Source of the DNA: Streptomyces sp. TLI_105
Lineage (GTDB): Bacteria > Actinomycetota > Actinomycetes > Streptomycetales > Streptomycetaceae
NCBI RefSeq assembly: GCF_900105415.1
Contig: NZ_FNSM01000001.1
Span: 7,696,001-7,760,000 of the forward strand
Direction: 5' to 3'
Length of the DNA: 64,000 nucleotides
The notes under the pieces were generated by a model. The model searched no databases. It saw nothing but the letters and a program-made list of their open reading frames with translations, and had not been told where the DNA came from. Shown here piece after piece: positions 1 through 64,000 of the stretch; the first letter of the stretch is position 1; each line of letters begins with the position of its first letter. The position numbers and the translations under genes are program-made.

Positions 1-915
<915 letters not shown>

Positions 916-1117
916 GCGGCAGCGCCGTACCGGACGGTGCCGACACGACTGCCGGAACCGCTGCCGCCTGACTGCCGCTCCACCGCCGAACCGCTGGCGT
1001 ACCGCCGGATCAACTGCCGCTCCCGGCCCCGGCCCACGGGTTGTATGGCGACTGCCCCGCCCGAGCCCGCGCCGCTCTTCCTCCCCCCCTCCGCCGTGAC
1101 TTCCACAGGAGCCCCTC

Positions 1118-4100
1118 ATGCCGTTCGACACGCCCGTCGCACCCGCTCCGGCTGCCGTCCGGTTGCCGCTCTCGGTGGCCCAGCGTGACATCTGGACGGC
1201 ACACGCCCTCGACCCCACCGGCGTGAAGTACAACGTCGCCGAGTGCCGCGAGATCAACGGCCCCGTGGACCCGCGGCTGATGGCCGCGGCCTGGCGCCGG
1301 CTCGTCGAGGAGGCGGACTTCCTCCGCATCCGCCGCTTCGAGGACGACGGCGAGCAGGTGTGGCAACTGGTCGACACCGACGCCGGATCGCGCACCCTGC
1401 CGTTCACCGACGTGAGCGCCGCGGACGACCCCGAGGGCGCGGCCTGGCGGCTCGTCGACGCACTGATCTGCGCCCCCTTCGACCTCACCGACCAGCCGCC
1501 GGTCCGCTGCGCGCTGATCAGGCTCGCCGAGGACAGGTACTTCTACTTCTACGGATTCCACCACCTGGTCGTCGACGGCGTGGGCGTGTCGATGGCACTC
1601 GCCCGGCTGATCGAGCTGTACGAGCAGGCCGTCGCGGGCGAACCCTGGGGACCCTCCCCGTTCGGGAGCCTGACGGAGCTGCTCGCCGAGGACGCGGAGT
1701 ACCGCCGGTCCGAGGAGGCCGCCGCCGAGCGCGCCGCCTGGCGGGAACACCTCGCCGGCGCCCCCGACGCACCCGCCGGCCTGGTCCGGGGCACCGGACG
1801 GGCGACGGCCGCGCACGGCGGCCTGCCCTTCGCCCGGCGGAGCGTACGGGTGTCCCCGGCGGACGCCGACCGGCTCCGCTCGGTCGCACGCGGCGAGCGC
1901 GCCACCTGGTCCGTCCTCCTCGTGGCCCTGTTCTCGGTCTACCTGCACCGCGTCACCGGACGTACGGAGCTGATGATCGCCCTCCCGGTCACCGGCAGGA
2001 CGTCCCGGCTCGCCCGCAGCACCCCGGGCATGTCGTCGAACGTGGTCCCCCTGAGGATCCGGATCGATCCCGAGGAACCGCTCGGCGCCCTGGTCCGCTC
2101 GGTGGGAGCCGAGGTCAAGCACGGACTGCGCCACCAGCTGACCCGGTACGAGGACCTCTGCCGCGACGCCGGCGTCGTCGACGGCTCCCGGAGACCGGCC
2201 ACGCCCGTCCTCAACATCATGGGCTTCCACGGAGAGCTCACCGTCTGCGGCCATCCCACGGTCAACCACAACGTGAGCAACGGCCCCGTCGACGACCTCA
2301 GCGTCGCCGTGCTCGACCTCGGCGCCGCCCACGGCCTGCGCATCGACTTCGACACCCCCGTCGAGGGCGTCGACGTCACCGCCGTCGCCGCACACCAGGA
2401 CCGGTTCGCCGCCTTCCTCACCACCGTCCTCACCACGGAGCGCCCGACCGAACGCAGGGTCGCCGACCTCGACGTCCTGTCGGAGGCGGAGCGCGAGCTG
2501 CTGACGGGCCGGTGGGCCGGGCCGGTGGCGGAGATCGTGGACACGACGTTGGTGGAGCGGTTCGAGGAGCAGGCGGCACGGTTCCCCGACGGGGTCGCGC
2601 TCGTCGACGAGGCGGGGGAGGTCACGTACGCCGAGCTCAACGCCGCCGCCAACCGCTGGGCCCGCCACCTCCGCTCCCGAGGTCTCGGGCGCGGAGACAT
2701 GGCCGGAGTCCTCTTCGAGCGCGGTACCCGCTTCGCCACCGCTCTGCTCGCCGTCCTGAAGACCGGCGCCGCCCACGTCCTCCTGGACCCGGACTTCCCG
2801 GACGAGCGACTTCGCTCGGCGGCCGCCGACGCCGGCATCAGCCACCTCGTCACCCGCCCGGTGCTCGCCGAGCGCGTCGACGGCCCCTGGGCCGCCCACA
2901 CCGAGGCCCCCGGCGAACTCCTCTCCCACAACCCCGGCAACCTCGGTCTGCCGCTCGGCCCGGACGACCCCGCCTGCCTGATGTTCACCTCCGGCTCGAC
3001 GGGCCGCCCGAAGGCCATCCTGTCCTCCCACCGCAACCTGGTGTCGACCCTGATCGGCCAGCCCTACCTCCCCGCCGGCCCGGAGCAGGTCTACCTCCAG
3101 TGCTCGCCGGTGTCCTGGGACGCGTTCAGCCTGGAGTTCTGGGGAGCGCTCCTCCACGGCGGCACGGCGGTCCTCCAGCCCGGACAGAAGCCCGAACCGG
3201 CCCTGGTGACCGAGCTGGCCCGCCGCCACCGCGTCACGACACTCCTGCTGTCCGCCACCCTCTTCAACTATCTGACGGACGAGCACCCCGAAGCCTTCGA
3301 GACCGTCACCACCGCCTTCACGGTGGGCGAGGCCGCCTCCCCGGCGCACGTCCACAAGCTCCAGCGGATCAGACCCGGCATCACCGTCCTCAACGGCTAC
3401 GGACCCGCCGAGGTCATGATCTACGCCACCACCCACACCATCGAGACCGGGGACGAGCCCCACCCGGTGATCCCGATCGGCACCCCGCTGGTCAACAAGC
3501 CGGCCTACGTCCTGGACGCCCGGCTCGGCCTGTGCCCACCGGGGGTGACGGGCGAGCTGTACGTGGCGGGCGAGGGCCTCGCCCACGGCTACCTGGGCCG
3601 GTCCGACCTGACGGCCACCCGCTTCGTCCCGAACCCCTTCGGCCCGGCGGGCAGCCGGCTCTACCGGACGGGGGACCTGGCCCGCTTCGACCGGGACGGA
3701 CGCCTCCTGTACGAGGGCCGGGCGGACGACCAGATCAAGATCCGGGGCTTCCGCATCGAGCCCGGCGAGACCGAGGCCGCCCTCCTGACCCACCCCGCCG
3801 TCACCCAGGCCGTCGTCACCGTCCACGAGAAGAGGCTGGCCGCCTACGTCGTCGTCGGGGACGGGGACACGGCAGGGGAAACGGACTTCGACGAGATCCG
3901 CCGGCACGTCGCCGACCGGCTGCCCGAGCACCTCGTCCCCACGTACCTGACCGCGCTCGACCGCCTGCCCGTCACACCCAACGGGAAGATCGACAAGCGG
4001 GCGCTCCCGGCCCCCACGACGGCCCTGGGAACGGCCCGCGCCCCGCGCACCGAGACCGAGGAGATCCTGTCCGCGCTGTTCGGCAGGACCCTGGAGACGC

Positions 4101-7100
4101 CCGGCCCGATCGGCATCGACGACAGCTTCTTCGCCCTCGGCGGCCACTCGCTGCTCGCGGCCCGGCTGACGAACCACATCGCCGAGGCGTTCGGCGTACG
4201 GCTGACGATCCGGGACGTCTTCGGGCGCCCGACGGTCGCCGGGCTCGCGGAACTGCTGGGCGAGCAGACCGGCGTACGGGCCGTCCCGCCGCTGGTGGCG
4301 GGGGAGGGCGCCGGTGACACCGCTCCGGCGTCGTTCGCTCAGCGGCGGTTGTGGTTGCTGTCGGAGCTGGAGGGGGACAGTGCGGCTTACAACGTGCCGA
4401 TGGTGGTGCGGTGTGAGGGCGGTTTGGACCTCGGGGCGTTGGAGTCGGCGCTGAGTGATGTGGTGGAGCGGCATGCTCCGCTGCGGACGGTGTTCGAGTC
4501 GGTGGAGGGCGAGCCGCGTCAGCGGGTCCTGCCGCCGGAGCGGGCGCGCGTGTCGGTGGAACGGCACTGCGTCGAAGACGACGCACTGGCAGGGGAGTTG
4601 GCCGCGACGGCGGGTCGTGTCTTCGATCTGGCCGCGGAGCTTCCGCTGCGGGCGGTGGTGTTCGAGCTGGGTGACGGCTCGGTGGTGCTGTCGTTGGTGG
4701 TGCATCACATCGCGACGGACGGTCTGTCGAATGCCGTGTTCTTCGGGGACCTGCAGCGGGCCTACGCGGCCCGGATCGCGGGAGCGGAGGACTCTGTCCT
4801 TGAGCCGCTGAGCGTCCAGTACGCGGATTACGCGGTCTGGCAGCGCCGGGTGCTGGGCGCGGCGGAGGATCCCGAAAGCGTGCTGGGCCGGGAGCTGGAG
4901 TTCTGGCGTGGGGCGTTGGAGGGGCTGCCGGAGGAGCACGGGCTGAACCTGGACCGTCCGAGGCCGGCCAGGGCCTCCCACCAGGGCGGACAGGTGGAGG
5001 TCGGCTTCGGAGAGGACCTCTTCGAGCGGGTGGCTGCGTTCGCCCGGGCCGAGGGGTGCACGCCCTTCATGGTGGTGCACGCGGCCCTGGTCGCGGCACT
5101 GTCCCGGCTGGGTGCGGGGTCCGACCTGGCGATCGGCACTCCGGTCGCGGGTCGTGGTGAGCGGTCGTTGCAGGATCTGGTCGGGTTCTTCGTGAACACG
5201 CTGGTCCTGCGGACCAGTAGCGCCGGCGACCCGAGCTTCCGCGAGTTGCTGGGGCGGGTGCGTACGGCGGATCTGGACGCGTTCGCGCATCAGGAGGCCC
5301 CGTTCGACCTGGTCCTCGAAGCGGTCAACCCGACCCGGAGCCTCTCGCGCCATCCCCTCTTCCAGATCAGCCTCGGCCTGGAGACCGACAAGGGCCCCGC
5401 CTTCGAGCTGAGCGGAGTCCGGACGGGCCCCGTGGAGAAGATCTCCAGCGGATCCGCCAAGTTCGACCTGGAGTTCTTCCTCCGCTCCGACGACGAGAAG
5501 GAGCTGCGGGCCACCGTGCTCTTCGCGGCGGAGCTCTTCGACGAGGTCACGGTACGACGGATGGTGACCCTCCTCGGCGAGGTGCTGACCCAGGCCCTCG
5601 ACGCCCCGGACCGACGCCTGTCGGACCTGGAGGTCCTGTCGGAGGCGGAGCGCGAGCTGCTGACGGGCCGGTGGGCCGGGTTGGTGGCGGAGGTCGTGGA
5701 CACGACGTTGGTGGAGCGGTTCGAGGAGCAGGCGGCACGGTTCCCCGACGGGGTCGCGCTCGTCGACGAGGCGGGGGAGGTCACGTACGCCGAGCTCAAC
5801 GCCGCCGCCAACCGCTGGGCCCGCCACCTCCGTTCCCGCGGGCTTGGCCGTGGCGACATGGCGGGCGTCCTCTGGCGGCGCGGGGCGGAGTTCGCGGCGG
5901 TGGTGATCGGGGTCCTCAAGACGGGGGCGGGGTACACGCTCCTGGACCCGGACTTCCCGGACGAGCGACTCCGCTCGGCGGCGACCGACGCCGGCATCGT
6001 CGTCCTGGTCGCGGAGCCCGGCCTCGCCACGCGTCTGACCGGCCCCTGGGACACGGCCTCTTGCTCCTCCGAGCAGTTGGCGGACCTCAGCGACGAGAAC
6101 CTCGGCACGGAACTGAGCGCCGACGATGTGGCCTGCCTGATGTTCACGTCGGGTTCGACGGGTCGGCCGAAGGCGATTCTGTCGTCGCATCGCAATCTGG
6201 TGTCGACGGTGTGGGGGCAGTCGTACGGGTTGTTCGGTGCGGGTGAGGTGTTCCTGCAGTGTTCGCCGGTGTCGTGGGACGCGTTCAGTCTGGAGTTCTG
6301 GGGCGCTTTGTTGCACGGCGGGTCGACGGTGTTGCAGCCGGGGCAGCGGCCGGAGCCGGTGTTGATCGGTGAGTTGTCCCGCAGGCACGGGGTGACGATG
6401 CTGCAGTTGTCGGCGAGTCTGTTCAACTTCCTGGTGGACGAGCACCCGGAGGCCTTCGAGACGGTGACGGTCGCCTTCACGGGCGGCGAGGCGGCCTCTC
6501 CGGCGCATGTGCGCAAGCTGCAGCGGCTCAGGCCGGGCATCAGGGTCGTCAACGGTTACGGGCCGGCCGAGTCCATGGGGTTCACCACGACCCACACCGT
6601 CGAGCACAGTGACGTGGTGATCCCGGTGGGTGGGCCGCTGGTGAACAAGGCCGCCTATGTCCTGGACGCCCATCTGAACCTGTGCGCGCCGGGAGTCACC
6701 GGTGAGCTGTATCTGGCGGGCGACGGTCTCGCCCACGGATACCTGGGCCGGCCCGACCTGACCGCCCTCCGATTCGTGGCGGATCCCTTCGGTCCGGAGG
6801 GCAGGCGTCTCTACCGCACGGGGGATCTGGCTCACTTCGACCGGCACGGTCGGCTGCACTACGACGGGCGGGCGGACGACCAGATCAAGATCCGTGGTTT
6901 CCGTGTCGAGCCCGGTGAGACCGAGGCCGCGCTCCTGACCCACCCCGCCGTCACCCAGGCCGTCGTCACCGTCCACGAGAAGAGGCTGGCCGCCTACGTC
7001 GTCGTCGGGGACGGGGACACGGCAGGGGAAACGGACTCCGACGAGATCCGCCGGCACGTCGCCGACCGGCTGCCCGAGCACCTCGTCCCGACGCACGTCA

Positions 7101-10100
7101 TCGTTCTCGACCGTCTGCCCCTGACTCCCAACGGGAAGGTCGACAAGCGGGCTCTGCCCGAGCCGGCCCCCGTCGCCTCCGCCGGCCGTGCCCCGCGCAC
7201 CCCGCTGGAGGAGACCCTGCTCGCGCTCTTCGCCCGCACCCTCGACACCACCGCCGACCTCACCATCGACGACGACTTCTTCCACCACGGCGGGCATTCG
7301 CTGCTCGCTGCCCGGCTGACCAATCACATCGCCGAGGCGCTGGGCGCGCGGCTGACGATCCGGGACGTGTTCGGGCGCCCGACGGTGGCGGGGCTCGCGG
7401 AACTGGTCGCCGGACAGGGCGGGGGAGAAGCTCTCCCGCCGCTGGCGGCGGGGGAAGGTGCCGGCGACTCTGTGCCCGTGTCGTTCGCTCAGCGGCGGTT
7501 GTGGTTGCTGTCGGAGCTGGAGGGGGACAGTGCGGCTTACAACGTGCCGATGGTGGTGCGGTGTGAGGGCGGTTTGGACCTCGGGGCGTTGGAGTCGGCG
7601 CTGAGTGATGTGGTGGAGCGGCATGCTCCGCTGCGGACGGTGTTCGAGTCGGTGGAGGGCGAGCCGCGTCAGCGGGTCCTGCCGCCGGAGTTGGCCCGGG
7701 TTCCGGTGGAACGCCGGCGTGTCGCCGCCTCCGATGTCGACGCGGAGCTGGCGGAGCTGGCCGGTCGTGTCTTCGATCTGGCCGCGGAGCTTCCGCTGCG
7801 GGCGGTGGTGTTCGAGCTGGGTGACGGCTCGGTGGTGCTGTCGTTGGTGGTGCATCACATCGCGACGGACGGTCTGTCGAATGCCGTGTTCTTCGGGGAC
7901 CTGCAGCGAGCCTACGCGGCCCGGGTCGCCGGGGCCGAAGGGCGGGTCCTTGAGCCCTTGGCCGTGCAGTACGCGGATTACGCGGTCTGGCAGCGCCGGG
8001 TGCTGGGCGCGGCGGAGGATCCCGAAAGCGTGCTGGGCCGGGAGCTGGAGTTCTGGCGTGGGGCGTTGGAGGGGCTGCCGGAGGAGCACGGGCTGAACCT
8101 GGACCGTCCGAGGCCGGCCAGGGCCTCCCACCAGGGCGGACAGGTCGAGCTCGACCTCGGTGCGGACCTGTTCGAACGCATCACGGTCCTCGCCCGCTCG
8201 GAGGGGTGCACGCCCTTCATGGTGGTGCACGCGGCCCTGGTCGCCGCGCTGACCCGGCTGGGTGCGGGGACGGACCTGGCGATCGGCACTCCGGTCGCGG
8301 GTCGTGGTGAGCGGTCGTTGCAGGATCTGGTCGGGTTCTTCGTGAACACGCTGGTCCTGCGGACCAGTAGCGCCGGCGACCCGAGCTTCCGCGAGTTGCT
8401 GGGGCGGGTGCGTACGGCGGATCTGGACGCGTTCGCGCATCAGGAGGCCCCGTTCGACCTGGTCCTCGAAGCGGTCAACCCGACCCGGAGCCTCTCGCGC
8501 CATCCCCTCTTCCAGATCAGCCTCGGCCTCGAAGTGGGCGGCGTTCCGGAGCTGCGCCTGCCCGGCGTCCGTACCGCCGAGGTCTCCGGCCTGGTGAACG
8601 GGGCGGCGAAGTTCGACCTCGAGTTCCTGCTCCGCTCCGACGACAGCCGGGGCCTGCACGGCGCGATCGTCTTCGCGGCCGAGCTGTTCGACGAGGAGTC
8701 GGTACGGCGCATGGCGTCGGTGCTCGGCCGGGTAGTGGCCCAGGTGCTCGACGATCCCGCCCTGCCGCTCTCCTCCCTGGAGGTGCTGTCGAGCTCGGAG
8801 CGCGAGTTGCTGACCGGCCCGTGGGCGGGGACCGTCGCCGAGGTGGGCGGCGCCACCCTCGTCGGGCGGTTCGAGGAGCAGGTGGCCCGCCGCCCGGAGG
8901 CGACGGCGCTGCTCGACGGAGCCCGCGAGGTGTCGTACGCGGAGCTGAACGCGATGGCCAACCGGTGGGCCCACCACCTGCGCGCCCACGGCCTGGGCCG
9001 TGGCGACATGGCGGGTGTGCTGTGGGAGCGTGGGGTGGAGTTCGCCGCGGCGGTCATCGCCGTGGTCAAGGCCGGGGCTGGGTACACGCTCCTGGACCCG
9101 GACTTCCCGGACGAGCGACTTCGCTCGGCGGCCGCCGACGCGGGGATCAGCCACCTCGTCACCGCGCCGGCCCTCGCGGGGCGGGTCGACGGACCTTGGC
9201 AGACCCACACCGAGGCCCCCCGCGAACTCCTCTCCCACGACCCCGGCAACCTCGGTCTGCCGCTCGGCCCGGACGACCCCGCCTGCCTGATGTTCACGTC
9301 GGGTTCGACGGGTCGGCCGAAGGCGATTCTGTCGTCGCATCGCAATCTGGTGTCGACGGTGTGGGGGCAGTCGTACGGGTTGTTCGGTGCGGGTGAGGTG
9401 TTCCTGCAGTGTTCGCCGGTGTCGTGGGACGCGTTCAGTCTGGAGTTCTGGGGCGCTTTGTTGCACGGCGGGTCGACGGTGTTGCAGCCGGGGCAGCGGC
9501 CGGAGCCGGTGTTGATCGGTGAGTTGTCCCGCAGGCACGGGGTGACGATGCTGCAGTTGTCGGCGAGTCTGTTCAACTTCCTGGTGGACGAGCACCCGGA
9601 GGCCTTCGAGACGGTGACGGTCGCCTTCACGGGCGGCGAGGCGGCCTCTCCGGCGCATGTGCGCAAGCTGCAGCGGCTCAGGCCGGGCATCAGGGTCGTC
9701 AACGGTTACGGGCCGGCCGAGTCCATGGGGTTCACCACGACCCACACCGTCGAGCACAGTGACGTGGTGATCCCGGTGGGTGGGCCGCTGGTGAACAAGG
9801 CCGCCTATGTCCTGGACGCCCATCTGAACCTGTGCGCGCCGGGAGTCACCGGTGAGCTGTATCTGGCGGGCGACGGTCTCGCCCACGGATACCTGGGCCG
9901 GCCCGACCTGACCGCCCTCCGATTCGTACCGCATCCCTTTGCGGCAGCCGCTGACCGGCTGTATCGGACGGGGGATCTGGCTCACTTCGACCGGCTCGGT
10001 CGGCTGCACTACGACGGGCGGGCGGACGACCAGATCAAGATCCGTGGTTTCCGTGTCGAGCCCGGTGAGACCGAGGCCGCGCTCCTGACCCACCCGGCCG

Positions 10101-10666
10101 TCACCCAGGCCGTCGTCACCGTCCACCACGAACAGCTCGCCGCATACGTGGTCGCCGACGGGGACACGCCACTCGACGAGATCCGCCGGCACGTCGCCGA
10201 CCGGCTGCCCGAGCACCTCGTCCCGACGCACGTCATCGTTCTCGACCGACTGCCCCTGACCCCCAACGGGAAGGTCGACAAGCGGGCTCTGCCCGAGCCG
10301 GCCCCCGTCGCCTCCGCCGGCCGTGCCCCGCGCACCCCGCTGGAGGAGACCCTGCTCGCGCTCTTCGCCCGCACCCTCGACACCACCGCCGACCTCACCA
10401 TCGACGACGACTTCTTCCACCACGGCGGCCACTCCCTCCTGGGGGCCCGTCTCACCAACCACATCGCCGGGGCCCTCGACGTCCGGCTCACCATCCGCGA
10501 CGTCTTCCAGCACCCCACCCCGGCCCGGCTCGCCGAGCACATCGAATCCCTGAAGGCCGCGCCGGCGAGGAAGGCCCGTCCCGCCCTCCGGCGCCGTGCC
10601 GAGACCGAGGCGGTCGCGACCGGGACCGCCGCTCAGACCGCCACCGCGACAGAAAGGATCAGCTGA
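1118..10666 (+). CDS. NRPS-1: three-module nonribosomal peptide synthetase (C-A-T)x3
   Basis: This 3182-aa synthetase starts at an ATG behind an AGGAG-like site. Rough layout: C1 17-440 (FHHLVVDG), A1 478-960, T1 about 1000, C2 1071-1500 (VHHIATDG), A2 1530-2010, T2 about 2051, C3 2121-2560 (VHHIATDG), A3 2580-3060, T3 about 3100. C1 resembles the DhbF/EntF-type entry C domain (LSxAQRDIW, LDPxxxxYN), so the first module may accept an acyl or aminoacyl starter. Each A domain has the [10 protein letters not shown] loop, a YGPAE motif and the NGK lysine. Aligned by eye with GrsA-PheA, the specificity residues read D-A-L-L-F-V-G-I-Y for A1 and D-A-L-Q-F-G-G-G-F for both A2 and A3, so modules 2 and 3 should load the same amino acid. 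I do not assign a substrate. There is no epimerase, methyltransferase or TE domain. The stop overlaps the next start (TGATG). Confidence 0.95.
4331..8530. repeat. 3150-bp module duplication inside NRPS-1
   Basis: Modules 2 and 3 repeat at a constant offset of 3150 bp. Blocks such as 4331-4540 with 7481-7690, and 6131-6777 with 9281-9927, look identical base for base. They are separated by more divergent stretches, as expected after gene conversion. Confidence 0.85.
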
Positions 10667-11451
10667 TGAACACCTCCCCGACCCCCGCCCCCGAGGACGT
10701 CGTCTGGGACCTGCCGGGCGACCTGCCGCACCGCCTGTCGCTGCTCGTGCTCCCGCACGCCGGAGGCAACGCGCACGCGTACAGCGCCTGGCGCGAGCAC
10801 CTCCCGGCCGACGTGCGGCTGCTCATCGGCCAGTACCCGGGGCGCGGCGCCCGCTTCAGCGAGGACCTGCCCGAGTCCGTCGACGACCTGGCGCTGCCCG
10901 TGGTCGACGCGCTCCCCGCGGACACCGGTGCCCTGGTGGTGCTCGGGCACAGCATGGGCTCCCTGGTCGCCTTCGAGGTGACCCGCGCCCTGCAGGCCGT
11001 CGGCCGTACCCCGCAGGGCCTGATCGCCTCCGCCTGCCGGGCGCCGGTGCTGCCCAACCAGTGCCCGGTGCACCCGGAGCGGCTGGACGACGACCAGCTG
11101 GTCGCGGCCATCAAAGAGCGCGGCGGTACGGACGACGGCATCCTCGACGACGAGGAGCTGCGCGAGATCGTCCTGCCGTCCATCCGCGCGGACTTCGCCA
11201 TCGACGACGCCTACCGGTGCACCGCCCCGGCCGTACGGCTCGACTGCCCGGTGGCGGTGTTCGGCGGGGACGCCGACCCCATCGTCCCGGTCGACATGCT
11301 CGCAGGCTGGTCCCTGGTGGCCGGCCACCAGGTGGCCCCCGAGGTGCTGACCGGCGACCACTTCTACTTCCAGCAGGACCTGCCCGGCTTCTTCGCCCGC
11401 CTGAACCCGGTCCTGGAGACCCTGGGCGCCGCAGCACCCAGCAACGCCTGA
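10666..11451 (+). CDS. Type II thioesterase (external editing thioesterase)
   Basis: A 261-aa alpha/beta hydrolase of the usual type II thioesterase length. It has the LPHAGGNA oxyanion region near residue 30, the nucleophile elbow GHSMGS (Ser96), FGGDADPIVP with the acidic residue, and GDHFYF with the catalytic His near 229. Such enzymes clear misacylated carrier domains by hydrolysis; related hydrolase-fold proteins (SyrC, CmaE) instead shuttle aminoacyl groups between carriers but use Cys as nucleophile, and this one keeps Ser. It is translationally coupled to NRPS-1 (one-base overlap) and precedes the hydroxylase and the A-T didomain, so either editing or help in trans loading would fit. 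Family certain, exact role inferred. Confidence 0.9.
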   Translation: MNTSPTPAPEDVVWDLPGDLPHRLSLLVLPHAGGNAHAYSAWREHLPADVRLLIGQYPGRGARFSEDLPESVDDLALPVVDALPADTGALVVLGHSMGSLVAFEVTRALQAVGRTPQGLIASACRAPVLPNQCPVHPERLDDDQLVAAIKERGGTDDGILDDEELREIVLPSIRADFAIDDAYRCTAPAVRLDCPVAVFGGDADPIVPVDMLAGWSLVAGHQVAPEVLTGDHFYFQQDLPGFFARLNPVLETLGAAAPSNA

Positions 11452-11498
11452 TCCCCCGTCAACTTTCCCGCCCGCTGAGGCATTGCGAGGAGACCACC

Positions 11499-12533
11499 AT
11501 GACCACGTACGCCCAGAGCCCGGCCACCGCCGGCATCACCGTCGTCCGGGAGCCCGGCAAGCCGGCCCTCGTCCACACCCCCGCCTTCGACACCATGGCG
11601 GAGGCCGCCGCCTGGCTGTCCGCCCAGCTCCCCGCCGTCCAGGCCGAGCTGCACCGCTCCGGCGCGGTCATGCTGCGCGGACTTCCGGTGACGGACACGG
11701 AGACGTTCGCCGAGGCGCGGGACGCCCTGATCGCCCAGCGCGCCGGCTACAAGGAGAAGGCCACCCCCCGCAGCGACTTCGGCGAAGGGGTCTTCTCCTC
11801 CACCGACCTCCCGGCCGCCCAGGCGATCCGCCTGCACAACGAGAACAGCTACACGCTGGACTTCCCCGGCGTGCTGCTCTTCGGCTGCGTCGTCGCGCCC
11901 GAGACCGGCGGCGCGACCACCGTCGGCGACATGCGCAAGGCCCTCGCGATGCTGCCGCAGGACCTGGTCGACCGGTTCGCCGAGGCCGGCTGGCTGCTGG
12001 TACGCAACTACTCCGACCTCGCGGGCATGCCGTGGCGCAAGGCGTTCTCGTCGGACGAACCCGCCGGAGCGGAGGAGTACTGCGACGCCCACGCGATCGG
12101 CTACGAGTGGCTCGACGAGGACACCCTGCGCACCCGTCAGCGCCGCTCCGCGATCATCACCCACCCGGTGACCGGCGAGCGGTCCTGGTTCAACCACTTC
12201 GCGTTCTGGAACGCCCGCAGCCTCGACGAGGACGTCCGCGAGGTCCTCACCGAGACGTTCGGCGAGGACGGTCTGCCCTTCGACACCCGCCTGGGCGACG
12301 GCACCGCCCTCACCGACGCCGAGGTGGACGCGATCAACGACGTGTACCAGGCGGTCACCCTGCGGGAGACCTGGCAGGCCGGCGACCTGATGCTCGTCGA
12401 CAACATCCTCTGCGCGCACGGCCGGGAGTCGTACACCGGAGACCGGAAGATCGTCGTCGCCATGGGGGAGCCGGTGCGGCTGTCCGACTGCTCCCCGACC
12501 ACCGCCCCCTCCACCACCCTGTACGGAAGGTGA
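11499..12533 (+). CDS. Fe(II)/2-oxoglutarate-dependent hydroxylase, TauD/SyrP/AsnO-like
   Basis: A 344-aa protein starting at the ATG behind GCGAGGAG; the frame is open further upstream but without a better start. The iron triad reads H113-x-E115 in LHNENSYT and a distal His307 in CAHGRESYTGDRK, with Arg316 placed to bind 2-oxoglutarate. HxE instead of HxD is known from AsnO and VioC, which hydroxylate the beta carbon of amino acids. SyrP and KtzO/KtzP, in the same superfamily, act on carrier-bound aspartate or glutamate. The gene immediately precedes a free-standing A-T didomain with a glutamine code, so beta-hydroxylation of T-bound glutamine (or Glu/Asp-type) residues is the most likely job. 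Family firm, substrate inferred. Confidence 0.88.
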   Translation: MTTYAQSPATAGITVVREPGKPALVHTPAFDTMAEAAAWLSAQLPAVQAELHRSGAVMLRGLPVTDTETFAEARDALIAQRAGYKEKATPRSDFGEGVFSSTDLPAAQAIRLHNENSYTLDFPGVLLFGCVVAPETGGATTVGDMRKALAMLPQDLVDRFAEAGWLLVRNYSDLAGMPWRKAFSSDEPAGAEEYCDAHAIGYEWLDEDTLRTRQRRSAIITHPVTGERSWFNHFAFWNARSLDEDVREVLTETFGEDGLPFDTRLGDGTALTDAEVDAINDVYQAVTLRETWQAGDLMLVDNILCAHGRESYTGDRKIVVAMGEPVRLSDCSPTTAPSTTLYGR

Positions 12534-12541
12534 GCCCCTCC

Positions 12542-14413
12542 ATGACCGCCGTCCTCCCCGAGCGTTCCGCCACCGTCCCCGTCTTCCCGGCCGTCACGGA
12601 CACCTGCGCCTGCGGCACCTGCGCCGCCGCCGGTACCGGCGCGGCCGACCTCCTCGCCCGGCTCGCCACCGCCCCCGGCGGACGCACCGCCGTCGTCGCC
12701 GGCGACGACCGCCTCACCTTCGACGAGCTGCGCGCCGAGGCCGCCGTGATCGCCGCCCGGCTCGCCGCCCTCGGCATCGGCCCCGAGAGCGTCGTGGCGC
12801 TCTGCCTGCCCCGGGGCGCCGCCCTGGTGACCGCGATCATCGGCACGCTCACCGCCGGAGCCGCCTACCTGCCGGTCGACCCGGCGCTGCCCGCCGACCG
12901 CCGCCGCTACCTCGTCGAGGACTCCGGCGCCGATCTGGTCGTCGTGGACGGCACGGACGGCTCCCCGGCTCCCGGCGCCCGCGCCGTGACGGTCGCCGAG
13001 CTCACGGCGACCCCGAGCGGCGGCCCGGCCCCCTCCCCGTACGCGCCGGTCCCCGTCACCGCGGACACCCTGGCCTACGTCATCTACACCTCCGGCTCCA
13101 CCGGCCGCCCGAAGGGCGTGGAGATCGGCCGAGGCGCCGCCTCCCTGCTGCTGAGGGAGCTGGAGGCGGCGGGCGCCGCCACCGGCGAGGGGGGCAGGGT
13201 CGGCTGGAACGCCTCGCCGTCGTTCGACGCCTCCGTGCAGCAGTGGACGCGGCTCTGCCGGGGCGACACCCTCGTCATGATCGACGAGGAGACCCGCCGC
13301 GACCCGTCCCTACTCGCCGCCTTCGTCGACGAGCAGGCCCTCACCGACCTGGACATCACCCCCTCGCACGCCGACCCCCTCCTCGACCTGCTCACCGAGG
13401 ACGGCGGCCCGCGCCCGCTGACCCTCCTCGTCGGCGGCGAGGCGATCAGCCCGGCGCTGTGGGACAGGCTCGTCGCCGCCCACCGCTCCGGACTGCTGCG
13501 CGCGCTCAACGTGTACGGGCCGACCGAGTGCACCGTGGACTCCACCGCAGGCTGGATCGACGGGCCGGGGGAGCCGCACATCGGCGCCGTCCTGCCGGGG
13601 CTCCGGATGCGCCTGCTCGACGAGAAGCTCGTCCCGGTCGAGCCGGGGGAGTCCGGCGAGCTGTACCTCGCGGGCCCGCGCGTGGGCCGTGGCTACCGGC
13701 ACCGGCCCGGACTGACGGCGGAGCGGTTCGTCGCCGACATCTCCGAAGACGCCTCCGGCGGACGGATGTACCGCACCGGCGACCGCTGCCGGCTGCTGCC
13801 CGACGGCCGGCTCGTCTACCTCGGCCGCGCCGACGGCCAGGTCAAGCTGCGCGGCCACCGCATCGAACTCCCGGAGATCGAAGCCGCCCTCACCCGGGTC
13901 GACGGTGTGGCCGAGGCGGCCGTGATCCTCGGCGAGGACGCCGGCGGCACCGCCTGCCTGATCGCCTACCACCGCGGCGGCGACGCCACCGCCCTGCGGG
14001 CCGCGCTGGCGGGCAGCCTGCCCGCGTACATGGTGCCGAGCGCGTACGTCACGGTGGACCGGTTCGCCACCACTCCCAGCGGCAAGCTCGACCGGTCCGC
14101 CCTGGCCGCCCGCCTCGAAGCCCCGGCGGAGACGGAGTCCGAGGCGGCCGGCACCGAGGGCGGCGAGGGTCTGAACGGCCGCGCGGAGGAGCTGATCGCC
14201 CGCGTGTGGACGCAGGTCCTCGGCGCGGCCTCGATCGGCCCGGACGACAACTTCTTCAAGCTCGGCGGCCACTCCCTGCTCGCCATCAAGCTGGTCTCCC
14301 GCGTGCGGATCGAGCTGTCCGTGGCGCTCCCGGTCAAGGCCGTCTACACCCACCCGCGGCTGCGTGACCTCGCCGCCCACATCGAGGAGCTGCTGGCCGC
14401 ACAGGATGCCTGA
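12542..14413 (+). CDS. Free-standing NRPS A-T didomain, predicted glutamine-activating
   Basis: A 623-aa protein with one adenylation domain (about 30-540) and one carrier domain (FKLGGHSLL, about 575) and no condensation domain. The A core motifs are intact: [21 protein letters not shown] and SGKLDR with the catalytic Lys. Specificity residues aligned by eye with GrsA-PheA read D-A-Q-D-L-G-V-V-D, which I recall as the published glutamine code. It begins 8 bp after the hydroxylase and precedes NRPS-2, whose modules lack A domains. It probably makes a glutaminyl (or 3-hydroxyglutaminyl) thioester on its own carrier for transfer in trans, as SyrB1 does in syringomycin assembly. The N-terminus carries a CxCGTC motif of unknown meaning. 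Confidence 0.9.
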   Translation: MTAVLPERSATVPVFPAVTDTCACGTCAAAGTGAADLLARLATAPGGRTAVVAGDDRLTFDELRAEAAVIAARLAALGIGPESVVALCLPRGAALVTAIIGTLTAGAAYLPVDPALPADRRRYLVEDSGADLVVVDGTDGSPAPGARAVTVAELTATPSGGPAPSPYAPVPVTADTLAYVIYTSGSTGRPKGVEIGRGAASLLLRELEAAGAATGEGGRVGWNASPSFDASVQQWTRLCRGDTLVMIDEETRRDPSLLAAFVDEQALTDLDITPSHADPLLDLLTEDGGPRPLTLLVGGEAISPALWDRLVAAHRSGLLRALNVYGPTECTVDSTAGWIDGPGEPHIGAVLPGLRMRLLDEKLVPVEPGESGELYLAGPRVGRGYRHRPGLTAERFVADISEDASGGRMYRTGDRCRLLPDGRLVYLGRADGQVKLRGHRIELPEIEAALTRVDGVAEAAVILGEDAGGTACLIAYHRGGDATALRAALAGSLPAYMVPSAYVTVDRFATTPSGKLDRSALAARLEAPAETESEAAGTEGGEGLNGRAEELIARVWTQVLGAASIGPDDNFFKLGGHSLLAIKLVSRVRIELSVALPVKAVYTHPRLRDLAAHIEELLAAQDA

Positions 14414-14526
14414 CCGCGGTCCGTCCCCGCACCGCCGTCCCCGTCGGCACCGCGGTCCGTCCCGCCCCCGCCGTCCCTGTCGCCGGTCCACCCGCCCGCC
14501 CCCGCCACTCACGAGGAGCAGCAACC

Positions 14527-17500
14527 GTGATCCCCCTGTCCTACGCCCAGCGACGCCTGTGGTTCCTGAACCGGCTGGAGGGTTCCTCCTCGGCCTACAA
14601 CGCGCCGGTGGTGCTCCGGCTGGGATCGATGCCCGACCCGGCCGCGCTCCGGGCGGCCGTACGGGACGTGGTGGAGCGTCACGAGGTGCTCCGGACCGTG
14701 TACCCGGCCCTGGACGAGGAGCCGTACCAGAAGATCCTCGACGACGCCGACGTGCGCTTCGACGTGGAGGAGTGCGGTGCGGGCGAGGACGTGACGGCCC
14801 GGACGACGGCGTTCGCCCGGCTCCCCGTGGACGTGACGCACGAACTGCCGCTCCGGGCAAGGCTGTTCAAAGTCGACGACGGGACGGCCGTCCTGGTGCT
14901 CCTCGTGCACCACATCGCCACGGACGGCTGGTCGGTGGGCTGCCTGCTCGCCGACCTCGACGCCGCCTACCGCGCCCGCGTCGAGGGCCGCGCCCCCGAC
15001 TGGGAGCCGCTGCCCGTCCAGTACGCGGACTACGCCCTGTGGCAGCGGGACATGCTCGGCGACCCCGAGGACCCCGACAGCACCGCGCACGAGCAGCTCG
15101 CCCACTGGCGCAAGGCCCTGGACGGCATACCGGCCGAGACGCGGCTGCCCGCCGACCGGCCCCGGCCCACGGAGCCCGGCCACCGGGGAGCGGTGGTCTC
15201 GGCGGAGCTGGACGCCGGCGCCCACCGGTCCCTCGCCTCCCTCGCGCGCTCCCGGCGGGGCACGTTCTTCCTGGTGGCCCGGGCCGCTCTGGCCCTCGCC
15301 CTGCGGGCGGCGGGCGCGGGCGAGGACGTGGTCGTCGGCACACCGGTGGCGGGCCGGCCCGAGGAGGACCTGCACGACCTCGTCGGGTTCTTCGTGAACA
15401 CCCTGGCCCTGCGCACGGACCTCTCGGGAGACCCCGCCCTCGGCGCGCTCGTGGACCGCGTCCGCGAGACGGACCTGATCGCGTTCGCGCACGAGGACCT
15501 GCCCTTCGACCTCCTCGTCGAGGACCTCAACCCCGAACGCTCCCTCGGCCGCCACCCGTTCTTCCAGGTCATGCTGAGCGCGCAGGTCCGGCAGGGGGAC
15601 GAGACCGTCCGGCTCGGGACCGTCCCCGCCGTCCTCGACGACGCGGACCTGGCCACCGCCAAGTTCGACCTGAGCTTCCACTGCCAGGAGACGCTCGACA
15701 GCCGGGGCGAGCCGGGCGGGGTGCTCCTCGGACTGCAGTACGCGACGGACCTGTACGACGAGGACACCGCGCGGCTCCTGCTCGCGCTGTTCCGGCGCGC
15801 GCTGACGGCCTTCGCCGAAGAGCGGGACAGCACCCCCCTCAGCCGGGTCGAGCTCCTCTCGGACGGCGAGCAGGACGCCCTCGACCGCCGCCATCTGGCT
15901 CTCGCCGAAGCGGCACGGACCCGCACCACCACCCGGCAGGAGAGGGCCGGGTCCCGTTCCGTGACGGACCCCCGCGAGGAGATCCTGAACGGCCTGTTCG
16001 CCGAGATCCTGGACCGCGACGACGTACGCCCCGGTGACAACTTCTTCAAGCTCGGCGGGCACTCCCTGCTCGCCGGCAAGCTCACCAACCGCATCCGCGG
16101 AGCCCTCGGGCTGCAGGCCGCGATCCGTGACGTCTTCCTCGCCCCGACCCCCCGACAGCTCCTCCGCCGCCTCGGCGCGCGCGGAGACGGGCCCCGCCGT
16201 CCGGCCCTGCGGCCGGTGTCGGACGGACGGCGCCCCGACCCGGTCCCCCTGTCGTACGCCCAGCGCCGGCTGTGGTTCCTGGGCCGGCTGGAGGGCCCCT
16301 CCTCGGCGTACAACGCGCCCATGGTGCTCACCCTGGACGCCCACCCCGAGACGACCGTCCTGGAGGCGGCCGTACGGGATGTGACGCGCCGTCACGAGGT
16401 GCTGCGGACGATCTACCCGGTACGGGACGGAGAGCCGTACCAGCTGATCCTGGACGCTCCGGAAGTGCGGGTCGAGGTCGAGGAGTGCGCCACGCCGGAG
16501 GACGCGCAGGCGCGGGCGACCGACTTCGCCGGGATCCCCCTGGACGTGACGCGCGAACTGCCCATCCGGGCAAAGCTGTTCGCGGTCGCGGACGGTACGG
16601 CGGTCCTCGTCCTCTCGGTCCACCACATCGCGACGGACGGCTGGTCCGTGGGCGCCCTGCTCGCCGACCTGGACACCGCCTACCGCGCCCGCGTCGAGGG
16701 CCGGGCGCCGGAGTGGGAGCCGCTGCCCGTCCAGTACACCGACTACACCCTCTGGCAGCGCGAGCTCCTCGACGGCGAACACGGCCTCCGAGACGGTCAG
16801 TCGGCGTACTGGCGCAAAGCCCTGGACGGGGTCCCGGCCGAGACGCGGCTGCCCGCCGACCGGTCCCGGCCCACCGAGCCCAGCCACCGGGGCGCGGTCG
16901 TGACGGCAGAGCTGGACGCCCTCGCCCACAAGGCGCTCGCCGGTGTCGCCCGCGGCCGCCGGGTCACGTTCTTCATGGTCGTCCGGGCCGCTCTGGCCCT
17001 CGCCCTGCGGGCGGCGGGCGCGGGCGAGGACGTGGTCGTCGGCACGGCGGTGGCCGGCCGGCCCGAGCAGGACCTGCACGACCTCGTCGGGTTCTTCGTG
17101 AACACCCTGGCCCTGCGCACAGACCTGTCCGGGGACCCCACCCTCGCCGAACTCGTACGGCGCGTCCGGGACGGGGACCTGGCGGCCTTCGCCCACGACG
17201 ACCTGCCCTTCGACCTCCTGGTCGAGGACCTCAATCCCGAACGGTCCCTCGGCAGGCACCCCTTCTTCCAGGTGATGGTCAGCGCGCAGACCACGCGGGA
17301 CACGACCGTCCGCCTCGGCGGCATCACCGGCGTGACGGACGGCGCCGACCTCGCCGGAGCCAAGTTCGACCTCGCCTTCCACTGCGCCGAGACGCACGAC
17401 ACCGGCGGCGAGCCCGGGGGAGTGCTCCTCGGACTGCAGTACGCGACGGACCTGTACGACGAGGACACCGCGCGGCTTCTGCTCTCCCTGTTCCGCCGCG

Positions 17501-20019
17501 CCCTGACGGCCTTCGCCGAGCGGGCCGGCGACACACCGCTGAGCGGGATCGACCTGCTCACCGATGAGGAACGCCGGGGGCTCGACCGGCGGCACGAGTC
17601 GCTGGCGCTCGCCCACGCCGAGCGGACGCGTGCCACCTCCGGGGACGGCCGGGGGACGGGGACGCGTGCCGTGACGGACCCCCGCGAGGAGATCCTCCGC
17701 GGCCTCTTCGCCGAAGTCCTCGACCGGGACGAGGTGCTGCCCGACGACAACTTCTTCAAGCTCGGCGGGCACTCCCTGCTCGCCGGCAAGCTCACCAACC
17801 GCATCCGCGGAGCCCTCGGGCTGCAGGCCGCGATCCGTGACGTCTTCCTCGCCCCCACGCCCCGGCAGCTGCTCCGCCGCCTCGCCGAGCGGGGCGACGG
17901 CCCCGCCCGCCCCCCGCTGCGGGCCGTCCCCGACGCGCTGCGCCCCGCGCGCGTCCCCCTGTCCGCCGCCCAGCTCCGGCTCTGGTTCCTCAACCGGCTG
18001 GAAGGCCCCAGCGCCACCTACGACATCCCCGTGGTGACCCGGCTGCACCGCCCCGTCGAGCCGGCCGTCCTGGCCGCCGCCCTGGCGGACGTCGCCGACC
18101 GGCACGAGGTGCTGCGCACCGTGTACCGGACGGCGGACGGCGAGCCGTACCAGCAGGTGCTGGCCGGTGTGACACCCGTGCTCGACGAGGTCGCGGCCGC
18201 CGGGCCGGACGAACTCCGCGCGGCCGTCGACGCGGCCGCCGGGCACGTCTTCGACCTGGCCGCCGAGATCCCCTTCCGGGCCTCGCTGGTGACGGACGGC
18301 GACGGCGGCCAGATCATGGTGCTCCTCGTCCACCACATCGCCGGCGACGGCTGGTCGACGGGCTGCCTGCTCGGCGACCTGGACCGCGCCTACCGTGCCC
18401 GCGCCGAGGGCCGGGCGCCGGAGTGGGAGCCGCTGCCCGTCCAGTACACCGACTACACCCTCTGGCAGCACGACCTCCTCGACGGCGAACACGGCGTCGC
18501 CGGCGAACAACTCGCCCACTGGCGCGAGGCCCTCGACGGGCTGCCGCCGCTCCTCGCCCTGCCCACCGACCGGTCGCGTCCCGCCGAGAGCGACGGAGCC
18601 GGCGCCCTCACCGCCTTCGAGGTCGACGCCGCCACCCACCGGGCCCTGCTGCGCGTCGCCAGGAGCAGCGGCGCCACCCTCTTCATGGTGGTGCAGGCCG
18701 CCCTCGCCGCCCTCCTCACCCGGCACGGCGCCGGCACCGACCTCGCGATCGGCACCACCGTCGCGGGGCGCGCGGACGACGCCCTGCACCCGCTCGTCGG
18801 CTTCTTCGTCAACACGCTCGTGCTGCGCACCGACACCTCCGGCGACCCCGACTTCACCGAACTGGTCCGCCGGGTCCGCGAGTCCGGGCTCGCCGCGTAC
18901 AGTCACCAGGACCTCCCCTTCGACCGGCTCGTCGAGCACCTCAGCCCGCACCGCTCCGCCGCCCACGCCCCCCTCGTCCAGGTGATGCTCCAGGTGCACG
19001 CGGCGGCGACCGGGAGCGGGACCCCGTCGGTCCTCGACGGTGACCCGGTCGCCTTCAGCGCGGCGGGCGCCAAGTCCGACCTCACCTTCGCGCTCACCGA
19101 ACTCGTCGACGCGGACGGCCGACCGGCCGGCCTGCGGGGTGCCCTGGAGTACGCCACCGCCCTCTACGACGCGGACACCGCCGCCCTCCTGGCCCGGCGC
19201 CTCGTCGAGACCCTCGACGCACTCGCCGCCGACCCCTGCACCGCGCTCTCCGGCGCGCCGTACGGCCCGGCGGCCCCCGCCGGCCCGGAGGTCGTCCTCG
19301 ACGAGCGGGGACGCCCCGCGCCCGTACGGGTGCCAGGAGAGGTCCACGAGCGGACCCCCGGCGGCGGCCTGCGCGCCACCGGGCGGCGGGCCTACGCCGA
19401 GGCCGACGGCTCCCTGCGGCCCGTGGCCACCCTCACCGCCGGCGGCTACCCGGTGGAGCCCGGCCGGGTCGAGGACGTGCTCGGCGGCCACCCGCACGTG
19501 ACCGGAGCGGCCGTCGCCGTCCGCGACGACCGGCTGTACGCCTACGTCACCCGCCTTCCCGGCGGCGCCGACGAGGCGACGCTGCGCCGCTGGGCCGCCG
19601 AGCGGCTGCCCGAGTACCTGGCCCCCGCCCGCGTCGTCGTCGTGCCCCGGCTTCCCGCACCCGGCGCTCACGCCGACGTCCTCCCCGAGACGCCGCGTTC
19701 GGCGGCGGGCCCGGACGGCAGGGAGGAACGTCTCCTCGGGATCTTCCGGGACGTCCTCGGCGGCCGCCCCCTCGGCCGGGACGACAACTTCTTCAAGTCG
19801 GGCGGGCACTCCCTGCTCGCGGTGAGGCTCCTCAACCGGATCCGCGCCGAGTTCGGCCAGGACCTCACCCTGCGGGACGTCTTCCGCAACCCGACGGCGG
19901 CGACCCTGGCCGACCGCCTGACCGGCGCGGCCGCACCCACCGACCGGCCCGCGCCCGCCGCGCCGGCGGCCCCGGCCCTGCGCCGCCGCACAGCGGCAGG
20001 ATCCCGCCGCCCCGACTGA
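14527..20019 (+). CDS. NRPS-2: C-T-C-T-C-(A remnant)-T synthetase without a functional A domain
   Basis: An 1830-aa synthetase starting at GTG with AGGAG about 11 bases upstream. Layout: C1 1-430 (HHIATDGWS), T1 about 505 ([14 protein letters not shown]), C2 570-1000 (HHIATDGWS), T2 about 1075, C3 1140-1560 (HHIAGDGWS), A remnant 1576-1720, T3 about 1752 (DNFFKSGGHSLL). All three C domains keep the HHxxxDG catalytic motif and all T domains keep the Ser. The stretch after each of the first two C domains runs through about 35 linker residues straight into T, so those modules never had or have lost the A domain. The third keeps only the small A subdomain and lacks the ATP-binding loop and the NGK lysine. 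Amino acids must therefore arrive in trans, probably from the A-T didomain and perhaps from the N-terminal A of NRPS-3. Confidence 0.93.
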   Translation: MIPLSYAQRRLWFLNRLEGSSSAYNAPVVLRLGSMPDPAALRAAVRDVVERHEVLRTVYPALDEEPYQKILDDADVRFDVEECGAGEDVTARTTAFARLPVDVTHELPLRARLFKVDDGTAVLVLLVHHIATDGWSVGCLLADLDAAYRARVEGRAPDWEPLPVQYADYALWQRDMLGDPEDPDSTAHEQLAHWRKALDGIPAETRLPADRPRPTEPGHRGAVVSAELDAGAHRSLASLARSRRGTFFLVARAALALALRAAGAGEDVVVGTPVAGRPEEDLHDLVGFFVNTLALRTDLSGDPALGALVDRVRETDLIAFAHEDLPFDLLVEDLNPERSLGRHPFFQVMLSAQVRQGDETVRLGTVPAVLDDADLATAKFDLSFHCQETLDSRGEPGGVLLGLQYATDLYDEDTARLLLALFRRALTAFAEERDSTPLSRVELLSDGEQDALDRRHLALAEAARTRTTTRQERAGSRSVTDPREEILNGLFAEILDRDDVRPGDNFFKLGGHSLLAGKLTNRIRGALGLQAAIRDVFLAPTPRQLLRRLGARGDGPRRPALRPVSDGRRPDPVPLSYAQRRLWFLGRLEGPSSAYNAPMVLTLDAHPETTVLEAAVRDVTRRHEVLRTIYPVRDGEPYQLILDAPEVRVEVEECATPEDAQARATDFAGIPLDVTRELPIRAKLFAVADGTAVLVLSVHHIATDGWSVGALLADLDTAYRARVEGRAPEWEPLPVQYTDYTLWQRELLDGEHGLRDGQSAYWRKALDGVPAETRLPADRSRPTEPSHRGAVVTAELDALAHKALAGVARGRRVTFFMVVRAALALALRAAGAGEDVVVGTAVAGRPEQDLHDLVGFFVNTLALRTDLSGDPTLAELVRRVRDGDLAAFAHDDLPFDLLVEDLNPERSLGRHPFFQVMVSAQTTRDTTVRLGGITGVTDGADLAGAKFDLAFHCAETHDTGGEPGGVLLGLQYATDLYDEDTARLLLSLFRRALTAFAERAGDTPLSGIDLLTDEERRGLDRRHESLALAHAERTRATSGDGRGTGTRAVTDPREEILRGLFAEVLDRDEVLPDDNFFKLGGHSLLAGKLTNRIRGALGLQAAIRDVFLAPTPRQLLRRLAERGDGPARPPLRAVPDALRPARVPLSAAQLRLWFLNRLEGPSATYDIPVVTRLHRPVEPAVLAAALADVADRHEVLRTVYRTADGEPYQQVLAGVTPVLDEVAAAGPDELRAAVDAAAGHVFDLAAEIPFRASLVTDGDGGQIMVLLVHHIAGDGWSTGCLLGDLDRAYRARAEGRAPEWEPLPVQYTDYTLWQHDLLDGEHGVAGEQLAHWREALDGLPPLLALPTDRSRPAESDGAGALTAFEVDAATHRALLRVARSSGATLFMVVQAALAALLTRHGAGTDLAIGTTVAGRADDALHPLVGFFVNTLVLRTDTSGDPDFTELVRRVRESGLAAYSHQDLPFDRLVEHLSPHRSAAHAPLVQVMLQVHAAATGSGTPSVLDGDPVAFSAAGAKSDLTFALTELVDADGRPAGLRGALEYATALYDADTAALLARRLVETLDALAADPCTALSGAPYGPAAPAGPEVVLDERGRPAPVRVPGEVHERTPGGGLRATGRRAYAEADGSLRPVATLTAGGYPVEPGRVEDVLGGHPHVTGAAVAVRDDRLYAYVTRLPGGADEATLRRWAAERLPEYLAPARVVVVPRLPAPGAHADVLPETPRSAAGPDGREERLLGIFRDVLGGRPLGRDDNFFKSGGHSLLAVRLLNRIRAEFGQDLTLRDVFRNPTAATLADRLTGAAAPTDRPAPAAPAAPALRRRTAAGSRRPD
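16036..17855. repeat. 1710-bp C-T module duplication in NRPS-2
   Basis: The T-domain segment 16036-16145 recurs at 17746-17855 with no visible difference, at an offset of exactly 1710 bp (570 codons). The C domains between are similar but diverged. Confidence 0.8.
19255..19690 (+). other. Vestigial adenylation subdomain inside NRPS-2
   Basis: After C3 the sequence picks up adenylation similarity only from about motif A7 (ATGRRAYAEADGSL) and A8 (GGYPVEPGRVEDVL) through AYVTRLPG and LPEYLAPARVVVV. It then reaches the T domain without an NGKxDR lysine. The large N-terminal A subdomain with the P-loop and substrate pocket (about 400 residues) is missing, so it cannot adenylate. Confidence 0.8.
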
Positions 20020-20078
20020 GGCCCCACCCGACCCGGTCGCGGACATCGGTTCCCCCCGAAGTGGCGCCCACCCGTCGT

Positions 20079-20188
20079 CCGTTGTGGGCGTTCGTTCTTC
20101 CTCCAGACTTCGTCCGGGGGACCCCCAGGCCGATGGGGGTCCCCCGGACGAGCGAAGCCGAGAGCCTGGGGGAGGGTGGGCACAACGG
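20079..20188. terminator. Large hairpin after NRPS-2, related to a dispersed Streptomyces-type repeat
   Basis: The core is a perfect 16-bp stem, CGTCCGGGGGACCCCC (20111-20126) pairing with 20135-20150 around an 8-base loop. Outer arms CCGTTGTG (20079-20086) and CACAACGG (20181-20188) also pair. The right half carries AGCGAAGCCGAGAGCCTGGG, close to the reverse complement of the repeat inside the sigma-factor gene at 62021-62060. It sits 90 bases after the NRPS-2 stop, so it could end that transcript. Confidence 0.65.
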
Positions 20189-20361
20189 AACGGCGCTCCT
20201 GGCCGGCGCCAGAGGCTTCCGTGCACTGACCCGCACCCCTGGGTGTCCCCGAGCCGACGCCCGGGTCGGAGGATGCCTCCGGCGTCATCGCTGCCGCACA
20301 GCGGGCCAGACAGCGGTGCCCCTCGGCGCCGGCCCGTGCCGGTCAGAGCGTCGTCGTCACC

Positions 20362-20397
20362 GCGACGACGACGCTCAGTGCGACGACGACGCTCAGT
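20362..20397. repeat. 18-bp direct repeat, two copies
   Basis: GCGACGACGACGCTCAGT occurs twice head to tail (20362-20379 and 20380-20397) in the spacer after NRPS-2. No function is apparent. Confidence 0.8.
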
Positions 20398-20442
20398 GCG
20401 AAACGCGACGCTTCCCGCCGCTGTGCGCTCCGACTTCCCGGC

Positions 20443-20793
20443 TCACGGGCCGACGTATTCGTACACGCCCCCGTGCGGGTGTCGCAGCACCGCTCGGTGA
20501 CCGTTGGGGGTGGGCTGCGGCGGCATCACCACGGTGGCACCGGCTGCCACAGCTTCCTCGACGGCAGCGGCCAGATCCCCGACCGTCAGGGTGGCACTCA
20601 CCCCGGCGACCCTCTGCACCGCCTCGTCCGGCCCGCAGAAGAGAAGGAACGGCCCGACACTCGCCAGACGCACACCGGCGAACTCGAAGCGACCGGCCGT
20701 TCGGCCCGTCAGCCGCTCGTAGAAGGGGACGGCCGCGTCCAGGTCGTCGACGCGCTGTCGTGCGATCACCGAGTCGATCTTCTTCGGCATCAT
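20443..20793 (-). CDS. VOC-fold (glyoxalase/bleomycin-resistance-like) protein
   Basis: A 116-aa protein with the typical small vicinal-oxygen-chelate layout: an N-terminal AVPFYERLTGR, a central FLLFCGPDE strand, DLAAAVEEAVAAGATVVMPPQ, and the C-terminal RHPHGGVYEYVG strand with the metal-ligand-like Glu. The first ATG gives MMPKK; the second, one codon later, is equally possible. It lies on the opposite strand to the NRPS genes and next to a second VOC gene. Members act as metalloenzymes or as drug-binding resistance proteins, so self-protection or tailoring is possible but unsupported. Confidence 0.8.
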   Translation of the reverse strand: MMPKKIDSVIARQRVDDLDAAVPFYERLTGRTAGRFEFAGVRLASVGPFLLFCGPDEAVQRVAGVSATLTVGDLAAAVEEAVAAGATVVMPPQPTPNGHRAVLRHPHGGVYEYVGP

Positions 20794-20908
20794 GGAACAC
20801 CTCGTGAGTCAGGTCGTGCGTTCGACATCGTCAGGTTCGTCGCAAGCACCGCCTCGACCCGGTGCGGCCGGCGCCGTCCGGCACCGGCCGCACCGGGTCT
20901 GTGAACGG

Positions 20909-21310
20909 TCAGCCGTTGTCACGGCCCGCGCGGCCGCGCTCGCGCAGAGAGATGCGGTTGCCGTCCGGATCCGCCGTCTCGATCCGGACCCCGAACCCGT
21001 AGTCCACCGGCTCCGGCTCGTCGAAGGTCACACCGCGGTCGCGGAACACCTTGAAGTCCGCGCGCAGGTCGTCGGACTCGAGGATGACCGGGCCGGGCGT
21101 GGCGCCTGCCTCGGCCGGCTGGCCCGCGGCGGCGGGGTGCGCCCACAGGAGGATCTCCACGGGGCTGCCGGGGACGCCCACGGTGAGGAAACGTCCGCCG
21201 GGGTTGGGGAAGTCGATGCGCTTCTCCAGGCCGAGCTGCTCGGTGTAGAACCGCAGCGCGCGGTCCTGATCGGTGACATAGAGCGTCACGTACATGATGT
21301 TGGTCAGCAT
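20909..21310 (-). CDS. VOC-fold (glyoxalase/bleomycin-resistance-like) protein
   Basis: A 133-aa protein starting at the ATG behind AGGACACCACC; an upstream GTG in frame is less likely. The pattern MYVTLYVTDQDRALRFYTEQLGL, then DFPNPGGRFLTVG, VILESDDLRADFKVFRDRGV and ETADPDGNRISLRER is classic for single-unit glyoxalase-like proteins. It has no close similarity to the neighbouring VOC protein beyond the fold. Its start faces the NRPS-3 promoter region across a 359-bp spacer. Confidence 0.85.
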   Translation of the reverse strand: MLTNIMYVTLYVTDQDRALRFYTEQLGLEKRIDFPNPGGRFLTVGVPGSPVEILLWAHPAAAGQPAEAGATPGPVILESDDLRADFKVFRDRGVTFDEPEPVDYGFGVRIETADPDGNRISLRERGRAGRDNG

Positions 21311-21669
21311 GGTGGTGTCCTTCCGTCTGCAGGTCTGCGTCACCTCTCTGACGGACCCCGGCAGGGGAATGTGACGGACGGACGGTGAAAGGTCTGCCGA
21401 CCGACGGCTTCGACGACCGCCCGCACGGCGGGTGGGCGCGGGGCCGCGTGCGGGAACGCGGGCACGGCGGCGGGGCGCGGGCCGCGCAAGCCTCGGGCCG
21501 GCACCGGCAGCTCCCGGGTCGCGGGTTCTGCCGATCGGAGCTGCCGGGGCCGCCCGAGCTGCCGGGCCGACTGCCCCGGGCGCGGGGGCCGCGCGCCTAG
21601 CGTGAGGGGCACGGAGGCGAGAGGAACCGTTCGCCCCGGTCTCTCGGCCCTTTACCGGAGGAACTCAGC
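21311..21669. promoter_or_regulatory. Divergent promoter spacer between VOC gene and NRPS-3
   Basis: About 360 bases with no plausible gene between divergently transcribed genes, so both promoters should lie here. A GGAGGAA ribosome-binding site precedes the NRPS-3 ATG at about 21656. I could not pick a reliable -10/-35 pair. Confidence 0.5.
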
Positions 21670-24600
21670 ATGCCCCCCAGCAGAACGGAAGACCTGCTCG
21701 ACGGCGGACCCTCTCCCGCCCCCGCGCCGCCCGTGCTCGACCTGATCGCCCACCAGTCGCGTACCCGCCCCGCCGCCACCGCCCTGGTCCACGCCGACGC
21801 CCGCCTGACCTACGCCGAGCTCGCCGCCGCCGTGGCGGACCGGGCCCGGGAGCTCACCGCGCGGGGCGCGGGACCCGGTCGGCTCGTCGCCCTGCACCGG
21901 CCCCGCGGCATCGACGCGATCGTCGGGCTCCTCGCCGTCCTCACCACCGGCGCCGCCTATCTGCCCCTCGACGTCCAGGCCCCCGACGCCCGCAACGAGG
22001 CGATCCTCAAGGACGCCTGCGGCGACCTGGCACCGGCGCCCGCGGACGTCGCCCGGCACGGCGAACTGGTCCTCGGCGGCCCCGGCGCCGGAGAGGGCGC
22101 GGCCTACGTCATCTACACCTCCGGATCCACCGGCACCCCCAACGGCGTGGTCGTCGCCCACGACTCGCTGGCCCACTTCATCGCGGGCGCGACCCCGGCC
22201 TACGGCATCGGTCCCGACGACGCGGTCCTCCAGTTCAGCCCGCTCCACTTCGACGCCAGCATCCAGGAGATCTTCACGACCCTCGGCGCCGGCGGCACCC
22301 TCGTCCTGCGCACCGACGACATGCTGGACGTCGCCGAACTCCTCGCGGGCTGCGCCCGGCACGGGGTCACCTACCTCGACCTGCCCGCCGCCTACTGGCA
22401 CGAGCTCGTCTACGTCCTCACCACCGGCTCCGTCCGTCTCCCCGACCGCCTGCGCACCGTCATGATCTACGGCGAGGCCGCCCTGCCCGAGCGCGTCGCC
22501 CAGTGGCGCGGCCTCGTCGGCGACCGGGTCCGGCTCCTCAACGGCTACGGCCCCACCGAGACCACCGTCGTGGCCACCGTCGCCGACCTCAGCCGGCACG
22601 ACTCCGGGCCCATCCCGATCGGCCGGCCGCTGCCCGGTGTCCGCGCCGCCGTCGTCGACGGCGAACTGTGGCTGCTCGGCGGCGGCCTGACCCGCGGCTA
22701 CCTCCACCGGCCCGAACTGAACGCCCGCCGCTTCACCGCACTCGACGGCGAGCGCGCCTACCGCACCGGCGACCTCGTCACCATCGGCGAGGACCGGCAG
22801 ATCCTCTACCACGGCCGCCTCGACGACGAGGTGAAGATCGGCGGTCAGCGCATCGACCCCGCCGCCGTCGACTCCGTCCTCGCCGGACACCCGAAGGTCC
22901 GGGAGGCCGCCGTCGTCGCCCAGCAGGACGGCGACGGCGTCAAGCGCCTCGTCGCGTTCGTGGTGACCGAGGGCGGCACGGACGCGGAGGAGCTGCGCGA
23001 CCGGGTGCGCGCGCGCATGCCGGCGGCCGCCGTGCCCGCCGTCTCGATCGTCGTCGCCCTGCCCCGCACCAGCTCGGGCAAGATCAACCGCAAGGCGCTG
23101 CGCACCGCCGACCCGCGCCTGTCCGTCGTCGACGAGGAACCCCTGCCTCCCGAGGACCGGGTCCCGCTCTCGCACGCCCAGCGCCGGCTGTGGCTGGTCG
23201 GTCAGCTCGACGGACCTTCCGCCGCGTACAACATGCCGATCGTCCTCCACCTGGAGACGGCCCCCGACCGGGCCGCGCTCGCCGCCGCCGTGGCCGACGT
23301 CGCCGAACGGCACGAGGTGCTGCGCACCGTCTTCCTCGCCCCCGAGGACGAGCCGTACCAGCACGTCCTCGCCCCCACCGCCGTCCGGCCGCGCACCGTC
23401 GAGTGCCCGAGGGGGGAACTTCCCGAGCGGGTCGCCCGGTTCGCGGCCGAGACCTTCGACCTGTCCCGCGAACTGCCCCTGCGCGTCGCCCTGTTCCTGC
23501 CTGACGACGGTCCCGGCGCCACCCTGGCCGTCCTGCTCCACCACGTCGCCGGCGACGGCTGGTCCCTCGAACCGCTGGTGACCGACCTCGCCCACGCCTA
23601 CACCGCCCGCGCCGAGGGCCGCGTCCCCGACCGGGATCCGCTGCCCGTCCAGTACGCCGACTACACGCTCTGGCAGAACGACCTCCTCGGCGACGCCGAC
23701 GACCCCGACTCCGTCACGGCCCGGGGCCTCGCCCACTGGCGCGCGGCCCTGGACGGCCTGCCCGCCGCGACCGACCTGCCCCTCGACCGGCCCCGGCCCG
23801 CCGTCCGCGCCCACGACGGCGGCCTGGTCACCGCCACCGTCGAACCGGGCGTCCACGCACGGCTCGCCCGCCTCGCCGAGGAGCACGACGCCAGCCTGCT
23901 CATGGTGCTGCAGTCCGCGCTCGCGCTCGCCCTGCGCGCCGCCGGCGCCGGAGAGCGCACCGTCCTCGGCACCCCCGTCGCCGGACGCGACGACGAGGCC
24001 CTCGACGAGCTCGTCGGCTTCTTCGTCAACACCCTGGTGCTGCCCACCGACACCACCGGCGACCCCGCCTTCACCGACCTCCTGCACCGGGTCCGCGACA
24101 CCGACCTCGCCGCCTTCGCCCACCAGCGGCTGCCCTTCGACCTCCTCGTGGAGCACCTCAACCCGCCCCGCACGCCCGGCGTCCACCCCCTCTTCCAGGT
24201 GATGCTCACCCTGCGGACCACGGGCCCCGACGCCGGACCCTTCCGCCTCGGCGCGATCGAGGGCCGCTTCGCCGGCGAAGGACCGGCCACCACCAAGTTC
24301 GACCTCACGGCCGCCTTCGAGGAACTCCGGGACGCCGACGGCGCCCCCGCCGGACTGCGGCTCGGCCTGGAGTACGCGCGCGACGTACTCGACGAGGACA
24401 CCGCCCGCGTCCTGCTCGCCGCCCTGGAGCGCGCCCTGCGCGCCGCCGCCGAGCACCCCGGGGCCCCGGTCCCGGACACCGGCCTCGTCGACCTCGCGAC
24501 CCGGCAGGCCCTGGACGAACGGCGCGCCCGCGCCGCCGCGCGCGCCGCCGAGACCACCGAGAAGGCGACGGCGCCCATCAGCACGGAGCCTCCCGCGCCG

Positions 24601-27600
24601 TACACCGACGCCCTGCGGGAACTCTTCGCCGAGGTCCTCGGCCTCGACCGGGTCGGCCCCCACGAGGGCTTCTTCACCATCGGCGGCCACTCCATGAGCG
24701 GCGTGCGCCTCGCCAACCGGATCCGCGCCCGCCTAGGCGCCGACGTCCAGGTCCGCGACCTGCTCCTCGCGCCCACCCCCGACGCCCTCGCCCGCCGCAT
24801 CGCCGCCCGGTCCACCAACCCGGAGACGGACGGCGCGCCCGAGCCCGCGCGCCCCCGCCCCGTCCCGCGCACGGACCGGCCGGAGCGCATCCCCCTGTCG
24901 TACGCCCAGCGCAGGCTGTGGTTCATCGACACCCTCGAAGGCCCCAGCGCCTCCTACAACATCCCCCTCGTCCTCCGGCCGGCACAGCCCCTCGACGCCG
25001 GCGTGCTCGCCGAGGCCCTCACCGACCTCTCCGACCGGCACGAGGTGCTCCGCACCCGCTACCGCAGCGTCGACGGCGAACCCCACCAGGAGATCCTGCC
25101 CTCCGTACGGCCCCCGCTGGACGTACGGTCCGTCCCCGCCGACCGGCTCCCGGACGCCGTCGCCGAAGCCGCGGGACACGTCTTCGACCTCGCCGAGGAG
25201 ACGCCCCTGCGCGCCACCCTCGTCACCCCCGACGACGACGGCGGACAGGTCCTGGTCCTGCTCGTCCACCACATCGCCGCCGACGGCTGGTCCACCGGCC
25301 CCCTCCTCGCCGACTTCACCGCCGCCTACCGCGCCCGCGCCGAAGACGAGGACCCCACCTGGCGGCCGCTGCCCGTCCAGTACGCCGACTACACCCTCTG
25401 GCAGCGCGACCTCCTCGACGGCCCGGCCGCCGAGGCCCACCTCGACTTCTGGGAGAAGACCCTCGCCGGCGCCCCCGCCGTGCTCGAACTCCCCTCCGCC
25501 CGCCCCCGGCCCGCCGAAGCCACCCACCGCGGCGGCCGCGCCCCCGTCACCGTCGACGCCGCCACCCACCAGGCCCTCGAAGCCGTCGCCCGGCGCGGCG
25601 GCGCCACCCTCTTCATGGTCCTCCAGGCCGCCCTGGCCGCCGTCCTCACCCGGCACGGCGCGGGCACCGACCTACCGCTCGCCACCATGACCGCAGGACG
25701 CGACGACGAGACGCTCGGCGACCTGGTCGGCTTCTTCGTCAACACCCTGGTGCTGCGCACCGACACCTCCGGCGACCCCACCTTCGCCGAACTCCTCGAA
25801 CGGGTCCGGCGGACCGACCTCGCCGCCTACGGACACCAGGAGCTCCCCTTCGACCGGGTCGTCGAGCACCTCAACCCGGTCCGCACCACCGCCCACCACC
25901 CGCTGGCCCAGATCGTCGTCCAGCTCCACCACGACTACACCCGCGACGCCCCCGGCGCGGCCGCCGCGAAGAGCCTCTTCCAGGAGGGCGGACCGGCGCT
26001 CCTCGACACCGTCTCCACCAAGTTCGACCTGACCTTCGCCCTCGACGAGCGGCGGGACGCGGAAGGCCGGCCCGCCGGCCTGGCCGGCGGCCTCGAGTAC
26101 GCCACGGACCTGTTCGACGCCCCCACCGCCGCGCTGCTCGCCGCCCACCTGGAGCGGACCCTGCGGGCCGCCGCGGCCGATCCCGGCGTACGGATCGGGG
26201 ACGTCGACCTGTTCACCGCCACCGACCGGTTCCGGCTGGTCGACGAGTACAACGACACCGCCACCGTGGCCCCCGGCGCGCCGGAGACGATCCACGAGCT
26301 GATCGGCCGCCGGGCCGCGCGCACCCCCGAAGCGCCCGCGCTGATCACCGACGAGGAGACCGTCGGCTACGGAGCGCTCGACGCCCGCGCCGACGCGCTG
26401 GCCGCCCGCCTCCGGACCGCCGGCGTGCGCCGCGGCGACACCGTCGGCGTCCTCCTCGAACGTGGCGTGTCCCTGGTGGTGACGGCCCTCGCGGTCCTCA
26501 AGTGCGGCGCCGCCTACCTTCCTGTGGACCCGCGCCTTCCCGAGGCCAGGATCCGGCTGATGCTGGAGGACGCCGGGGCACGCGTGGTGGCGACGGACCA
26601 GGACCACGTCACCGTGGTCGCCGCCCCGGCCGTTCTCCTCGTGGACGCGCCCGACGCCGCCGGGGAGCCCCTCGGCGAGGACTCCCGTGCCACCGGGGAC
26701 GACCTGATGTACGTGATGTTCACGTCCGGGTCGACGGGCCGGCCGAAGGGCGTCGGCGTCACCCACCGCAACGTCGTGGAGCTCGCCGGAGACCGCGACG
26801 TCCGCGCCGGCGGAGCGCCCCGGATGCTCGTCCACTCGGCGACCGGATTCGACGCCTCCGTCTTCGAGATCTGGGTGCCGCTCCTGAACGGCGGCAGCCT
26901 CGTCCTCACCCGCGGCGACGGCACGGACCTGGCCGAGACCGCCCGCGCCGTCCGCGAACACGGCGTCACCGCCGCCTACTTCACCGTCGGCCTCTTCCAC
27001 GTCATGGCCGACGAGGGACTGGACACGCTCCGGCTGCTGCGCGAGGTGTGGACCGGCGGCGACGTCGCCGCCCCGGCCGCCGTCCAACGGGTCCTCACCC
27101 ACTGCCCGGACACCGTCCTCGTCCACTCCTACGGCCCCACCGAGACCACCTTCGCCTCCCACAACCAGTGGTTCGGCACCGGCGAACGCACCCTGCGGGG
27201 CGCCGGACTCCACCTCGGGCGGCCGATGGACAACACCCGCAGCCACGTCCTCGACGACGCCCTGCGCCCCGTCCCGCCGGGCGTCCCCGGCGAGCTGTAC
27301 ATCGCCGGCTCGCACGTGGCCCGCGGCTACGTCGGCCGGGCCGGACTGACCGCCGAACGGTTCGTCCCCGACCCGTTCGAAGGGGACGGCAGCCGCATGT
27401 ACCGCACGGGCGACCGCGTGCTGTGGACCCCCGCGGGCGAACTCCGGTTCCTCGGAAGGGCCGACGGCCAGATCAAGCTGCGCGGCGTGCGGATCGAACC
27501 CGGAGAGGTCGAGCGGGCCCTCGCCGCGCACCCCTCGGTGGGCCAGGCCCTCGTCGTGGTCCGCGAGGACCGGCCCGGCGAGAAGAGCCTCGTGGGCTAC

Positions 27601-28809
27601 GTCGTCCCCCGCGCGGACACACCGGTCACCGAGGCCGAACTGCTCGCCGGGGCGCGCGCCGCGCTCCCCGAGCACCTCGTGCCGTCCGCCGTCGTCGTCC
27701 TCGACGCCCTGCCGCTGACCGTCAACGGCAAACCCGACCGCACGGCGCTCCCCGCACCGCACCGGCCCGCCGCCGAGGGCGGCCGACAGCCCCGCAACGC
27801 CCGCGAGGAGGTGCTGTGCGCGCTGTTCGCCGAGATCCTCGACGTGCCCCGGGTCGGCATCGACGACAACTTCTTCGCCCTGGGCGGCCACTCGCTGCTC
27901 GGCGTCCGCCTGGTCAACCGGATCCGCGGCGTCCTCGGCATCGAGCGCACCGTCCGCGACCTGTTCCGCCTGCCCACCCCCGCCGGGCTCCTCGGCCTGC
28001 CGGAGGACGACGGCGACGGCACGGCCGCCGCCCTGGGCGTCCTGCTCCCGCTCAGCACCCGCGGCACCCGCCGCCCGCTGTTCTGCGTCCACCCCGGCAC
28101 CGGCGTCGGCTGGGCCTACGCCGGACTCGCCCGCCATCTCGGCGACGACCAGCCGCTGTACGCCCTGCAGGCCCGCGCGCTGAGCGAGCCCGACCACCGG
28201 CCGCACAGCGTCGAGGCGATGGCCGACGACTACCTGGAGCAGATCCGGCGGATCCAGCCCTGGGGACCGTACCGGCTGCTCGGCTGGTCGTACGGAGGCC
28301 TCGTCGCCCACACCATGGCCGTACGGCTCCGCGAGGCCGGCGAGCGGGTCGAACTGCTCGCGCTGATGGACGTCCACCAGACCGGGCCCGGAAGCGTCTC
28401 CGTCCTCCCGCCCGAGGAGCGGACGGCGACGGCCCGGCCCGCGGACGCCGGGGACCTCGCCGCGGCGATGGAGGAGATCCGCCGCGAGGACCCCGTCCTC
28501 GCCGGGTTCTCCGACGCGGAACTCCGGGCGGTCCTCCGCGCCTCCGAGACGCACGCCGCCCTCATGGCCCGGCACGTGCCGGGCGTCGCCGACACCGAAA
28601 CGCTGTTCTTCACCGCCCGCAGGCCGGGGGAGCGCGAAGGCGCCCTCGCCGCCACCTGGATTCCCTTCACCGAGGGCGTCATCGACAATCACACCGTCGA
28701 ATGCGGCCACCTCCAAATGGCCGAACCGGAACCTCTCGAAAAAATCGGAAGAATAGTCGCGGAGAAACTCTCCGCGCTTCAGAAGGAAGAAACGAGGAGC
28801 CAGTCATGA
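21670..28809 (+). CDS. NRPS-3: A-C-T-C-A-T-TE terminal synthetase
   Basis: A 2379-aa synthetase. Layout: A1 20-475 ([28 protein letters not shown]), C1 496-930 (HHVAGDGWS), T1 about 997 ([11 protein letters not shown]), C2 1072-1500 (HHIAADGWS), A2 1539-2020 ([22 protein letters not shown]), T2 about 2066 ([10 protein letters not shown]), TE 2130-2379 (CVHPGTG, GWSYGG near 2203, final His in CGHLQM). A1 is complete but runs directly into C1 with no carrier between them, so it must load a carrier elsewhere, possibly T1 or the A-less modules of NRPS-2. By-eye codes: A1 D-A-Q-D-M-Y-G-V-V, A2 D-A-F-Y-W-G-S-F-A; neither is assigned. The TE should release the finished peptide by hydrolysis or cyclisation. 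The stop overlaps the mbtH start (ATGA). The last 100 bases use AAA, AGA and ATA codons unlike the rest. Confidence 0.95.
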
Positions 28810-29021
28810 GCGAGTCCGTCAACCCGTTCGACAACGCCGAGGGCACCTTCCACGTCGTCGTGAACGACGAGGGCCAGCACTCCCTGTGGCCCGCCTTCGC
28901 GGACGTCCCGGCGGGCTGGACCAGCGTCTGGGGCGCTGGCGACCGCGCCGGGGCCCTGGAGTACATCACCGCCCACTGGACCGACATCCGCCCCCGCAGC
29001 CTCGTCGCCCAGTACGCCTGA
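28806..29021 (+). CDS. mbtH-like: MbtH-like NRPS accessory protein
   Basis: A 71-aa protein with the family signature: [19 protein letters not shown] at the N-terminus, [13 protein letters not shown] in the centre and a C-terminal helix [11 protein letters not shown]. MbtH-like proteins bind adenylation domains and raise their solubility or activity. The start codon overlaps the NRPS-3 stop, so production is coupled to that synthetase. It is the only MbtH in the window and could serve any of the six A domains. Confidence 0.96.
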
Positions 29022-29036
29022 CCCACCCCCGGCCGA

Positions 29037-29075
29037 AGCGCCGTGCCCCGCAGCCGATGCGGGGCACGGCGCTTT
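29037..29075 (+). terminator. Strong intrinsic-terminator-like hairpin after mbtH
   Basis: A perfect 15-bp stem, AGCGCCGTGCCCCGC with its complement, around a 7-base loop and followed by TTT. It lies 15 bases after the mbtH stop and before the mutase operon, so it probably ends the NRPS-3/mbtH transcript or attenuates read-through. Confidence 0.8.
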
Positions 29076-29185
29076 CCCCGTTCCCGCCGACAGGAAAAGG
29101 GAAGGGAATCGGCGAGCGAAAATGCCGGTCCTTGCTGCCGGTCGTACTTCCCCTTCCGGAATCCTCGGAAATCTATCCTCGACAC

Positions 29186-29596
29186 ATGAAGATACTCCTG
29201 AGCGGAACCGCATCGGATTCCCACACATGGAATCTCGTGTACCTCCGTCTCTTCCTCGAGGAACAGGGCCACGAGGTCGTCGGGCTCGGTCCCTGCGCCC
29301 CCGCCGAGCTGCTGGTCGCCGGCTGTCTGCGGCACGCGCCCGACGCGGTGGTGCTCAGCAGCGTCAACGGGCACGGCTACCGCGACGGACTCGCCGCCGT
29401 CCGTCGGCTGCGCGAGGTGCACGCCCTGGCCGGCCTTCCCGTGGTGCTCGGAGGAAAGCTCGGCGTCGCCGGACACCGCCAGGAAGCCGACGTGGCACGG
29501 CTCACCGAGGCCGGCTGCGACGCCGTGCTCGGCGAGGACCTGGACGCCCTGCGCGAGTTCCTCGCCGCGCGCGCCCGCAGGGAGGTGCCGGCTTGA
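29186..29596 (+). CDS. mutS-like: Methylaspartate (glutamate) mutase small, B12-binding subunit
   Basis: A 136-aa Rossmann-type cobalamin-binding protein. The cobalt-ligating His is in GTASDSHTW (His13); the canonical DxHxxG reads DSHTWN here. SSVNGHGYRDG and VVLGGKLGVAG match the remaining B12-binding segments. With the E subunit encoded next, it should interconvert L-glutamate and (2S,3S)-3-methylaspartate by a coenzyme-B12 radical rearrangement. Paired mutase genes occur in other antibiotic clusters (for example glmA/glmB in friulimicin) to supply 3-methylaspartate. The stop overlaps the next start, TTGA. It starts the second operon of the cluster, behind the terminator after mbtH. Confidence 0.92.
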   Translation: MKILLSGTASDSHTWNLVYLRLFLEEQGHEVVGLGPCAPAELLVAGCLRHAPDAVVLSSVNGHGYRDGLAAVRRLREVHALAGLPVVLGGKLGVAGHRQEADVARLTEAGCDAVLGEDLDALREFLAARARREVPA

Positions 29597-30906
29597 CCGC
29601 CCCCGCCCCCCTCCCCGGCTTCGGCGGCTTCGTCGCGGCGTCCATGACCGCCGGCCGGCTCGTCGTCCAGCCCCGCATGGGCTTCGGCGACCCCGGCCGC
29701 ATGCGGGCCGGACTCGCCCGGACCAGGGCCGCCACCGCCCACACCGCGGGCACCCTGACCGTCGACAGCTACACCCGCGTCGGCGACCTCGCCGCCGCCC
29801 GCGCCGCCGTGGCCGACGGAAGCCGCCTCAACGGCTACCCGATCGCCGCGCACTCCCCGGCCACCACCCGGACCGTCCTCGACGGCCTGTTCGACGCCGA
29901 CTTCCCCGTACAGGTCCGGCACGGCTCCGCCCGCCCCCTGGCCATCGTCCGGGCGCTCACCGCGGCCGGCCTCGACGCCACCGAGGGCGGCCCCGTCTCC
30001 TACTGCCTGCCCTACGGCCGCACCCCCCTGCGGGAGTCCGTCACCGCCTGGGCCCGCGCCTGCGAACTCCTCGCCGCCACGGCGCGGCCCGGCGTCGTGC
30101 CCCATCTGGAGAGCTTCGGCGGCTGCCTCCTCGGCCAGCTCTGCCCGCCGGGCCTGCTGGTGGCCGTGAGCGTCCTGGAGTGCCTGTTCTTCGCCCGGTT
30201 CGGGCTGCGCAGCGTCTCCCTCAGCTACGCCCAGCAGACCGACCCGGGGCAGGACGAGGAGGCCCTGCGCGCCCTGCACCGGCTCGCCGCCGAGTTCCTG
30301 CCCGACGACGTCGACCACCACGTCGTCCTCTACACCTACATGGGCGTCTACCCCCGCACCGAACAGGGCGCCACCCGTCTCCTGGAAGCCTCCGCCCGGC
30401 TCGCCGTGCGCTCCGGCGCCGGCCGCCTCATCGTCAAGACCACCGCGGAGGCCCACCGCATCCCGACCGTCGAGGAGAACGTCCGCGCCCTGGAGACCGC
30501 CGCCGCGGCCGCCGCGCTCGCCGGCCCCCCGGCCCCCACCCTCACGGCCGAAGGGGACGGCGAGGTGTACCAGGAGGCCCGCACCCTGATCGAGACCGTC
30601 CTCGGCCTCCACCCCGACCTGTCCCGGGCCCTGCCGGCCGCCTTCGAACGGGGGCTGCTCGACGTGCCGTTCTGCCTCCACCCCGACAACGCCGGCCGCT
30701 CCGTGGGATTCGTCGACCCCGAGGGACGGCTCCGCTGGGCACGGACCGGCGCCATGCCGATCCGCCCGGACACGGCCGCCGACGCCGCCCCGCTCACCTC
30801 GGCCGGTCTGCTCGCCGCCCTCCACCACGTCGCCGACCGCTACGACAGCCCCCGGCACCGCGACGGCGACCACGACCGCCCGCCGGCCACCCCGCTCACC
30901 GTCTGA
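29593..30906 (+). CDS. mutE-like: Methylaspartate (glutamate) mutase large, epsilon subunit
   Basis: A 437-aa protein, slightly shorter than the roughly 480 aa of Clostridium MutE. Its start is probably the TTG that overlaps the mutS-like stop behind GGGAGGTG; an ATG at 29644 would shorten it by 17 aa. Family hallmarks include VVQPRMGFGD at the N-terminus, LNGYPIAAHS, VRHGSARPL, EGGPVSYCLPYGR, SVSLSYAQQTDPGQD and KTTAEAHRIPTVEEN, which line the substrate and cofactor barrel. Together with the small subunit it should make 3-methylaspartate for the NRPS. Overlapping genes indicate obligate co-expression. Confidence 0.93.
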   Translation: MTAPAPLPGFGGFVAASMTAGRLVVQPRMGFGDPGRMRAGLARTRAATAHTAGTLTVDSYTRVGDLAAARAAVADGSRLNGYPIAAHSPATTRTVLDGLFDADFPVQVRHGSARPLAIVRALTAAGLDATEGGPVSYCLPYGRTPLRESVTAWARACELLAATARPGVVPHLESFGGCLLGQLCPPGLLVAVSVLECLFFARFGLRSVSLSYAQQTDPGQDEEALRALHRLAAEFLPDDVDHHVVLYTYMGVYPRTEQGATRLLEASARLAVRSGAGRLIVKTTAEAHRIPTVEENVRALETAAAAAALAGPPAPTLTAEGDGEVYQEARTLIETVLGLHPDLSRALPAAFERGLLDVPFCLHPDNAGRSVGFVDPEGRLRWARTGAMPIRPDTAADAAPLTSAGLLAALHHVADRYDSPRHRDGDHDRPPATPLTV

Positions 30907-30960
30907 CCGCGCCCCGCTCCGTCACCCACGACCACCGCACCCGCCACCCGGCCCCTCACG

Positions 30961-31075
30961 CCCACCGTCCGGCCACCCGCACCCACCGTCCGGCCACCCG
31001 CACCCACCGCCCGGCCACCCGCACCCGCCACCCGGCCACCCACGCCCGCCACTCGGCCACCCACGCCCGCCACCC
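30961..31075. repeat. 21-bp tandem repeat between mutase and synthetase-like genes
   Basis: The unit CACCGTCCGGCCACCCGCACC and variants recur about five times (starts near 30963, 30984, 31005, 31026, 31047) and decay rightwards. The unit length is a multiple of three and, read in the frame of the next gene, would encode HRPATRT heptads, but no in-frame start codon precedes it. Confidence 0.75.
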
Positions 31076-31118
31076 TTGCCGCCCGACCACCCGTGCCTAC
31101 CCCGACAGGAGTTCCGCC

Positions 31119-32123
31119 ATGGACCAGCCCCTCTCCGCCGGCGTACCGGCGACCCCGCCCCCGCTGGGCGAGCACCTCCGCTCGCCCCGGCTGCGCGCCG
31201 CCATGCTCGTCCAGCAGGAGGCCCTCCACGCCGCCCGCGCGTTCCTGCGCGGCGAGGGCTTCACCGAGCTGCTGCCCCCGCTCGTCGGGCCCGTCACCGA
31301 CCCCGGCGGCCGCGGCGCCAAGGCCCTCGACGTCGACTACTACGGCCACCCGTACAAGCTGATGACCAGCGCCATCCTCTACAAGCAGGCCTCCCTGCGC
31401 GGCTTCCCCCGGCTCTTCTACGTCGCCCCCAACGTGCGCGTCGAGCCCGAGGAGACCGCCACCACCGGCCGTCACCTCGTCGAGTTCCACCAGATCGACG
31501 TGGAGATCGCCGACGGGAGCCGCGAGGACGCCCAGGAGATCGCCGCCGGCCTGCTCACCCACGTCACCGAGCACGTGTGGACCGCCGTCCCCGAGATCCT
31601 CGGTGAACTCGGCCGGGTCGAGGGGGACTTCGCCGACGTCCGCGCCGGCAAGTACGACGTCCGCACCCACGACGACGCCGTGGCCCGCCTCCTCGCCGCC
31701 GGTCACCCGCAGAACCCCGACGGCGAGATCGACTGGGCCGGCGAGCGAATCCTCTCCCTGGAGAGCGACCGCCCCTTCTTCGTCAACGACTACCCCAAGG
31801 GCTCCCGCGGCTTCTACGACCGAGAGGATCCCGAACGCCCCGGCGTCCTGCGCAACTTCGACCTGATCGCCCCGCACGGATACGGCGAGCTCGTCTCCGG
31901 CAGCGAGCGCGAGGCCGACTACGCCACCATCGTCACCCGCATGCGCGAGAGCGGGGAGAACCCCGCCAAGTACGCCTGGTACCTCAAGGAGGCCCGCGAC
32001 GGCATGCCGGCCAGCGCCGGATTCGGCATGGGCCTGCAGCGCCTGGTCCGCTTCCTCACGGGCCTCGACGCCCTGTGGCAGGTCAGCGCCTACCCGAAGC
32101 TCCCTGGGGTGGTGGCCCCGTGA
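31119..32123 (+). CDS. Class II aminoacyl-tRNA-synthetase-like protein (AsnRS/AspRS catalytic core; asparagine-synthetase type)
   Basis: A 334-aa protein with an AGGAG site 7 bases before the ATG. It has only the class II catalytic core and no anticodon-binding domain. Landmarks: GPVTDPG near 70, DYYGHPYKLMTSAILYKQA, the motif 2 region FYVAPNVRVEP with EFHQIDVEIA, FFVNDYPKGSRGFY, GYGELVSGSERE and motif 3 GFGMGLQRLV. This matches AsnRS/AspRS-derived asparagine synthetases known from archaea, which amidate aspartate through an aspartyl-adenylate. Next to a glutamate mutase, the attractive substrate is 3-methylaspartate, giving 3-methylasparagine. That role is inference; amino acid activation for another ligation is also possible. 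It overlaps the next gene by GTGA. Confidence 0.82.
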   Translation: MDQPLSAGVPATPPPLGEHLRSPRLRAAMLVQQEALHAARAFLRGEGFTELLPPLVGPVTDPGGRGAKALDVDYYGHPYKLMTSAILYKQASLRGFPRLFYVAPNVRVEPEETATTGRHLVEFHQIDVEIADGSREDAQEIAAGLLTHVTEHVWTAVPEILGELGRVEGDFADVRAGKYDVRTHDDAVARLLAAGHPQNPDGEIDWAGERILSLESDRPFFVNDYPKGSRGFYDREDPERPGVLRNFDLIAPHGYGELVSGSEREADYATIVTRMRESGENPAKYAWYLKEARDGMPASAGFGMGLQRLVRFLTGLDALWQVSAYPKLPGVVAP

Positions 32124-33430
32124 CCGCCCTCGGCGCCCCCGGCTTCCCCGAGCGGGAGATCCGCGCCCGCGCCCGCAACGGCACCGCCGAGGTCTTCCCC
32201 GACCCCACCACGTACGGCACACGACTGTACGGGCCGGGTCCGGCGACCGTGGCCGCCGACGGCCTCGACCGGGCGCGCATCGTCCCGCCCGTCTTCATGC
32301 CCCAGCGCCTCGAGAAGCTCATCGACCTCGCCCGCGAACCGGAGTTCACCGACGTCGACCTCGGCTCCCGCGTCGGCGGCTTCACCACCCGACTGCCCCT
32401 CTACCTCTCCGCCTTCGGCTCCACCCGCGCCGGCAGCGGCGACCTCGCCGTCCACGCGAGCCGGCAGGCCGCCCGTCTCGGCATCCCCATGGTCATCGGC
32501 GAGAACATGATCCCCGTGCACGGCTACCGCCGTGCCGGCGACGCCACCCGCTCGGCCCTCCTCGCCCGTGTCGAGGCCTACCTGGACGCCGCACCCGAGG
32601 GCGTCGGCGGCGTCGTCGTCCAGCAGTCCACCGAGGACGCCGACTCCGAGGTCTGGAACCTCCTCTACAGCGACCCCGCCTTCCGGCCCCTCCTGGAGAC
32701 CGGCCGGCTCGCCTTCGAGCTGAAGACCGGTCAGGGCGCCAAACCCGGCCTCGGCGGCATGACCGTCGTCGACCGTGCCGAGGCGGAGCTGCTCGCCCGC
32801 CGCTTCACCGTCAGCGACGTCCTCGACCCCGACGGCGAGCGACGGCTGCGCTGCGCCACCCCCGGCACCTTCACCGACGAGATCCTCCGCCAGCAGCTGC
32901 GCTTCATGCGGAACAACTTCCCCAAGGCCCGCCCCTGGGTGAAGTTCCACCCGGGCCGCGACATCGCCCACGCCGCCCGCACCGCCTGGTCCGCCGGAGC
33001 GGACGCCGTCACCGTCGACGGAGCCGAAGGCGGCACCGGCTGGGCCCCCGGCGTCTTCCTCGACCACGTCGGCCTGCCCCTCGCCGAATGTCTGCGCCGC
33101 ATCGGCCGCCCCGACGGCTGCCTGCTCGCCACCGGCGGCATGTGGGAAGGCGGCCGCGCCGTGCGCGCCCTCGCCCTCGGGGCCACCGCCGTCGGCCTCG
33201 GCCGCGCGGCCCTCGTGGCCGTCGACGAGGACCCCGAGCACGGCCTGGAGCGCCTCGCCGACAGCATCGCCCTCGAACTGCGGCTGCTCATCAGCGCCCT
33301 GGGCAAGTACGCCGTCGCCGCCCTGGGCCCCGAGGACCTGTGGTGGCCCGACAGCCACCCGTCCCACGCCGAGCACACCGTCGACGCACCGTCCCCGGCC
33401 GCCACCGACCCCACGGGAGTGACCCCGTGA
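32120..33430 (+). CDS. FMN-dependent glutamate-synthase-like protein
   Basis: A 436-aa protein beginning at a GTG that overlaps the previous stop. It matches the FMN barrel of GltB-type glutamate synthases: LKTGQGAKPGLGG, VKFHPGRDIAHAARTAWSAG, VDGAEGGTGWAPG, then GATAVGLGRAAL for the phosphate. The cysteine cluster for the 3Fe-4S centre of GltB and any glutaminase domain are absent. Stand-alone relatives include a subunit of N-methylglutamate synthase, so exchange or transfer of an amino group on a glutamate-type substrate is plausible. Its coupling to the AsnRS-like gene suggests a two-step conversion of the mutase product or local ammonia chemistry. Family firm, reaction unknown. Confidence 0.85.
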   Translation: MTALGAPGFPEREIRARARNGTAEVFPDPTTYGTRLYGPGPATVAADGLDRARIVPPVFMPQRLEKLIDLAREPEFTDVDLGSRVGGFTTRLPLYLSAFGSTRAGSGDLAVHASRQAARLGIPMVIGENMIPVHGYRRAGDATRSALLARVEAYLDAAPEGVGGVVVQQSTEDADSEVWNLLYSDPAFRPLLETGRLAFELKTGQGAKPGLGGMTVVDRAEAELLARRFTVSDVLDPDGERRLRCATPGTFTDEILRQQLRFMRNNFPKARPWVKFHPGRDIAHAARTAWSAGADAVTVDGAEGGTGWAPGVFLDHVGLPLAECLRRIGRPDGCLLATGGMWEGGRAVRALALGATAVGLGRAALVAVDEDPEHGLERLADSIALELRLLISALGKYAVAALGPEDLWWPDSHPSHAEHTVDAPSPAATDPTGVTP

Positions 33431-33780
33431 CCGCGCACCGGCGACGTGGCGGGGGCCGCGCCGTCCACGCCTGCTTCTCCGTCCGGGAGGCGCCGGGCGT
33501 CTCCGTGACGGTCGCCCACGACGGGACCGACCTCGTCGTCACGGCCCGGCGCACGGCCCAGCGCGCCCTCGCCGAGGCGGGTCGGAGCTACCTCGGCGGC
33601 CGCGTCGAACTCCGTACGCCCCGACCCCCCGCCCAGGTCGCCTCCCGGCCCAGTGCCTTCGGCCCGCGCCGGCGCCGCGCCGTGCGCCGGGCCACCGACC
33701 GCGCGGTGGCCCTGGCCGTCGCCGCCGGCCTCCGTGGCGACCCGACCGACGTCCGTGTCCCCGTCCGCCCACCCCTCTGA
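33427..33780 (+). CDS. Unrecognised 117-aa basic protein
   Basis: I do not recognise this protein. It starts at a GTG whose last bases form the previous stop (GTGA), so translation is tied to the glutamate-synthase-like gene. The N-terminal half has alternating hydrophobic strands (AVHACFSV, GVSVTVAHDGTDLVVTARR); the C-terminal half is Arg-rich (FGPRRRRAVRRATDRAVALAVAAG). There is no signal peptide or membrane segment. Strict coupling within the operon suggests a subunit or carrier partner of the neighbouring enzymes. Confidence 0.7.
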   Translation: MTAHRRRGGGRAVHACFSVREAPGVSVTVAHDGTDLVVTARRTAQRALAEAGRSYLGGRVELRTPRPPAQVASRPSAFGPRRRRAVRRATDRAVALAVAAGLRGDPTDVRVPVRPPL

Positions 33781-33838
33781 GGCGGCCCCCCGCCCACCGT
33801 CCTGGCCCCCCGTCCTTCGATCACAGAAAGCCGACCCC

Positions 33839-35131
33839 ATGGGAACGACCCCCACCACCAGCGCACCGGCAGGCCGAGAGCCCACCGTCGACTGGCGTCG
33901 CGTCAGCAGTCTCGTCATCGGCCAGGCCGCCGTCCAGGCGGGCAGCTTCGCCCTCCTGATCGCCATGAGCTGGACCGCGGTCCAGCTCGGCGGCCGCGAA
34001 GCCGTCACGTACGTCACCCTCGCCGCCACCCTGCCGCGCGCCCTGCTGCTCCTCTTCGGCGGAGCGCTCGCCGACGCGCTCGGACCCCGCGCCGTCCTCC
34101 TCCGCGCGACCAGCGTCCGCGTCCTGGTCCTCGCCGCCGGGACGGTGGTGACCGCGACCACCGAGAGCCTGTGGCCGCTGATCGCCGTCGCCCTCGTCGA
34201 CGGCGTCCTGCTCGGCCTCACGGGCCCCGCCTCCGGGGTCCTGCTGCCCCGCCTCGCCCCGCAGGACCAGCTCGGCCGGGCCAACTCCCTCTTCTCCATG
34301 GTGCTGAGGCTCGCCCCCATCGCCGGCTCGCCCCTCGGCGCCTGGCTGGTCGTCGTCGGAGGCCTGCCCGTGGCCATGACGGCCGCGGCCGCCGGCTGCG
34401 CCGTCTGGCTGGCCTGCGCCACCCACGTCACCCACGGCATGTCCCGGCCCGAGCGCGCCGCCCAGGGACCCTCCCTGCTGCGCCGCTCCGGCGACGGCTT
34501 CCGCCTCCTCGCCGCGCACCCGCGACTGCGCTGGATGTTCGTCGCCTGCTTCTGCATGGACCTGGCCTTCCTGTGGCCGGCCGAGGTCGCCCTGCCCCTG
34601 CGGGCCGCCGACGAGGGCTGGGGAGTCGGCGCCGTCGCCATGGTCCTGTCCGTCTTCGGCGCCGGCGCGCTGGCGTCCGCCGCCCTGGGCGCGGCGCTCG
34701 CCCACCGCATCCCGGCGCACACCAAGCTCGTGGTGACCGGAGTCGGCCTCGCGGCCGGGATGGCCGCCATGGCGCTCGTTCCCTCGCCCGTCGTCCTGGC
34801 CGGCACGGCCGGAGCCGTCGGCCTGCTCTCCGGCCTCAACGGCCCGGCCCTGGTCACCGCCTACCAACAGGCCGTCCCCGAGGGCCGGATGGGCGCCGCG
34901 ATGTCCACCTTCGCGCTCTCCGGCATCGGCGCGGCACCCCTGTCCCTGGCCGTGTTCAGCCCCGTCTCGCTCTACCTCGGGGTGACCGGGACCTGGCTGC
35001 TGTGCGCGGGCCTCGCCCTCCTCTCCCCGGTCGCCGCGGCCGTCGCCCTGCGCGGCGGGGCGGCCACCGCCGCGCCGCGCGCCGACGCCCGTGCCCGTAA
35101 CGCACCGGAGCCCACCGCCACTTCCGTGTGA
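33839..35131 (+). CDS. MFS transporter, likely peptide exporter
   Basis: A 430-aa protein with about 12 predicted hydrophobic segments, for example VIGQAAVQAGSFALLIAMSW, LPRALLLLFGGALADALG and GLAAGMAAMALVPSPVVLAG. The loop GGALADALGPRAVLLRA after helix 2 is the usual MFS motif A region. It resembles the enterobactin-exporter-like (MFS_3) subgroup often found in natural-product clusters. Placed between the tailoring genes and the PPTase and transcribed with them, it is the best candidate for product export and self-protection. No substrate can be read from sequence. Confidence 0.88.
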   Translation: MGTTPTTSAPAGREPTVDWRRVSSLVIGQAAVQAGSFALLIAMSWTAVQLGGREAVTYVTLAATLPRALLLLFGGALADALGPRAVLLRATSVRVLVLAAGTVVTATTESLWPLIAVALVDGVLLGLTGPASGVLLPRLAPQDQLGRANSLFSMVLRLAPIAGSPLGAWLVVVGGLPVAMTAAAAGCAVWLACATHVTHGMSRPERAAQGPSLLRRSGDGFRLLAAHPRLRWMFVACFCMDLAFLWPAEVALPLRAADEGWGVGAVAMVLSVFGAGALASAALGAALAHRIPAHTKLVVTGVGLAAGMAAMALVPSPVVLAGTAGAVGLLSGLNGPALVTAYQQAVPEGRMGAAMSTFALSGIGAAPLSLAVFSPVSLYLGVTGTWLLCAGLALLSPVAAAVALRGGAATAAPRADARARNAPEPTATSV

Positions 35132-35138
35132 GGCAGAC

Positions 35139-35882
35139 ATGATCCCGCTGGTTTCCCCGCCACCGCCGGCAGCTCCGCCGGCCGGCCCGCTGATCCCGAC
35201 CACGCTCCCGCCCCTGACCACGGCCCTGCCACGGCTGCCCGGGCTCCGCCCGGTCCGGCCGCAGCTGTGGCTGGTGGCCACCGAGGCCCACCAGGACACC
35301 GTCACCCGGTACGCCCCCCTCGTCCTGGGCGCCGACGAACTGGCCCGCGCCGAGGAGTTCCGCCGCTCCGGCGACCGCGCCACCTACCTGTGCGCGCACG
35401 TCGGGCTGCGCCGTCTGCTCGGCGCCCACCTGGGCGTCGCACCCCGCACCGTGTCGGTGGCCCGGGCGCCGTGCCCCTGCTGCGGCGAGCCGCACGGACG
35501 CCCCGTACTGACCGGCGGGCGCGCGCACTTCTCGCTCTCCCACTGTGAGGGGCTGAGCCTGATCGCCGTCGCGTCCACGCCCGTCGGCGTGGACATCGAG
35601 CGGGTGCCGGCGGCGCACACCGTGGCGGAGGCCTCGGAGGTCCTCCACCCCGCCGAGGCCGCGGAACTCGCCGTCCTCGCGCCCGCCCACCGGCCCGCCG
35701 CGTTCGCCCGCGTCTGGACCAGGAAGGAGGCCTACCTGAAGGGGCTCGGGATCGGCCTGGGCGCCGATCCGTCCGCCGAGTACGTGGGCGCGGGACCGGT
35801 CCCGTCCGCACCGCCCGGCTGGCTCCTCGCCGACGTCACCGTCCCGGACGGCCACCACGCCGCCGTGGCCCTGCGCCGGTGA
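35139..35882 (+). CDS. Sfp-type 4'-phosphopantetheinyl transferase
   Basis: A 247-aa protein. FSLSHCEG, then GVDIERV (Asp152 and Glu154 as Mg ligands) and FARVWTRKEAYLKGLG (catalytic Glu/Lys) define the Sfp family. It moves the phosphopantetheine arm of CoA onto the carrier-domain Ser. The nine carrier domains in this cluster are its natural clients. The N-terminal 35 residues are Pro-rich and unconserved. It is the last gene of the rightward operon and marks the likely cluster end; the next gene is convergent. Confidence 0.93.
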   Translation: MIPLVSPPPPAAPPAGPLIPTTLPPLTTALPRLPGLRPVRPQLWLVATEAHQDTVTRYAPLVLGADELARAEEFRRSGDRATYLCAHVGLRRLLGAHLGVAPRTVSVARAPCPCCGEPHGRPVLTGGRAHFSLSHCEGLSLIAVASTPVGVDIERVPAAHTVAEASEVLHPAEAAELAVLAPAHRPAAFARVWTRKEAYLKGLGIGLGADPSAEYVGAGPVPSAPPGWLLADVTVPDGHHAAVALRR

Positions 35883-35889
35883 CCCACGG

Positions 35890-35908
35890 GCGGTCCCGGC
35901 CGGACCGC
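35890..35908. terminator. Hairpin between convergent genes
   Basis: GCGGTCC and GGACCGC form a perfect 7-bp stem around CGGCC between the convergent PPTase and oxidoreductase genes. This short GC stem may serve both transcripts. Confidence 0.45.
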
Positions 35909-35912
35909 GCCC

Positions 35913-36872
35913 TCAGGGCGCGCCGTCGAGCAGGGGAAGCACCTTCCTGCGGTAGAAGTCGAAGAAGCCGCGCTGTTCCGGGCCGATCTGGCCGATGTGC
36001 AGCCGGTCGACGCCGGCGTCCACGAAGCGGCGGAGGTGCCGGACGTGCTCCTCGGGGTCGGGGCCGCACGCCACCGCCGCCGCGACCGCCTCCTCGGTCA
36101 CCAGCGTGGAGGCCTGCTCGAAGTGGGCGGGGGTCGGCAGGATCTGGTTCAGTTCGCCGGGCAGGTGCTCGGTCGGCCAGATCCGGTGGGCCGTCCGCAC
36201 CGCCTCGGCGCGGGACTCCGCCCAGCACACCTTCGTCGCCGCGTACACCGGCCGGCCCGGATCACGGACCCGGAACCGCGCGATGAGGTCCGCGTCCGGG
36301 GCGGTGGTGACGAGACCGTCGGCGATCTGCGAGGCGAGATCGACGGCCCGGGGGCCGAAGGCGGACACGTCGAGGGGCGGCGGGGTGTCGGGCAGGCTGT
36401 AGATCCGGGCGTTCTCGACGGTGTAGTACCTGCCCCGGTGGGTGACCGTCTCGCCGGTGAACAGGAGCCGGATGACCTCCACCGCTTCCTCCAGCATCTC
36501 CAGCCGCACGCCGGCGGACGGCCAGGGGTCGCCGAGGACGTGCTCGTTGAGCGCCTCCCCGCTGCCGAGGCCGAGGCGGAAGCGTCCCTCCAGCAACAGC
36601 TGGGAGGTGGCCGCGGCCTGCGCGACCAGCGCGGGGTGGAGACGTACGGTCGGGCAGGTCACGGCCGTCTCGACGGGGAGCCGCACCGCCTGGGACAGGG
36701 CCCCGATCACGGACCACACGAAGGGGCTCTGGCCCTGCGCCTCGTTCCAGGGGTGGAAGTGGTCGGAGATCCACAGCGACCGGAAGCCGGCGTCCTGCGC
36801 CATCCGGGCCTGGGCGACGAGATCGGCGGGCCCGAACTCCTCGCAGGAGAGGAAGTACCCGAACTCGGTCAT
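35913..36872 (-). CDS. LLM-class F420-dependent oxidoreductase
   Basis: A 319-aa luciferase-like monooxygenase-fold protein. FGYFLSCEEFGPADLVAQA, GFRSLWISDHFHPW, FRLGLGSGEALNEH and ISAFGP-like residues (VSAFGPRAVDLASQIADG) place it with the F420-dependent G6PDH-like subgroup (actinobacterial 'G6PDH family F420-dependent oxidoreductase'). It should use reduced or oxidised F420 in hydride transfer to an unknown substrate. It is convergent to the PPTase, so I place it outside the NRPS operon. Confidence 0.88.
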   Translation of the reverse strand: MTEFGYFLSCEEFGPADLVAQARMAQDAGFRSLWISDHFHPWNEAQGQSPFVWSVIGALSQAVRLPVETAVTCPTVRLHPALVAQAAATSQLLLEGRFRLGLGSGEALNEHVLGDPWPSAGVRLEMLEEAVEVIRLLFTGETVTHRGRYYTVENARIYSLPDTPPPLDVSAFGPRAVDLASQIADGLVTTAPDADLIARFRVRDPGRPVYAATKVCWAESRAEAVRTAHRIWPTEHLPGELNQILPTPAHFEQASTLVTEEAVAAAVACGPDPEEHVRHLRRFVDAGVDRLHIGQIGPEQRGFFDFYRRKVLPLLDGAP

Positions 36873-36986
36873 GACGCCTCCGGTGGCTGCACGCGTTCAC
36901 CGGTCTCCGCTGAGACGGTTCCCTCGATGCGGTTGCCCGGGTACCGCAAGGGAAAACACCGGCCGCCCGCCCCGGCGCGACACCCC

Positions 36987-39431
36987 CTAGGTCCCCTCCC
37001 GGCGGCGGGGCACATGGATGTCGAGGACACAGACGTCGTCCCGGTTCCCCGTGCCCGTCCCGGCGAGCATCCGGGCGACCATGAGGCCACGGCCCCCGCG
37101 CACCAGCCGCAGCGCCTCGGCGGCGAGGCGGTCGAGACCCACCGTGATGTCCTCGCCCGGCTCCTCCACGAGACCGTCCGTGTAGAACAGCAGATGGTCC
37201 CCGGGCAGCAGGTCGACCACGGCCTCCTCGTACCGGGAGCCGTGCAGGGCGCCGAGCAGCGGACCCTCGGGCTGGGGCAGGAAGCGCGCCTCCCCGTCCC
37301 GGATCAGCAGGGGCGGCGGATGCCCCGCCCGGACCCAGGTCAGACGGTGGTCCCAGGGCTGGTAGCGGCCCATGACCATGGTCGCGGTGGCGCCGCGCTC
37401 GTCGTCCGCCGTGTGGAGGAGAAGGGCGTTGAGCCTGCTGAGGACGTCGGGCAGACCGGATCCCGTGACGCTCATGCCCTTGGCGGTGAACCGCAGCTGA
37501 GCCATGGTGCCGACGGCCGCCAGGCCGTGGCCGGCGACGTCTCCCACGACGAACAGCGCGCTCCGGTCGGGCAGTTCGATCGCCGAGTACCAGTCGCCCC
37601 CGACGTTCAGGCCCCGGTCGGCGGGCATGTAGGCGACGTCGACGCACAGCCCCGCGAGCGCCAGCGACTGCTCGGGGATCGGCAGCAGGGTCTCCTGGAG
37701 CCGGGCGCCGAGGGCCCGTTCGGCCTTGAGCATGCCGCGCTGGACGAGGTTCTCGCGCTCGCTGTCGCGCAGGGCGAGTTCGGCGTCCTTCTGCGCGCTG
37801 AGGTCCTGGAAGAAGCCGTGCACCTCGACGGGCGTGCCGTCCGCGTCCCGCTGCGCCTCCGCGACGATCCGCAGGTGCCGTATGCCGTGCGCGGTGCTGA
37901 TGCGGAAGGGCTCGTCGATGGCCCGGCCGTCGCCGAGGAGCCGCTGGACGGCCGCGCCGAGCCTCGGCAGGTCCTCGGCCACCAGATGCTCCGGCAGCTC
38001 CTCCAGACGCATGGGTCCCAGGGCGGGGTCGCGGTCGAAGATGACGTACACCTGATCCGACCAGGTGATCGTGTCCGTGATCAGGTTCCAGCCGGCCCAG
38101 CCCAGGTTTCCCAGGCGCTGCATGTCGGCCAGCAGGCGGGTCTCGCGCTCGCTGGTGTCATGGCGCACCCAGGAGACCACGAGGCGTCCGCCGAGCCGCG
38201 AGGCGCGGACCGAGTACACGGACTTCTGCTGGACGCCGGCGGTCACCTCCTCGTACGTGAAGGGATCGCCCTCGTAGACCGACCCCGTGACCAGCGTGTC
38301 CAGGTATCCCTCCCACAGGGCGGTGCCCGCCACCGTGGGGTACGTCTCCAGGATCCGCCGGCCCACCAGCTCCTTGCCGCGTCGCCCGGCCACGTCGACC
38401 GCCCCGGGCGTCGCCGCCTCGATCAGGTAGTCCTCGACGTCACCGGTCTCCGAGCGCAGCGGGGCGAGCAGCACCACGGGGCCCGGCAGGGCGTCCAGAA
38501 CCGCCTGGACGGCGGCGACGTCCTCACTGGACGCGTCGTCTCCGAGGGGGCCCCGGTCCTCCCTGAGGGGTCCGACGCAGAGTCTGACGGCCCGCCGCAG
38601 CAGCGTCCGGGCCCGGGCGTCGAAGGGCCCCGGGCGGGTGCGGAAGAAGCCGACGACCGTCGTCATCGGCAGACCGCCCGGGACGGGGAGCCAGGCCCGG
38701 GAGGGCCACCGTCCGGGCGGGTCCCCGATCAGGAGGTAGCGGTCGCCGTCCCGCCGCACGTCCTCCAGCCAGACCGCCTCCTGTGCGCCGACGGCCTCCA
38801 GCGCCGCGACGCCGCTGAGGGGCGGGATGCGGCTCCACTGCCCGGCGAGCTCGTCGCTCACGCCGGCGCTGCCGACCAGCTCCAGGTTTCCGGCCGCCGC
38901 CACGGTGTAGATCATCACGGCGTCCACGCCTTCGGGCTCGCCCAGGGTCGCCAGGAGGAGCTCCGCGACATCGCCCGGGGTCCGTGCGTGCGCCAGCCCC
39001 TGGGCCAGCTGGGCCAGGGCCCAGCCGTGACCGGCGGGCCGGGCTCCGCCGACGACGTAGCGAGGGGTGCTGAAAGGCGACGGGTCCTCCTCCCGCGGCA
39101 GGTCGGACGGGGGCGCCGCAGGCCGCCCGGCCGTCGACGCGCCTCCCTCCCCGACACGGCCCAGGGTGATCCAGCACTCTTCCAGGAGGGTTCTGCGGTG
39201 CTGCTCGGCGCGGTCGAGCAGCAGCCGGTAGGCGGCGTCCGCCGACACTCCCGCCTGAGCCATGACCACGCCCTTGGCCCGCTCGAGGACAGCCGTCATC
39301 GAGGCGCCGCCCTCCAGGTCCACGACCTCGGCGCGCAGCCGCGCCACGACCTTCGCCAACGCGCGCACCTCGGGTGCCGCCCCCTCGCCCGCGTCGGGAG
39401 CCGCGAAATCGCCCTCCATATGTTTGAGCAT
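36987..39431 (-). CDS. ANTAR-GAF-PAS-PP2C (SpoIIE-type) phosphatase regulator
   Basis: An 814-aa multidomain signalling protein. It has an N-terminal ANTAR-like helical domain (AKGVVMAQAGVSADAAYRLL, residues 20-90), a GAF-like region 130-300, a PAS-like region around 330-430, a PAS domain near 440-560 (WSDQVYVIFD), and a C-terminal PP2C/SpoIIE phosphatase 575-814 with VGGDWYSAI, GDVAGHGL, AGHPPPLL and FYTDGLVE. Such proteins usually dephosphorylate anti-sigma-factor antagonists in response to a ligand sensed by GAF/PAS. ANTAR domains bind RNA hairpins in other proteins, and the combination with PP2C is mainly actinobacterial. A second ATG four codons in is equally possible. Confidence 0.88.
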   Translation of the reverse strand: MLKHMEGDFAAPDAGEGAAPEVRALAKVVARLRAEVVDLEGGASMTAVLERAKGVVMAQAGVSADAAYRLLLDRAEQHRRTLLEECWITLGRVGEGGASTAGRPAAPPSDLPREEDPSPFSTPRYVVGGARPAGHGWALAQLAQGLAHARTPGDVAELLLATLGEPEGVDAVMIYTVAAAGNLELVGSAGVSDELAGQWSRIPPLSGVAALEAVGAQEAVWLEDVRRDGDRYLLIGDPPGRWPSRAWLPVPGGLPMTTVVGFFRTRPGPFDARARTLLRRAVRLCVGPLREDRGPLGDDASSEDVAAVQAVLDALPGPVVLLAPLRSETGDVEDYLIEAATPGAVDVAGRRGKELVGRRILETYPTVAGTALWEGYLDTLVTGSVYEGDPFTYEEVTAGVQQKSVYSVRASRLGGRLVVSWVRHDTSERETRLLADMQRLGNLGWAGWNLITDTITWSDQVYVIFDRDPALGPMRLEELPEHLVAEDLPRLGAAVQRLLGDGRAIDEPFRISTAHGIRHLRIVAEAQRDADGTPVEVHGFFQDLSAQKDAELALRDSERENLVQRGMLKAERALGARLQETLLPIPEQSLALAGLCVDVAYMPADRGLNVGGDWYSAIELPDRSALFVVGDVAGHGLAAVGTMAQLRFTAKGMSVTGSGLPDVLSRLNALLLHTADDERGATATMVMGRYQPWDHRLTWVRAGHPPPLLIRDGEARFLPQPEGPLLGALHGSRYEEAVVDLLPGDHLLFYTDGLVEEPGEDITVGLDRLAAEALRLVRGGRGLMVARMLAGTGTGNRDDVCVLDIHVPRRREGT

Positions 39432-39553
39432 GCCACGCCCCGCCCGGAACGCACCCGGTGTTCGACAGGTGCAGCCCGCCGTGATCCGTGCCGGGCCGGA
39501 CGCAGGAGGTCCTCGCGGGACCGGGCGCGCGCCGGTGGACGGCGGCCCTCCGC

Positions 39554-41026
39554 TCAGGCGGCGGCGCCTCGCGCCGCCACCCGGAACGTCTTCAGGGACG
39601 GGTCGGCGGCGTCGGGCACGAGCAGACCGTGCGCGACGCCACTGCGCAGGTAGTCCACCACCTCGGCGCTGATCAGCTCACCGGGCGCCACCGCCGGAAC
39701 CCCCGGCGGGTACGGGCTGATCGTCTCCGCCGAGACCCGGCCGACCGCGTCCTCCGCGGCCACGTGCTCCGCGGGCCCGAAGAAGGCGTCGCGCGGCAGG
39801 CACACCTGCTCCAGCTCCAACGCCCGGGACGCCGGCAGCTGTACGTCCGGCCGCGGGGCGATCCCGTCGGCGCCGTCCACCAGCGCGTGCAGCGCCTCCA
39901 CGAGCCGCCGTTCCGTCCGGTCGTCGTCCGCGTGCGTGATCGAGGCGGAGATCCGGCACGTGTCGGAACCGCCCACGTCGACACGGCGGTTGTCCCGCAG
40001 CCACTCCGCCGCCTGCATCCCGCTGATGCCGAGGCCCCGGACGTCGATGACGACCTTGAGGGGGTCGTGGTCGGCGGCGAGCCCCGCGTCGACGACCTCG
40101 GCGCCCATCGGTTCCAGCCCCGGCAGCCCCGCGGCGGCCTCGCGCACCCGCAGGGCCCGCCGCAGCGCCCCGTCGAGCAGCTCCTTGCCGTGCTCGGCCA
40201 TCTGCCGCCGCCAGCCGTCGAGCGTCGCGTACACCAGCGTGGAGGCGCTCGTCGTCCCGAGCAGGTCCTCCCGCTGCTTGAGCACCTCGGGCGACACCCG
40301 GTCGTGCTGGAGGTGGAAGACGGAACTCTGCTCGATCGCCCCGCCCATCTTGTGCACGCTGGTGATCACCAGGTCGGCGTCCCCGTCGATGCCCCAGACC
40401 GGCAGGTCGGGGTGGAACGGCAGGTGGGCGCCCCACGCCTCGTCGACGATCAGCGGTACGCCGGCGGCGTGGCACACCTCGGCCACGCCCCGCACGTCGG
40501 CGCACGTGCCCCAGTCGGTGGGGGTGATCAACAGCATCCCCTTGGCGTCCGGGTGTTCCTCGAGCTTGCGGCGCACGTCGTCGGGCTCGGGCGGGTGGGC
40601 CATGTGCCGGTCGGCGTCGAACTTCGGGTGCACCCAGACGGGCTCGACCCCGTTCACGATGACCGCCGCGATCACGGACTTGTGCGCGTTGCGGGACACG
40701 AGCAGCTTCTCGCCCGGCCCCGCGACGGCGAGCATCGCGGTCTTCACCGACAGCGAGCTTCCGCAGGTCGAGAAGAAGGCCTTCTCCGCGCCCACCGCGT
40801 CGGCCATCAGCTCCTGGGCCTGCTCCAGGACACCCTGGGACATCCTGCGGTCGTCCAGACCGTTCAGCATCAGCACGTCCGACCGGAAGACGTCGGATCC
40901 GACCACGGCGGTCACCCTGGGATCCGCCCCGCGGCCCTGCTTGTGCCCCGGAGGGCCGAAGACGACGTCTCCCCGGCGTCGGAAGTCCTGCAGTGCCTCG
41001 AGTACGGGGGCGTGCGAGTGGTCCAT
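39554..41026 (-). CDS. Orn/Lys/Arg decarboxylase family PLP enzyme
   Basis: A 490-aa fold-type I PLP enzyme of the arginine/lysine/ornithine decarboxylase family, with GGAGG placed just before the ATG. Evidence: FGPPGHKQGRGAD at the N-terminus, FFSTCGSSLSVK, SRNAHKS, VDEAWGAHLPFHP and the Schiff-base Lys in TSVHKMGGAIEQSS. The C-terminal domain carries ETISPYPPGVPAVAPGE, typical of this family. It should make a polyamine or cadaverine-type product; which amino acid it prefers cannot be read. It is monocistronic by spacing. Confidence 0.9.
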   Translation of the reverse strand: MDHSHAPVLEALQDFRRRGDVVFGPPGHKQGRGADPRVTAVVGSDVFRSDVLMLNGLDDRRMSQGVLEQAQELMADAVGAEKAFFSTCGSSLSVKTAMLAVAGPGEKLLVSRNAHKSVIAAVIVNGVEPVWVHPKFDADRHMAHPPEPDDVRRKLEEHPDAKGMLLITPTDWGTCADVRGVAEVCHAAGVPLIVDEAWGAHLPFHPDLPVWGIDGDADLVITSVHKMGGAIEQSSVFHLQHDRVSPEVLKQREDLLGTTSASTLVYATLDGWRRQMAEHGKELLDGALRRALRVREAAAGLPGLEPMGAEVVDAGLAADHDPLKVVIDVRGLGISGMQAAEWLRDNRRVDVGGSDTCRISASITHADDDRTERRLVEALHALVDGADGIAPRPDVQLPASRALELEQVCLPRDAFFGPAEHVAAEDAVGRVSAETISPYPPGVPAVAPGELISAEVVDYLRSGVAHGLLVPDAADPSLKTFRVAARGAAA

Positions 41027-41481
41027 AGGTTCCTCCGGTTCGGTCCGCCCGCCCTTCGGCGGGGGCACACTGCCGTGGCCTCTGAGGCGTCTGCCCGGGG
41101 CCCCCGCGCGGAAACGGGCCCACCACGGGGCCGGCAGCCGCCCGTGCGGGGGTGGCATGAAGCGGCGCGGACGGGGCACCCGCCTCGTGGGGTCCCCCGA
41201 AGCAGCCGCTCGCCGGTTCCCCTCCACGGCTGGGCGGCGGCCGGGACGATGGGCGCCCAGGCGTCGACGCGACGCCGCCGGACCGGGGGCGCACAGCCCG
41301 GATGGCCCAAGCGCCCGGAGCTTTCGCTCACACGGACGACTCAGGCCTCGGGACTTCCGCCGGCGGGGCTTCCGCTTGCGCCGACCGCTCGGGCTTCGGG
41401 GCTTCCGCTCGCGCCCACCGCTCGGGCCTCGGGGGTTTCGCCGACGGGGCTTCCGCTCGCGCCGACCGCCGCGCCCGCCGC
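41027..41481. other. Gene-free spacer with imperfect repeats
   Basis: No gene is supported between the Rieske and decarboxylase genes. The left part (about 41365-41480) holds three imperfect copies of a unit around GGGCTTCCGCTCGCGCC, starting near 41365, 41397 and 41446. The promoter of the decarboxylase must lie at the right end. Confidence 0.55.
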
Positions 41482-42429
41482 TCAGGCCTCGGAGTCTCCG
41501 TCGGTGAGACGCGTACGGAGTCGGGCTTCGAGGCGGCCCTCGACGGTCCGCGTCTCGAAGGCGGGCTGCGGCGCCGTGGCGGGACCGGTCACGTTCCAGC
41601 CGTCCGACAGGCGGAAGGTGCTGCCGTGCCAGGGGCAGCGGACGCAGCCGTCGACGACGGTGCCCTCGGCGAGCGGTCCGCCCATGTGACTGCACCGGGC
41701 GGCCAGGACACGGACCTCACCGTCCGCGCCCCGCACGATCACGACGGGCACCTCGCCGATACGGCCCTGCCAGGGCCGGCCCTGGGGCAGGGAGGCCACC
41801 TCACCGAGGTCGTGCCAGCCCGGCCCGACCAGGTCGGCGACCTCCTCGGCGTGGTTCGCCCCCGCCGACTGCCGGTACGCCAGATGGCCGCCGATCGCCC
41901 CGCCGGTGCCGATCGCGGCGAGACCGCAGAAGGCCCACGCCTTCCCGCGCCAGTGCCGGCCCCGGCACCGGGCCGAGAAGGAGGCCGTGTAGAGGGCCAC
42001 GCCGGTGATGTTCGCGGCGGCGTGGACGAGCCCCACGCGCAGCTGCGGGCGGCGCAGCTCCGCCCAGTCGGTCCAGCCCGACACGGCGGACGGCAGCGCC
42101 CCCACCAGGCCCACGCCGACGAGGAAGCGTGCCGCCCGGCGTTCGCCGGGGAGGAGGTCGAGCACGGCCGCCGACAGCCAGGCCCCGATGGGGAGCTGGA
42201 CCAGGAGCGGATGGACCGGGTGCCCGAGCCAGCGGCCGTGGAGGGCGTCCCGGGCCCGGCCGAGCGGGAGGCCGCGCACGGCCCGCCGCAGGACGTCGGC
42301 GACCCGGTCGTACCGGGCGGAGTTCTCGACCCGCTCCATCGCCGCCAGGACGCGCCCCGGCCCTTCGGCCGAAGGCAGCGCCGCGCGGGCGAGCGCGAGG
42401 GTGCGACGGGGAATGTCTTGGGTGACCAT
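41482..42429 (-). CDS. DUF2231 membrane protein fused to Rieske [2Fe-2S] domain
   Basis: A 315-aa protein. The N-terminal two thirds carry LGHPVHPLLVQLPIGAW and several hydrophobic helices of the DUF2231 type. The C-terminal third is a Rieske domain with cluster ligands in CSHMGG and CPWHGSTF. The cluster probably passes electrons to a partner oxidase or oxygenase at the membrane. The start is the ATG that begins MVTQDIPRRT; upstream open frame lacks conserved residues. Confidence 0.88.
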   Translation of the reverse strand: MVTQDIPRRTLALARAALPSAEGPGRVLAAMERVENSARYDRVADVLRRAVRGLPLGRARDALHGRWLGHPVHPLLVQLPIGAWLSAAVLDLLPGERRAARFLVGVGLVGALPSAVSGWTDWAELRRPQLRVGLVHAAANITGVALYTASFSARCRGRHWRGKAWAFCGLAAIGTGGAIGGHLAYRQSAGANHAEEVADLVGPGWHDLGEVASLPQGRPWQGRIGEVPVVIVRGADGEVRVLAARCSHMGGPLAEGTVVDGCVRCPWHGSTFRLSDGWNVTGPATAPQPAFETRTVEGRLEARLRTRLTDGDSEA

Positions 42430-42665
42430 GGCTGGCGTGTAACCCGTGGCGTCGACCGGAAACGGACCCGCGCGGACGGATTCGGCGGGGGAGCGCGCTC
42501 GCACGAGCGGGCCGTCGCCGTCCGGGGCGCCGGAACCACCGGGCGTGTGCGCTGCGACTGCCGATGACGACGCTTTGTGCAGATAATGCTCGTGTCGCCC
42601 TCCGCGGTGCTCTCACGAAAAGGAGCGTCCTGCGGCGAGGAGCGGGATCCGGAGCAGGAGGAGCC

Positions 42666-42938
42666 ATGCTCATCAGGCATCTGGTCGAGGACGGAGTCCT
42701 GCACCTGGCACTCCTGCACGACCTGGACGTCCCCAGCCGCGCCGCGGCCGCTCTGCAGATCGAGACGCTCCTCCTGGCGCATCGCCCCCGTCTGGTCAGG
42801 ATGCAGCTGCCCACCGCCGATCCCTCGCCCGCCTCGCTCAGCGCGCTCGCCCGTGCCCGGCGGATGTGCGAGGGCCTGGGCATCCCCCTGACGGTCGTCG
42901 GCCCCGCCCCGGTCGTCGGCCCGTCCGGCGCGGCCTGA
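42666..42938 (+). CDS. Small STAS-like protein
   Basis: A 90-aa protein with a strong GGAGGAG site just before its ATG. The pattern LVEDGVLHLALLHDLDVPSRAAAALQIETLLLAHRPRLVRMQLP followed by SALARARRMCEGLGIPLTVVG resembles STAS-fold anti-sigma-factor antagonists, but the usual phosphorylatable Ser region reads ADPSPASLSAL. It may respond to PP2C phosphatases such as the one encoded nearby. Assignment is by pattern only. Confidence 0.6.
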   Translation: MLIRHLVEDGVLHLALLHDLDVPSRAAAALQIETLLLAHRPRLVRMQLPTADPSPASLSALARARRMCEGLGIPLTVVGPAPVVGPSGAA

Positions 42939-42940
42939 CG

Positions 42941-43020
42941 CCCGGGAGGGCGGTTCGTCCTCCCGGGGCGCCTCGCCCGGCGACGCCGGTCCCGGGGCGG
43001 GGCCCGGGACCGGCGTCGCC
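42941..43020. terminator. Double bidirectional terminator between convergent genes
   Basis: Two hairpins lie in tandem. The first is CCCGGGAGG with CCTCCCGGG (42941-42967). The second is a perfect 18-bp stem, GGCGACGCCGGTCCCGGG at 42979-42996 with 43003-43020, around GCGGGG. They separate the STAS-like gene from the convergent pectate-lyase gene. Confidence 0.85.
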
Positions 43021-43037
43021 TGTTCGTCCGGCGGGGC

Positions 43038-44612
43038 TCACCACGTGACCGTACGGCCTCCGAACGCCACGACGAGGCGGCCGTCCGCGGCGTAGGACCA
43101 GCTCAGGGACCCGGTGGAGGAGGCGCACCGGGAGCCGTTCGTGCCGGTCCAGAACTGGTTCGAGCCGTCGGTGTCGCCGACGGTCCGGTCGTTCGTGCCG
43201 CTGCCGGTGCCGCGGCAGGAGGTGTTGTTCCGGAAGACCGAAGTGCCCGCGTCGAAGGAGAAGTTGCGCTGGGCGTTGTCGATGCCGAGGTTGTTCGAGA
43301 CCGTCATCGAGCCGGGGTTGCTGTTGTACGTGAACCCGTGCTTGCCGTTGTGGAAGGCGATCGTGCGCCGCACCACGTGGTTGACGGCGATGTCCTCCCC
43401 GCCGAGCTTGAAGCCGTTGCGGTCGCCGGCCCCGGCCTGGGACCCGTCGCTGAGGGTACCGTTGTCGTACGCGAGGGAGTCCTCGATGGTCACGGCCCCG
43501 ATGGGGCCGGTGTCGGGCTTGGTGTAGAGGTCCCAGCCGTCGTCGATGTTGTGGTGGGAGACGGCGTAGCGGAACACGTTCCCCGTGCCGACGGTGAGCT
43601 TCGCGGCGAAACCGTCGGCGTCCTCCCCGTCGGAGTCGGCGTTGTCGTGCGACTCCGCGCTGAGGATCAGGTTGTCGGACGGCCACTGCTCGCGGGGCGT
43701 GGTGGAGGCGATGCGGCCGAGCTGGAGGCCGGTGTCCCGGTTGAAGCGGGTGACCGTCCGCTCGATGACGTCGTGACTGCCGCCGACGTAGATGCCGTTG
43801 TCGCCGGCGCGCTCGACGACGACGCCGTTGACGTGCCAGTACGAACCGTTCACGACGAGGCCGCGGTTGGCGGGGTCCTCGGTCATGGCGGAGAAGTTCA
43901 GCACCGGGGTCTCGCCGGGGTAGGCGGACAGCGTCTTCAGGGCGCCGGCCGTGCCGCTGTTGCCGGGCGGGATGGTGACGGTCGTGGAGTGGCGGTAGGT
44001 GCCGCCGCGGAGGTAGACGGTCCCGCCGGCGGCGACCCGGCCGAGGGCCGAGGTGAGCGTCGTGGGGTCGGACCGGGTGCCGGAGGCGCCGTCGGTGCCG
44101 TTCGGGGCGACGTACAGCGCACCGCCCGTCGGCGGCGGGGCGTCGGCGGCCGTGACGTTCAGGGAGTCGACGTTGGGCAGACCGGCGGCGGTGGTGGGGT
44201 TGAGCCGGACGGTGTTGCTCCCGGCGTTCAGGGAGACGGTCAGGGTCTTGGTGGTCCAGGCCGTCCAGGTTCCGGTGGATTCGAACGAGGGCGTCTGCAC
44301 GGTCGCCCCGTTGACGAGGAGGCCGGCGGGCCGCGCCGTGGTGGTCCCGTTGGCGAAGCGTACGGCGAGCGTCGCCGTTCCGGCGGCGGGGGCGTTCACC
44401 GTGAACTGCGCGTAGGCGCCGAGGGCGTTGGTGCCGTTGCAGAACCCGCTGCCGGTGTAGCCGGACCAGTCGGAGTCCACGGTGCCGCTGCAGACGGCGG
44501 GGGAGGCCTCGGCCTCGTACAGGGTGGACGCGGCGTGCGCGGAGTTCACGGACAGGGCGACGAGCGTGCCGGCCAGCAGAGCGACGCAGGCCGTGACGGA
44601 TCGCAGATGCAT
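43038..44612 (-). CDS. Secreted CBM plus PL9-like pectate lyase
   Basis: A 524-aa exported polysaccharide lyase. A signal peptide (MHLRSVTACVALLAGTLVAL, cleavage near AHAA-ST) is followed by a carbohydrate-binding module of the CBM6/35 type (YEAEAS ... GSNTVRLNP, residues 30-160). A right-handed parallel beta-helix (170-524) starts with LYVAPNGTDGASGTRSDP. The Asp-rich SHDNADSDGEDADGFAAKL and DDGWDLYTK segments resemble the calcium-binding catalytic region of PL9 pectate lyases. It probably degrades plant pectin outside the cell. A LacI-type palindrome lies 45 bases upstream of the start, which fits sugar-dependent control. Confidence 0.88.
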   Translation of the reverse strand: MHLRSVTACVALLAGTLVALSVNSAHAASTLYEAEASPAVCSGTVDSDWSGYTGSGFCNGTNALGAYAQFTVNAPAAGTATLAVRFANGTTTARPAGLLVNGATVQTPSFESTGTWTAWTTKTLTVSLNAGSNTVRLNPTTAAGLPNVDSLNVTAADAPPPTGGALYVAPNGTDGASGTRSDPTTLTSALGRVAAGGTVYLRGGTYRHSTTVTIPPGNSGTAGALKTLSAYPGETPVLNFSAMTEDPANRGLVVNGSYWHVNGVVVERAGDNGIYVGGSHDVIERTVTRFNRDTGLQLGRIASTTPREQWPSDNLILSAESHDNADSDGEDADGFAAKLTVGTGNVFRYAVSHHNIDDGWDLYTKPDTGPIGAVTIEDSLAYDNGTLSDGSQAGAGDRNGFKLGGEDIAVNHVVRRTIAFHNGKHGFTYNSNPGSMTVSNNLGIDNAQRNFSFDAGTSVFRNNTSCRGTGSGTNDRTVGDTDGSNQFWTGTNGSRCASSTGSLSWSYAADGRLVVAFGGRTVTW

Positions 44613-45003
44613 CTGGGGGCTCCAGGAGGGGGATGGACGGCGTTCCGGGACTGGACGAGAAAGCGCTTTCTCCGGAAGCTAGAGGGGCCGTCGTACGCGC
44701 GTCAATGGATGTGTACCTGAACGTCGTTCACATGACTGAACATTTACGAGGCGGGGGAAGCCCACGGAACGGCCTCCGGCACCGGATCGGCCGCCCGCGA
44801 GGCGCCGGATCCCCCCCGCGAGGCGCCGGATCGGCCCCCCGAGGGGCACCGGTCGGCGGCCGTACTCCCGCCGACGTGAAGTCCCTCGTACCGCACCCCT
44901 GTTGCGACAGCGTGTTCCATTGCCGACACGGGCGAGTGATCATTCACCCCGATCGCCCTCAGGGGCCAGGAGTGGCCGCGCGCCGCACCTAGACTCCCCG
45001 CAC
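44613..45003. other. Divergent promoter spacer
   Basis: About 390 bases without a gene. They hold the palindromic operator at 44657-44672, an AT-richer stretch near 44700-44755 and a doubled GAGGCGCCGGATC motif near 44799-44831. Promoters for the pectate lyase and the DUF4239 gene should lie here. Confidence 0.5.
44657..44672. promoter_or_regulatory. LacI-family operator upstream of the pectate lyase
   Basis: GAGAAAGCGCTTTCTC is a perfect 16-bp palindrome with the central GCGC expected for LacI/CcpA-type regulators. It is 45 bases from the lyase start codon. No LacI-family gene is in the window, so the regulator is encoded elsewhere. Confidence 0.8.
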
Positions 45004-45795
45004 ATGTCGCTCTGGCTCCTCAACCACTTCAGCACCTTCACCCTCGCCGTGGTCACCGTCGGCGGGACCGTCGTCCTCGCGGTGGCCGGCAGCGTGCTGC
45101 TCCGCCGCAGGTATCCGTCGCTGGCCCGGGGGGAGCACAACGACATGGTCGGGGTGACGCTGGGGATGTTCGGCGCGATCTACGGGATCATCCTCGCCTT
45201 CGTCATCGTCACCCTCTGGACCCAGCTGGACAGCACGCAGACCATCGTCGCCAGCGAGGCCACCGACACCGCGCTCATCGCCCGCGACGCCGCCGCCTTC
45301 CCGCCCGCGGTCCGCGCCGACCTCGACGCGGCCCTCAGCGGCTACGTCCACGCGGTCGTCGAGGACCAGTGGCCCCGCATGCGCGCCGGAGAGCCGAGCT
45401 ACGGGGCGACGGAGACGCACCTCCGGTCCGCCTTCGGCGTCCTCCAGGCCTACGACCCGGCCTCCCCGCGCGAGGAGATCTTCTACGAGCAGGCCGTCGG
45501 CCACCTCAACGACGTCGCCGCCCAGCGCCGCGCCCGCCTGAACATGGCCCAGCAGGAACTCCCGCCGCTGCTCCAGGTGCTGGCCTTCGGCGGCGCCGTC
45601 GTCCTCGTCCCGCTCACCTTCCTCTACGGCATGCGCAAGCTCCGGATCCAGCTCCTCTTCGTCGCCTCCGTCGCCGGTCTCATCGGCTTCAGCCTGCTCC
45701 TGGTCTTCGTCCTCGACCGCCCGTTCGCCGGTGACCTGAGCGTGAGCCCCGCTCCGTACCGAGAGGGGGCGCTCGCCCAGTACTGGAACCGGTGA
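45004..45795 (+). CDS. DUF4239 (bestrophin-like) membrane protein
   Basis: A 263-aa protein with an N-terminal transmembrane helix (FTLAVVTVGGTVVLAVAGSV), a second at GMFGAIYGIILAFVIVTLW and two near the C-terminus (LLQVLAFGGAVVLVPLTFLYG and LLFVASVAGLIGFSLLLVFVL). The soluble part between contains RDAAAFPPAVRADLDAALSGY. This is the DUF4239 pattern; function unknown in the family. It is convergent to the MDR gene. Confidence 0.85.
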   Translation: MSLWLLNHFSTFTLAVVTVGGTVVLAVAGSVLLRRRYPSLARGEHNDMVGVTLGMFGAIYGIILAFVIVTLWTQLDSTQTIVASEATDTALIARDAAAFPPAVRADLDAALSGYVHAVVEDQWPRMRAGEPSYGATETHLRSAFGVLQAYDPASPREEIFYEQAVGHLNDVAAQRRARLNMAQQELPPLLQVLAFGGAVVLVPLTFLYGMRKLRIQLLFVASVAGLIGFSLLLVFVLDRPFAGDLSVSPAPYREGALAQYWNR

Positions 45796-45817
45796 GCGCC
45801 GGGGCGCGGCGCCGGGG

Positions 45818-46828
45818 TCAGGAGTGGCTGATGACCACTTTGCCGAAGGCCGTGCCGCCGGCGTAGTGGCGGTAGGCGTCGACGGCCTCCTCGAAGGGGA
45901 AGACGCGGTCGACGACCGGCCGCAGCCCGTGCGCTTCGATCAGGGCGTTCATGTCGGTGAACTGGGCGCGGCTGCCGACCGCCACGCTGCGGATGGTGGC
46001 GCCGGAGGCGAAGAGGGCGTGCGGGTCGAGCGGCGGGGCGGTCCTGCCCGTGAAGCCGACGCACGCGATGGTGCCCGCCAGGGCGATGGCGCGGACGGAC
46101 TCGTGGAGGAGCCCGGCGACGTCGACGACGCGGTCGGCGCCCCGTCCTCCGGTGAGGGAGCGGACCGCGCCGGCCCAGTCGGGCTCGGCCGCGTAGTCGA
46201 CGACGGCGTCGGCGCCGAGTTCGCGCAGGCGCGCGGCCTTGGCGGAGCCGCCGGTCGTGGCGATCACGCGCGCGCCGAGCGCCTTGGCGAACTGGAGCGC
46301 GAAGAGGGAGACGCCGCCGGAGCCCTGCACGACGACGGTGTCGCCGGGGCGGATCCCCGCTCCGTCGCCGGTCAGTGCGTTCCATGCCGTGACCGCCACG
46401 CAGGGCAGGGTGGCGGCCTCCTCGTACGTCAGGTGCGCGGGCACGATCACGAGCGAGTCCGCGTCGACGAGGGCGAATTCGGTGAGCATGCCGTCCAGGG
46501 AGCCACCGCGCTGGGCGATGTGCTCGACGGCGAAGGGGCCGTCCTGCCAGGACGGGAAGAGCGTGGCGGCGACGCGGTCCCCGACGCGTACCGAGTCGGT
46601 GTCCGGGCCGACCGCGACCACCTCGCCGGCCCCGTCGGAAAGGGGGACGACGTCCGGCTCGACCGGGAGGACGTAGGTCCCGTCGAGCACCATGAGCTCG
46701 CGGAAGCTCAGGGACGTCGCGCGCACCGCCACCAGGGCCTGGCCGGGGCCGGGCGTGGGGACGTCGTGCTCGCGGACGGTGAGGCCGGAGAGCCCGGCCC
46801 CGCTGTGCGACAGGTGATAGCTCCGCAT
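45818..46828 (-). CDS. Medium-chain dehydrogenase/reductase (quinone-oxidoreductase-like)
   Basis: A 336-aa NAD(P)H-dependent MDR protein. It has an N-terminal GroES-like domain (VPTPGPGQALVAVRATSLSFRELMVLDG), the GDRV motif, and a Rossmann domain with GSGGVSLFALQFAKALGARVIATTGG. The zinc-binding Cys residues of alcohol dehydrogenases are absent, so a quinone- or enone-reducing activity is more likely. It lies 80 bases downstream of the NTF2-like gene on the same strand, suggesting joint control by the divergent TetR regulator. Confidence 0.87.
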   Translation of the reverse strand: MRSYHLSHSGAGLSGLTVREHDVPTPGPGQALVAVRATSLSFRELMVLDGTYVLPVEPDVVPLSDGAGEVVAVGPDTDSVRVGDRVAATLFPSWQDGPFAVEHIAQRGGSLDGMLTEFALVDADSLVIVPAHLTYEEAATLPCVAVTAWNALTGDGAGIRPGDTVVVQGSGGVSLFALQFAKALGARVIATTGGSAKAARLRELGADAVVDYAAEPDWAGAVRSLTGGRGADRVVDVAGLLHESVRAIALAGTIACVGFTGRTAPPLDPHALFASGATIRSVAVGSRAQFTDMNALIEAHGLRPVVDRVFPFEEAVDAYRHYAGGTAFGKVVISHS

Positions 46829-46908
46829 GGGTCATGCCCTTCGTAAGACGTGGGTGGCGCGGGGGAGGCGGGTTGCTGCGGCAGGGGCCGGGTGGCCCGG
46901 TCCGGGCC

Positions 46909-47304
46909 TCACGCGGCGTCGGACTCGGGGGCCGGCCGGATCTCTCCGGCCGTCTTGCCGAAGCCGAGCGCCTCGACGATCCGGCCGTCCGTCACGCGCA
47001 TCACGTTGACGCCCTGCACCCACTGGTCGGGCCCGTCGCCGAAGCGGTAGGCCCACACGATCGTCGCGCGGTCGTCGGCCACGATGACCTCCTGCGGGCT
47101 GAACCGCGCGGTGTCGTCGTCGACGAGGGCGGTCCACCACTCCGTACAGGCTTCGCGTCCGGAGACCCGCTCCCCGCGCGGCGCGGGCTGGACGCTCTCC
47201 ATGACGCAGTCCTCGGCGATCAGGTCGGCCAGGAGTCCGGCCTCGCGGTCGGTGAACGCGCGGTTGAAACGGGCGATGACTTCGGCGGTGGTGCGTACGG
47301 ACAT
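46909..47304 (-). CDS. NTF2/SnoaL-like fold protein
   Basis: A 131-aa alpha+beta barrel protein: ARFNRAFTDREAGLLADLIAEDCVMESV, then SGREACTEWWTALVDD and VMRVTDGRIVEALGF. This is the SnoaL/NTF2-like pattern of small isomerases, hydratases or binding proteins. Its start lies 91 bases from the divergent TetR gene, with an operator between. Substrate unknown. Confidence 0.85.
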   Translation of the reverse strand: MSVRTTAEVIARFNRAFTDREAGLLADLIAEDCVMESVQPAPRGERVSGREACTEWWTALVDDDTARFSPQEVIVADDRATIVWAYRFGDGPDQWVQGVNVMRVTDGRIVEALGFGKTAGEIRPAPESDAA

Positions 47305-47323
47305 GACGCCTCCTCGGAAGAGA

Positions 47324-47368
47324 TAGACCGTTCGGTCTACGAGGCATATAGATAGACCGGTTGATCTA
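47324..47368. promoter_or_regulatory. Two TetR-type operator palindromes
   Basis: TAGACCGTTCGGTCTA (47324-47339) is a near-perfect inverted repeat with a 2-base centre. TAGACCGGTTGATCTA (47353-47368) is a weaker second copy. They fill the gap between the divergent NTF2-like and TetR genes, as expected for autoregulation. Confidence 0.82.
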
Positions 47369-47395
47369 CCGTGTCAAGTGCTGCAGAATTGCCCC

Positions 47396-47968
47396 ATGAG
47401 CACTTCCGTGAAGCCGGGCCCCCGCGAGCGACTCCTGCTCGCCGCCCAGGAGTTGACCTACCGTCAGGGCGTCGGCGTCGGCGTGGACGCCCTGCTCAAG
47501 GAGGCCGGTGTCGCCCGCCGCTCGCTGTACGAGCACTTCGGCGGCAAGGACGGCCTCATCGCCGAGGTGCTGCGCCGCAGCACCGCCGAGGACGTGGAGC
47601 GCTACCGCGCCACCATGGACGCGGCGGGGGACGACCCCCGGGCCCGGCTCCTCGCGGTCGTCGACCGGCTCGGCCGCATCGCCGCCGACCCGGACTTCCA
47701 CGGCTGCCGCTACCTCGCCGCCGACCTCGCGCTCACGGACCCCGAGCACCCCGGCCACGAGGTCACCAGGGAGTACCGGCGCACTCTCCGGGGCCTGTTC
47801 GCGGACGAGTTCGCCGCCCTCGGGCACGCACGCCCCGACTTCGCCGCCGACCAGCTGCTCATCCTCGTCGACGGCCTCCTCGCCGCAGGCGCGACCCGGC
47901 CCGACGTCGAGCCCGCCACCGCGGCCCGCGCCCTGGCCGAGCACATCATCGACGCCGGCCTCGCGTAG
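47396..47968 (+). CDS. TetR/AcrR-family repressor
   Basis: A 190-aa regulator with a standard TetR helix-turn-helix: RERLLLAAQELTYRQGVGVGVDALLKEAGVARRSLYEHFGGKDGLIAEVL (residues 11-60). The ligand-binding domain is unassigned. It is divergent from the NTF2-like/MDR pair and should repress both directions through the two operators in the spacer. ATG at 47396 gives MSTSVKPG; an earlier TTG is less likely. Confidence 0.92.
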   Translation: MSTSVKPGPRERLLLAAQELTYRQGVGVGVDALLKEAGVARRSLYEHFGGKDGLIAEVLRRSTAEDVERYRATMDAAGDDPRARLLAVVDRLGRIAADPDFHGCRYLAADLALTDPEHPGHEVTREYRRTLRGLFADEFAALGHARPDFAADQLLILVDGLLAAGATRPDVEPATAARALAEHIIDAGLA

Positions 47969-48154
47969 GGCCCGTCCCCGGGATCGGCCTTGGGCAGCCC
48001 TCGAACGCGTGCCGGCCGGTCCGAAGAGCCGAAGCCGCTGACGTGTCGTCCCGAGCCGCGGAGAACTCCACGCTGCTCGTCCGGGCGGCATGACCGAACT
48101 CCCGCGGCCACGGCCCACCCGGACCGGTCTCGGCCACTGTCCGGCTCGAAGGGC

Positions 48155-49216
48155 TCAGTCCGCCCGTCGGAGCATCGCGAGCCGGCTGGCCGTGCGGTCC
48201 AGGTCGCGTGTCAGGGTCTGACCGGCGGGAAGGGCGGCAAGCGGGTCGGAACCGATGAGGACGAGTCGGACGTCGCGGTCGCAGGCGACGTCGACGAGGT
48301 TCGCGAACCGCTGCCGCCCGTCCGCGGAGGCCTCGGTCAGCGGGGGCACGCCGTCCAGGACCAGGGTGGCGAACCGCTCGGCGAGGGCGAGGTAGTCGGG
48401 CACCGCCGTCGCCGTCTCGCAGAGCGCGTCGAAGCCGAACCAGACGAGTTCGCCGCGCACCGCGCGGGCCGGAAGCTCCCGCAGGTGGGCCTGGACGGTG
48501 GTGGCCTCCGAGGCTGCCGGGACGGTGAGGCCGGGCGCCTCCAGGGCGGCGCCACCCGGGGGCACGCACAGGCCCGTCGCGAACCGGCGGCCGCCGTCCG
48601 TCGTCCGAGGCGCCGCGACTCTGCGGAAGTCCACCGGACCCGTGACGTCCAGGACGTCCATCCGCTCCTCTATGAGCTTGATGGTGGGCTCGAACAAGTG
48701 GTGGTAGAGCGGGTCCGGCATCAGTCCGGCGGGCGGGTAGTTGGACGTGGTGACCAGGGTGATCCGGCGGTCGAGGAGCGTGCGGAAGAGGCGTGCGATC
48801 AGCATCGCGTCACCCGCGTCGTGTGCGTGGAACTCGTCGAAGACCAGGACCCGGCTGTCGCCGATCAGTTCGTCGAGAGCCCTGTCGACGGCGCTCTGAC
48901 CGTCGTGGCGGCCGCCCGGCCTGGTCACCCCGTCGTGCAGCCGGCGGAAGAAGTCGTGGAAGTGCAGGCGGCGTTTGCGCCCGGCGGGCAGCCCCTCGTA
49001 GAAGGTGTCCACCAGCCAGCTCTTCCCCCGGCCCACCGGGCCCCAGACGTACAGGTCGCGGGGCGGCCCGGGGAAGGTCCAGGCCGGCCGGGCGAGTTCG
49101 GCCGCCAGGTGGGCCAACCGGTCGACGGCGGCTTCCTGTGCCGGGGCGATGGAGAAGCCGCGCCGCGCGGCGGCCTCGTGGAAATGGCGGCGCATGGCCT
49201 GGTCGTGCTTGGACAC
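48155..49216 (-). CDS. zapE-like: AFG1/ZapE-family ATPase
   Basis: A 353-aa P-loop ATPase. Walker A is VWGPVGRGKSWL, Walker B VLVFDEFHAHD, and HFHDFFRRLHDG, TTSNYPPAGLMPDPLYH and LFEPTIKLIEERMDV are AFG1/ZapE signatures. E. coli ZapE modulates FtsZ ring constriction; in actinomycetes the role is not settled. It lies 51 bases downstream of the dikinase gene on the same strand, so a shared transcript is possible. Confidence 0.92.
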   Translation of the reverse strand: MSKHDQAMRRHFHEAAARRGFSIAPAQEAAVDRLAHLAAELARPAWTFPGPPRDLYVWGPVGRGKSWLVDTFYEGLPAGRKRRLHFHDFFRRLHDGVTRPGGRHDGQSAVDRALDELIGDSRVLVFDEFHAHDAGDAMLIARLFRTLLDRRITLVTTSNYPPAGLMPDPLYHHLFEPTIKLIEERMDVLDVTGPVDFRRVAAPRTTDGGRRFATGLCVPPGGAALEAPGLTVPAASEATTVQAHLRELPARAVRGELVWFGFDALCETATAVPDYLALAERFATLVLDGVPPLTEASADGRQRFANLVDVACDRDVRLVLIGSDPLAALPAGQTLTRDLDRTASRLAMLRRAD

Positions 49217-49267
49217 TGGTCAGCTCATCCGTTCATACGCTGGGACTCGTCGAGGCGTCGGCCAGGA

Positions 49268-51838
49268 TCAGACCGGTTCGGGCGCTGCGGTCGCCGTCTC
49301 CAGGACGTCCACCGTCCCGCGGCCGCCGTCCACGCGGATCCGGTCCCCCGTCCGGATCCGGGTCGTGGCGTTGCCGCAACCGACCACCGCTGGAATGCCG
49401 AGCTCCCGGGCCACGATCGAGGCGTGCGAGAGGTTCGCGCCGACGTCCGTCACGATCGCCGAGATCCGCGTGAAAAGGGGCGTCCAGCCGATGTTCGTCA
49501 CCGTGGTCACCAAGATCTCGCCCGGCCGGACGACCTCGCCCTCCTCGACAGTGGCGACGACCCGGGCGATGCCCTCCGCCACACCGGTGGAGGCAGGCGA
49601 GCCCGCGACCGCGTCCGAGGCGGGCGTCGTGTCCTGCGCGTCGAACAGGTCGGCCCGCCGGTTCGGATCGGCAGCCCAGGTCACCGGGTCGAACTCACCC
49701 CGGATCAGGGTCGGGTAGGTGGGAAGGGCACGATAGCCCTCGTACGCGGCACGGCGGGCCGGCACCGCGGCGAGCGGGGCCCGGTCGCCGCCGAGCACGG
49801 TGAGGATCTCCTCGCGGGACAGAAAGAACAATTCTTCTCCCGCCCCGCTGACCTCGCCGGCGCGCAGGACGAACGTGCGCAGCAGCCAGAAGACGCGGGC
49901 GATCTCGGTGCGGGCGGCTTCCCGCAGGCGTGCCGAGGCCGCCCAGGTGTCCACCGCGGCGCGTATCCCCGCCACCCGTCGGGGGTGCTCGGCGGCCAGG
50001 CGGTCCCATGCCGCCGCACGGGCCGTGGTCTGCCGTGCGAGACGCAGTGCGGCATCCTCTTCGACCGTGCCGAGTGCGGCGAGCTGCCGGTCGATCCAGT
50101 CCGCGTCCTCGGCGGGCCGCGGGAGGGACACCTCGAACTCGTGCGGCCCTCGGTGGCCGTACGTACGGGTGTAGCTGTCGCGGTCGGTCTCGCCGCGGGC
50201 GAGCCGTTCCAGGCCGAGCAGCGGTCCCATGCTGGCCAGTTGGCCCTCATCACCGAGTCCTGTGGTCATCAGGTCGGCGTCCTCTTCGCCCACCAGGGAC
50301 TCCAGGGTGCCGCGTACCTTGACGAGGGCGTCGCCGCCTTGGCGGGTGGCGGCCTGGAGCATGTGGCAGCAGCGGCGGAAGTACGGGGCCACCTCCGACT
50401 CCCACAGCGCCGACAGCTCTCCCTCGGTCTCCGCCGCGGCGACGCGGGCCCGCAGTGCCTCGCAGCGTGCGGGCGCCTCCTCCAGGAACGCCGGCAACCG
50501 CTTGCCGTTCGCGCGGATGCGGCTCATCACCGCGAGCGCTTCGCCGAGGGTGTCCCGCCAGACCCGCACCCTGGACGCGGGCAGCAGCGGAATGGCCACG
50601 CCCTCCGGAAGGCGTCCGAACACGAGCTCGTTGGCCCGGGCGAACTTCCGGCCCTGCCCGAACGCGGCCGCCAGGGTGGCCGTGACGCTGAGGTTCATGT
50701 AGAAGCGGCCGCCGATGTTCCCGTACATCGGGCGGCCCTCCAGGCTGGCGCCGACCATGACGTCGCCCATGAACGCCTTCACGAACGACCAGGTCGCGGG
50801 CGTCATCACGTCCGGGACGGCCTCACCCAGGTTGGCGCTCGTCCACAGGGAGTCGGTGCCAAGGCTGTCGTTCCACACCTCGGGCCGGGGCGTCGCGACC
50901 GTGGTGATCGGCCGAGCCTGGAGGATGCGGAAGGAACCCGCCTCGCGCGCCCACTCGACGTCGCGCGGCTCCCCGTACAGCTCCTCGATCGCGAGTCCGA
51001 GCCGGGCCAGTTCACCGGCCTCCGCGGCGGTGAGAACCGGGGCTTCGCGCAGGTCGGCAGGGACCGGCTGCTCCGCGGTGCCCCCGGCGGTCGGCACGGT
51101 CATCACCTCCTTCGCGGCGATGCGTTCCTCCACGACGGCCAGGCTCACCCGGTCGACGACCAGGGCGTCCGGGGTGACCAGCCCGCTGACGACGGCTTCG
51201 CCCAGCCCCCAGGCCGCGTTGACCACAAGCCGGTCGGCGCGCCCGCCGAGCGGGTCGACGGTGAACATCACCCCGGCGGCATCGGCGGCCACCAGCTCCT
51301 GCACCACCACGGCGAGCGAGACGTCCTCGTGCGCGATGCCCGCCCGGGCGCGGTACGCGAGGGCGCGGTCGGTCCACAGGGATGCCCAGCAACGTCGGAC
51401 CGCCGCCAACAGGGCGCTCTCGCCGGTGACGTTCAGGTACGTGTCCTGCTGGCCGGCGAAGGACAGGTCGGGCAGGTCCTCCGCCGTGGCCGACGACCGC
51501 ACGGCGACCGTGCGCGCGCCGTCACCGAGTTCCGCGTACGCCTTCGAGACGGCCCGTTCCAGAACGACAGGGAGCGGGCCCTCCTCGAACAGCGCCCGGA
51601 TACGGGCGCCCGCCCCTGTGTCCGAAGCGGCGTCCGGGCCGGATGCGGCGCTGAGCTCCGCGCGTATGCGGTCGGCCACGCCGGTCGAGGCGACGAACTC
51701 CTGGTACGCGGCGGTCGTCACGTGGAACCCGCCCGGTACCGGCAGCCCCCCGCGCGCGAGCTCGGACAGAGCCGCTCCCTTGCCCCCCGCCGTCTCCAGT
51801 GTGGCGGCAGCAGCGTCCAACGGCAGCACGAAGTCCAT
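49268..51838 (-). CDS. PEP-synthase / rifampin-phosphotransferase-like dikinase
   Basis: An 856-aa ATP-grasp dikinase, close to the roughly 865 aa of rifampin phosphotransferases. The N-terminal pyruvate/ATP-grasp domain has GGKGAALSELARGGLPVPGGF, AVRSSATAEDLPDLSFAGQQDTYLNV and VLQARPI-type FRILQARPITT near 300. The C-terminal swivelling His domain has GANLSHASIVARELGIPAVVG with the phosphorylated His. It could phosphorylate rifamycin-type antibiotics (ATP to AMP and phosphate) or an unknown acceptor; sequence alone does not separate these. The start is the ATG of MDFVLPLD. Confidence 0.85.
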   Translation of the reverse strand: MDFVLPLDAAAATLETAGGKGAALSELARGGLPVPGGFHVTTAAYQEFVASTGVADRIRAELSAASGPDAASDTGAGARIRALFEEGPLPVVLERAVSKAYAELGDGARTVAVRSSATAEDLPDLSFAGQQDTYLNVTGESALLAAVRRCWASLWTDRALAYRARAGIAHEDVSLAVVVQELVAADAAGVMFTVDPLGGRADRLVVNAAWGLGEAVVSGLVTPDALVVDRVSLAVVEERIAAKEVMTVPTAGGTAEQPVPADLREAPVLTAAEAGELARLGLAIEELYGEPRDVEWAREAGSFRILQARPITTVATPRPEVWNDSLGTDSLWTSANLGEAVPDVMTPATWSFVKAFMGDVMVGASLEGRPMYGNIGGRFYMNLSVTATLAAAFGQGRKFARANELVFGRLPEGVAIPLLPASRVRVWRDTLGEALAVMSRIRANGKRLPAFLEEAPARCEALRARVAAAETEGELSALWESEVAPYFRRCCHMLQAATRQGGDALVKVRGTLESLVGEEDADLMTTGLGDEGQLASMGPLLGLERLARGETDRDSYTRTYGHRGPHEFEVSLPRPAEDADWIDRQLAALGTVEEDAALRLARQTTARAAAWDRLAAEHPRRVAGIRAAVDTWAASARLREAARTEIARVFWLLRTFVLRAGEVSGAGEELFFLSREEILTVLGGDRAPLAAVPARRAAYEGYRALPTYPTLIRGEFDPVTWAADPNRRADLFDAQDTTPASDAVAGSPASTGVAEGIARVVATVEEGEVVRPGEILVTTVTNIGWTPLFTRISAIVTDVGANLSHASIVARELGIPAVVGCGNATTRIRTGDRIRVDGGRGTVDVLETATAAPEPV

Positions 51839-52095
51839 GCCCTGATCCCCCGACTCGGCACTCGGCAAAGGATCATGATCGCACGGCGCGGGCCGCGGAC
51901 CGGTTCCGTCCGCTGACGACGAACGGCGGGGGTCGTGGGCGGCCGGACTCCACCTCGCCGCCCTACGGGGGCGGCGGTCGTCCGCGCTCGGACGGACTCC
52001 CCTCTCCGAGCCTGGACGCGCCCTGGGGGGCGTCTTGTCGATCAGGCCGGGCTCGCCACGCCTGGCCTGAGCGGCAAGGCACCCCTGGGGCGGTG

Positions 52096-52542
52096 CTACG
52101 CCTCGTGCACCCGGGTCAGCAGTTCCACCAGTCGTCGGGCCTCTGCCGCGCTGAGCGGCGCCAGCAGCGCGGAGTTGGCCCGTTCGGCCAGTTCCGCGCA
52201 CCGCTCCAGGGTCCGTACGCCCTCCGGCGTCACCGTCACCGCGTTCTTGCGGCGGTCCCGTGGATCGGGCTGCCGACGCGCGAGCCCGGCTTCCTCCAGG
52301 TGGTTGAGCAGAAGGACCACGTCCTTCGCGTCGAAGCCCAGTCTGCGCACCAGGTCCGCCTGGGCGACCGGGCCGTACGAGGCCACCGCCGCGAGCACGG
52401 CGTGCTGCGGGAGCTTCAGCCCTTCCTCGGCGATCGCCTCGGCGACCAGGCTCCGGCCGCGCGCCGCCACACGGCCGAGCAGCCAGCTCGGCAGGGACTG
52501 GATGTGCGCCAGGGCGTGCTGCGGGTCTTCCGTGGGAGCCAT
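52096..52542 (-). CDS. MarR-family repressor
   Basis: A 148-aa winged-helix protein: LPQHAVLAAVASYGPVAQADLVRRLGFDAKDVVLLLNHLEEAGLARRQPDPRDRRKNAVTVTPEG is the full MarR DNA-binding domain with the basic wing. An upstream ATG (52566) would add eight residues but falls inside the first operator. It is divergent from a quinone oxidoreductase, a common arrangement for sensing electrophiles or phenolics. Confidence 0.92.
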   Translation of the reverse strand: MAPTEDPQHALAHIQSLPSWLLGRVAARGRSLVAEAIAEEGLKLPQHAVLAAVASYGPVAQADLVRRLGFDAKDVVLLLNHLEEAGLARRQPDPRDRRKNAVTVTPEGVRTLERCAELAERANSALLAPLSAAEARRLVELLTRVHEA

Positions 52543-52563
52543 GGGGTCAGGGTATCCCGAATT

Positions 52564-52619
52564 CATTGGACATCCCAACGTTCTTTCTCCTACGGTGGGA
52601 GTCGTTGGGGGTCCCAACG
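52564..52619. promoter_or_regulatory. Paired MarR operators between divergent genes
   Basis: CGTTGGGGGTCCCAACG (52603-52619) is a palindrome with 7-bp arms. CATTGGACATCCCAACG (52564-52580) matches it at 13 of 17 positions. The spacing of 39 bases puts one site by each start, fitting repression of both genes by the MarR protein. Confidence 0.85.
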
Positions 52620-52659
52620 AATTCGTCGTCCTCTGCCCGTGTAGCACCTGGAGGTGTCC

Positions 52660-53583
52660 ATGCGTCGTGTCCGGTACGAGGTGGCCGGCGGCCCCGAGGT
52701 CCTCTTCGTCGAGGGGGTCCCCGTCCCGGACCCCGGCCCCGGTGAGCTGCTGGTCCGCAACGAAGCGGTCGGAGTCACGCTGCCCGGCGTACGGAAGGTG
52801 CGCGAGGGCGCCGAGCCCGGTCCGCTCGGCGGCGAGGTGGCCGGCGTCGTGGCCGCCGTCGGGGAAGGCGTCACGGGCTTCTCCGTGGGCGACCGCGTCA
52901 CCGGCCTCTGCTTCTCCCACGCCTATGCCGAACTGTCCGTGGTCCACCAGGCGATGGCCTCCCGCATTCCCGACCGGGCGACGGCCGTCGACGCCGTGGC
53001 CCTGGTCCGCAGCGGACTGGTGGCGCGCGGTGCCTACGAGGCCGGGCGGCCCCGTCCCGGCGACGCCGTCATGGTCACCGCGGCGGCCAGTGCGGTCGGC
53101 ACCCTCGCCCTGCAGTACGCCAGGGCGGGCGGGGCCTCCCGTGTGGTCGCGGCCGTCGGCAGCGCGGAGAAGGCGGAGTTCGTGCGCTCCCTCGGCGCCG
53201 ACGAGGTCGTCCTCTACGGGGACGGGTCCTGGGGCGATCCGGTCGACGTGGTCGTCGACGGGGTCGGCGGAGAGCTCCTCGGCCCCGCGGTGCGGGCCCT
53301 CGCGCCCGGCGGCCGTCTGGTCGCCTTCAGCTCGGGCGGCGGCACGATCGACGCGTACGAGCTGCTGGTCCGGGGCGCCTCGGTCATCGGTTTCCAGATG
53401 GCGGCCCTCGCCCGGCGCGAGCCCGAGGTGTACGCGCGCCGGCTCGACGAGCTGTGGGAACTCCACCGCGCCCACACGCTCCGCCCCCGCGTCGCCGCCG
53501 AGATCCCGCTCGCCGAAGCGGCACGCGCCCACGAACTCGTCGAGTCCCGGCGCAATCTCGGCAAGGTCGTCCTCATCCCCTGA
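52660..53583 (+). CDS. Quinone-oxidoreductase-like MDR protein
   Basis: A 307-aa zinc-free MDR enzyme, ATG chosen behind TGGAGG. PGPGELLVRNEAVGVT and GDRV lie in the GroES-like domain; AAASAVGTLALQYARAGGASRVVAAVGS is the NADPH-binding loop. Related enzymes reduce quinones or enones and are often induced by their substrates through a MarR repressor, as the operator pair suggests. The last codons are part of a tandem repeat that continues past the stop. Confidence 0.9.
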   Translation: MRRVRYEVAGGPEVLFVEGVPVPDPGPGELLVRNEAVGVTLPGVRKVREGAEPGPLGGEVAGVVAAVGEGVTGFSVGDRVTGLCFSHAYAELSVVHQAMASRIPDRATAVDAVALVRSGLVARGAYEAGRPRPGDAVMVTAAASAVGTLALQYARAGGASRVVAAVGSAEKAEFVRSLGADEVVLYGDGSWGDPVDVVVDGVGGELLGPAVRALAPGGRLVAFSSGGGTIDAYELLVRGASVIGFQMAALARREPEVYARRLDELWELHRAHTLRPRVAAEIPLAEAARAHELVESRRNLGKVVLIP

Positions 53584-53691
53584 GCCCGGGAGGTGAGGTC
53601 GTCCTCATCCCCTGAGCCCGGGAGGTGAGGTCGTCCTCGTCTCCTCGGGCTGGGGGCGAGGTCGTCCTTGCCCCCTGAGCCCGGGAGGGCC
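53565..53691. repeat. 32-bp tandem repeat spanning the oxidoreductase stop codon
   Basis: Four units begin with GGTCGTCC at 53565, 53597, 53629 and 53660. The first two look identical (GGTCGTCCTCATCCCCTGAG and onward); the third and fourth have diverged. The first unit contains the gene's last codons and stop, so the coding end seeded the repeat. Confidence 0.88.
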
Positions 53692-53720
53692 GGAGGGGGC
53701 GGAGGTGGAGGGGGCGGGGC

Positions 53721-54704
53721 TCAGTGGGCGTAGCGGCCCGTGTCGATCTCCCAGCGGTGGTAGCCGGCTATCCAGGCGGCGAGCCCGTCGACGTACCGAC
53801 GGGCCGCCTCCCGAGCGGCCGGGGCGAGACCCAGGAGGTCGCATATCTCGGGGACTTCGGACGACAGCTCCACGAAGCGGTCGACCATCGTCTGTGCCTC
53901 GCGCATCACTTCGACGGCCGCCTCGTCGGGGGTGCTGCCGAGCTCCTCACGGACGATCATCACGATGTTGGCGACGTCGCCGCGGACGAGTTCCTGCGCG
54001 TACGAGTGCACGTCGTTGGTGAACGACGGTATGTCGGCAGCCAGTTGACGCATCCTCCGGAAGGCCGGGTGGTGCAGCACTTCCTGCGGAAGCTCGAACC
54101 GGTTGAGCCGCTCCACCATGTCGAAGAGGGTCTCCATGGCGGCCGTGCCCCGGCGGAGCGCCAGATAGCTCTCCCGGTCGGGGAGGCGCCCGGTGAGCCG
54201 GCCGGCGGCCTCGGCGGGGTGGCAGGCGAAGTACCACTCCCAGTTGTAGGCGGACCGGGCGAGCCACCGGGCCGACATGCCGCGCACACTGCGCTCCCAG
54301 AGGTCGGCGAAGGCCTGCTCGACGGCGGTACGGGCGCCGGGCTCGGGGCCGTTCCCGTGCAGAAGGCCCGTCAGGCGGGTGCATATCTCGGCCACTCGGG
54401 CAGGGGAGCGGCCCAGGTCCGAGTCGAAGCGGTCGTCGAAGAGGAAGTAGAAGCCGAGCAGGTCCGTGGCGAGGACGAGGTCGTCGGCGGCGGAATCCGG
54501 GCTGGTGAACGCGGCGAGACGGGGCACGTCCCACTTCTCGTACGCCGGAGGGGAGATGGTGACGGCAAGGCCCTCGTGATGGAGGAGCCAGTCCCGGTGG
54601 CGCTGCGCGACGGAGGCCTGGTTCGGGTTGCTGCGAGGTGGAAACGGCAGGTCGAGCATGGTGGCGTTGGACACTGGCACCCCCAGGTTCTGATCCCGGG
54701 TCAT
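53721..54704 (-). CDS. Class I sesquiterpene synthase-like terpene cyclase
   Basis: A 327-aa terpene synthase. The Mg-binding DDxxD motif is DDRFD (90-94) after FYFLF; the NSE motif is NDVHSYAQE from about 230; the C-terminal RY pair is in GRYAH. Size and motifs fit bacterial sesquiterpene cyclases acting on farnesyl diphosphate. No P450 or prenyl transferase lies beside it, so it is an orphan in this window. Start is uncertain: ATG at 54704, an earlier ATG at 54752, or 54659. The product cannot be predicted. Confidence 0.88.
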   Translation of the reverse strand: MTRDQNLGVPVSNATMLDLPFPPRSNPNQASVAQRHRDWLLHHEGLAVTISPPAYEKWDVPRLAAFTSPDSAADDLVLATDLLGFYFLFDDRFDSDLGRSPARVAEICTRLTGLLHGNGPEPGARTAVEQAFADLWERSVRGMSARWLARSAYNWEWYFACHPAEAAGRLTGRLPDRESYLALRRGTAAMETLFDMVERLNRFELPQEVLHHPAFRRMRQLAADIPSFTNDVHSYAQELVRGDVANIVMIVREELGSTPDEAAVEVMREAQTMVDRFVELSSEVPEICDLLGLAPAAREAARRYVDGLAAWIAGYHRWEIDTGRYAH

Positions 54705-54752
54705 CCCGTGACGCCCCCGGCGCGATGGAAGATTACTTGAATTGATCATCAA

Positions 54753-55082
54753 CTGCCAGGAACGGCAAGCAGATCGCTTTCAAGCCAGTGGAAGTGTGGC
54801 GTCCGGATCGGCCGGGGGCGGGAAATCTCCGGCCGGGCCCGCGGCCGTCGGCGTCTGTGGGCCGTGGTGGCGCGCGAGGGGGCGTCATGTCGGTCATGTG
54901 TTCCTCCGTTCGTTGCGACGGGTGGTTCGTCCCCCGTCCGCGCCACCCGTGGACGGGGGAGCGCGTTGGGGTTGCCGTGACGCCCGGTGCAGTGACGGTT
55001 CTGCATCCGGGACCTGCGGGTTCTGTATCGACTCCCGAGCTCGGCGGGTCGATGGCGAGAGCGAAGATCTGGATGGTGCGCG
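54753..55082. other. Divergent promoter spacer
   Basis: About 330 bases between the terpene synthase and the ATPase regulator. It is relatively AT-rich near 54735-54790. No gene or clear repeat is seen. Confidence 0.45.
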
Positions 55083-57110
55083 GTGCCGGAGATGTGGAAT
55101 CGGGACCAGGGACACGACGCCCGGTTCGTGGACTGCTTCCGGGACGGTCACGCCCTGGTCGGACGTGACGGCGAACTCGCCGCGCTCCGGGCCGCCGTGT
55201 CCGGGCACCGGCTGGTCACCGTGACCGGAGCGGCCGGGACGGGCAAGAGCCGGCTGGCCCTGGCCGCCCTCGCGCCGCCCCCCGACGGCCCCGCGCGGAC
55301 GGTGGTGCGGGTGCGCTGGCACGACGGGATCCCCGTCGGACGCCGGGCGCTGACCGCGCGGGTCGCCCGGGCCCTGAACGGCGCCGGCCTGTCCTGGGGC
55401 GTCGCCGGAGCCCCCAGCGGCCCCGGCCTGTCCTGGGATCCGGCCCCCACGGAGCTCGCCGCGCCCGCCCGACCCGTCCCGGCGGGCGAGGTGCTCCTCC
55501 TCCTGGACGACGTCGACCCCGTCCACACGGAATGCATCGGCCTGGTCCAGACACTGCTGATGGCCCAGCCGGCGGTACGCGTCCTGGCGACCGCGCGGCG
55601 ACCGCTCGGCCTCGGGGACGAAGAGGTGATCCGACTGGCGCCGCTGCCCGTGGAGGCGGCACCGGGCCGCCCGGGCGCGTCGCCCGCCGCGGAGCTCCTC
55701 GTCTCCCGCGCACGGGAGCGCGGATGGACCGAGGAACCCGACCCGGCGGCCGTGGCCCGGGTGTGCCGGCTGCTCGAGGGCGTCCCCCTGGCACTCGAAC
55801 TCGCCGCGGGCCGACTGGGGGAGTGGACGATGGAGGAGCTGGCCGCCCACCTCGAAACCGGCCAGTGCCGGCTGTCCGACCCGGACCCGCTCCTGCTGCG
55901 GCACCGCACGCTGCGCACCTCCATCGGGGCCGTCCACGCCCTGTGCGAACCGGCCCAGCGCAAGGTCTGGCGCCGGCTCAGCGTCTTCACCGGGCCCTTC
56001 ACGGAGGCGGCGGCGGTGTTCGTGTGCCTGGGCTCCGACCTCGCACCACACGAGGTGCCTCCCGCCCTGGCGATGCTGAGCGCCACGGGCGTGCTCCAGA
56101 CGCTGGGGGAGGCGGGCGCGGTGCGCCCGCCCCGCTACCGCATGGCCCGGGCCGCCCGCGACTTCGGTGCGGAACGGCTCGCGGCGGCGGGCGAGCGGCC
56201 GATGACGCGGGACCGGCACGCCGTCCACTTCCGCGGTGTGGCGGCCGTCGCCGAGACCCTGTGGAACACCGGTCTGCAGCGACAGGCGCTCCAGACCGTC
56301 CAGGACGAACACGACGACCTGATGGCCCTCGTGCACCGCGCGGGCGACGGGGCCGCCCACGCCGAGACGGCCCTGGAGGCCATGCTCCACCTGTGGTTCT
56401 GGTGGGCGGTCCACGACCACGCCCGAGAAGGCAGCGACCGCCTGCACGGACTGCTGCCCCGGCTGCCCGCCGACAGCCCGCTCGTGGCACGGGGCCGATG
56501 GCTCGCCGCCTGGCTCAGCGCGGCGTGGGACCCGCGCACGGCGCACCAGCTGCTCTCCCTCGCCTGGCCCGCGGCCGTGCTCGCCGGCGACGACGCCCTC
56601 CTCGGCCACATCGCCCACGTGCACGGAACCCTGGCGTGGCAGCGACAGGACCCCGAATCGGCCGCCCAGTACTACCGGCAGGCGGCGGACACCACGCCCG
56701 GCGGCGCTCCCTGGGGCCCGTCCCCCGCCGTGAGCCTCGCCGCCCTGGCCGTGGTCCAGGCCCACCGCGCCCCCGCGGCGGCGGCCCGCACCGCCCGCCG
56801 GGCACTCGCGCAGCCCGGCTGCGCCAACGACGCCTGGGCCACGGCGCTGGCCCACTACGCCCGCGCCTTCGCCGACCACCGCTCCGGACACAGCGGCCGC
56901 GCCCGGCACCGGGCCGGGCGCGCCCTGGCGGACCTCGAAGCCCGGCTCGACGCCCCGCAGGCCCGCCGTGCCCTGCGCCTCCTCCTCGCCACCCTCGATC
57001 TCGCCGCGACGACGGCCGGCGCGCCGACACCGGGGCCCCGTCCGCACGTCCCCGTACCGCGCGACGGGGCCCAGACCCCGTCGGCGACGGCGAGCCTGGC
57101 CCAGCGGTGA
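55083..57110 (+). CDS. NB-ARC-like ATPase regulator (LuxR/AfsR type without visible DNA-binding domain)
   Basis: A 675-aa protein. LVGRDGELAALRAAV leads into the P-loop VTGAAGTGKSRLAL (about 52-62), LLLLDDVDP is Walker B, VLATARRPLG the sensor, and GVPLALELAAGRL the GxPLAL motif. The C-terminal half is helical and TPR-like (AWQRQDPESAAQYYRQAAD). No LuxR or SARP DNA-binding domain is present at either end, unlike full-length relatives, so it may act through a partner. The GTG start and an ATG three codons later are both possible. Its 3' end overlaps the broken MerR frame on the other strand. Confidence 0.8.
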   Translation: MPEMWNRDQGHDARFVDCFRDGHALVGRDGELAALRAAVSGHRLVTVTGAAGTGKSRLALAALAPPPDGPARTVVRVRWHDGIPVGRRALTARVARALNGAGLSWGVAGAPSGPGLSWDPAPTELAAPARPVPAGEVLLLLDDVDPVHTECIGLVQTLLMAQPAVRVLATARRPLGLGDEEVIRLAPLPVEAAPGRPGASPAAELLVSRARERGWTEEPDPAAVARVCRLLEGVPLALELAAGRLGEWTMEELAAHLETGQCRLSDPDPLLLRHRTLRTSIGAVHALCEPAQRKVWRRLSVFTGPFTEAAAVFVCLGSDLAPHEVPPALAMLSATGVLQTLGEAGAVRPPRYRMARAARDFGAERLAAAGERPMTRDRHAVHFRGVAAVAETLWNTGLQRQALQTVQDEHDDLMALVHRAGDGAAHAETALEAMLHLWFWWAVHDHAREGSDRLHGLLPRLPADSPLVARGRWLAAWLSAAWDPRTAHQLLSLAWPAAVLAGDDALLGHIAHVHGTLAWQRQDPESAAQYYRQAADTTPGGAPWGPSPAVSLAALAVVQAHRAPAAAARTARRALAQPGCANDAWATALAHYARAFADHRSGHSGRARHRAGRALADLEARLDAPQARRALRLLLATLDLAATTAGAPTPGPRPHVPVPRDGAQTPSATASLAQR

Positions 57111-58134
57111 CCTCCCGCTGCCGGTCCCGGGCCGCCGCGAAGGCGAGGGCCGCCGCCGAGGAGTCCCTTCCCCGGCAGCGGCCCCGTCCCGTCCCAGCCC
57201 AGCCCGGCCGCGGCGTACGCCTCGACGGCGTCGCGCTGGTACGCGGCGAGCCCCGGAGCGATCGCCTCGTACGCGGCGCGCCACCGCTCGTCGTCCACGC
57301 AGGAGCGGCCGAGGGCGCGGTACTCCTCGACGGAGACGGCACGCAGTTCCGTCAGGGCCCGGTACTGGGCGTCCGTCTCGGCCTGTACGGACGGGGCGTC
57401 GGCCGACAGGCCGGCGGCCATCAGCTCGGCGAGCCGGACCATCCGCACCGTACGCTCGCGCCGTCCGGCCTCGACGTCCTGCGGGGTCATCGCTGCGATC
57501 CGGTGGGCGACCGCCTCGGCGTGCTCCGGGACGTCGCGCAGGGTCTCCTCGTACGGGGAGGGCCGGACGCCCTCGAACAGGTTCTCGGGCGGGTGGACCG
57601 CGGTCATGGAGGTGCCGTCCTTCCTGGACCGCTCCAGTTCTACGATCGTGCGGGAGACGGTGTCGGCCAGGGCGTCGAGCCGGTCCCGTTCGGCGAGGAG
57701 CCGCCGGTGGTGGCCGCGCAGGGCCTCCACCTCGTCCACCTGCTCGGAGAGGATCCGGCCGATCTCCGGCAGCCCCACGCCCAGGGGGTGTCTGGCAATC
57801 CCCCGCGGCGTCGCGGCGTCCGGCACGCACGCTCGCCGCGTTGCCGAAAAGCCCTGGTAGCTCCGCTACGAGGACTCTCCGGCGCCTTGCGATCGCACGC
57901 GCCGGACGCCGCTCCTTCTTCCACGGGGAAGTGCCAGACACCCCCCAGCGCCCGCAGCACGAGGATCTGCTGCAGGCGCAGCAGTCGGGGCTCCTCGTAG
58001 TGGCGGCGACCACTGGCGCCGGTCCGGGCCGGCGGCAGCAGGCCGATCTCGTCGTAGCGCCGCAGGGTCCGGGCGGTCACGCCCGACATCCGGGCGACCT
58101 CCGCGATCGGCCGGTCCGTCTCCGCCTCCCGCAC
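56855..58134 (-). pseudogene. TipA-like MerR regulator disrupted by a 160-bp MITE
   Basis: The gene starts at GTG 58134 with a clean MerR domain (PIAEVARMSGVTARTLRRYDEIGLLPPARTGASGRRHYEE). It then runs into the insertion at 57944 and comes out in another frame. Removing the element with one copy of its 4-bp target duplication (164 bp) restores the junction LRALG-VGLPEIGRIL, followed by a coiled helix and a TipAS-like drug-binding domain (VEAGRRERTVRMVRLAELMAAG ... AAYEAIAPGLAAYQRDAVEAYAAAG). Because 164 is not divisible by three, the present gene is frameshifted. The restored reading also lacks a stop at the usual length and runs on to 56855, overlapping the convergent gene, which suggests a second lesion. 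It would originally have been a thiopeptide- or multidrug-responsive activator. Confidence 0.88.
57785..57944. mobile_element. 160-bp MITE with 13-bp terminal inverted repeats
   Basis: The ends GGGGTGTCTGGCA and TGCCAGACACCCC are perfect inverted repeats, flanked by a CCAG direct duplication (57781-57784 and 57945-57948). An inner pair, GGCGTCCGGC (57815-57824) and GCCGGACGCC (57901-57910), adds a second palindrome. There is no coding capacity, so it needs a transposase in trans. Excision exactly repairs the MerR gene, which proves insertion. Confidence 0.92.
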
Positions 58135-58220
58135 GAGTGCGTCACGGTCCGGTCTCCCCGGGCCTGGTCAGGACGGTGGAAGCTGCCGCAACGGCAACTG
58201 CAAGCCCGCGTCCCACACTG

Positions 58221-59189
58221 TCACCGGCCCGCTCCCGCGACGAGTTCCTCCGCCACGCGCGTGCGTGCGTACAGCACGGACCGGCCCGCCCGGTGGGCCG
58301 AGACGAGACCGGCCGCGCGCAGGGCGCCGAGGTGCTGCGACACCCCGCCGGCGGTCAGACCCGTGCGCCCGGCCAGGTCGGTCGTCGAGGCCGGTGCGGT
58401 GAGCTCCGCGAGCAGCTGTGCGCGCGACCGGCCGAGGACCCCGGACAGCGCCCGGGAGGCCGACTCCGGCGGGGCCTCCCACAGGGTGCCGATGCCGCGC
58501 GGGGGATAGCGCAGGGCCGGCTGGTAGACGGGGTCCGTCGTCGAGAACACGCGGGGCCACACGAACGCCGAGGGCACGAGCAGCAGTCCGCGCCCGTCCA
58601 GCCTGCGCACGCCGTGCACGAAACGGTGCTCGACGCTCAACGTGCCCGACTTCCAGGCGAGTCGGGGTTCGAGGTCCTCGAAGAGGCTCCGCGTCCCGCC
58701 CTCCGCGAAGCGACGGGCCCGGTACTGGATGTCGGCCTCCAGATGCGTCTGGACACGAGGCCAGTACGGGGCCATCGCGAGCTCCCAGAAGGCCGCGATG
58801 ACCTCCGCGAGCCGCCCGAGCCCGCGCTCCGGATCGGCCCGCAGCGCCTCCACGCCGGGCTGCGCCTCGCGCGCGGAGGCCCGGAGCCGTTCGTGCGGGG
58901 TGGCGCGCAGCGCCGCCAGCTCCACGGCGAGCGACGGGCCGGACGTGCTGGGCGGCGGACAGAGGAAGCCGGGAACGGAGGGCGCGGGCACCGGCACCAG
59001 CGAGGTCAGCGGCGTCAGATCGAGCCGCGCGGCCGCGATCCGGGCGCGGACCTGCGCGGCCCACCGCCGGTGCAGCGCCTGCTCGTCGGCCCCCGCCAGC
59101 ACCCGGGCTCCGGCCACGGCCTCCCAGAGCGGCGAGATGGCGAAGCGGGTGCGCGCGACGTCCTCGGCGGAGAACTCGATCTCCAGCAC
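58221..59189 (-). CDS. ArsR-type winged-helix regulator (DUF5937-like)
   Basis: A 322-aa protein starting at GTG. The C-terminal winged helix reads STTDLAGRTGLTAGGVSQHLGALRAAGLVSAHRAGRSVLYARTRVAEEL, an ArsR/SmtB-type DNA reader. The long N-terminal part (EFSAEDVARTRFAISPLWEAVAGARVL) is typical of actinobacterial ArsR relatives. It is divergent from an MFS transporter 98 bases away and is the obvious candidate to control it. Confidence 0.88.
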   Translation of the reverse strand: MLEIEFSAEDVARTRFAISPLWEAVAGARVLAGADEQALHRRWAAQVRARIAAARLDLTPLTSLVPVPAPSVPGFLCPPPSTSGPSLAVELAALRATPHERLRASAREAQPGVEALRADPERGLGRLAEVIAAFWELAMAPYWPRVQTHLEADIQYRARRFAEGGTRSLFEDLEPRLAWKSGTLSVEHRFVHGVRRLDGRGLLLVPSAFVWPRVFSTTDPVYQPALRYPPRGIGTLWEAPPESASRALSGVLGRSRAQLLAELTAPASTTDLAGRTGLTAGGVSQHLGALRAAGLVSAHRAGRSVLYARTRVAEELVAGAGR

Positions 59190-59287
59190 CGATACCCCCT
59201 GCCCTTCCTGGCCTGCCCGCGTTCCTCGGATTCACGTGAGGCTAAAACATTGGCTCCGGGCTGCGAGGACCGGCCACCGTACCGGAC

Positions 59288-60727
59288 ATGCCCACCTTCC
59301 TCCCCGCCTCCCGGCGCGTGCGGGTCTCCCGGCGCGCACGGGCTCCCCACGGCACCCCGTCCCCCTGGAGCACCAAGGACTTCCGCGTCCTGTTCTCCGC
59401 GTCCGTCCTGAGCACTCTCGGGACGAACGTCTCCTACCTCGCCGTCCCGATGGTCGCCGTCCTCGCCCTGGACGCCGGTCCCGGCCGGGTCGGCCTGCTC
59501 GCCTCCCTGAGCACGGCGGCGTTCCTGCTCATCGGCCTCCCCGCGGGCGCGTGGGTCGACCGGATGCGCCACCGCACCGTCCTGATCGTGGCGGACCTGC
59601 TGCGCGCGGCGCTGCTCGCGTGGATCCCGGTGGCCTGGTGGCTCGACGTCCTGACCTTCGGCGGCCTGTGCGCGGTGGTGTTCCTGAGCGGGGTCGCCAC
59701 GGTCCTCTTCGATGTCGCCTCGCAGAGCGCCCTGCCCCGGCTCGTCGAGCCCGCCGTCCTGATCCCGGCGAACTCGGCCCTGGTGAGCCTGATGGCCGCG
59801 GGCAACGTGGCCGGCCGGGGCGCGGGCGGCGCGCTGGTGCAGCTCCTGGGAGCACCGCTCGCGGTGGTCTGCGCCGCGGTCGGCCACCTCGGCTCGGGGA
59901 TCCGCCTGCTGAGGATGGCACGCGGCGACGCGCACATGGCCGTCCCGGATCCCGCGAAGACCGCCCCCGAGGCTCCCGCGGGGACCTCCCTCGCGGCCCC
60001 CGCCGGGACCGTCCCCGAGGCTCCCGCGGCCCCCGCCGGGACCGCTTCCGGGCGCGCGCCGGATCTGCGGGCGCAGATCGCCGAGGGACTGCGTCACGTC
60101 CTGGGCCACGCGGAGCTGCGCGCCCTCGCGCTCACCGGCGCGGTCGGGAACCTCGGAACGGTCATGGTGAACACGATGCTCCCCGTGGTGTTCACCCGTG
60201 AACTCGGCCTGTCGGCGGGCGCGCTCGGTCTGTTCTGGGCGGCCGGCGGCATCGGGCTCTTCCTCGGGGCCCGCTGCGCCCGTCCCCTCGCCGACCGGTT
60301 CGGCCACGGCCGGGGGCTGGTCGTGGCCGACCTGTGCCTGTCCCCGGCGGGCCTCCTGGTCCCCCTGATGGACCGGGGAGCCTGGCTCTGGGCGGCGGGT
60401 GCCGGATGGGTCGCGTTCGCCATGAGGACGGGGGCGGCCAACGTCCTGGGCGTGAGCCTCCGTCAGCGTCTGACGCCGGGCGATCTGCTCGGCCGTATGA
60501 ACGCCACCTTCCGGTTCCTTCTCACCGGCTCGATGGCCGTCGCCGCCGCGCTCGCCGGCGCCATCGGCGCGCACTGTTCGCCGCGTACGGCCCTCTGGGC
60601 CGGTGGAGCTCTCCTCTGCCTGAGCTTCCTGCCGGTGCTCTTCTCCCCGCTGCGCCGGCGCCGTGAGCTCCCGACCGGCGAAAAACCCTGCGGGAGCGCT
60701 CCCAAGGTGGCAGGGTGCACCGGATGA
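59288..60727 (+). CDS. MFS transporter
   Basis: A 479-aa multi-helix transporter of the MFS_3 exporter type: FRVLFSASVLSTLGTNVSYLAVPMVAVLAL, GLPAGAWVDRMRHRTVLIVADLLRA (motif A) and LGLFWAAGGIGLFLGARCARPLADR. A Pro/Ala repeat (APEAPAGTSLAAPAGTVPEA) forms the central cytoplasmic loop. Its stop overlaps the GNAT start (ATGA), so the two are co-translated. Likely a drug or metabolite exporter under the divergent ArsR-type regulator. Confidence 0.88.
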   Translation: MPTFLPASRRVRVSRRARAPHGTPSPWSTKDFRVLFSASVLSTLGTNVSYLAVPMVAVLALDAGPGRVGLLASLSTAAFLLIGLPAGAWVDRMRHRTVLIVADLLRAALLAWIPVAWWLDVLTFGGLCAVVFLSGVATVLFDVASQSALPRLVEPAVLIPANSALVSLMAAGNVAGRGAGGALVQLLGAPLAVVCAAVGHLGSGIRLLRMARGDAHMAVPDPAKTAPEAPAGTSLAAPAGTVPEAPAAPAGTASGRAPDLRAQIAEGLRHVLGHAELRALALTGAVGNLGTVMVNTMLPVVFTRELGLSAGALGLFWAAGGIGLFLGARCARPLADRFGHGRGLVVADLCLSPAGLLVPLMDRGAWLWAAGAGWVAFAMRTGAANVLGVSLRQRLTPGDLLGRMNATFRFLLTGSMAVAAALAGAIGAHCSPRTALWAGGALLCLSFLPVLFSPLRRRRELPTGEKPCGSAPKVAGCTG

Positions 60728-61347
60728 CGACCGAACCGTTCATCCGTCCGTACCGGCCCTCGGACCGCACCGCGCTCGGCGACATCTGCGTCAGGACGGC
60801 GCACGAGGGCGGGGACTCGTCGCACCTGTACCCCGACCCGGAACTGATGCCGACGATCTTCGCCTACCCGTACGTCGAGCTGGAACCCGACTTCGCCTTC
60901 GTCCTGGACGACGGTGCCGGCAGCGCCGTCGGATACGTCCTGGGCGTTCCCGACACGGCGGCCTTCGCCGCGCGGTTCCGCACCGAGTGGCTGCCCGGCG
61001 TGACGGACCGGTACCCGCCGCCCACGGGGGCGGCCCGCACGCCCGCCGAGGAGATGACCGGACTGCTGCACACGCCGGAGCGGATGGTCCGCGAGGAACT
61101 GACCGGTTTCCCCGCCCACCTCCACATCGACCTGCTGCCCGCCTGGCAGGGCCGGGGTCACGGGCGCGCCCTCGTACGGACCCTCCTGGAGGCCCTGCGG
61201 CGGCACGGGGTCCCGGCCGTGCACCTCTGCATGGCGCGGGCGAACACCCCGGCCCGGGCGTTCTACGACCGCCTCGGCTTCCGGCTGCTCCCCGTGGACG
61301 ACCCCGGCCCCGTCTGGTACCTGGGCAAGCCCACGACCACGCCCTGA
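60724..61347 (+). CDS. GNAT-family N-acetyltransferase
   Basis: A 207-aa acetyltransferase. FIRPYRPSDRTALGDICVRTA is the first strand-helix unit; LLPAWQGRGHGRALVRTLLEALR is the acetyl-CoA-binding motif A; LCMARANTPARAFYDRLGFRLL is motif B. It resembles streptomycete GNATs sometimes annotated as hyaluronidase- or OGA-associated acetyltransferases. The ATG overlapping the transporter stop is preferred to a GTG three codons upstream. Acetylation coupled with export suggests drug detoxification, but this is inference. Confidence 0.88.
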   Translation: MTTEPFIRPYRPSDRTALGDICVRTAHEGGDSSHLYPDPELMPTIFAYPYVELEPDFAFVLDDGAGSAVGYVLGVPDTAAFAARFRTEWLPGVTDRYPPPTGAARTPAEEMTGLLHTPERMVREELTGFPAHLHIDLLPAWQGRGHGRALVRTLLEALRRHGVPAVHLCMARANTPARAFYDRLGFRLLPVDDPGPVWYLGKPTTTP

Positions 61348-61467
61348 CGAACCGCGTCCCGGGCCCCGAAAAAATAATTCGGCGGCCTATGTCGAGAACC
61401 CGTGCCCTGCTCCGTCCCCGGTGTGAGAGCGACCAGAATGGGCCGCACGAGGACCGAGGAGAACATC

Positions 61468-61881
61468 ATGGCCAAGTACCTGCTGCTGAAGCACTACCGA
61501 GGCGCCCCGGCTCCGGCCAACGACGTCCCCATGGAGAAGTGGACGCCGGAGGAGATCTCGGACCACGTGCAGTTCATGCACGACTTCGCGGCCCGCTTGG
61601 AGGAGACCGGCGAGTTCGTCGACGCCCAGGGGCTCGCCCCCGAGGGAACGTGGGTCCGCTACGACGGCGAGGGGCGCCCACCCGTCACCGACGGCCCGTT
61701 CGCGGAGACGAAGGACCTCATCGCCGGCTGGATGATCATCGACGTCGACGGCTACGAGCGTGCCCTGGAGCTCGCCGGAGAGCTCTCGGCCGCCCCCGGG
61801 GCCGGCGGAAAGCCGATCCACGAGTGGCTCGAACTGCGCCCGCTCATGGCCGCGCCGCCCACCATCACGGAGTGCCACTGA
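61468..61881 (+). CDS. DGPF-domain (YCII-related) protein paired with an ECF sigma factor
   Basis: A 137-aa protein with AGGA-type sites before its ATG. The hallmark TDGPFAETKDLIAGWMIIDVDGYERALELA defines DGPF/YCII-like proteins. Genes of this type sit next to ECF42-group sigma factors across actinobacteria and are usually their targets. One base separates it from the sigma-factor gene. Biochemical role unknown. Confidence 0.92.
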   Translation: MAKYLLLKHYRGAPAPANDVPMEKWTPEEISDHVQFMHDFAARLEETGEFVDAQGLAPEGTWVRYDGEGRPPVTDGPFAETKDLIAGWMIIDVDGYERALELAGELSAAPGAGGKPIHEWLELRPLMAAPPTITECH

Positions 61882-61882
61882 C

Positions 61883-63118
61883 ATGGACGAGGCCCTGCTC
61901 CGGAGCCTCATCCCGGGCGTCCTCGCCGTCCTCGTCCGCCGCGGAGCCGACTTCGCGGCGGCCGAGGACGCCGTGCAGGACGCGCTGGTCGAGGCGGTCC
62001 GCGTCTGGCCGACCGATCTTTCCCCAAGCTCTCGGCTGCGCTCGAGCAGGGGAGACCCCCTTCGCGACGCCAAGGGCTGGCTGGTCACCGTGGCCTGGCG
62101 CAAGTTCCTGGACGCGACCCGGGCGGACACCGCCCGGCGACGGCGCGAGGACCTCGTGGACGAGGAACCGGCGCCCGGGCCCGTGCCCACGGTGGACGAC
62201 ACGCTCCAGCTCTACTTCCTCTGCGCCCACCCGTCCCTGACGCCGTCGTCCGCGGTCGCGCTCACGCTGCGCGCCGTCGGCGGGCTGACCACCCGCCAGA
62301 TCGCCGAGGCCTACCTGGTGCCCGAGGCGACCATGGCGCAGCGCATCAGCCGGGCCAAGCGCACGGTCTCGGGCCTCGGGGTCTCCCCCGCTCGCACGGA
62401 GCCGGGAGCCCGGGGAAGGTTCGACCGCCCGGGCGACGTCGCCACCGTGCTGCGCGTCCTCTACCTGGTCTTCAACGAGGGCTATTCCGGTGACCTCGAC
62501 CTCGCGGCCGAGGCCATCCGGCTCACCCGGCAGCTCGCGGCCGCGATCGACCACCCGGAGGTGGCGGGGCTCCTCGCCCTCATGCTGCTCCACCACGCCC
62601 GGCGCGCCGCCCGGACCGCGCCCGACGGCAGCCTGGTGTCGCTCGCCGAGCAGGACCGCGGCCGGTGGGACACCGGCGCGATCGCCGAGGGCGTCGAGAT
62701 CCTGCAGGCGGCCCTCGCCCGCGACCGCCTCGGCGAGTTCCAGGCGCAGGCCGCCATCGCGGCGCTCCACGCCGACGCCCCCACGGCCGAGGAGACCGAC
62801 TGGGTGCAGATCGTCGAGTGGTACGACGAGCTCACACGCCTGACCGACAGCCCGGTCGTCCGGCTCAACCGCGCGGTCGCCGTCGGCGAGGCCGACGGAC
62901 CGCGCGCCGGCCTGGCGGCCCTCGCGGAGCTGGACGATTCCCTGCCCCGGTACGCGGCGGTGGCGGCGTACCTCCACGAGCGCGCCGGTGACCTCACGAC
63001 GGCGGCGCGTCTGTACGCCGAGGCGGCGAGGAAGGCGACCGACGTCCTGGAGCGCGACCATCTGACCCGTCAGGCCGCGCGCCTCAACACCCGCCTCGGC
63101 GCCGATCCGCGTCGCTGA
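61883..63118 (+). CDS. ECF42-type RNA polymerase sigma factor with C-terminal TPR-like extension
   Basis: A 411-aa sigma factor. Region 2 spans residues 10-90 (DFAAAEDAVQDALVEAVRVWP ... DAKGWLVTVAWRKFLDATR), region 4 spans 115-165 (LTTRQIAEAYLVPEATMAQRISRAKRTV), and a helical extension of about 240 residues follows (FNEGYSGDLDLAAEAIRLTRQLAA ... LNRAVAVGEADGPRAGL). No anti-sigma gene is present, as usual for this group. Between VWPTDL and the DAKGWL helix an in-frame block is inserted that matches a dispersed nucleotide repeat (62021-62060), lengthening the region 2 loop. Confidence 0.92.
   Translation: MDEALLRSLIPGVLAVLVRRGADFAAAEDAVQDALVEAVRVWPTDLSPSSRLRSSRGDPLRDAKGWLVTVAWRKFLDATRADTARRRREDLVDEEPAPGPVPTVDDTLQLYFLCAHPSLTPSSAVALTLRAVGGLTTRQIAEAYLVPEATMAQRISRAKRTVSGLGVSPARTEPGARGRFDRPGDVATVLRVLYLVFNEGYSGDLDLAAEAIRLTRQLAAAIDHPEVAGLLALMLLHHARRAARTAPDGSLVSLAEQDRGRWDTGAIAEGVEILQAALARDRLGEFQAQAAIAALHADAPTAEETDWVQIVEWYDELTRLTDSPVVRLNRAVAVGEADGPRAGLAALAELDDSLPRYAAVAAYLHERAGDLTTAARLYAEAARKATDVLERDHLTRQAARLNTRLGADPRR
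62021..62060 (+). repeat. Dispersed repeat inserted in frame inside the sigma-factor gene
   Basis: The block begins TCCCCAAGCTCTCGGCTGCG and ends with GGGGAGACCCCC. Its centre is almost the reverse complement of the repeat arm at 20151-20172, and I recall such CTCTCGGCTTCGCTC units as frequent in Streptomyces genomes. It adds about 14 codons without shifting frame. Confidence 0.8.
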
Positions 63119-63358
63119 CGGGACACCGTCTCCCCGCCGAGTGCCGCATCGCTCGATTCTTCGGTGAACGTGCCCATTTCACGGAGGAGTTCGCGGCGCG
63201 GCGTGTGCGACGTGGAGACGATGCGGAGAGCCTATTCAGAAACCTTGTTGAAGAACCCCGTACCCCCGGTTCGCACTTGATTTGCTCCTGCCAATCCGCA
63301 CAGGGTTCTCTCGAACGTTTGACGCCCCACACGTCAACACGAGGAGAGAACCTCTTTC

Positions 63359-64000
63359 ATGGCAACTCACAAGCGATCCCACGGTCTTCGCTACGCGGCC
63401 ATAGCCACAGGCGTGGCGGCAGCCGCCGTCACGGCGCTGCTCGCCGGCAACCTCGCCGGGGCGGCCGCCCCGGCCGAGGGGACCGTGCACGGACTCGGCG
63501 CCCCCGGCGCCGTCGACGGCAGCTTCGTCGTCATCCTCGACGCATCCGCGAACAAGGCGGAGCTCGCGAAGAAGTACGGCGGCACCCTCCAGCGCTCCTA
63601 CGGCTCGAAGGTCAACGGCTTCTCGGCGTCGGGACTGACCGTCCAGGAGGCCAAGCGGCTCGCCGCCGACCCCGCGGTCGGGACCGTCGTGCAGAACAAG
63701 CGCTTCAGCATCAAGGAGACGCAGGAGAAGCCCCCGTCCTGGGGCCTGGACCGGATCGACCAGGCCGAGACGGCCGGCGACGAGAAGTACGCCTACCCCG
63801 ACGGCGGAGGGGAGGGCGTCACCGCGTACGTCATCGACACCGGCGTCCGGATCACCCACCAGGACTTCGGCGGCCGGGCCGCCCACGGCTTCGACGCCGT
63901 GGACAACGACGACACGGCCGACGACGGCAACGGCCACGGCACCCACGTCGCGGGCACCATCGCCGGCACCGCCCACGGCGTCGCCAAGAAGGCCAAGATC
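63359..64000 (+). CDS. Secreted subtilisin-family (S8) protease, N-terminal part, runs off the window
   Basis: At least 214 codons remain open to the last base. A signal peptide (basic start, then GVAAAAVTALLAGNLAGAAA) is followed by an inhibitor-I9-type propeptide (SFVVILDASANKAELAKKYGG ... VGTVVQNKRFS) and the start of the catalytic domain. WGLDRIDQ is typical of the proteinase-K/aqualysin group; the catalytic Asp is in TAYVIDTGVR and the His in GHGTHVAGTIAG. The catalytic Ser lies beyond the window. GAGGAGAG just upstream serves as the ribosome-binding site. Confidence 0.92.
   Translation, partial: MATHKRSHGLRYAAIATGVAAAAVTALLAGNLAGAAAPAEGTVHGLGAPGAVDGSFVVILDASANKAELAKKYGGTLQRSYGSKVNGFSASGLTVQEAKRLAADPAVGTVVQNKRFSIKETQEKPPSWGLDRIDQAETAGDEKYAYPDGGGEGVTAYVIDTGVRITHQDFGGRAAHGFDAVDNDDTADDGNGHGTHVAGTIAGTAHGVAKKAKI

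Follow-up and report, generated by a model that had tools for sequence, protein, structure and literature searches.

The NRPS gene cluster in the window (the whole 64,000 nt stretch of Streptomyces DNA that was analysed) encodes an eight-carrier line in which carriers 4–7 have no working adenylation (A) domain in their own module, since NRPS-2 is A-less throughout and NRPS-3 begins A-C-T. Our preferred reading, to which we assign a probability of about 0.56 on the basis of sequence comparison, is that a free-standing A-T didomain, together with a TauD-type oxygenase and a type II thioesterase (TEII), charges the carriers of NRPS-2 modules 1 and 2 (T1 and T2) and of the A-less C-T module of NRPS-3 (T4) in trans. 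The carrier of NRPS-2 module 3 (T3) would most likely be charged by N3A1, the A domain without a T domain of its own in NRPS-3.

Architecture of the assembly line

The features of the cluster, all on the forward strand, are as follows (window coordinates, strand, assignment and basis).

1118..10666, +, NRPS-1, C-A-T-C-A-T-C-A-T, pockets DALLFVGIYK, DALQFGGGFK and DALQFGGGFK (Pfam, pocket codes)
10666..11451, +, TEII with LGHSMGS, candidate editing enzyme or aminoacyl shuttle (PF00975, RifR/YbtT relatives)
11499..12533, +, TauD-type Fe(II)/2-oxoglutarate oxygenase, HNE...H triad (PF02668)
12542..14413, +, free-standing A-T didomain, pocket DAQDLGVVDK (Pfam, pocket code)
14527..20019, +, NRPS-2, C-T-C-T-C-(A remnant)-T (Pfam, motifs)
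14527..16176, +, NRPS-2 module 1, C-T, no A (coordinates, C clade)
16240..17886, +, NRPS-2 module 2, C-T, no A (coordinates, identity to module 1)
17950..19923, +, NRPS-2 module 3, C-(decayed A)-T (C tree, linker, coordinates)
19282..19725, +, 148-aa A remnant, end of the A core and C-terminal subdomain, without pocket and A10 Lys (PF13193, AlphaFold2, Foldseek)
21670..28809, +, NRPS-3, A-C-T-C-A-T-TE (Pfam)
21748..23085, +, N3A1, A domain lacking a T partner, with pocket DAQDMYGVVK (pocket code, dN/dS)
23158..24804, +, NRPS-3 module 4, fourth A-less C-T (C tree, coordinates)
24886..28761, +, terminal module C-A-T-TE, pocket DAFYWGSFAK (pocket code, coordinates)
28886..29596, +, B12-binding MutS-like glutamate mutase subunit, 3' part of ORF (PF02310; below equivalog cut-off)
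29122..30906, +, MutE-like catalytic glutamate mutase subunit, 3' part of ORF (PF06368; TIGR01503 below equivalog cut-off)
30180..32123, +, asparaginyl-tRNA-synthetase-like asparagine synthetase A, 3' part of ORF (PRK06462.1-1 above cut-off)
32075..33430, +, glutamate-synthase-like FMN protein (PF01645)
33653..35131, +, MFS exporter
35091..35882, +, 4'-phosphopantetheinyl transferase

The NRPS-2 ORF (14527–20019, +) is a single open frame with a GTG start that translates to 1,830 aa. It is a genuine coding sequence, with a GC3 of 0.946, strong Pfam matches and numerous relatives of the same layout; the many relatives of equal layout also rule out an assembly or annotation artefact, or chance, as the source of the arrangement. 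A Pfam scan of the 1,830 aa identified three Condensation domains, three PP-binding domains and one AMP-binding_C domain (residues 1648–1710, E 2.8e-10), and no AMP-binding core (PF00501). The C motifs (HHIATDG, HHIATDG and HHIAGDG) and T motifs (GGHSL in all three) are intact, so by Pfam and motifs together C and T are present with no functional A in the module, and the C-T-C-T-C-(A fragment)-T protein of the preliminary description is confirmed. The linker between C3 and T3 measures 148 aa; the same slot in locus L024 measures 511 aa and holds an intact A domain, and the terminal A domain of NRPS-3 measures 525 aa. By their coordinates, the remaining C-to-T linkers of NRPS-2 are too small to hold an A domain. 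A full A domain concealed in the linkers, the alternative named in that description, is ruled out: a search found none, all linkers being shorter than 150 aa and motif-free.

The free A-T protein lies directly upstream of NRPS-2 (12542–14413), as previously described, at a distance of 113 bp. It is adjoined by the TauD gene with its intact triad, the spacing being 47 bp between TEII and TauD and 8 bp between TauD and A-T. Beyond the earlier account, NRPS-3 contributes one more C-T module lacking A, the fourth of the line, and opens with an A domain that has no T partner and runs straight into the following C domain (25 aa gap). Nine ORFs scanned over 18 kb on the upstream side of the window encoded regulators and unrelated proteins, and none was an acyl-ligase or aryl-acid gene. 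The ORFs scanned included no MbtH gene.

Other features of the window were recorded. NRPS-1 modules 2 and 3 (5723–9904) are near-copies, with 86 % identity between A domains, 84 % between C domains and identical pockets. NRPS-2 and NRPS-3 are separated by a gap of 1.65 kb that contains two glyoxalase/bleomycin-resistance-like genes (20443–20793 and 20909–21343, both −), and judged by ORF limits this gap is shorter in three relatives (L006–L008). An Orn/Lys/Arg decarboxylase-like gene (39554–41695, −) lies outside the cluster, and a terpene synthase family 2 gene was present at 53721–54752 (−).

Relatives and conserved gene neighbourhood

Relatives were drawn from two sources, in which some entries represent the same strain. 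Protein entries (P) were the best 120 of 7,643 homologues scored, a selection biased to near kin, of which 108 were parsed, our own included, and 12 dropped. Locus entries (L) comprised at least 73 loci from a scan of genome contigs. Among the 108 parsed proteins from these best 120 matches (own included), module 3 was preceded by two C-T modules in 83 and by one in 25. The idea that three such modules in a row are rare therefore fails among the closest relatives; judged by sequence, the C-T-C-T-C-(A)-T layout is common there and is a conserved variant of trans-loaded NRPSs.

A-T and TauD genes occurred together in 44/73 loci (window excluded; at least 73 loci in the scan). These 44 also carried TEII (41), N3A1 (30), MutS together with MutE (27) and the AsnA-like gene (21), the lower counts not equating to absences as many loci stop at contig edges. 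Of 295 sampled Streptomyces genomes, 20, our own among them, gave a match to A-T with an E value of 1e-180 or lower. The GxSxG motif of TEII was found in 44/44 sequences and the TauD triad pattern in 46/46, own included in both cases. The A-T pocket, DAQDLGVVDK, corresponds to the textbook Gln code. A GrsA fragment served as the reference for reading pocket codes, and position 239 of the A-T pocket, which fell in an alignment gap, was read by eye, a second alignment giving Q. Of the 48 domains assigned to A-T, a set that contains our own and the manually added one of L019, 46 displayed the pattern DAQD.G.VD. The two deviant pockets, DALQFGGGF in L061 (frameshifted) and DARHASLMT in L059, look like those of other A domains.

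Some relatives displayed shorter or fused arrangements. A locus of S. pinistramenti (L054:8900–18026) carries A-T, TauD, TEII, an apparent MbtH gene (identified by eye) and a line T-C-T-C-A-T-TE starting from a bare T; T-C-T-C-T-C-A-T-TE is the layout of S. lydicus P0114 and P0117, and also of P0121. In L019 (3758–11455), A-T and NRPS-2 share one ORF, representing either a real fusion or an assembly error. As the A-T carrier is broken at the junction and an assembly error is possible, this fusion was left out as evidence.

Two kinds of A-less module

Phylogenetic comparison separated the A-less modules into two kinds. A quick tree (SH-aLRT support, no bootstrap) was built from 122 C domains, taken from the window and from chosen loci (23 names). 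In it, a single clade with SH-aLRT 99 comprised 40 C domains, all of them from fully A-less C-T modules and including those of NRPS-2 modules 1 and 2 and of the NRPS-3 C-T module. Its members came from Streptomyces, Actinokineospora, Micromonospora, Actinocorallia and Allorhizocola. Module 3 C domains instead clustered with those of the terminal C-A-T-TE module (31 rows, SH-aLRT 97). C domains of C-T modules in L063 (Nocardiopsis, three modules), L054, L057, L065 and L071 fell outside the A-less clade, and the C domain of the second C-T module of L040 was placed with module 3; these exceptions show that A domains have been lost elsewhere too, and the position of the three L063 modules counts against our preferred reading.

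The identities follow the same division. The C domains of modules 1 and 2 share 75 % identity and T1 and T2 share 91 %, whereas T3 shares just 48 % and 52 % with T1 and T2. In a T tree of 102 rows and few columns, the C-T carriers grouped together, with the T1, T2 and T4 kinds and the three carriers of L063 included; some carriers of intact Actinokineospora and Micromonospora modules fell among them. The T3 carriers of decayed modules lay close to the T domain of the A-T protein, a grouping with moderate support (92/84).

By these comparisons, modules 1 and 2 and the NRPS-3 C-T module belong to one A-less lineage, whereas module 3 is a C-A-T module that has lost its A domain by decay. Its C lineage and T identities rule out a single uniform set in NRPS-2. 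The groupings in the C tree also make NRPS-2 and NRPS-3 look like copies of one C-T plus C-A-T pair. As module 3 differs in C lineage, T and origin, a better-fitting prediction than three identical residues in a row is a pair of like residues, then a different one, then the first residue again.

Decay of the module 3 A domain

Mapping A-domain motifs, scored with standard patterns, onto module 3 of the relatives revealed a graded series. The A domain is intact in L024 (five of five motifs) and P0056, and lacks one of the five motifs in P0113 and P0115. It is of full length but retains no more than one motif in L025 (499 aa), L039 (512 aa), L052 (540 aa) and P0063 (508 aa), and is reduced to approximately 370–455 motif-less aa in L026, L045, P0032, P0040, P0043, P0100 and P0116. 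The linker is 204 aa in L027, and 88–162 aa in the window and the other Streptomyces read. Across the 108 parsed proteins (best 120 matches), 98 linkers were shorter than 200 aa, seven were long but dead and three were intact or nearly intact; the HH...D of C3 was retained in 107/108 of these proteins and the T3 serine in 108/108.

The remnant in NRPS-2 is an A domain truncated at its N-terminus with the C-terminal subdomain left, as in the dead A domain of SidD. AlphaFold2 modelling of the remnant plus T3 gave a mean pLDDT of 86, from which the remnant of the window is predicted to still fold, and a pTM of 0.48, which leaves the arrangement of the two domains unsure. The top Foldseek matches were NRPS A-PCP regions, for example those of DhbF and LgrA. 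In the A tree, the dead module 3 A domains of L026, L039, L045 and L052 fell, on long branches, beside DALW-type A domains; the module 3 A domain of Micromonospora P0113 has the pocket DALWIGGIF, and the two from Actinokineospora grouped with the NRPS-1 type. Values of dN/dS were 0.32–0.43 for the remnant and 0.23–0.40 for C domains, apart from C4 (0.79) and C5 (0.66) in the L006 pair, with no sharp contrast between remnant and C domains. C3 and T3 are under purifying selection by the same measure.

Distribution of N3A1

A domains directly preceding a C domain carried DA(Q/E)D codes in 35/35 cases. The A3 lysine of N3A1 is replaced by Asn in 35/37 loci and in the window, the other two loci being frameshifted with A3 not found, and automatic pattern matching left the A10 motif unmatched in L039, L045, L050 and L052. 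Across four pairs, dN/dS for N3A1 was 0.14–0.26.

The presence of N3A1 tracked the state of module 3. In the window and all 29 loci where both were readable, module 3 has 0/5 motifs, and among the at least 73 loci none combines N3A1 with an intact module 3 A domain. N3A1 is missing from its expected place in six loci with A-T and TauD; the module 3 A domain is intact or nearly so in three of these (L024, L054 and L063), degrading in L025 and decayed in L027 and L040. The association gave a one-sided Fisher value of 0.0028 (36 loci, uncorrected for ancestry) and is confounded by shared ancestry. A search of the L027 genome for N3A1 gave a best match of 40 %. The three loci without N3A1 in which module 3 is degrading or decayed indicate that N3A1 is not needed everywhere. 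Displacement of the module 3 A domain as the origin of N3A1 is disfavoured, as the A tree places N3A1 with a free-standing A domain of L065 and the module 3 A domains elsewhere.

Loading of the A-less carriers

From these data we infer the following scheme. The A-T protein would activate glutamine or a near relative and load its own T, on which TauD probably hydroxylates the residue. The residue would then pass to T1, T2 and T4, either through direct action of the A domain or by way of TEII as a shuttle. TEII could serve in editing or as a shuttle; its closest solved relatives include RifR and YbtT, and this resemblance to ordinary editing enzymes counts against the shuttle step. Module 3 would formerly have loaded its own residue, its A domain having since decayed to what may now be a structured linker, and T3 would most likely be charged by N3A1 across the NRPS-2/NRPS-3 junction, or else by A-T. 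The A-T protein is also present in Actinokineospora L024 and L025, whose line has no N3A1, and in the bare-T line of L054. Its distribution as a shared free loader supports A-T as the source for T1, T2 and T4. Loading in trans by one or two A domains, as first proposed, thus still appears the best reading, and both of the candidates named then appear right; the three modules of NRPS-2, however, do not form one set. Taken further, loading may have moved out of the line in this bacterial NRPS family, such that one A-T/oxygenase/TEII operon feeds an identical modified residue to three interchangeable C-T modules and the separate N3A1, fused to the following subunit, serves the carrier with the fossil A domain, a generalization we hold tentatively.

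The A-T protein might alternatively charge all four A-less carriers by itself, T3 included, with N3A1 redundant or regulatory and four like residues in a run. We regard this as unlikely, albeit with several points in its favour: L027 combines A-T with four A-less carriers but lacks N3A1; in L040 the decayed module 3 is followed 12 bp on by a protein starting with C; the A3 motif of N3A1 is altered; and the T tree puts the T3 carriers of decayed modules with the T domain of the A-T protein, a placement that would point to A-T as the T3 loader and counts against our scheme. N3A1 is, however, under purifying selection, module 3 has a C lineage and a T unlike those of the C-T modules, and its fossil A domains fall in a different specificity branch (DALW type, with DALWIGGIF intact in P0113).

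That T3 receives nothing at all, module 3 being skipped or serving as a pass-through carrier whose lost A domain was not replaced, seems improbable. The A domain is dead or gone in 105/108 parsed proteins (best 120 matches) and L027, L040 and L025 have no obvious loader, but the retention of the C3 HH...D (107/108) and of the T3 serine (108/108) and the purifying selection on both domains count against this reading. It seems equally improbable that another cis A domain of the line, either of the NRPS-1 DALQFGGGF type or the terminal DAFYWGSFA domain, acts on T3 in trans in the manner of CmnA-A1 on CmnI. The CmnI precedent, as given in part of the source (PMC12400406), the NRPS-1 type of the Actinokineospora module 3 A domains and the grouping of module 3 C with terminal-module C are consistent with such loading, yet it leaves unexplained why N3A1 is so frequent next to a decayed module 3. 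Charging of T3 by N3A1 remains our preferred reading.

Building blocks and product

Excerpts of PMC5357945 describe streptolydigin genes slgE1, slgE2, slgE3 and slgZ for 3-methylaspartate supply, a glutamate-synthase enzyme and an asparaginyl-tRNA-synthetase-like enzyme. MutS, MutE, glutamate-synthase-like and AsnRS-like genes likewise occur together here, the set being matched to slgE1–E3/slgZ by function rather than by sequence comparison. By this analogy, the set suggests 3-methylaspartate or its amide as a building block, although streptolydigin is a PKS-NRPS tetramate and the present line an eight-carrier NRPS. Kitasatospora L057 combines this four-gene set with DGLQFGGGF A domains and has no A-T or TauD within 28 kb, a combination hinting that NRPS-1, through its DALQ-type A domains, may take a 3-methylaspartate-type residue, that is, 3-methylaspartate or its amide.

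A literature search at the level of listings and the beginnings of abstracts yielded no paper tied to the product of the present cluster. In S. agglomeratus, antiSMASH labels one cluster as streptolydigin according to an excerpt (PMC9824969), which may be the present cluster or another one. Manikomycin was considered as a product match and looked unrelated from the part of the source available (PMC13372681).

Comparison with known systems

The comparisons below draw on excerpts of the cited papers. The closest parallels are from Streptomyces. In rotihibin biosynthesis, the A-T protein RthB and TEII RthD are proposed to supply the A-less C-T of RthA (PMC8552735), and in that of WS9326A the A-T didomains Cal22 and Cal23 occur with the A-less C-PCP of Cal19 (PMC7539972). 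The present cluster likewise combines an A-T didomain with a TEII, and its off-line A-T would similarly serve A-less C-T modules, TEII being proposed as the shuttle in those systems (PMC8552735, PMC7539972). They each have one A-less module, whereas here there are three in NRPS-2 and one in NRPS-3, a TauD oxygenase adjoins A-T and relatives display a decay series. In syringomycin biosynthesis, the A-T protein SyrB1 loads for SyrE module 9 and tailoring on T precedes transfer (PMC8949500); that system involves a halogenase, the SyrC transferase and a single A-less module, in contrast to TauD beside A-T and several A-less modules here.

In yersiniabactin HMWP2, one A domain serves three carriers, two of them in trans, and in andrimid biosynthesis A domains are free-standing throughout; for neither do the excerpts describe A-less C-T modules in series within a single protein (PMC7539972). 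Fungal SidC has consecutive A-less modules (T4 and T5) loaded by one A domain, SidD has a truncated dead A domain (dA) missing approximately 290 N-terminal residues, and loss of A domains in these proteins was followed by phylogeny (PMC10192304, PMC2644324). Loading there occurs inside one fungal protein, whereas the candidate loaders here sit on other proteins. Capreomycin CmnI is a bacterial A-less module for which trans loading was demonstrated by mass spectrometry (PMC12400406); CmnI and viomycin VioI are single A-less modules whose loader is an A domain inside the line, unlike the four A-less carriers here. In thalassospiramide biosynthesis, a module has a truncated A domain, and a different A domain is presumed to load its carrier (PMC5577590). 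Single A-less bacterial modules, one A domain for several carriers, dissociated A domains and fungal A-less runs are therefore already known. In the literature searched, no bacterial line with three or four A-less modules side by side was seen, a weak negative given that this consisted mostly of non-subscription papers, available in part.

The short lines of S. pinistramenti and S. lydicus look like small natural test systems for trans loading. More broadly, living relatives preserve one homologous module at various points of A-domain decay, ranging from a complete domain to a stub of less than 100 aa, with C and T kept, and these stages make the switch from cis to trans loading, and the marking of T domains, directly testable.
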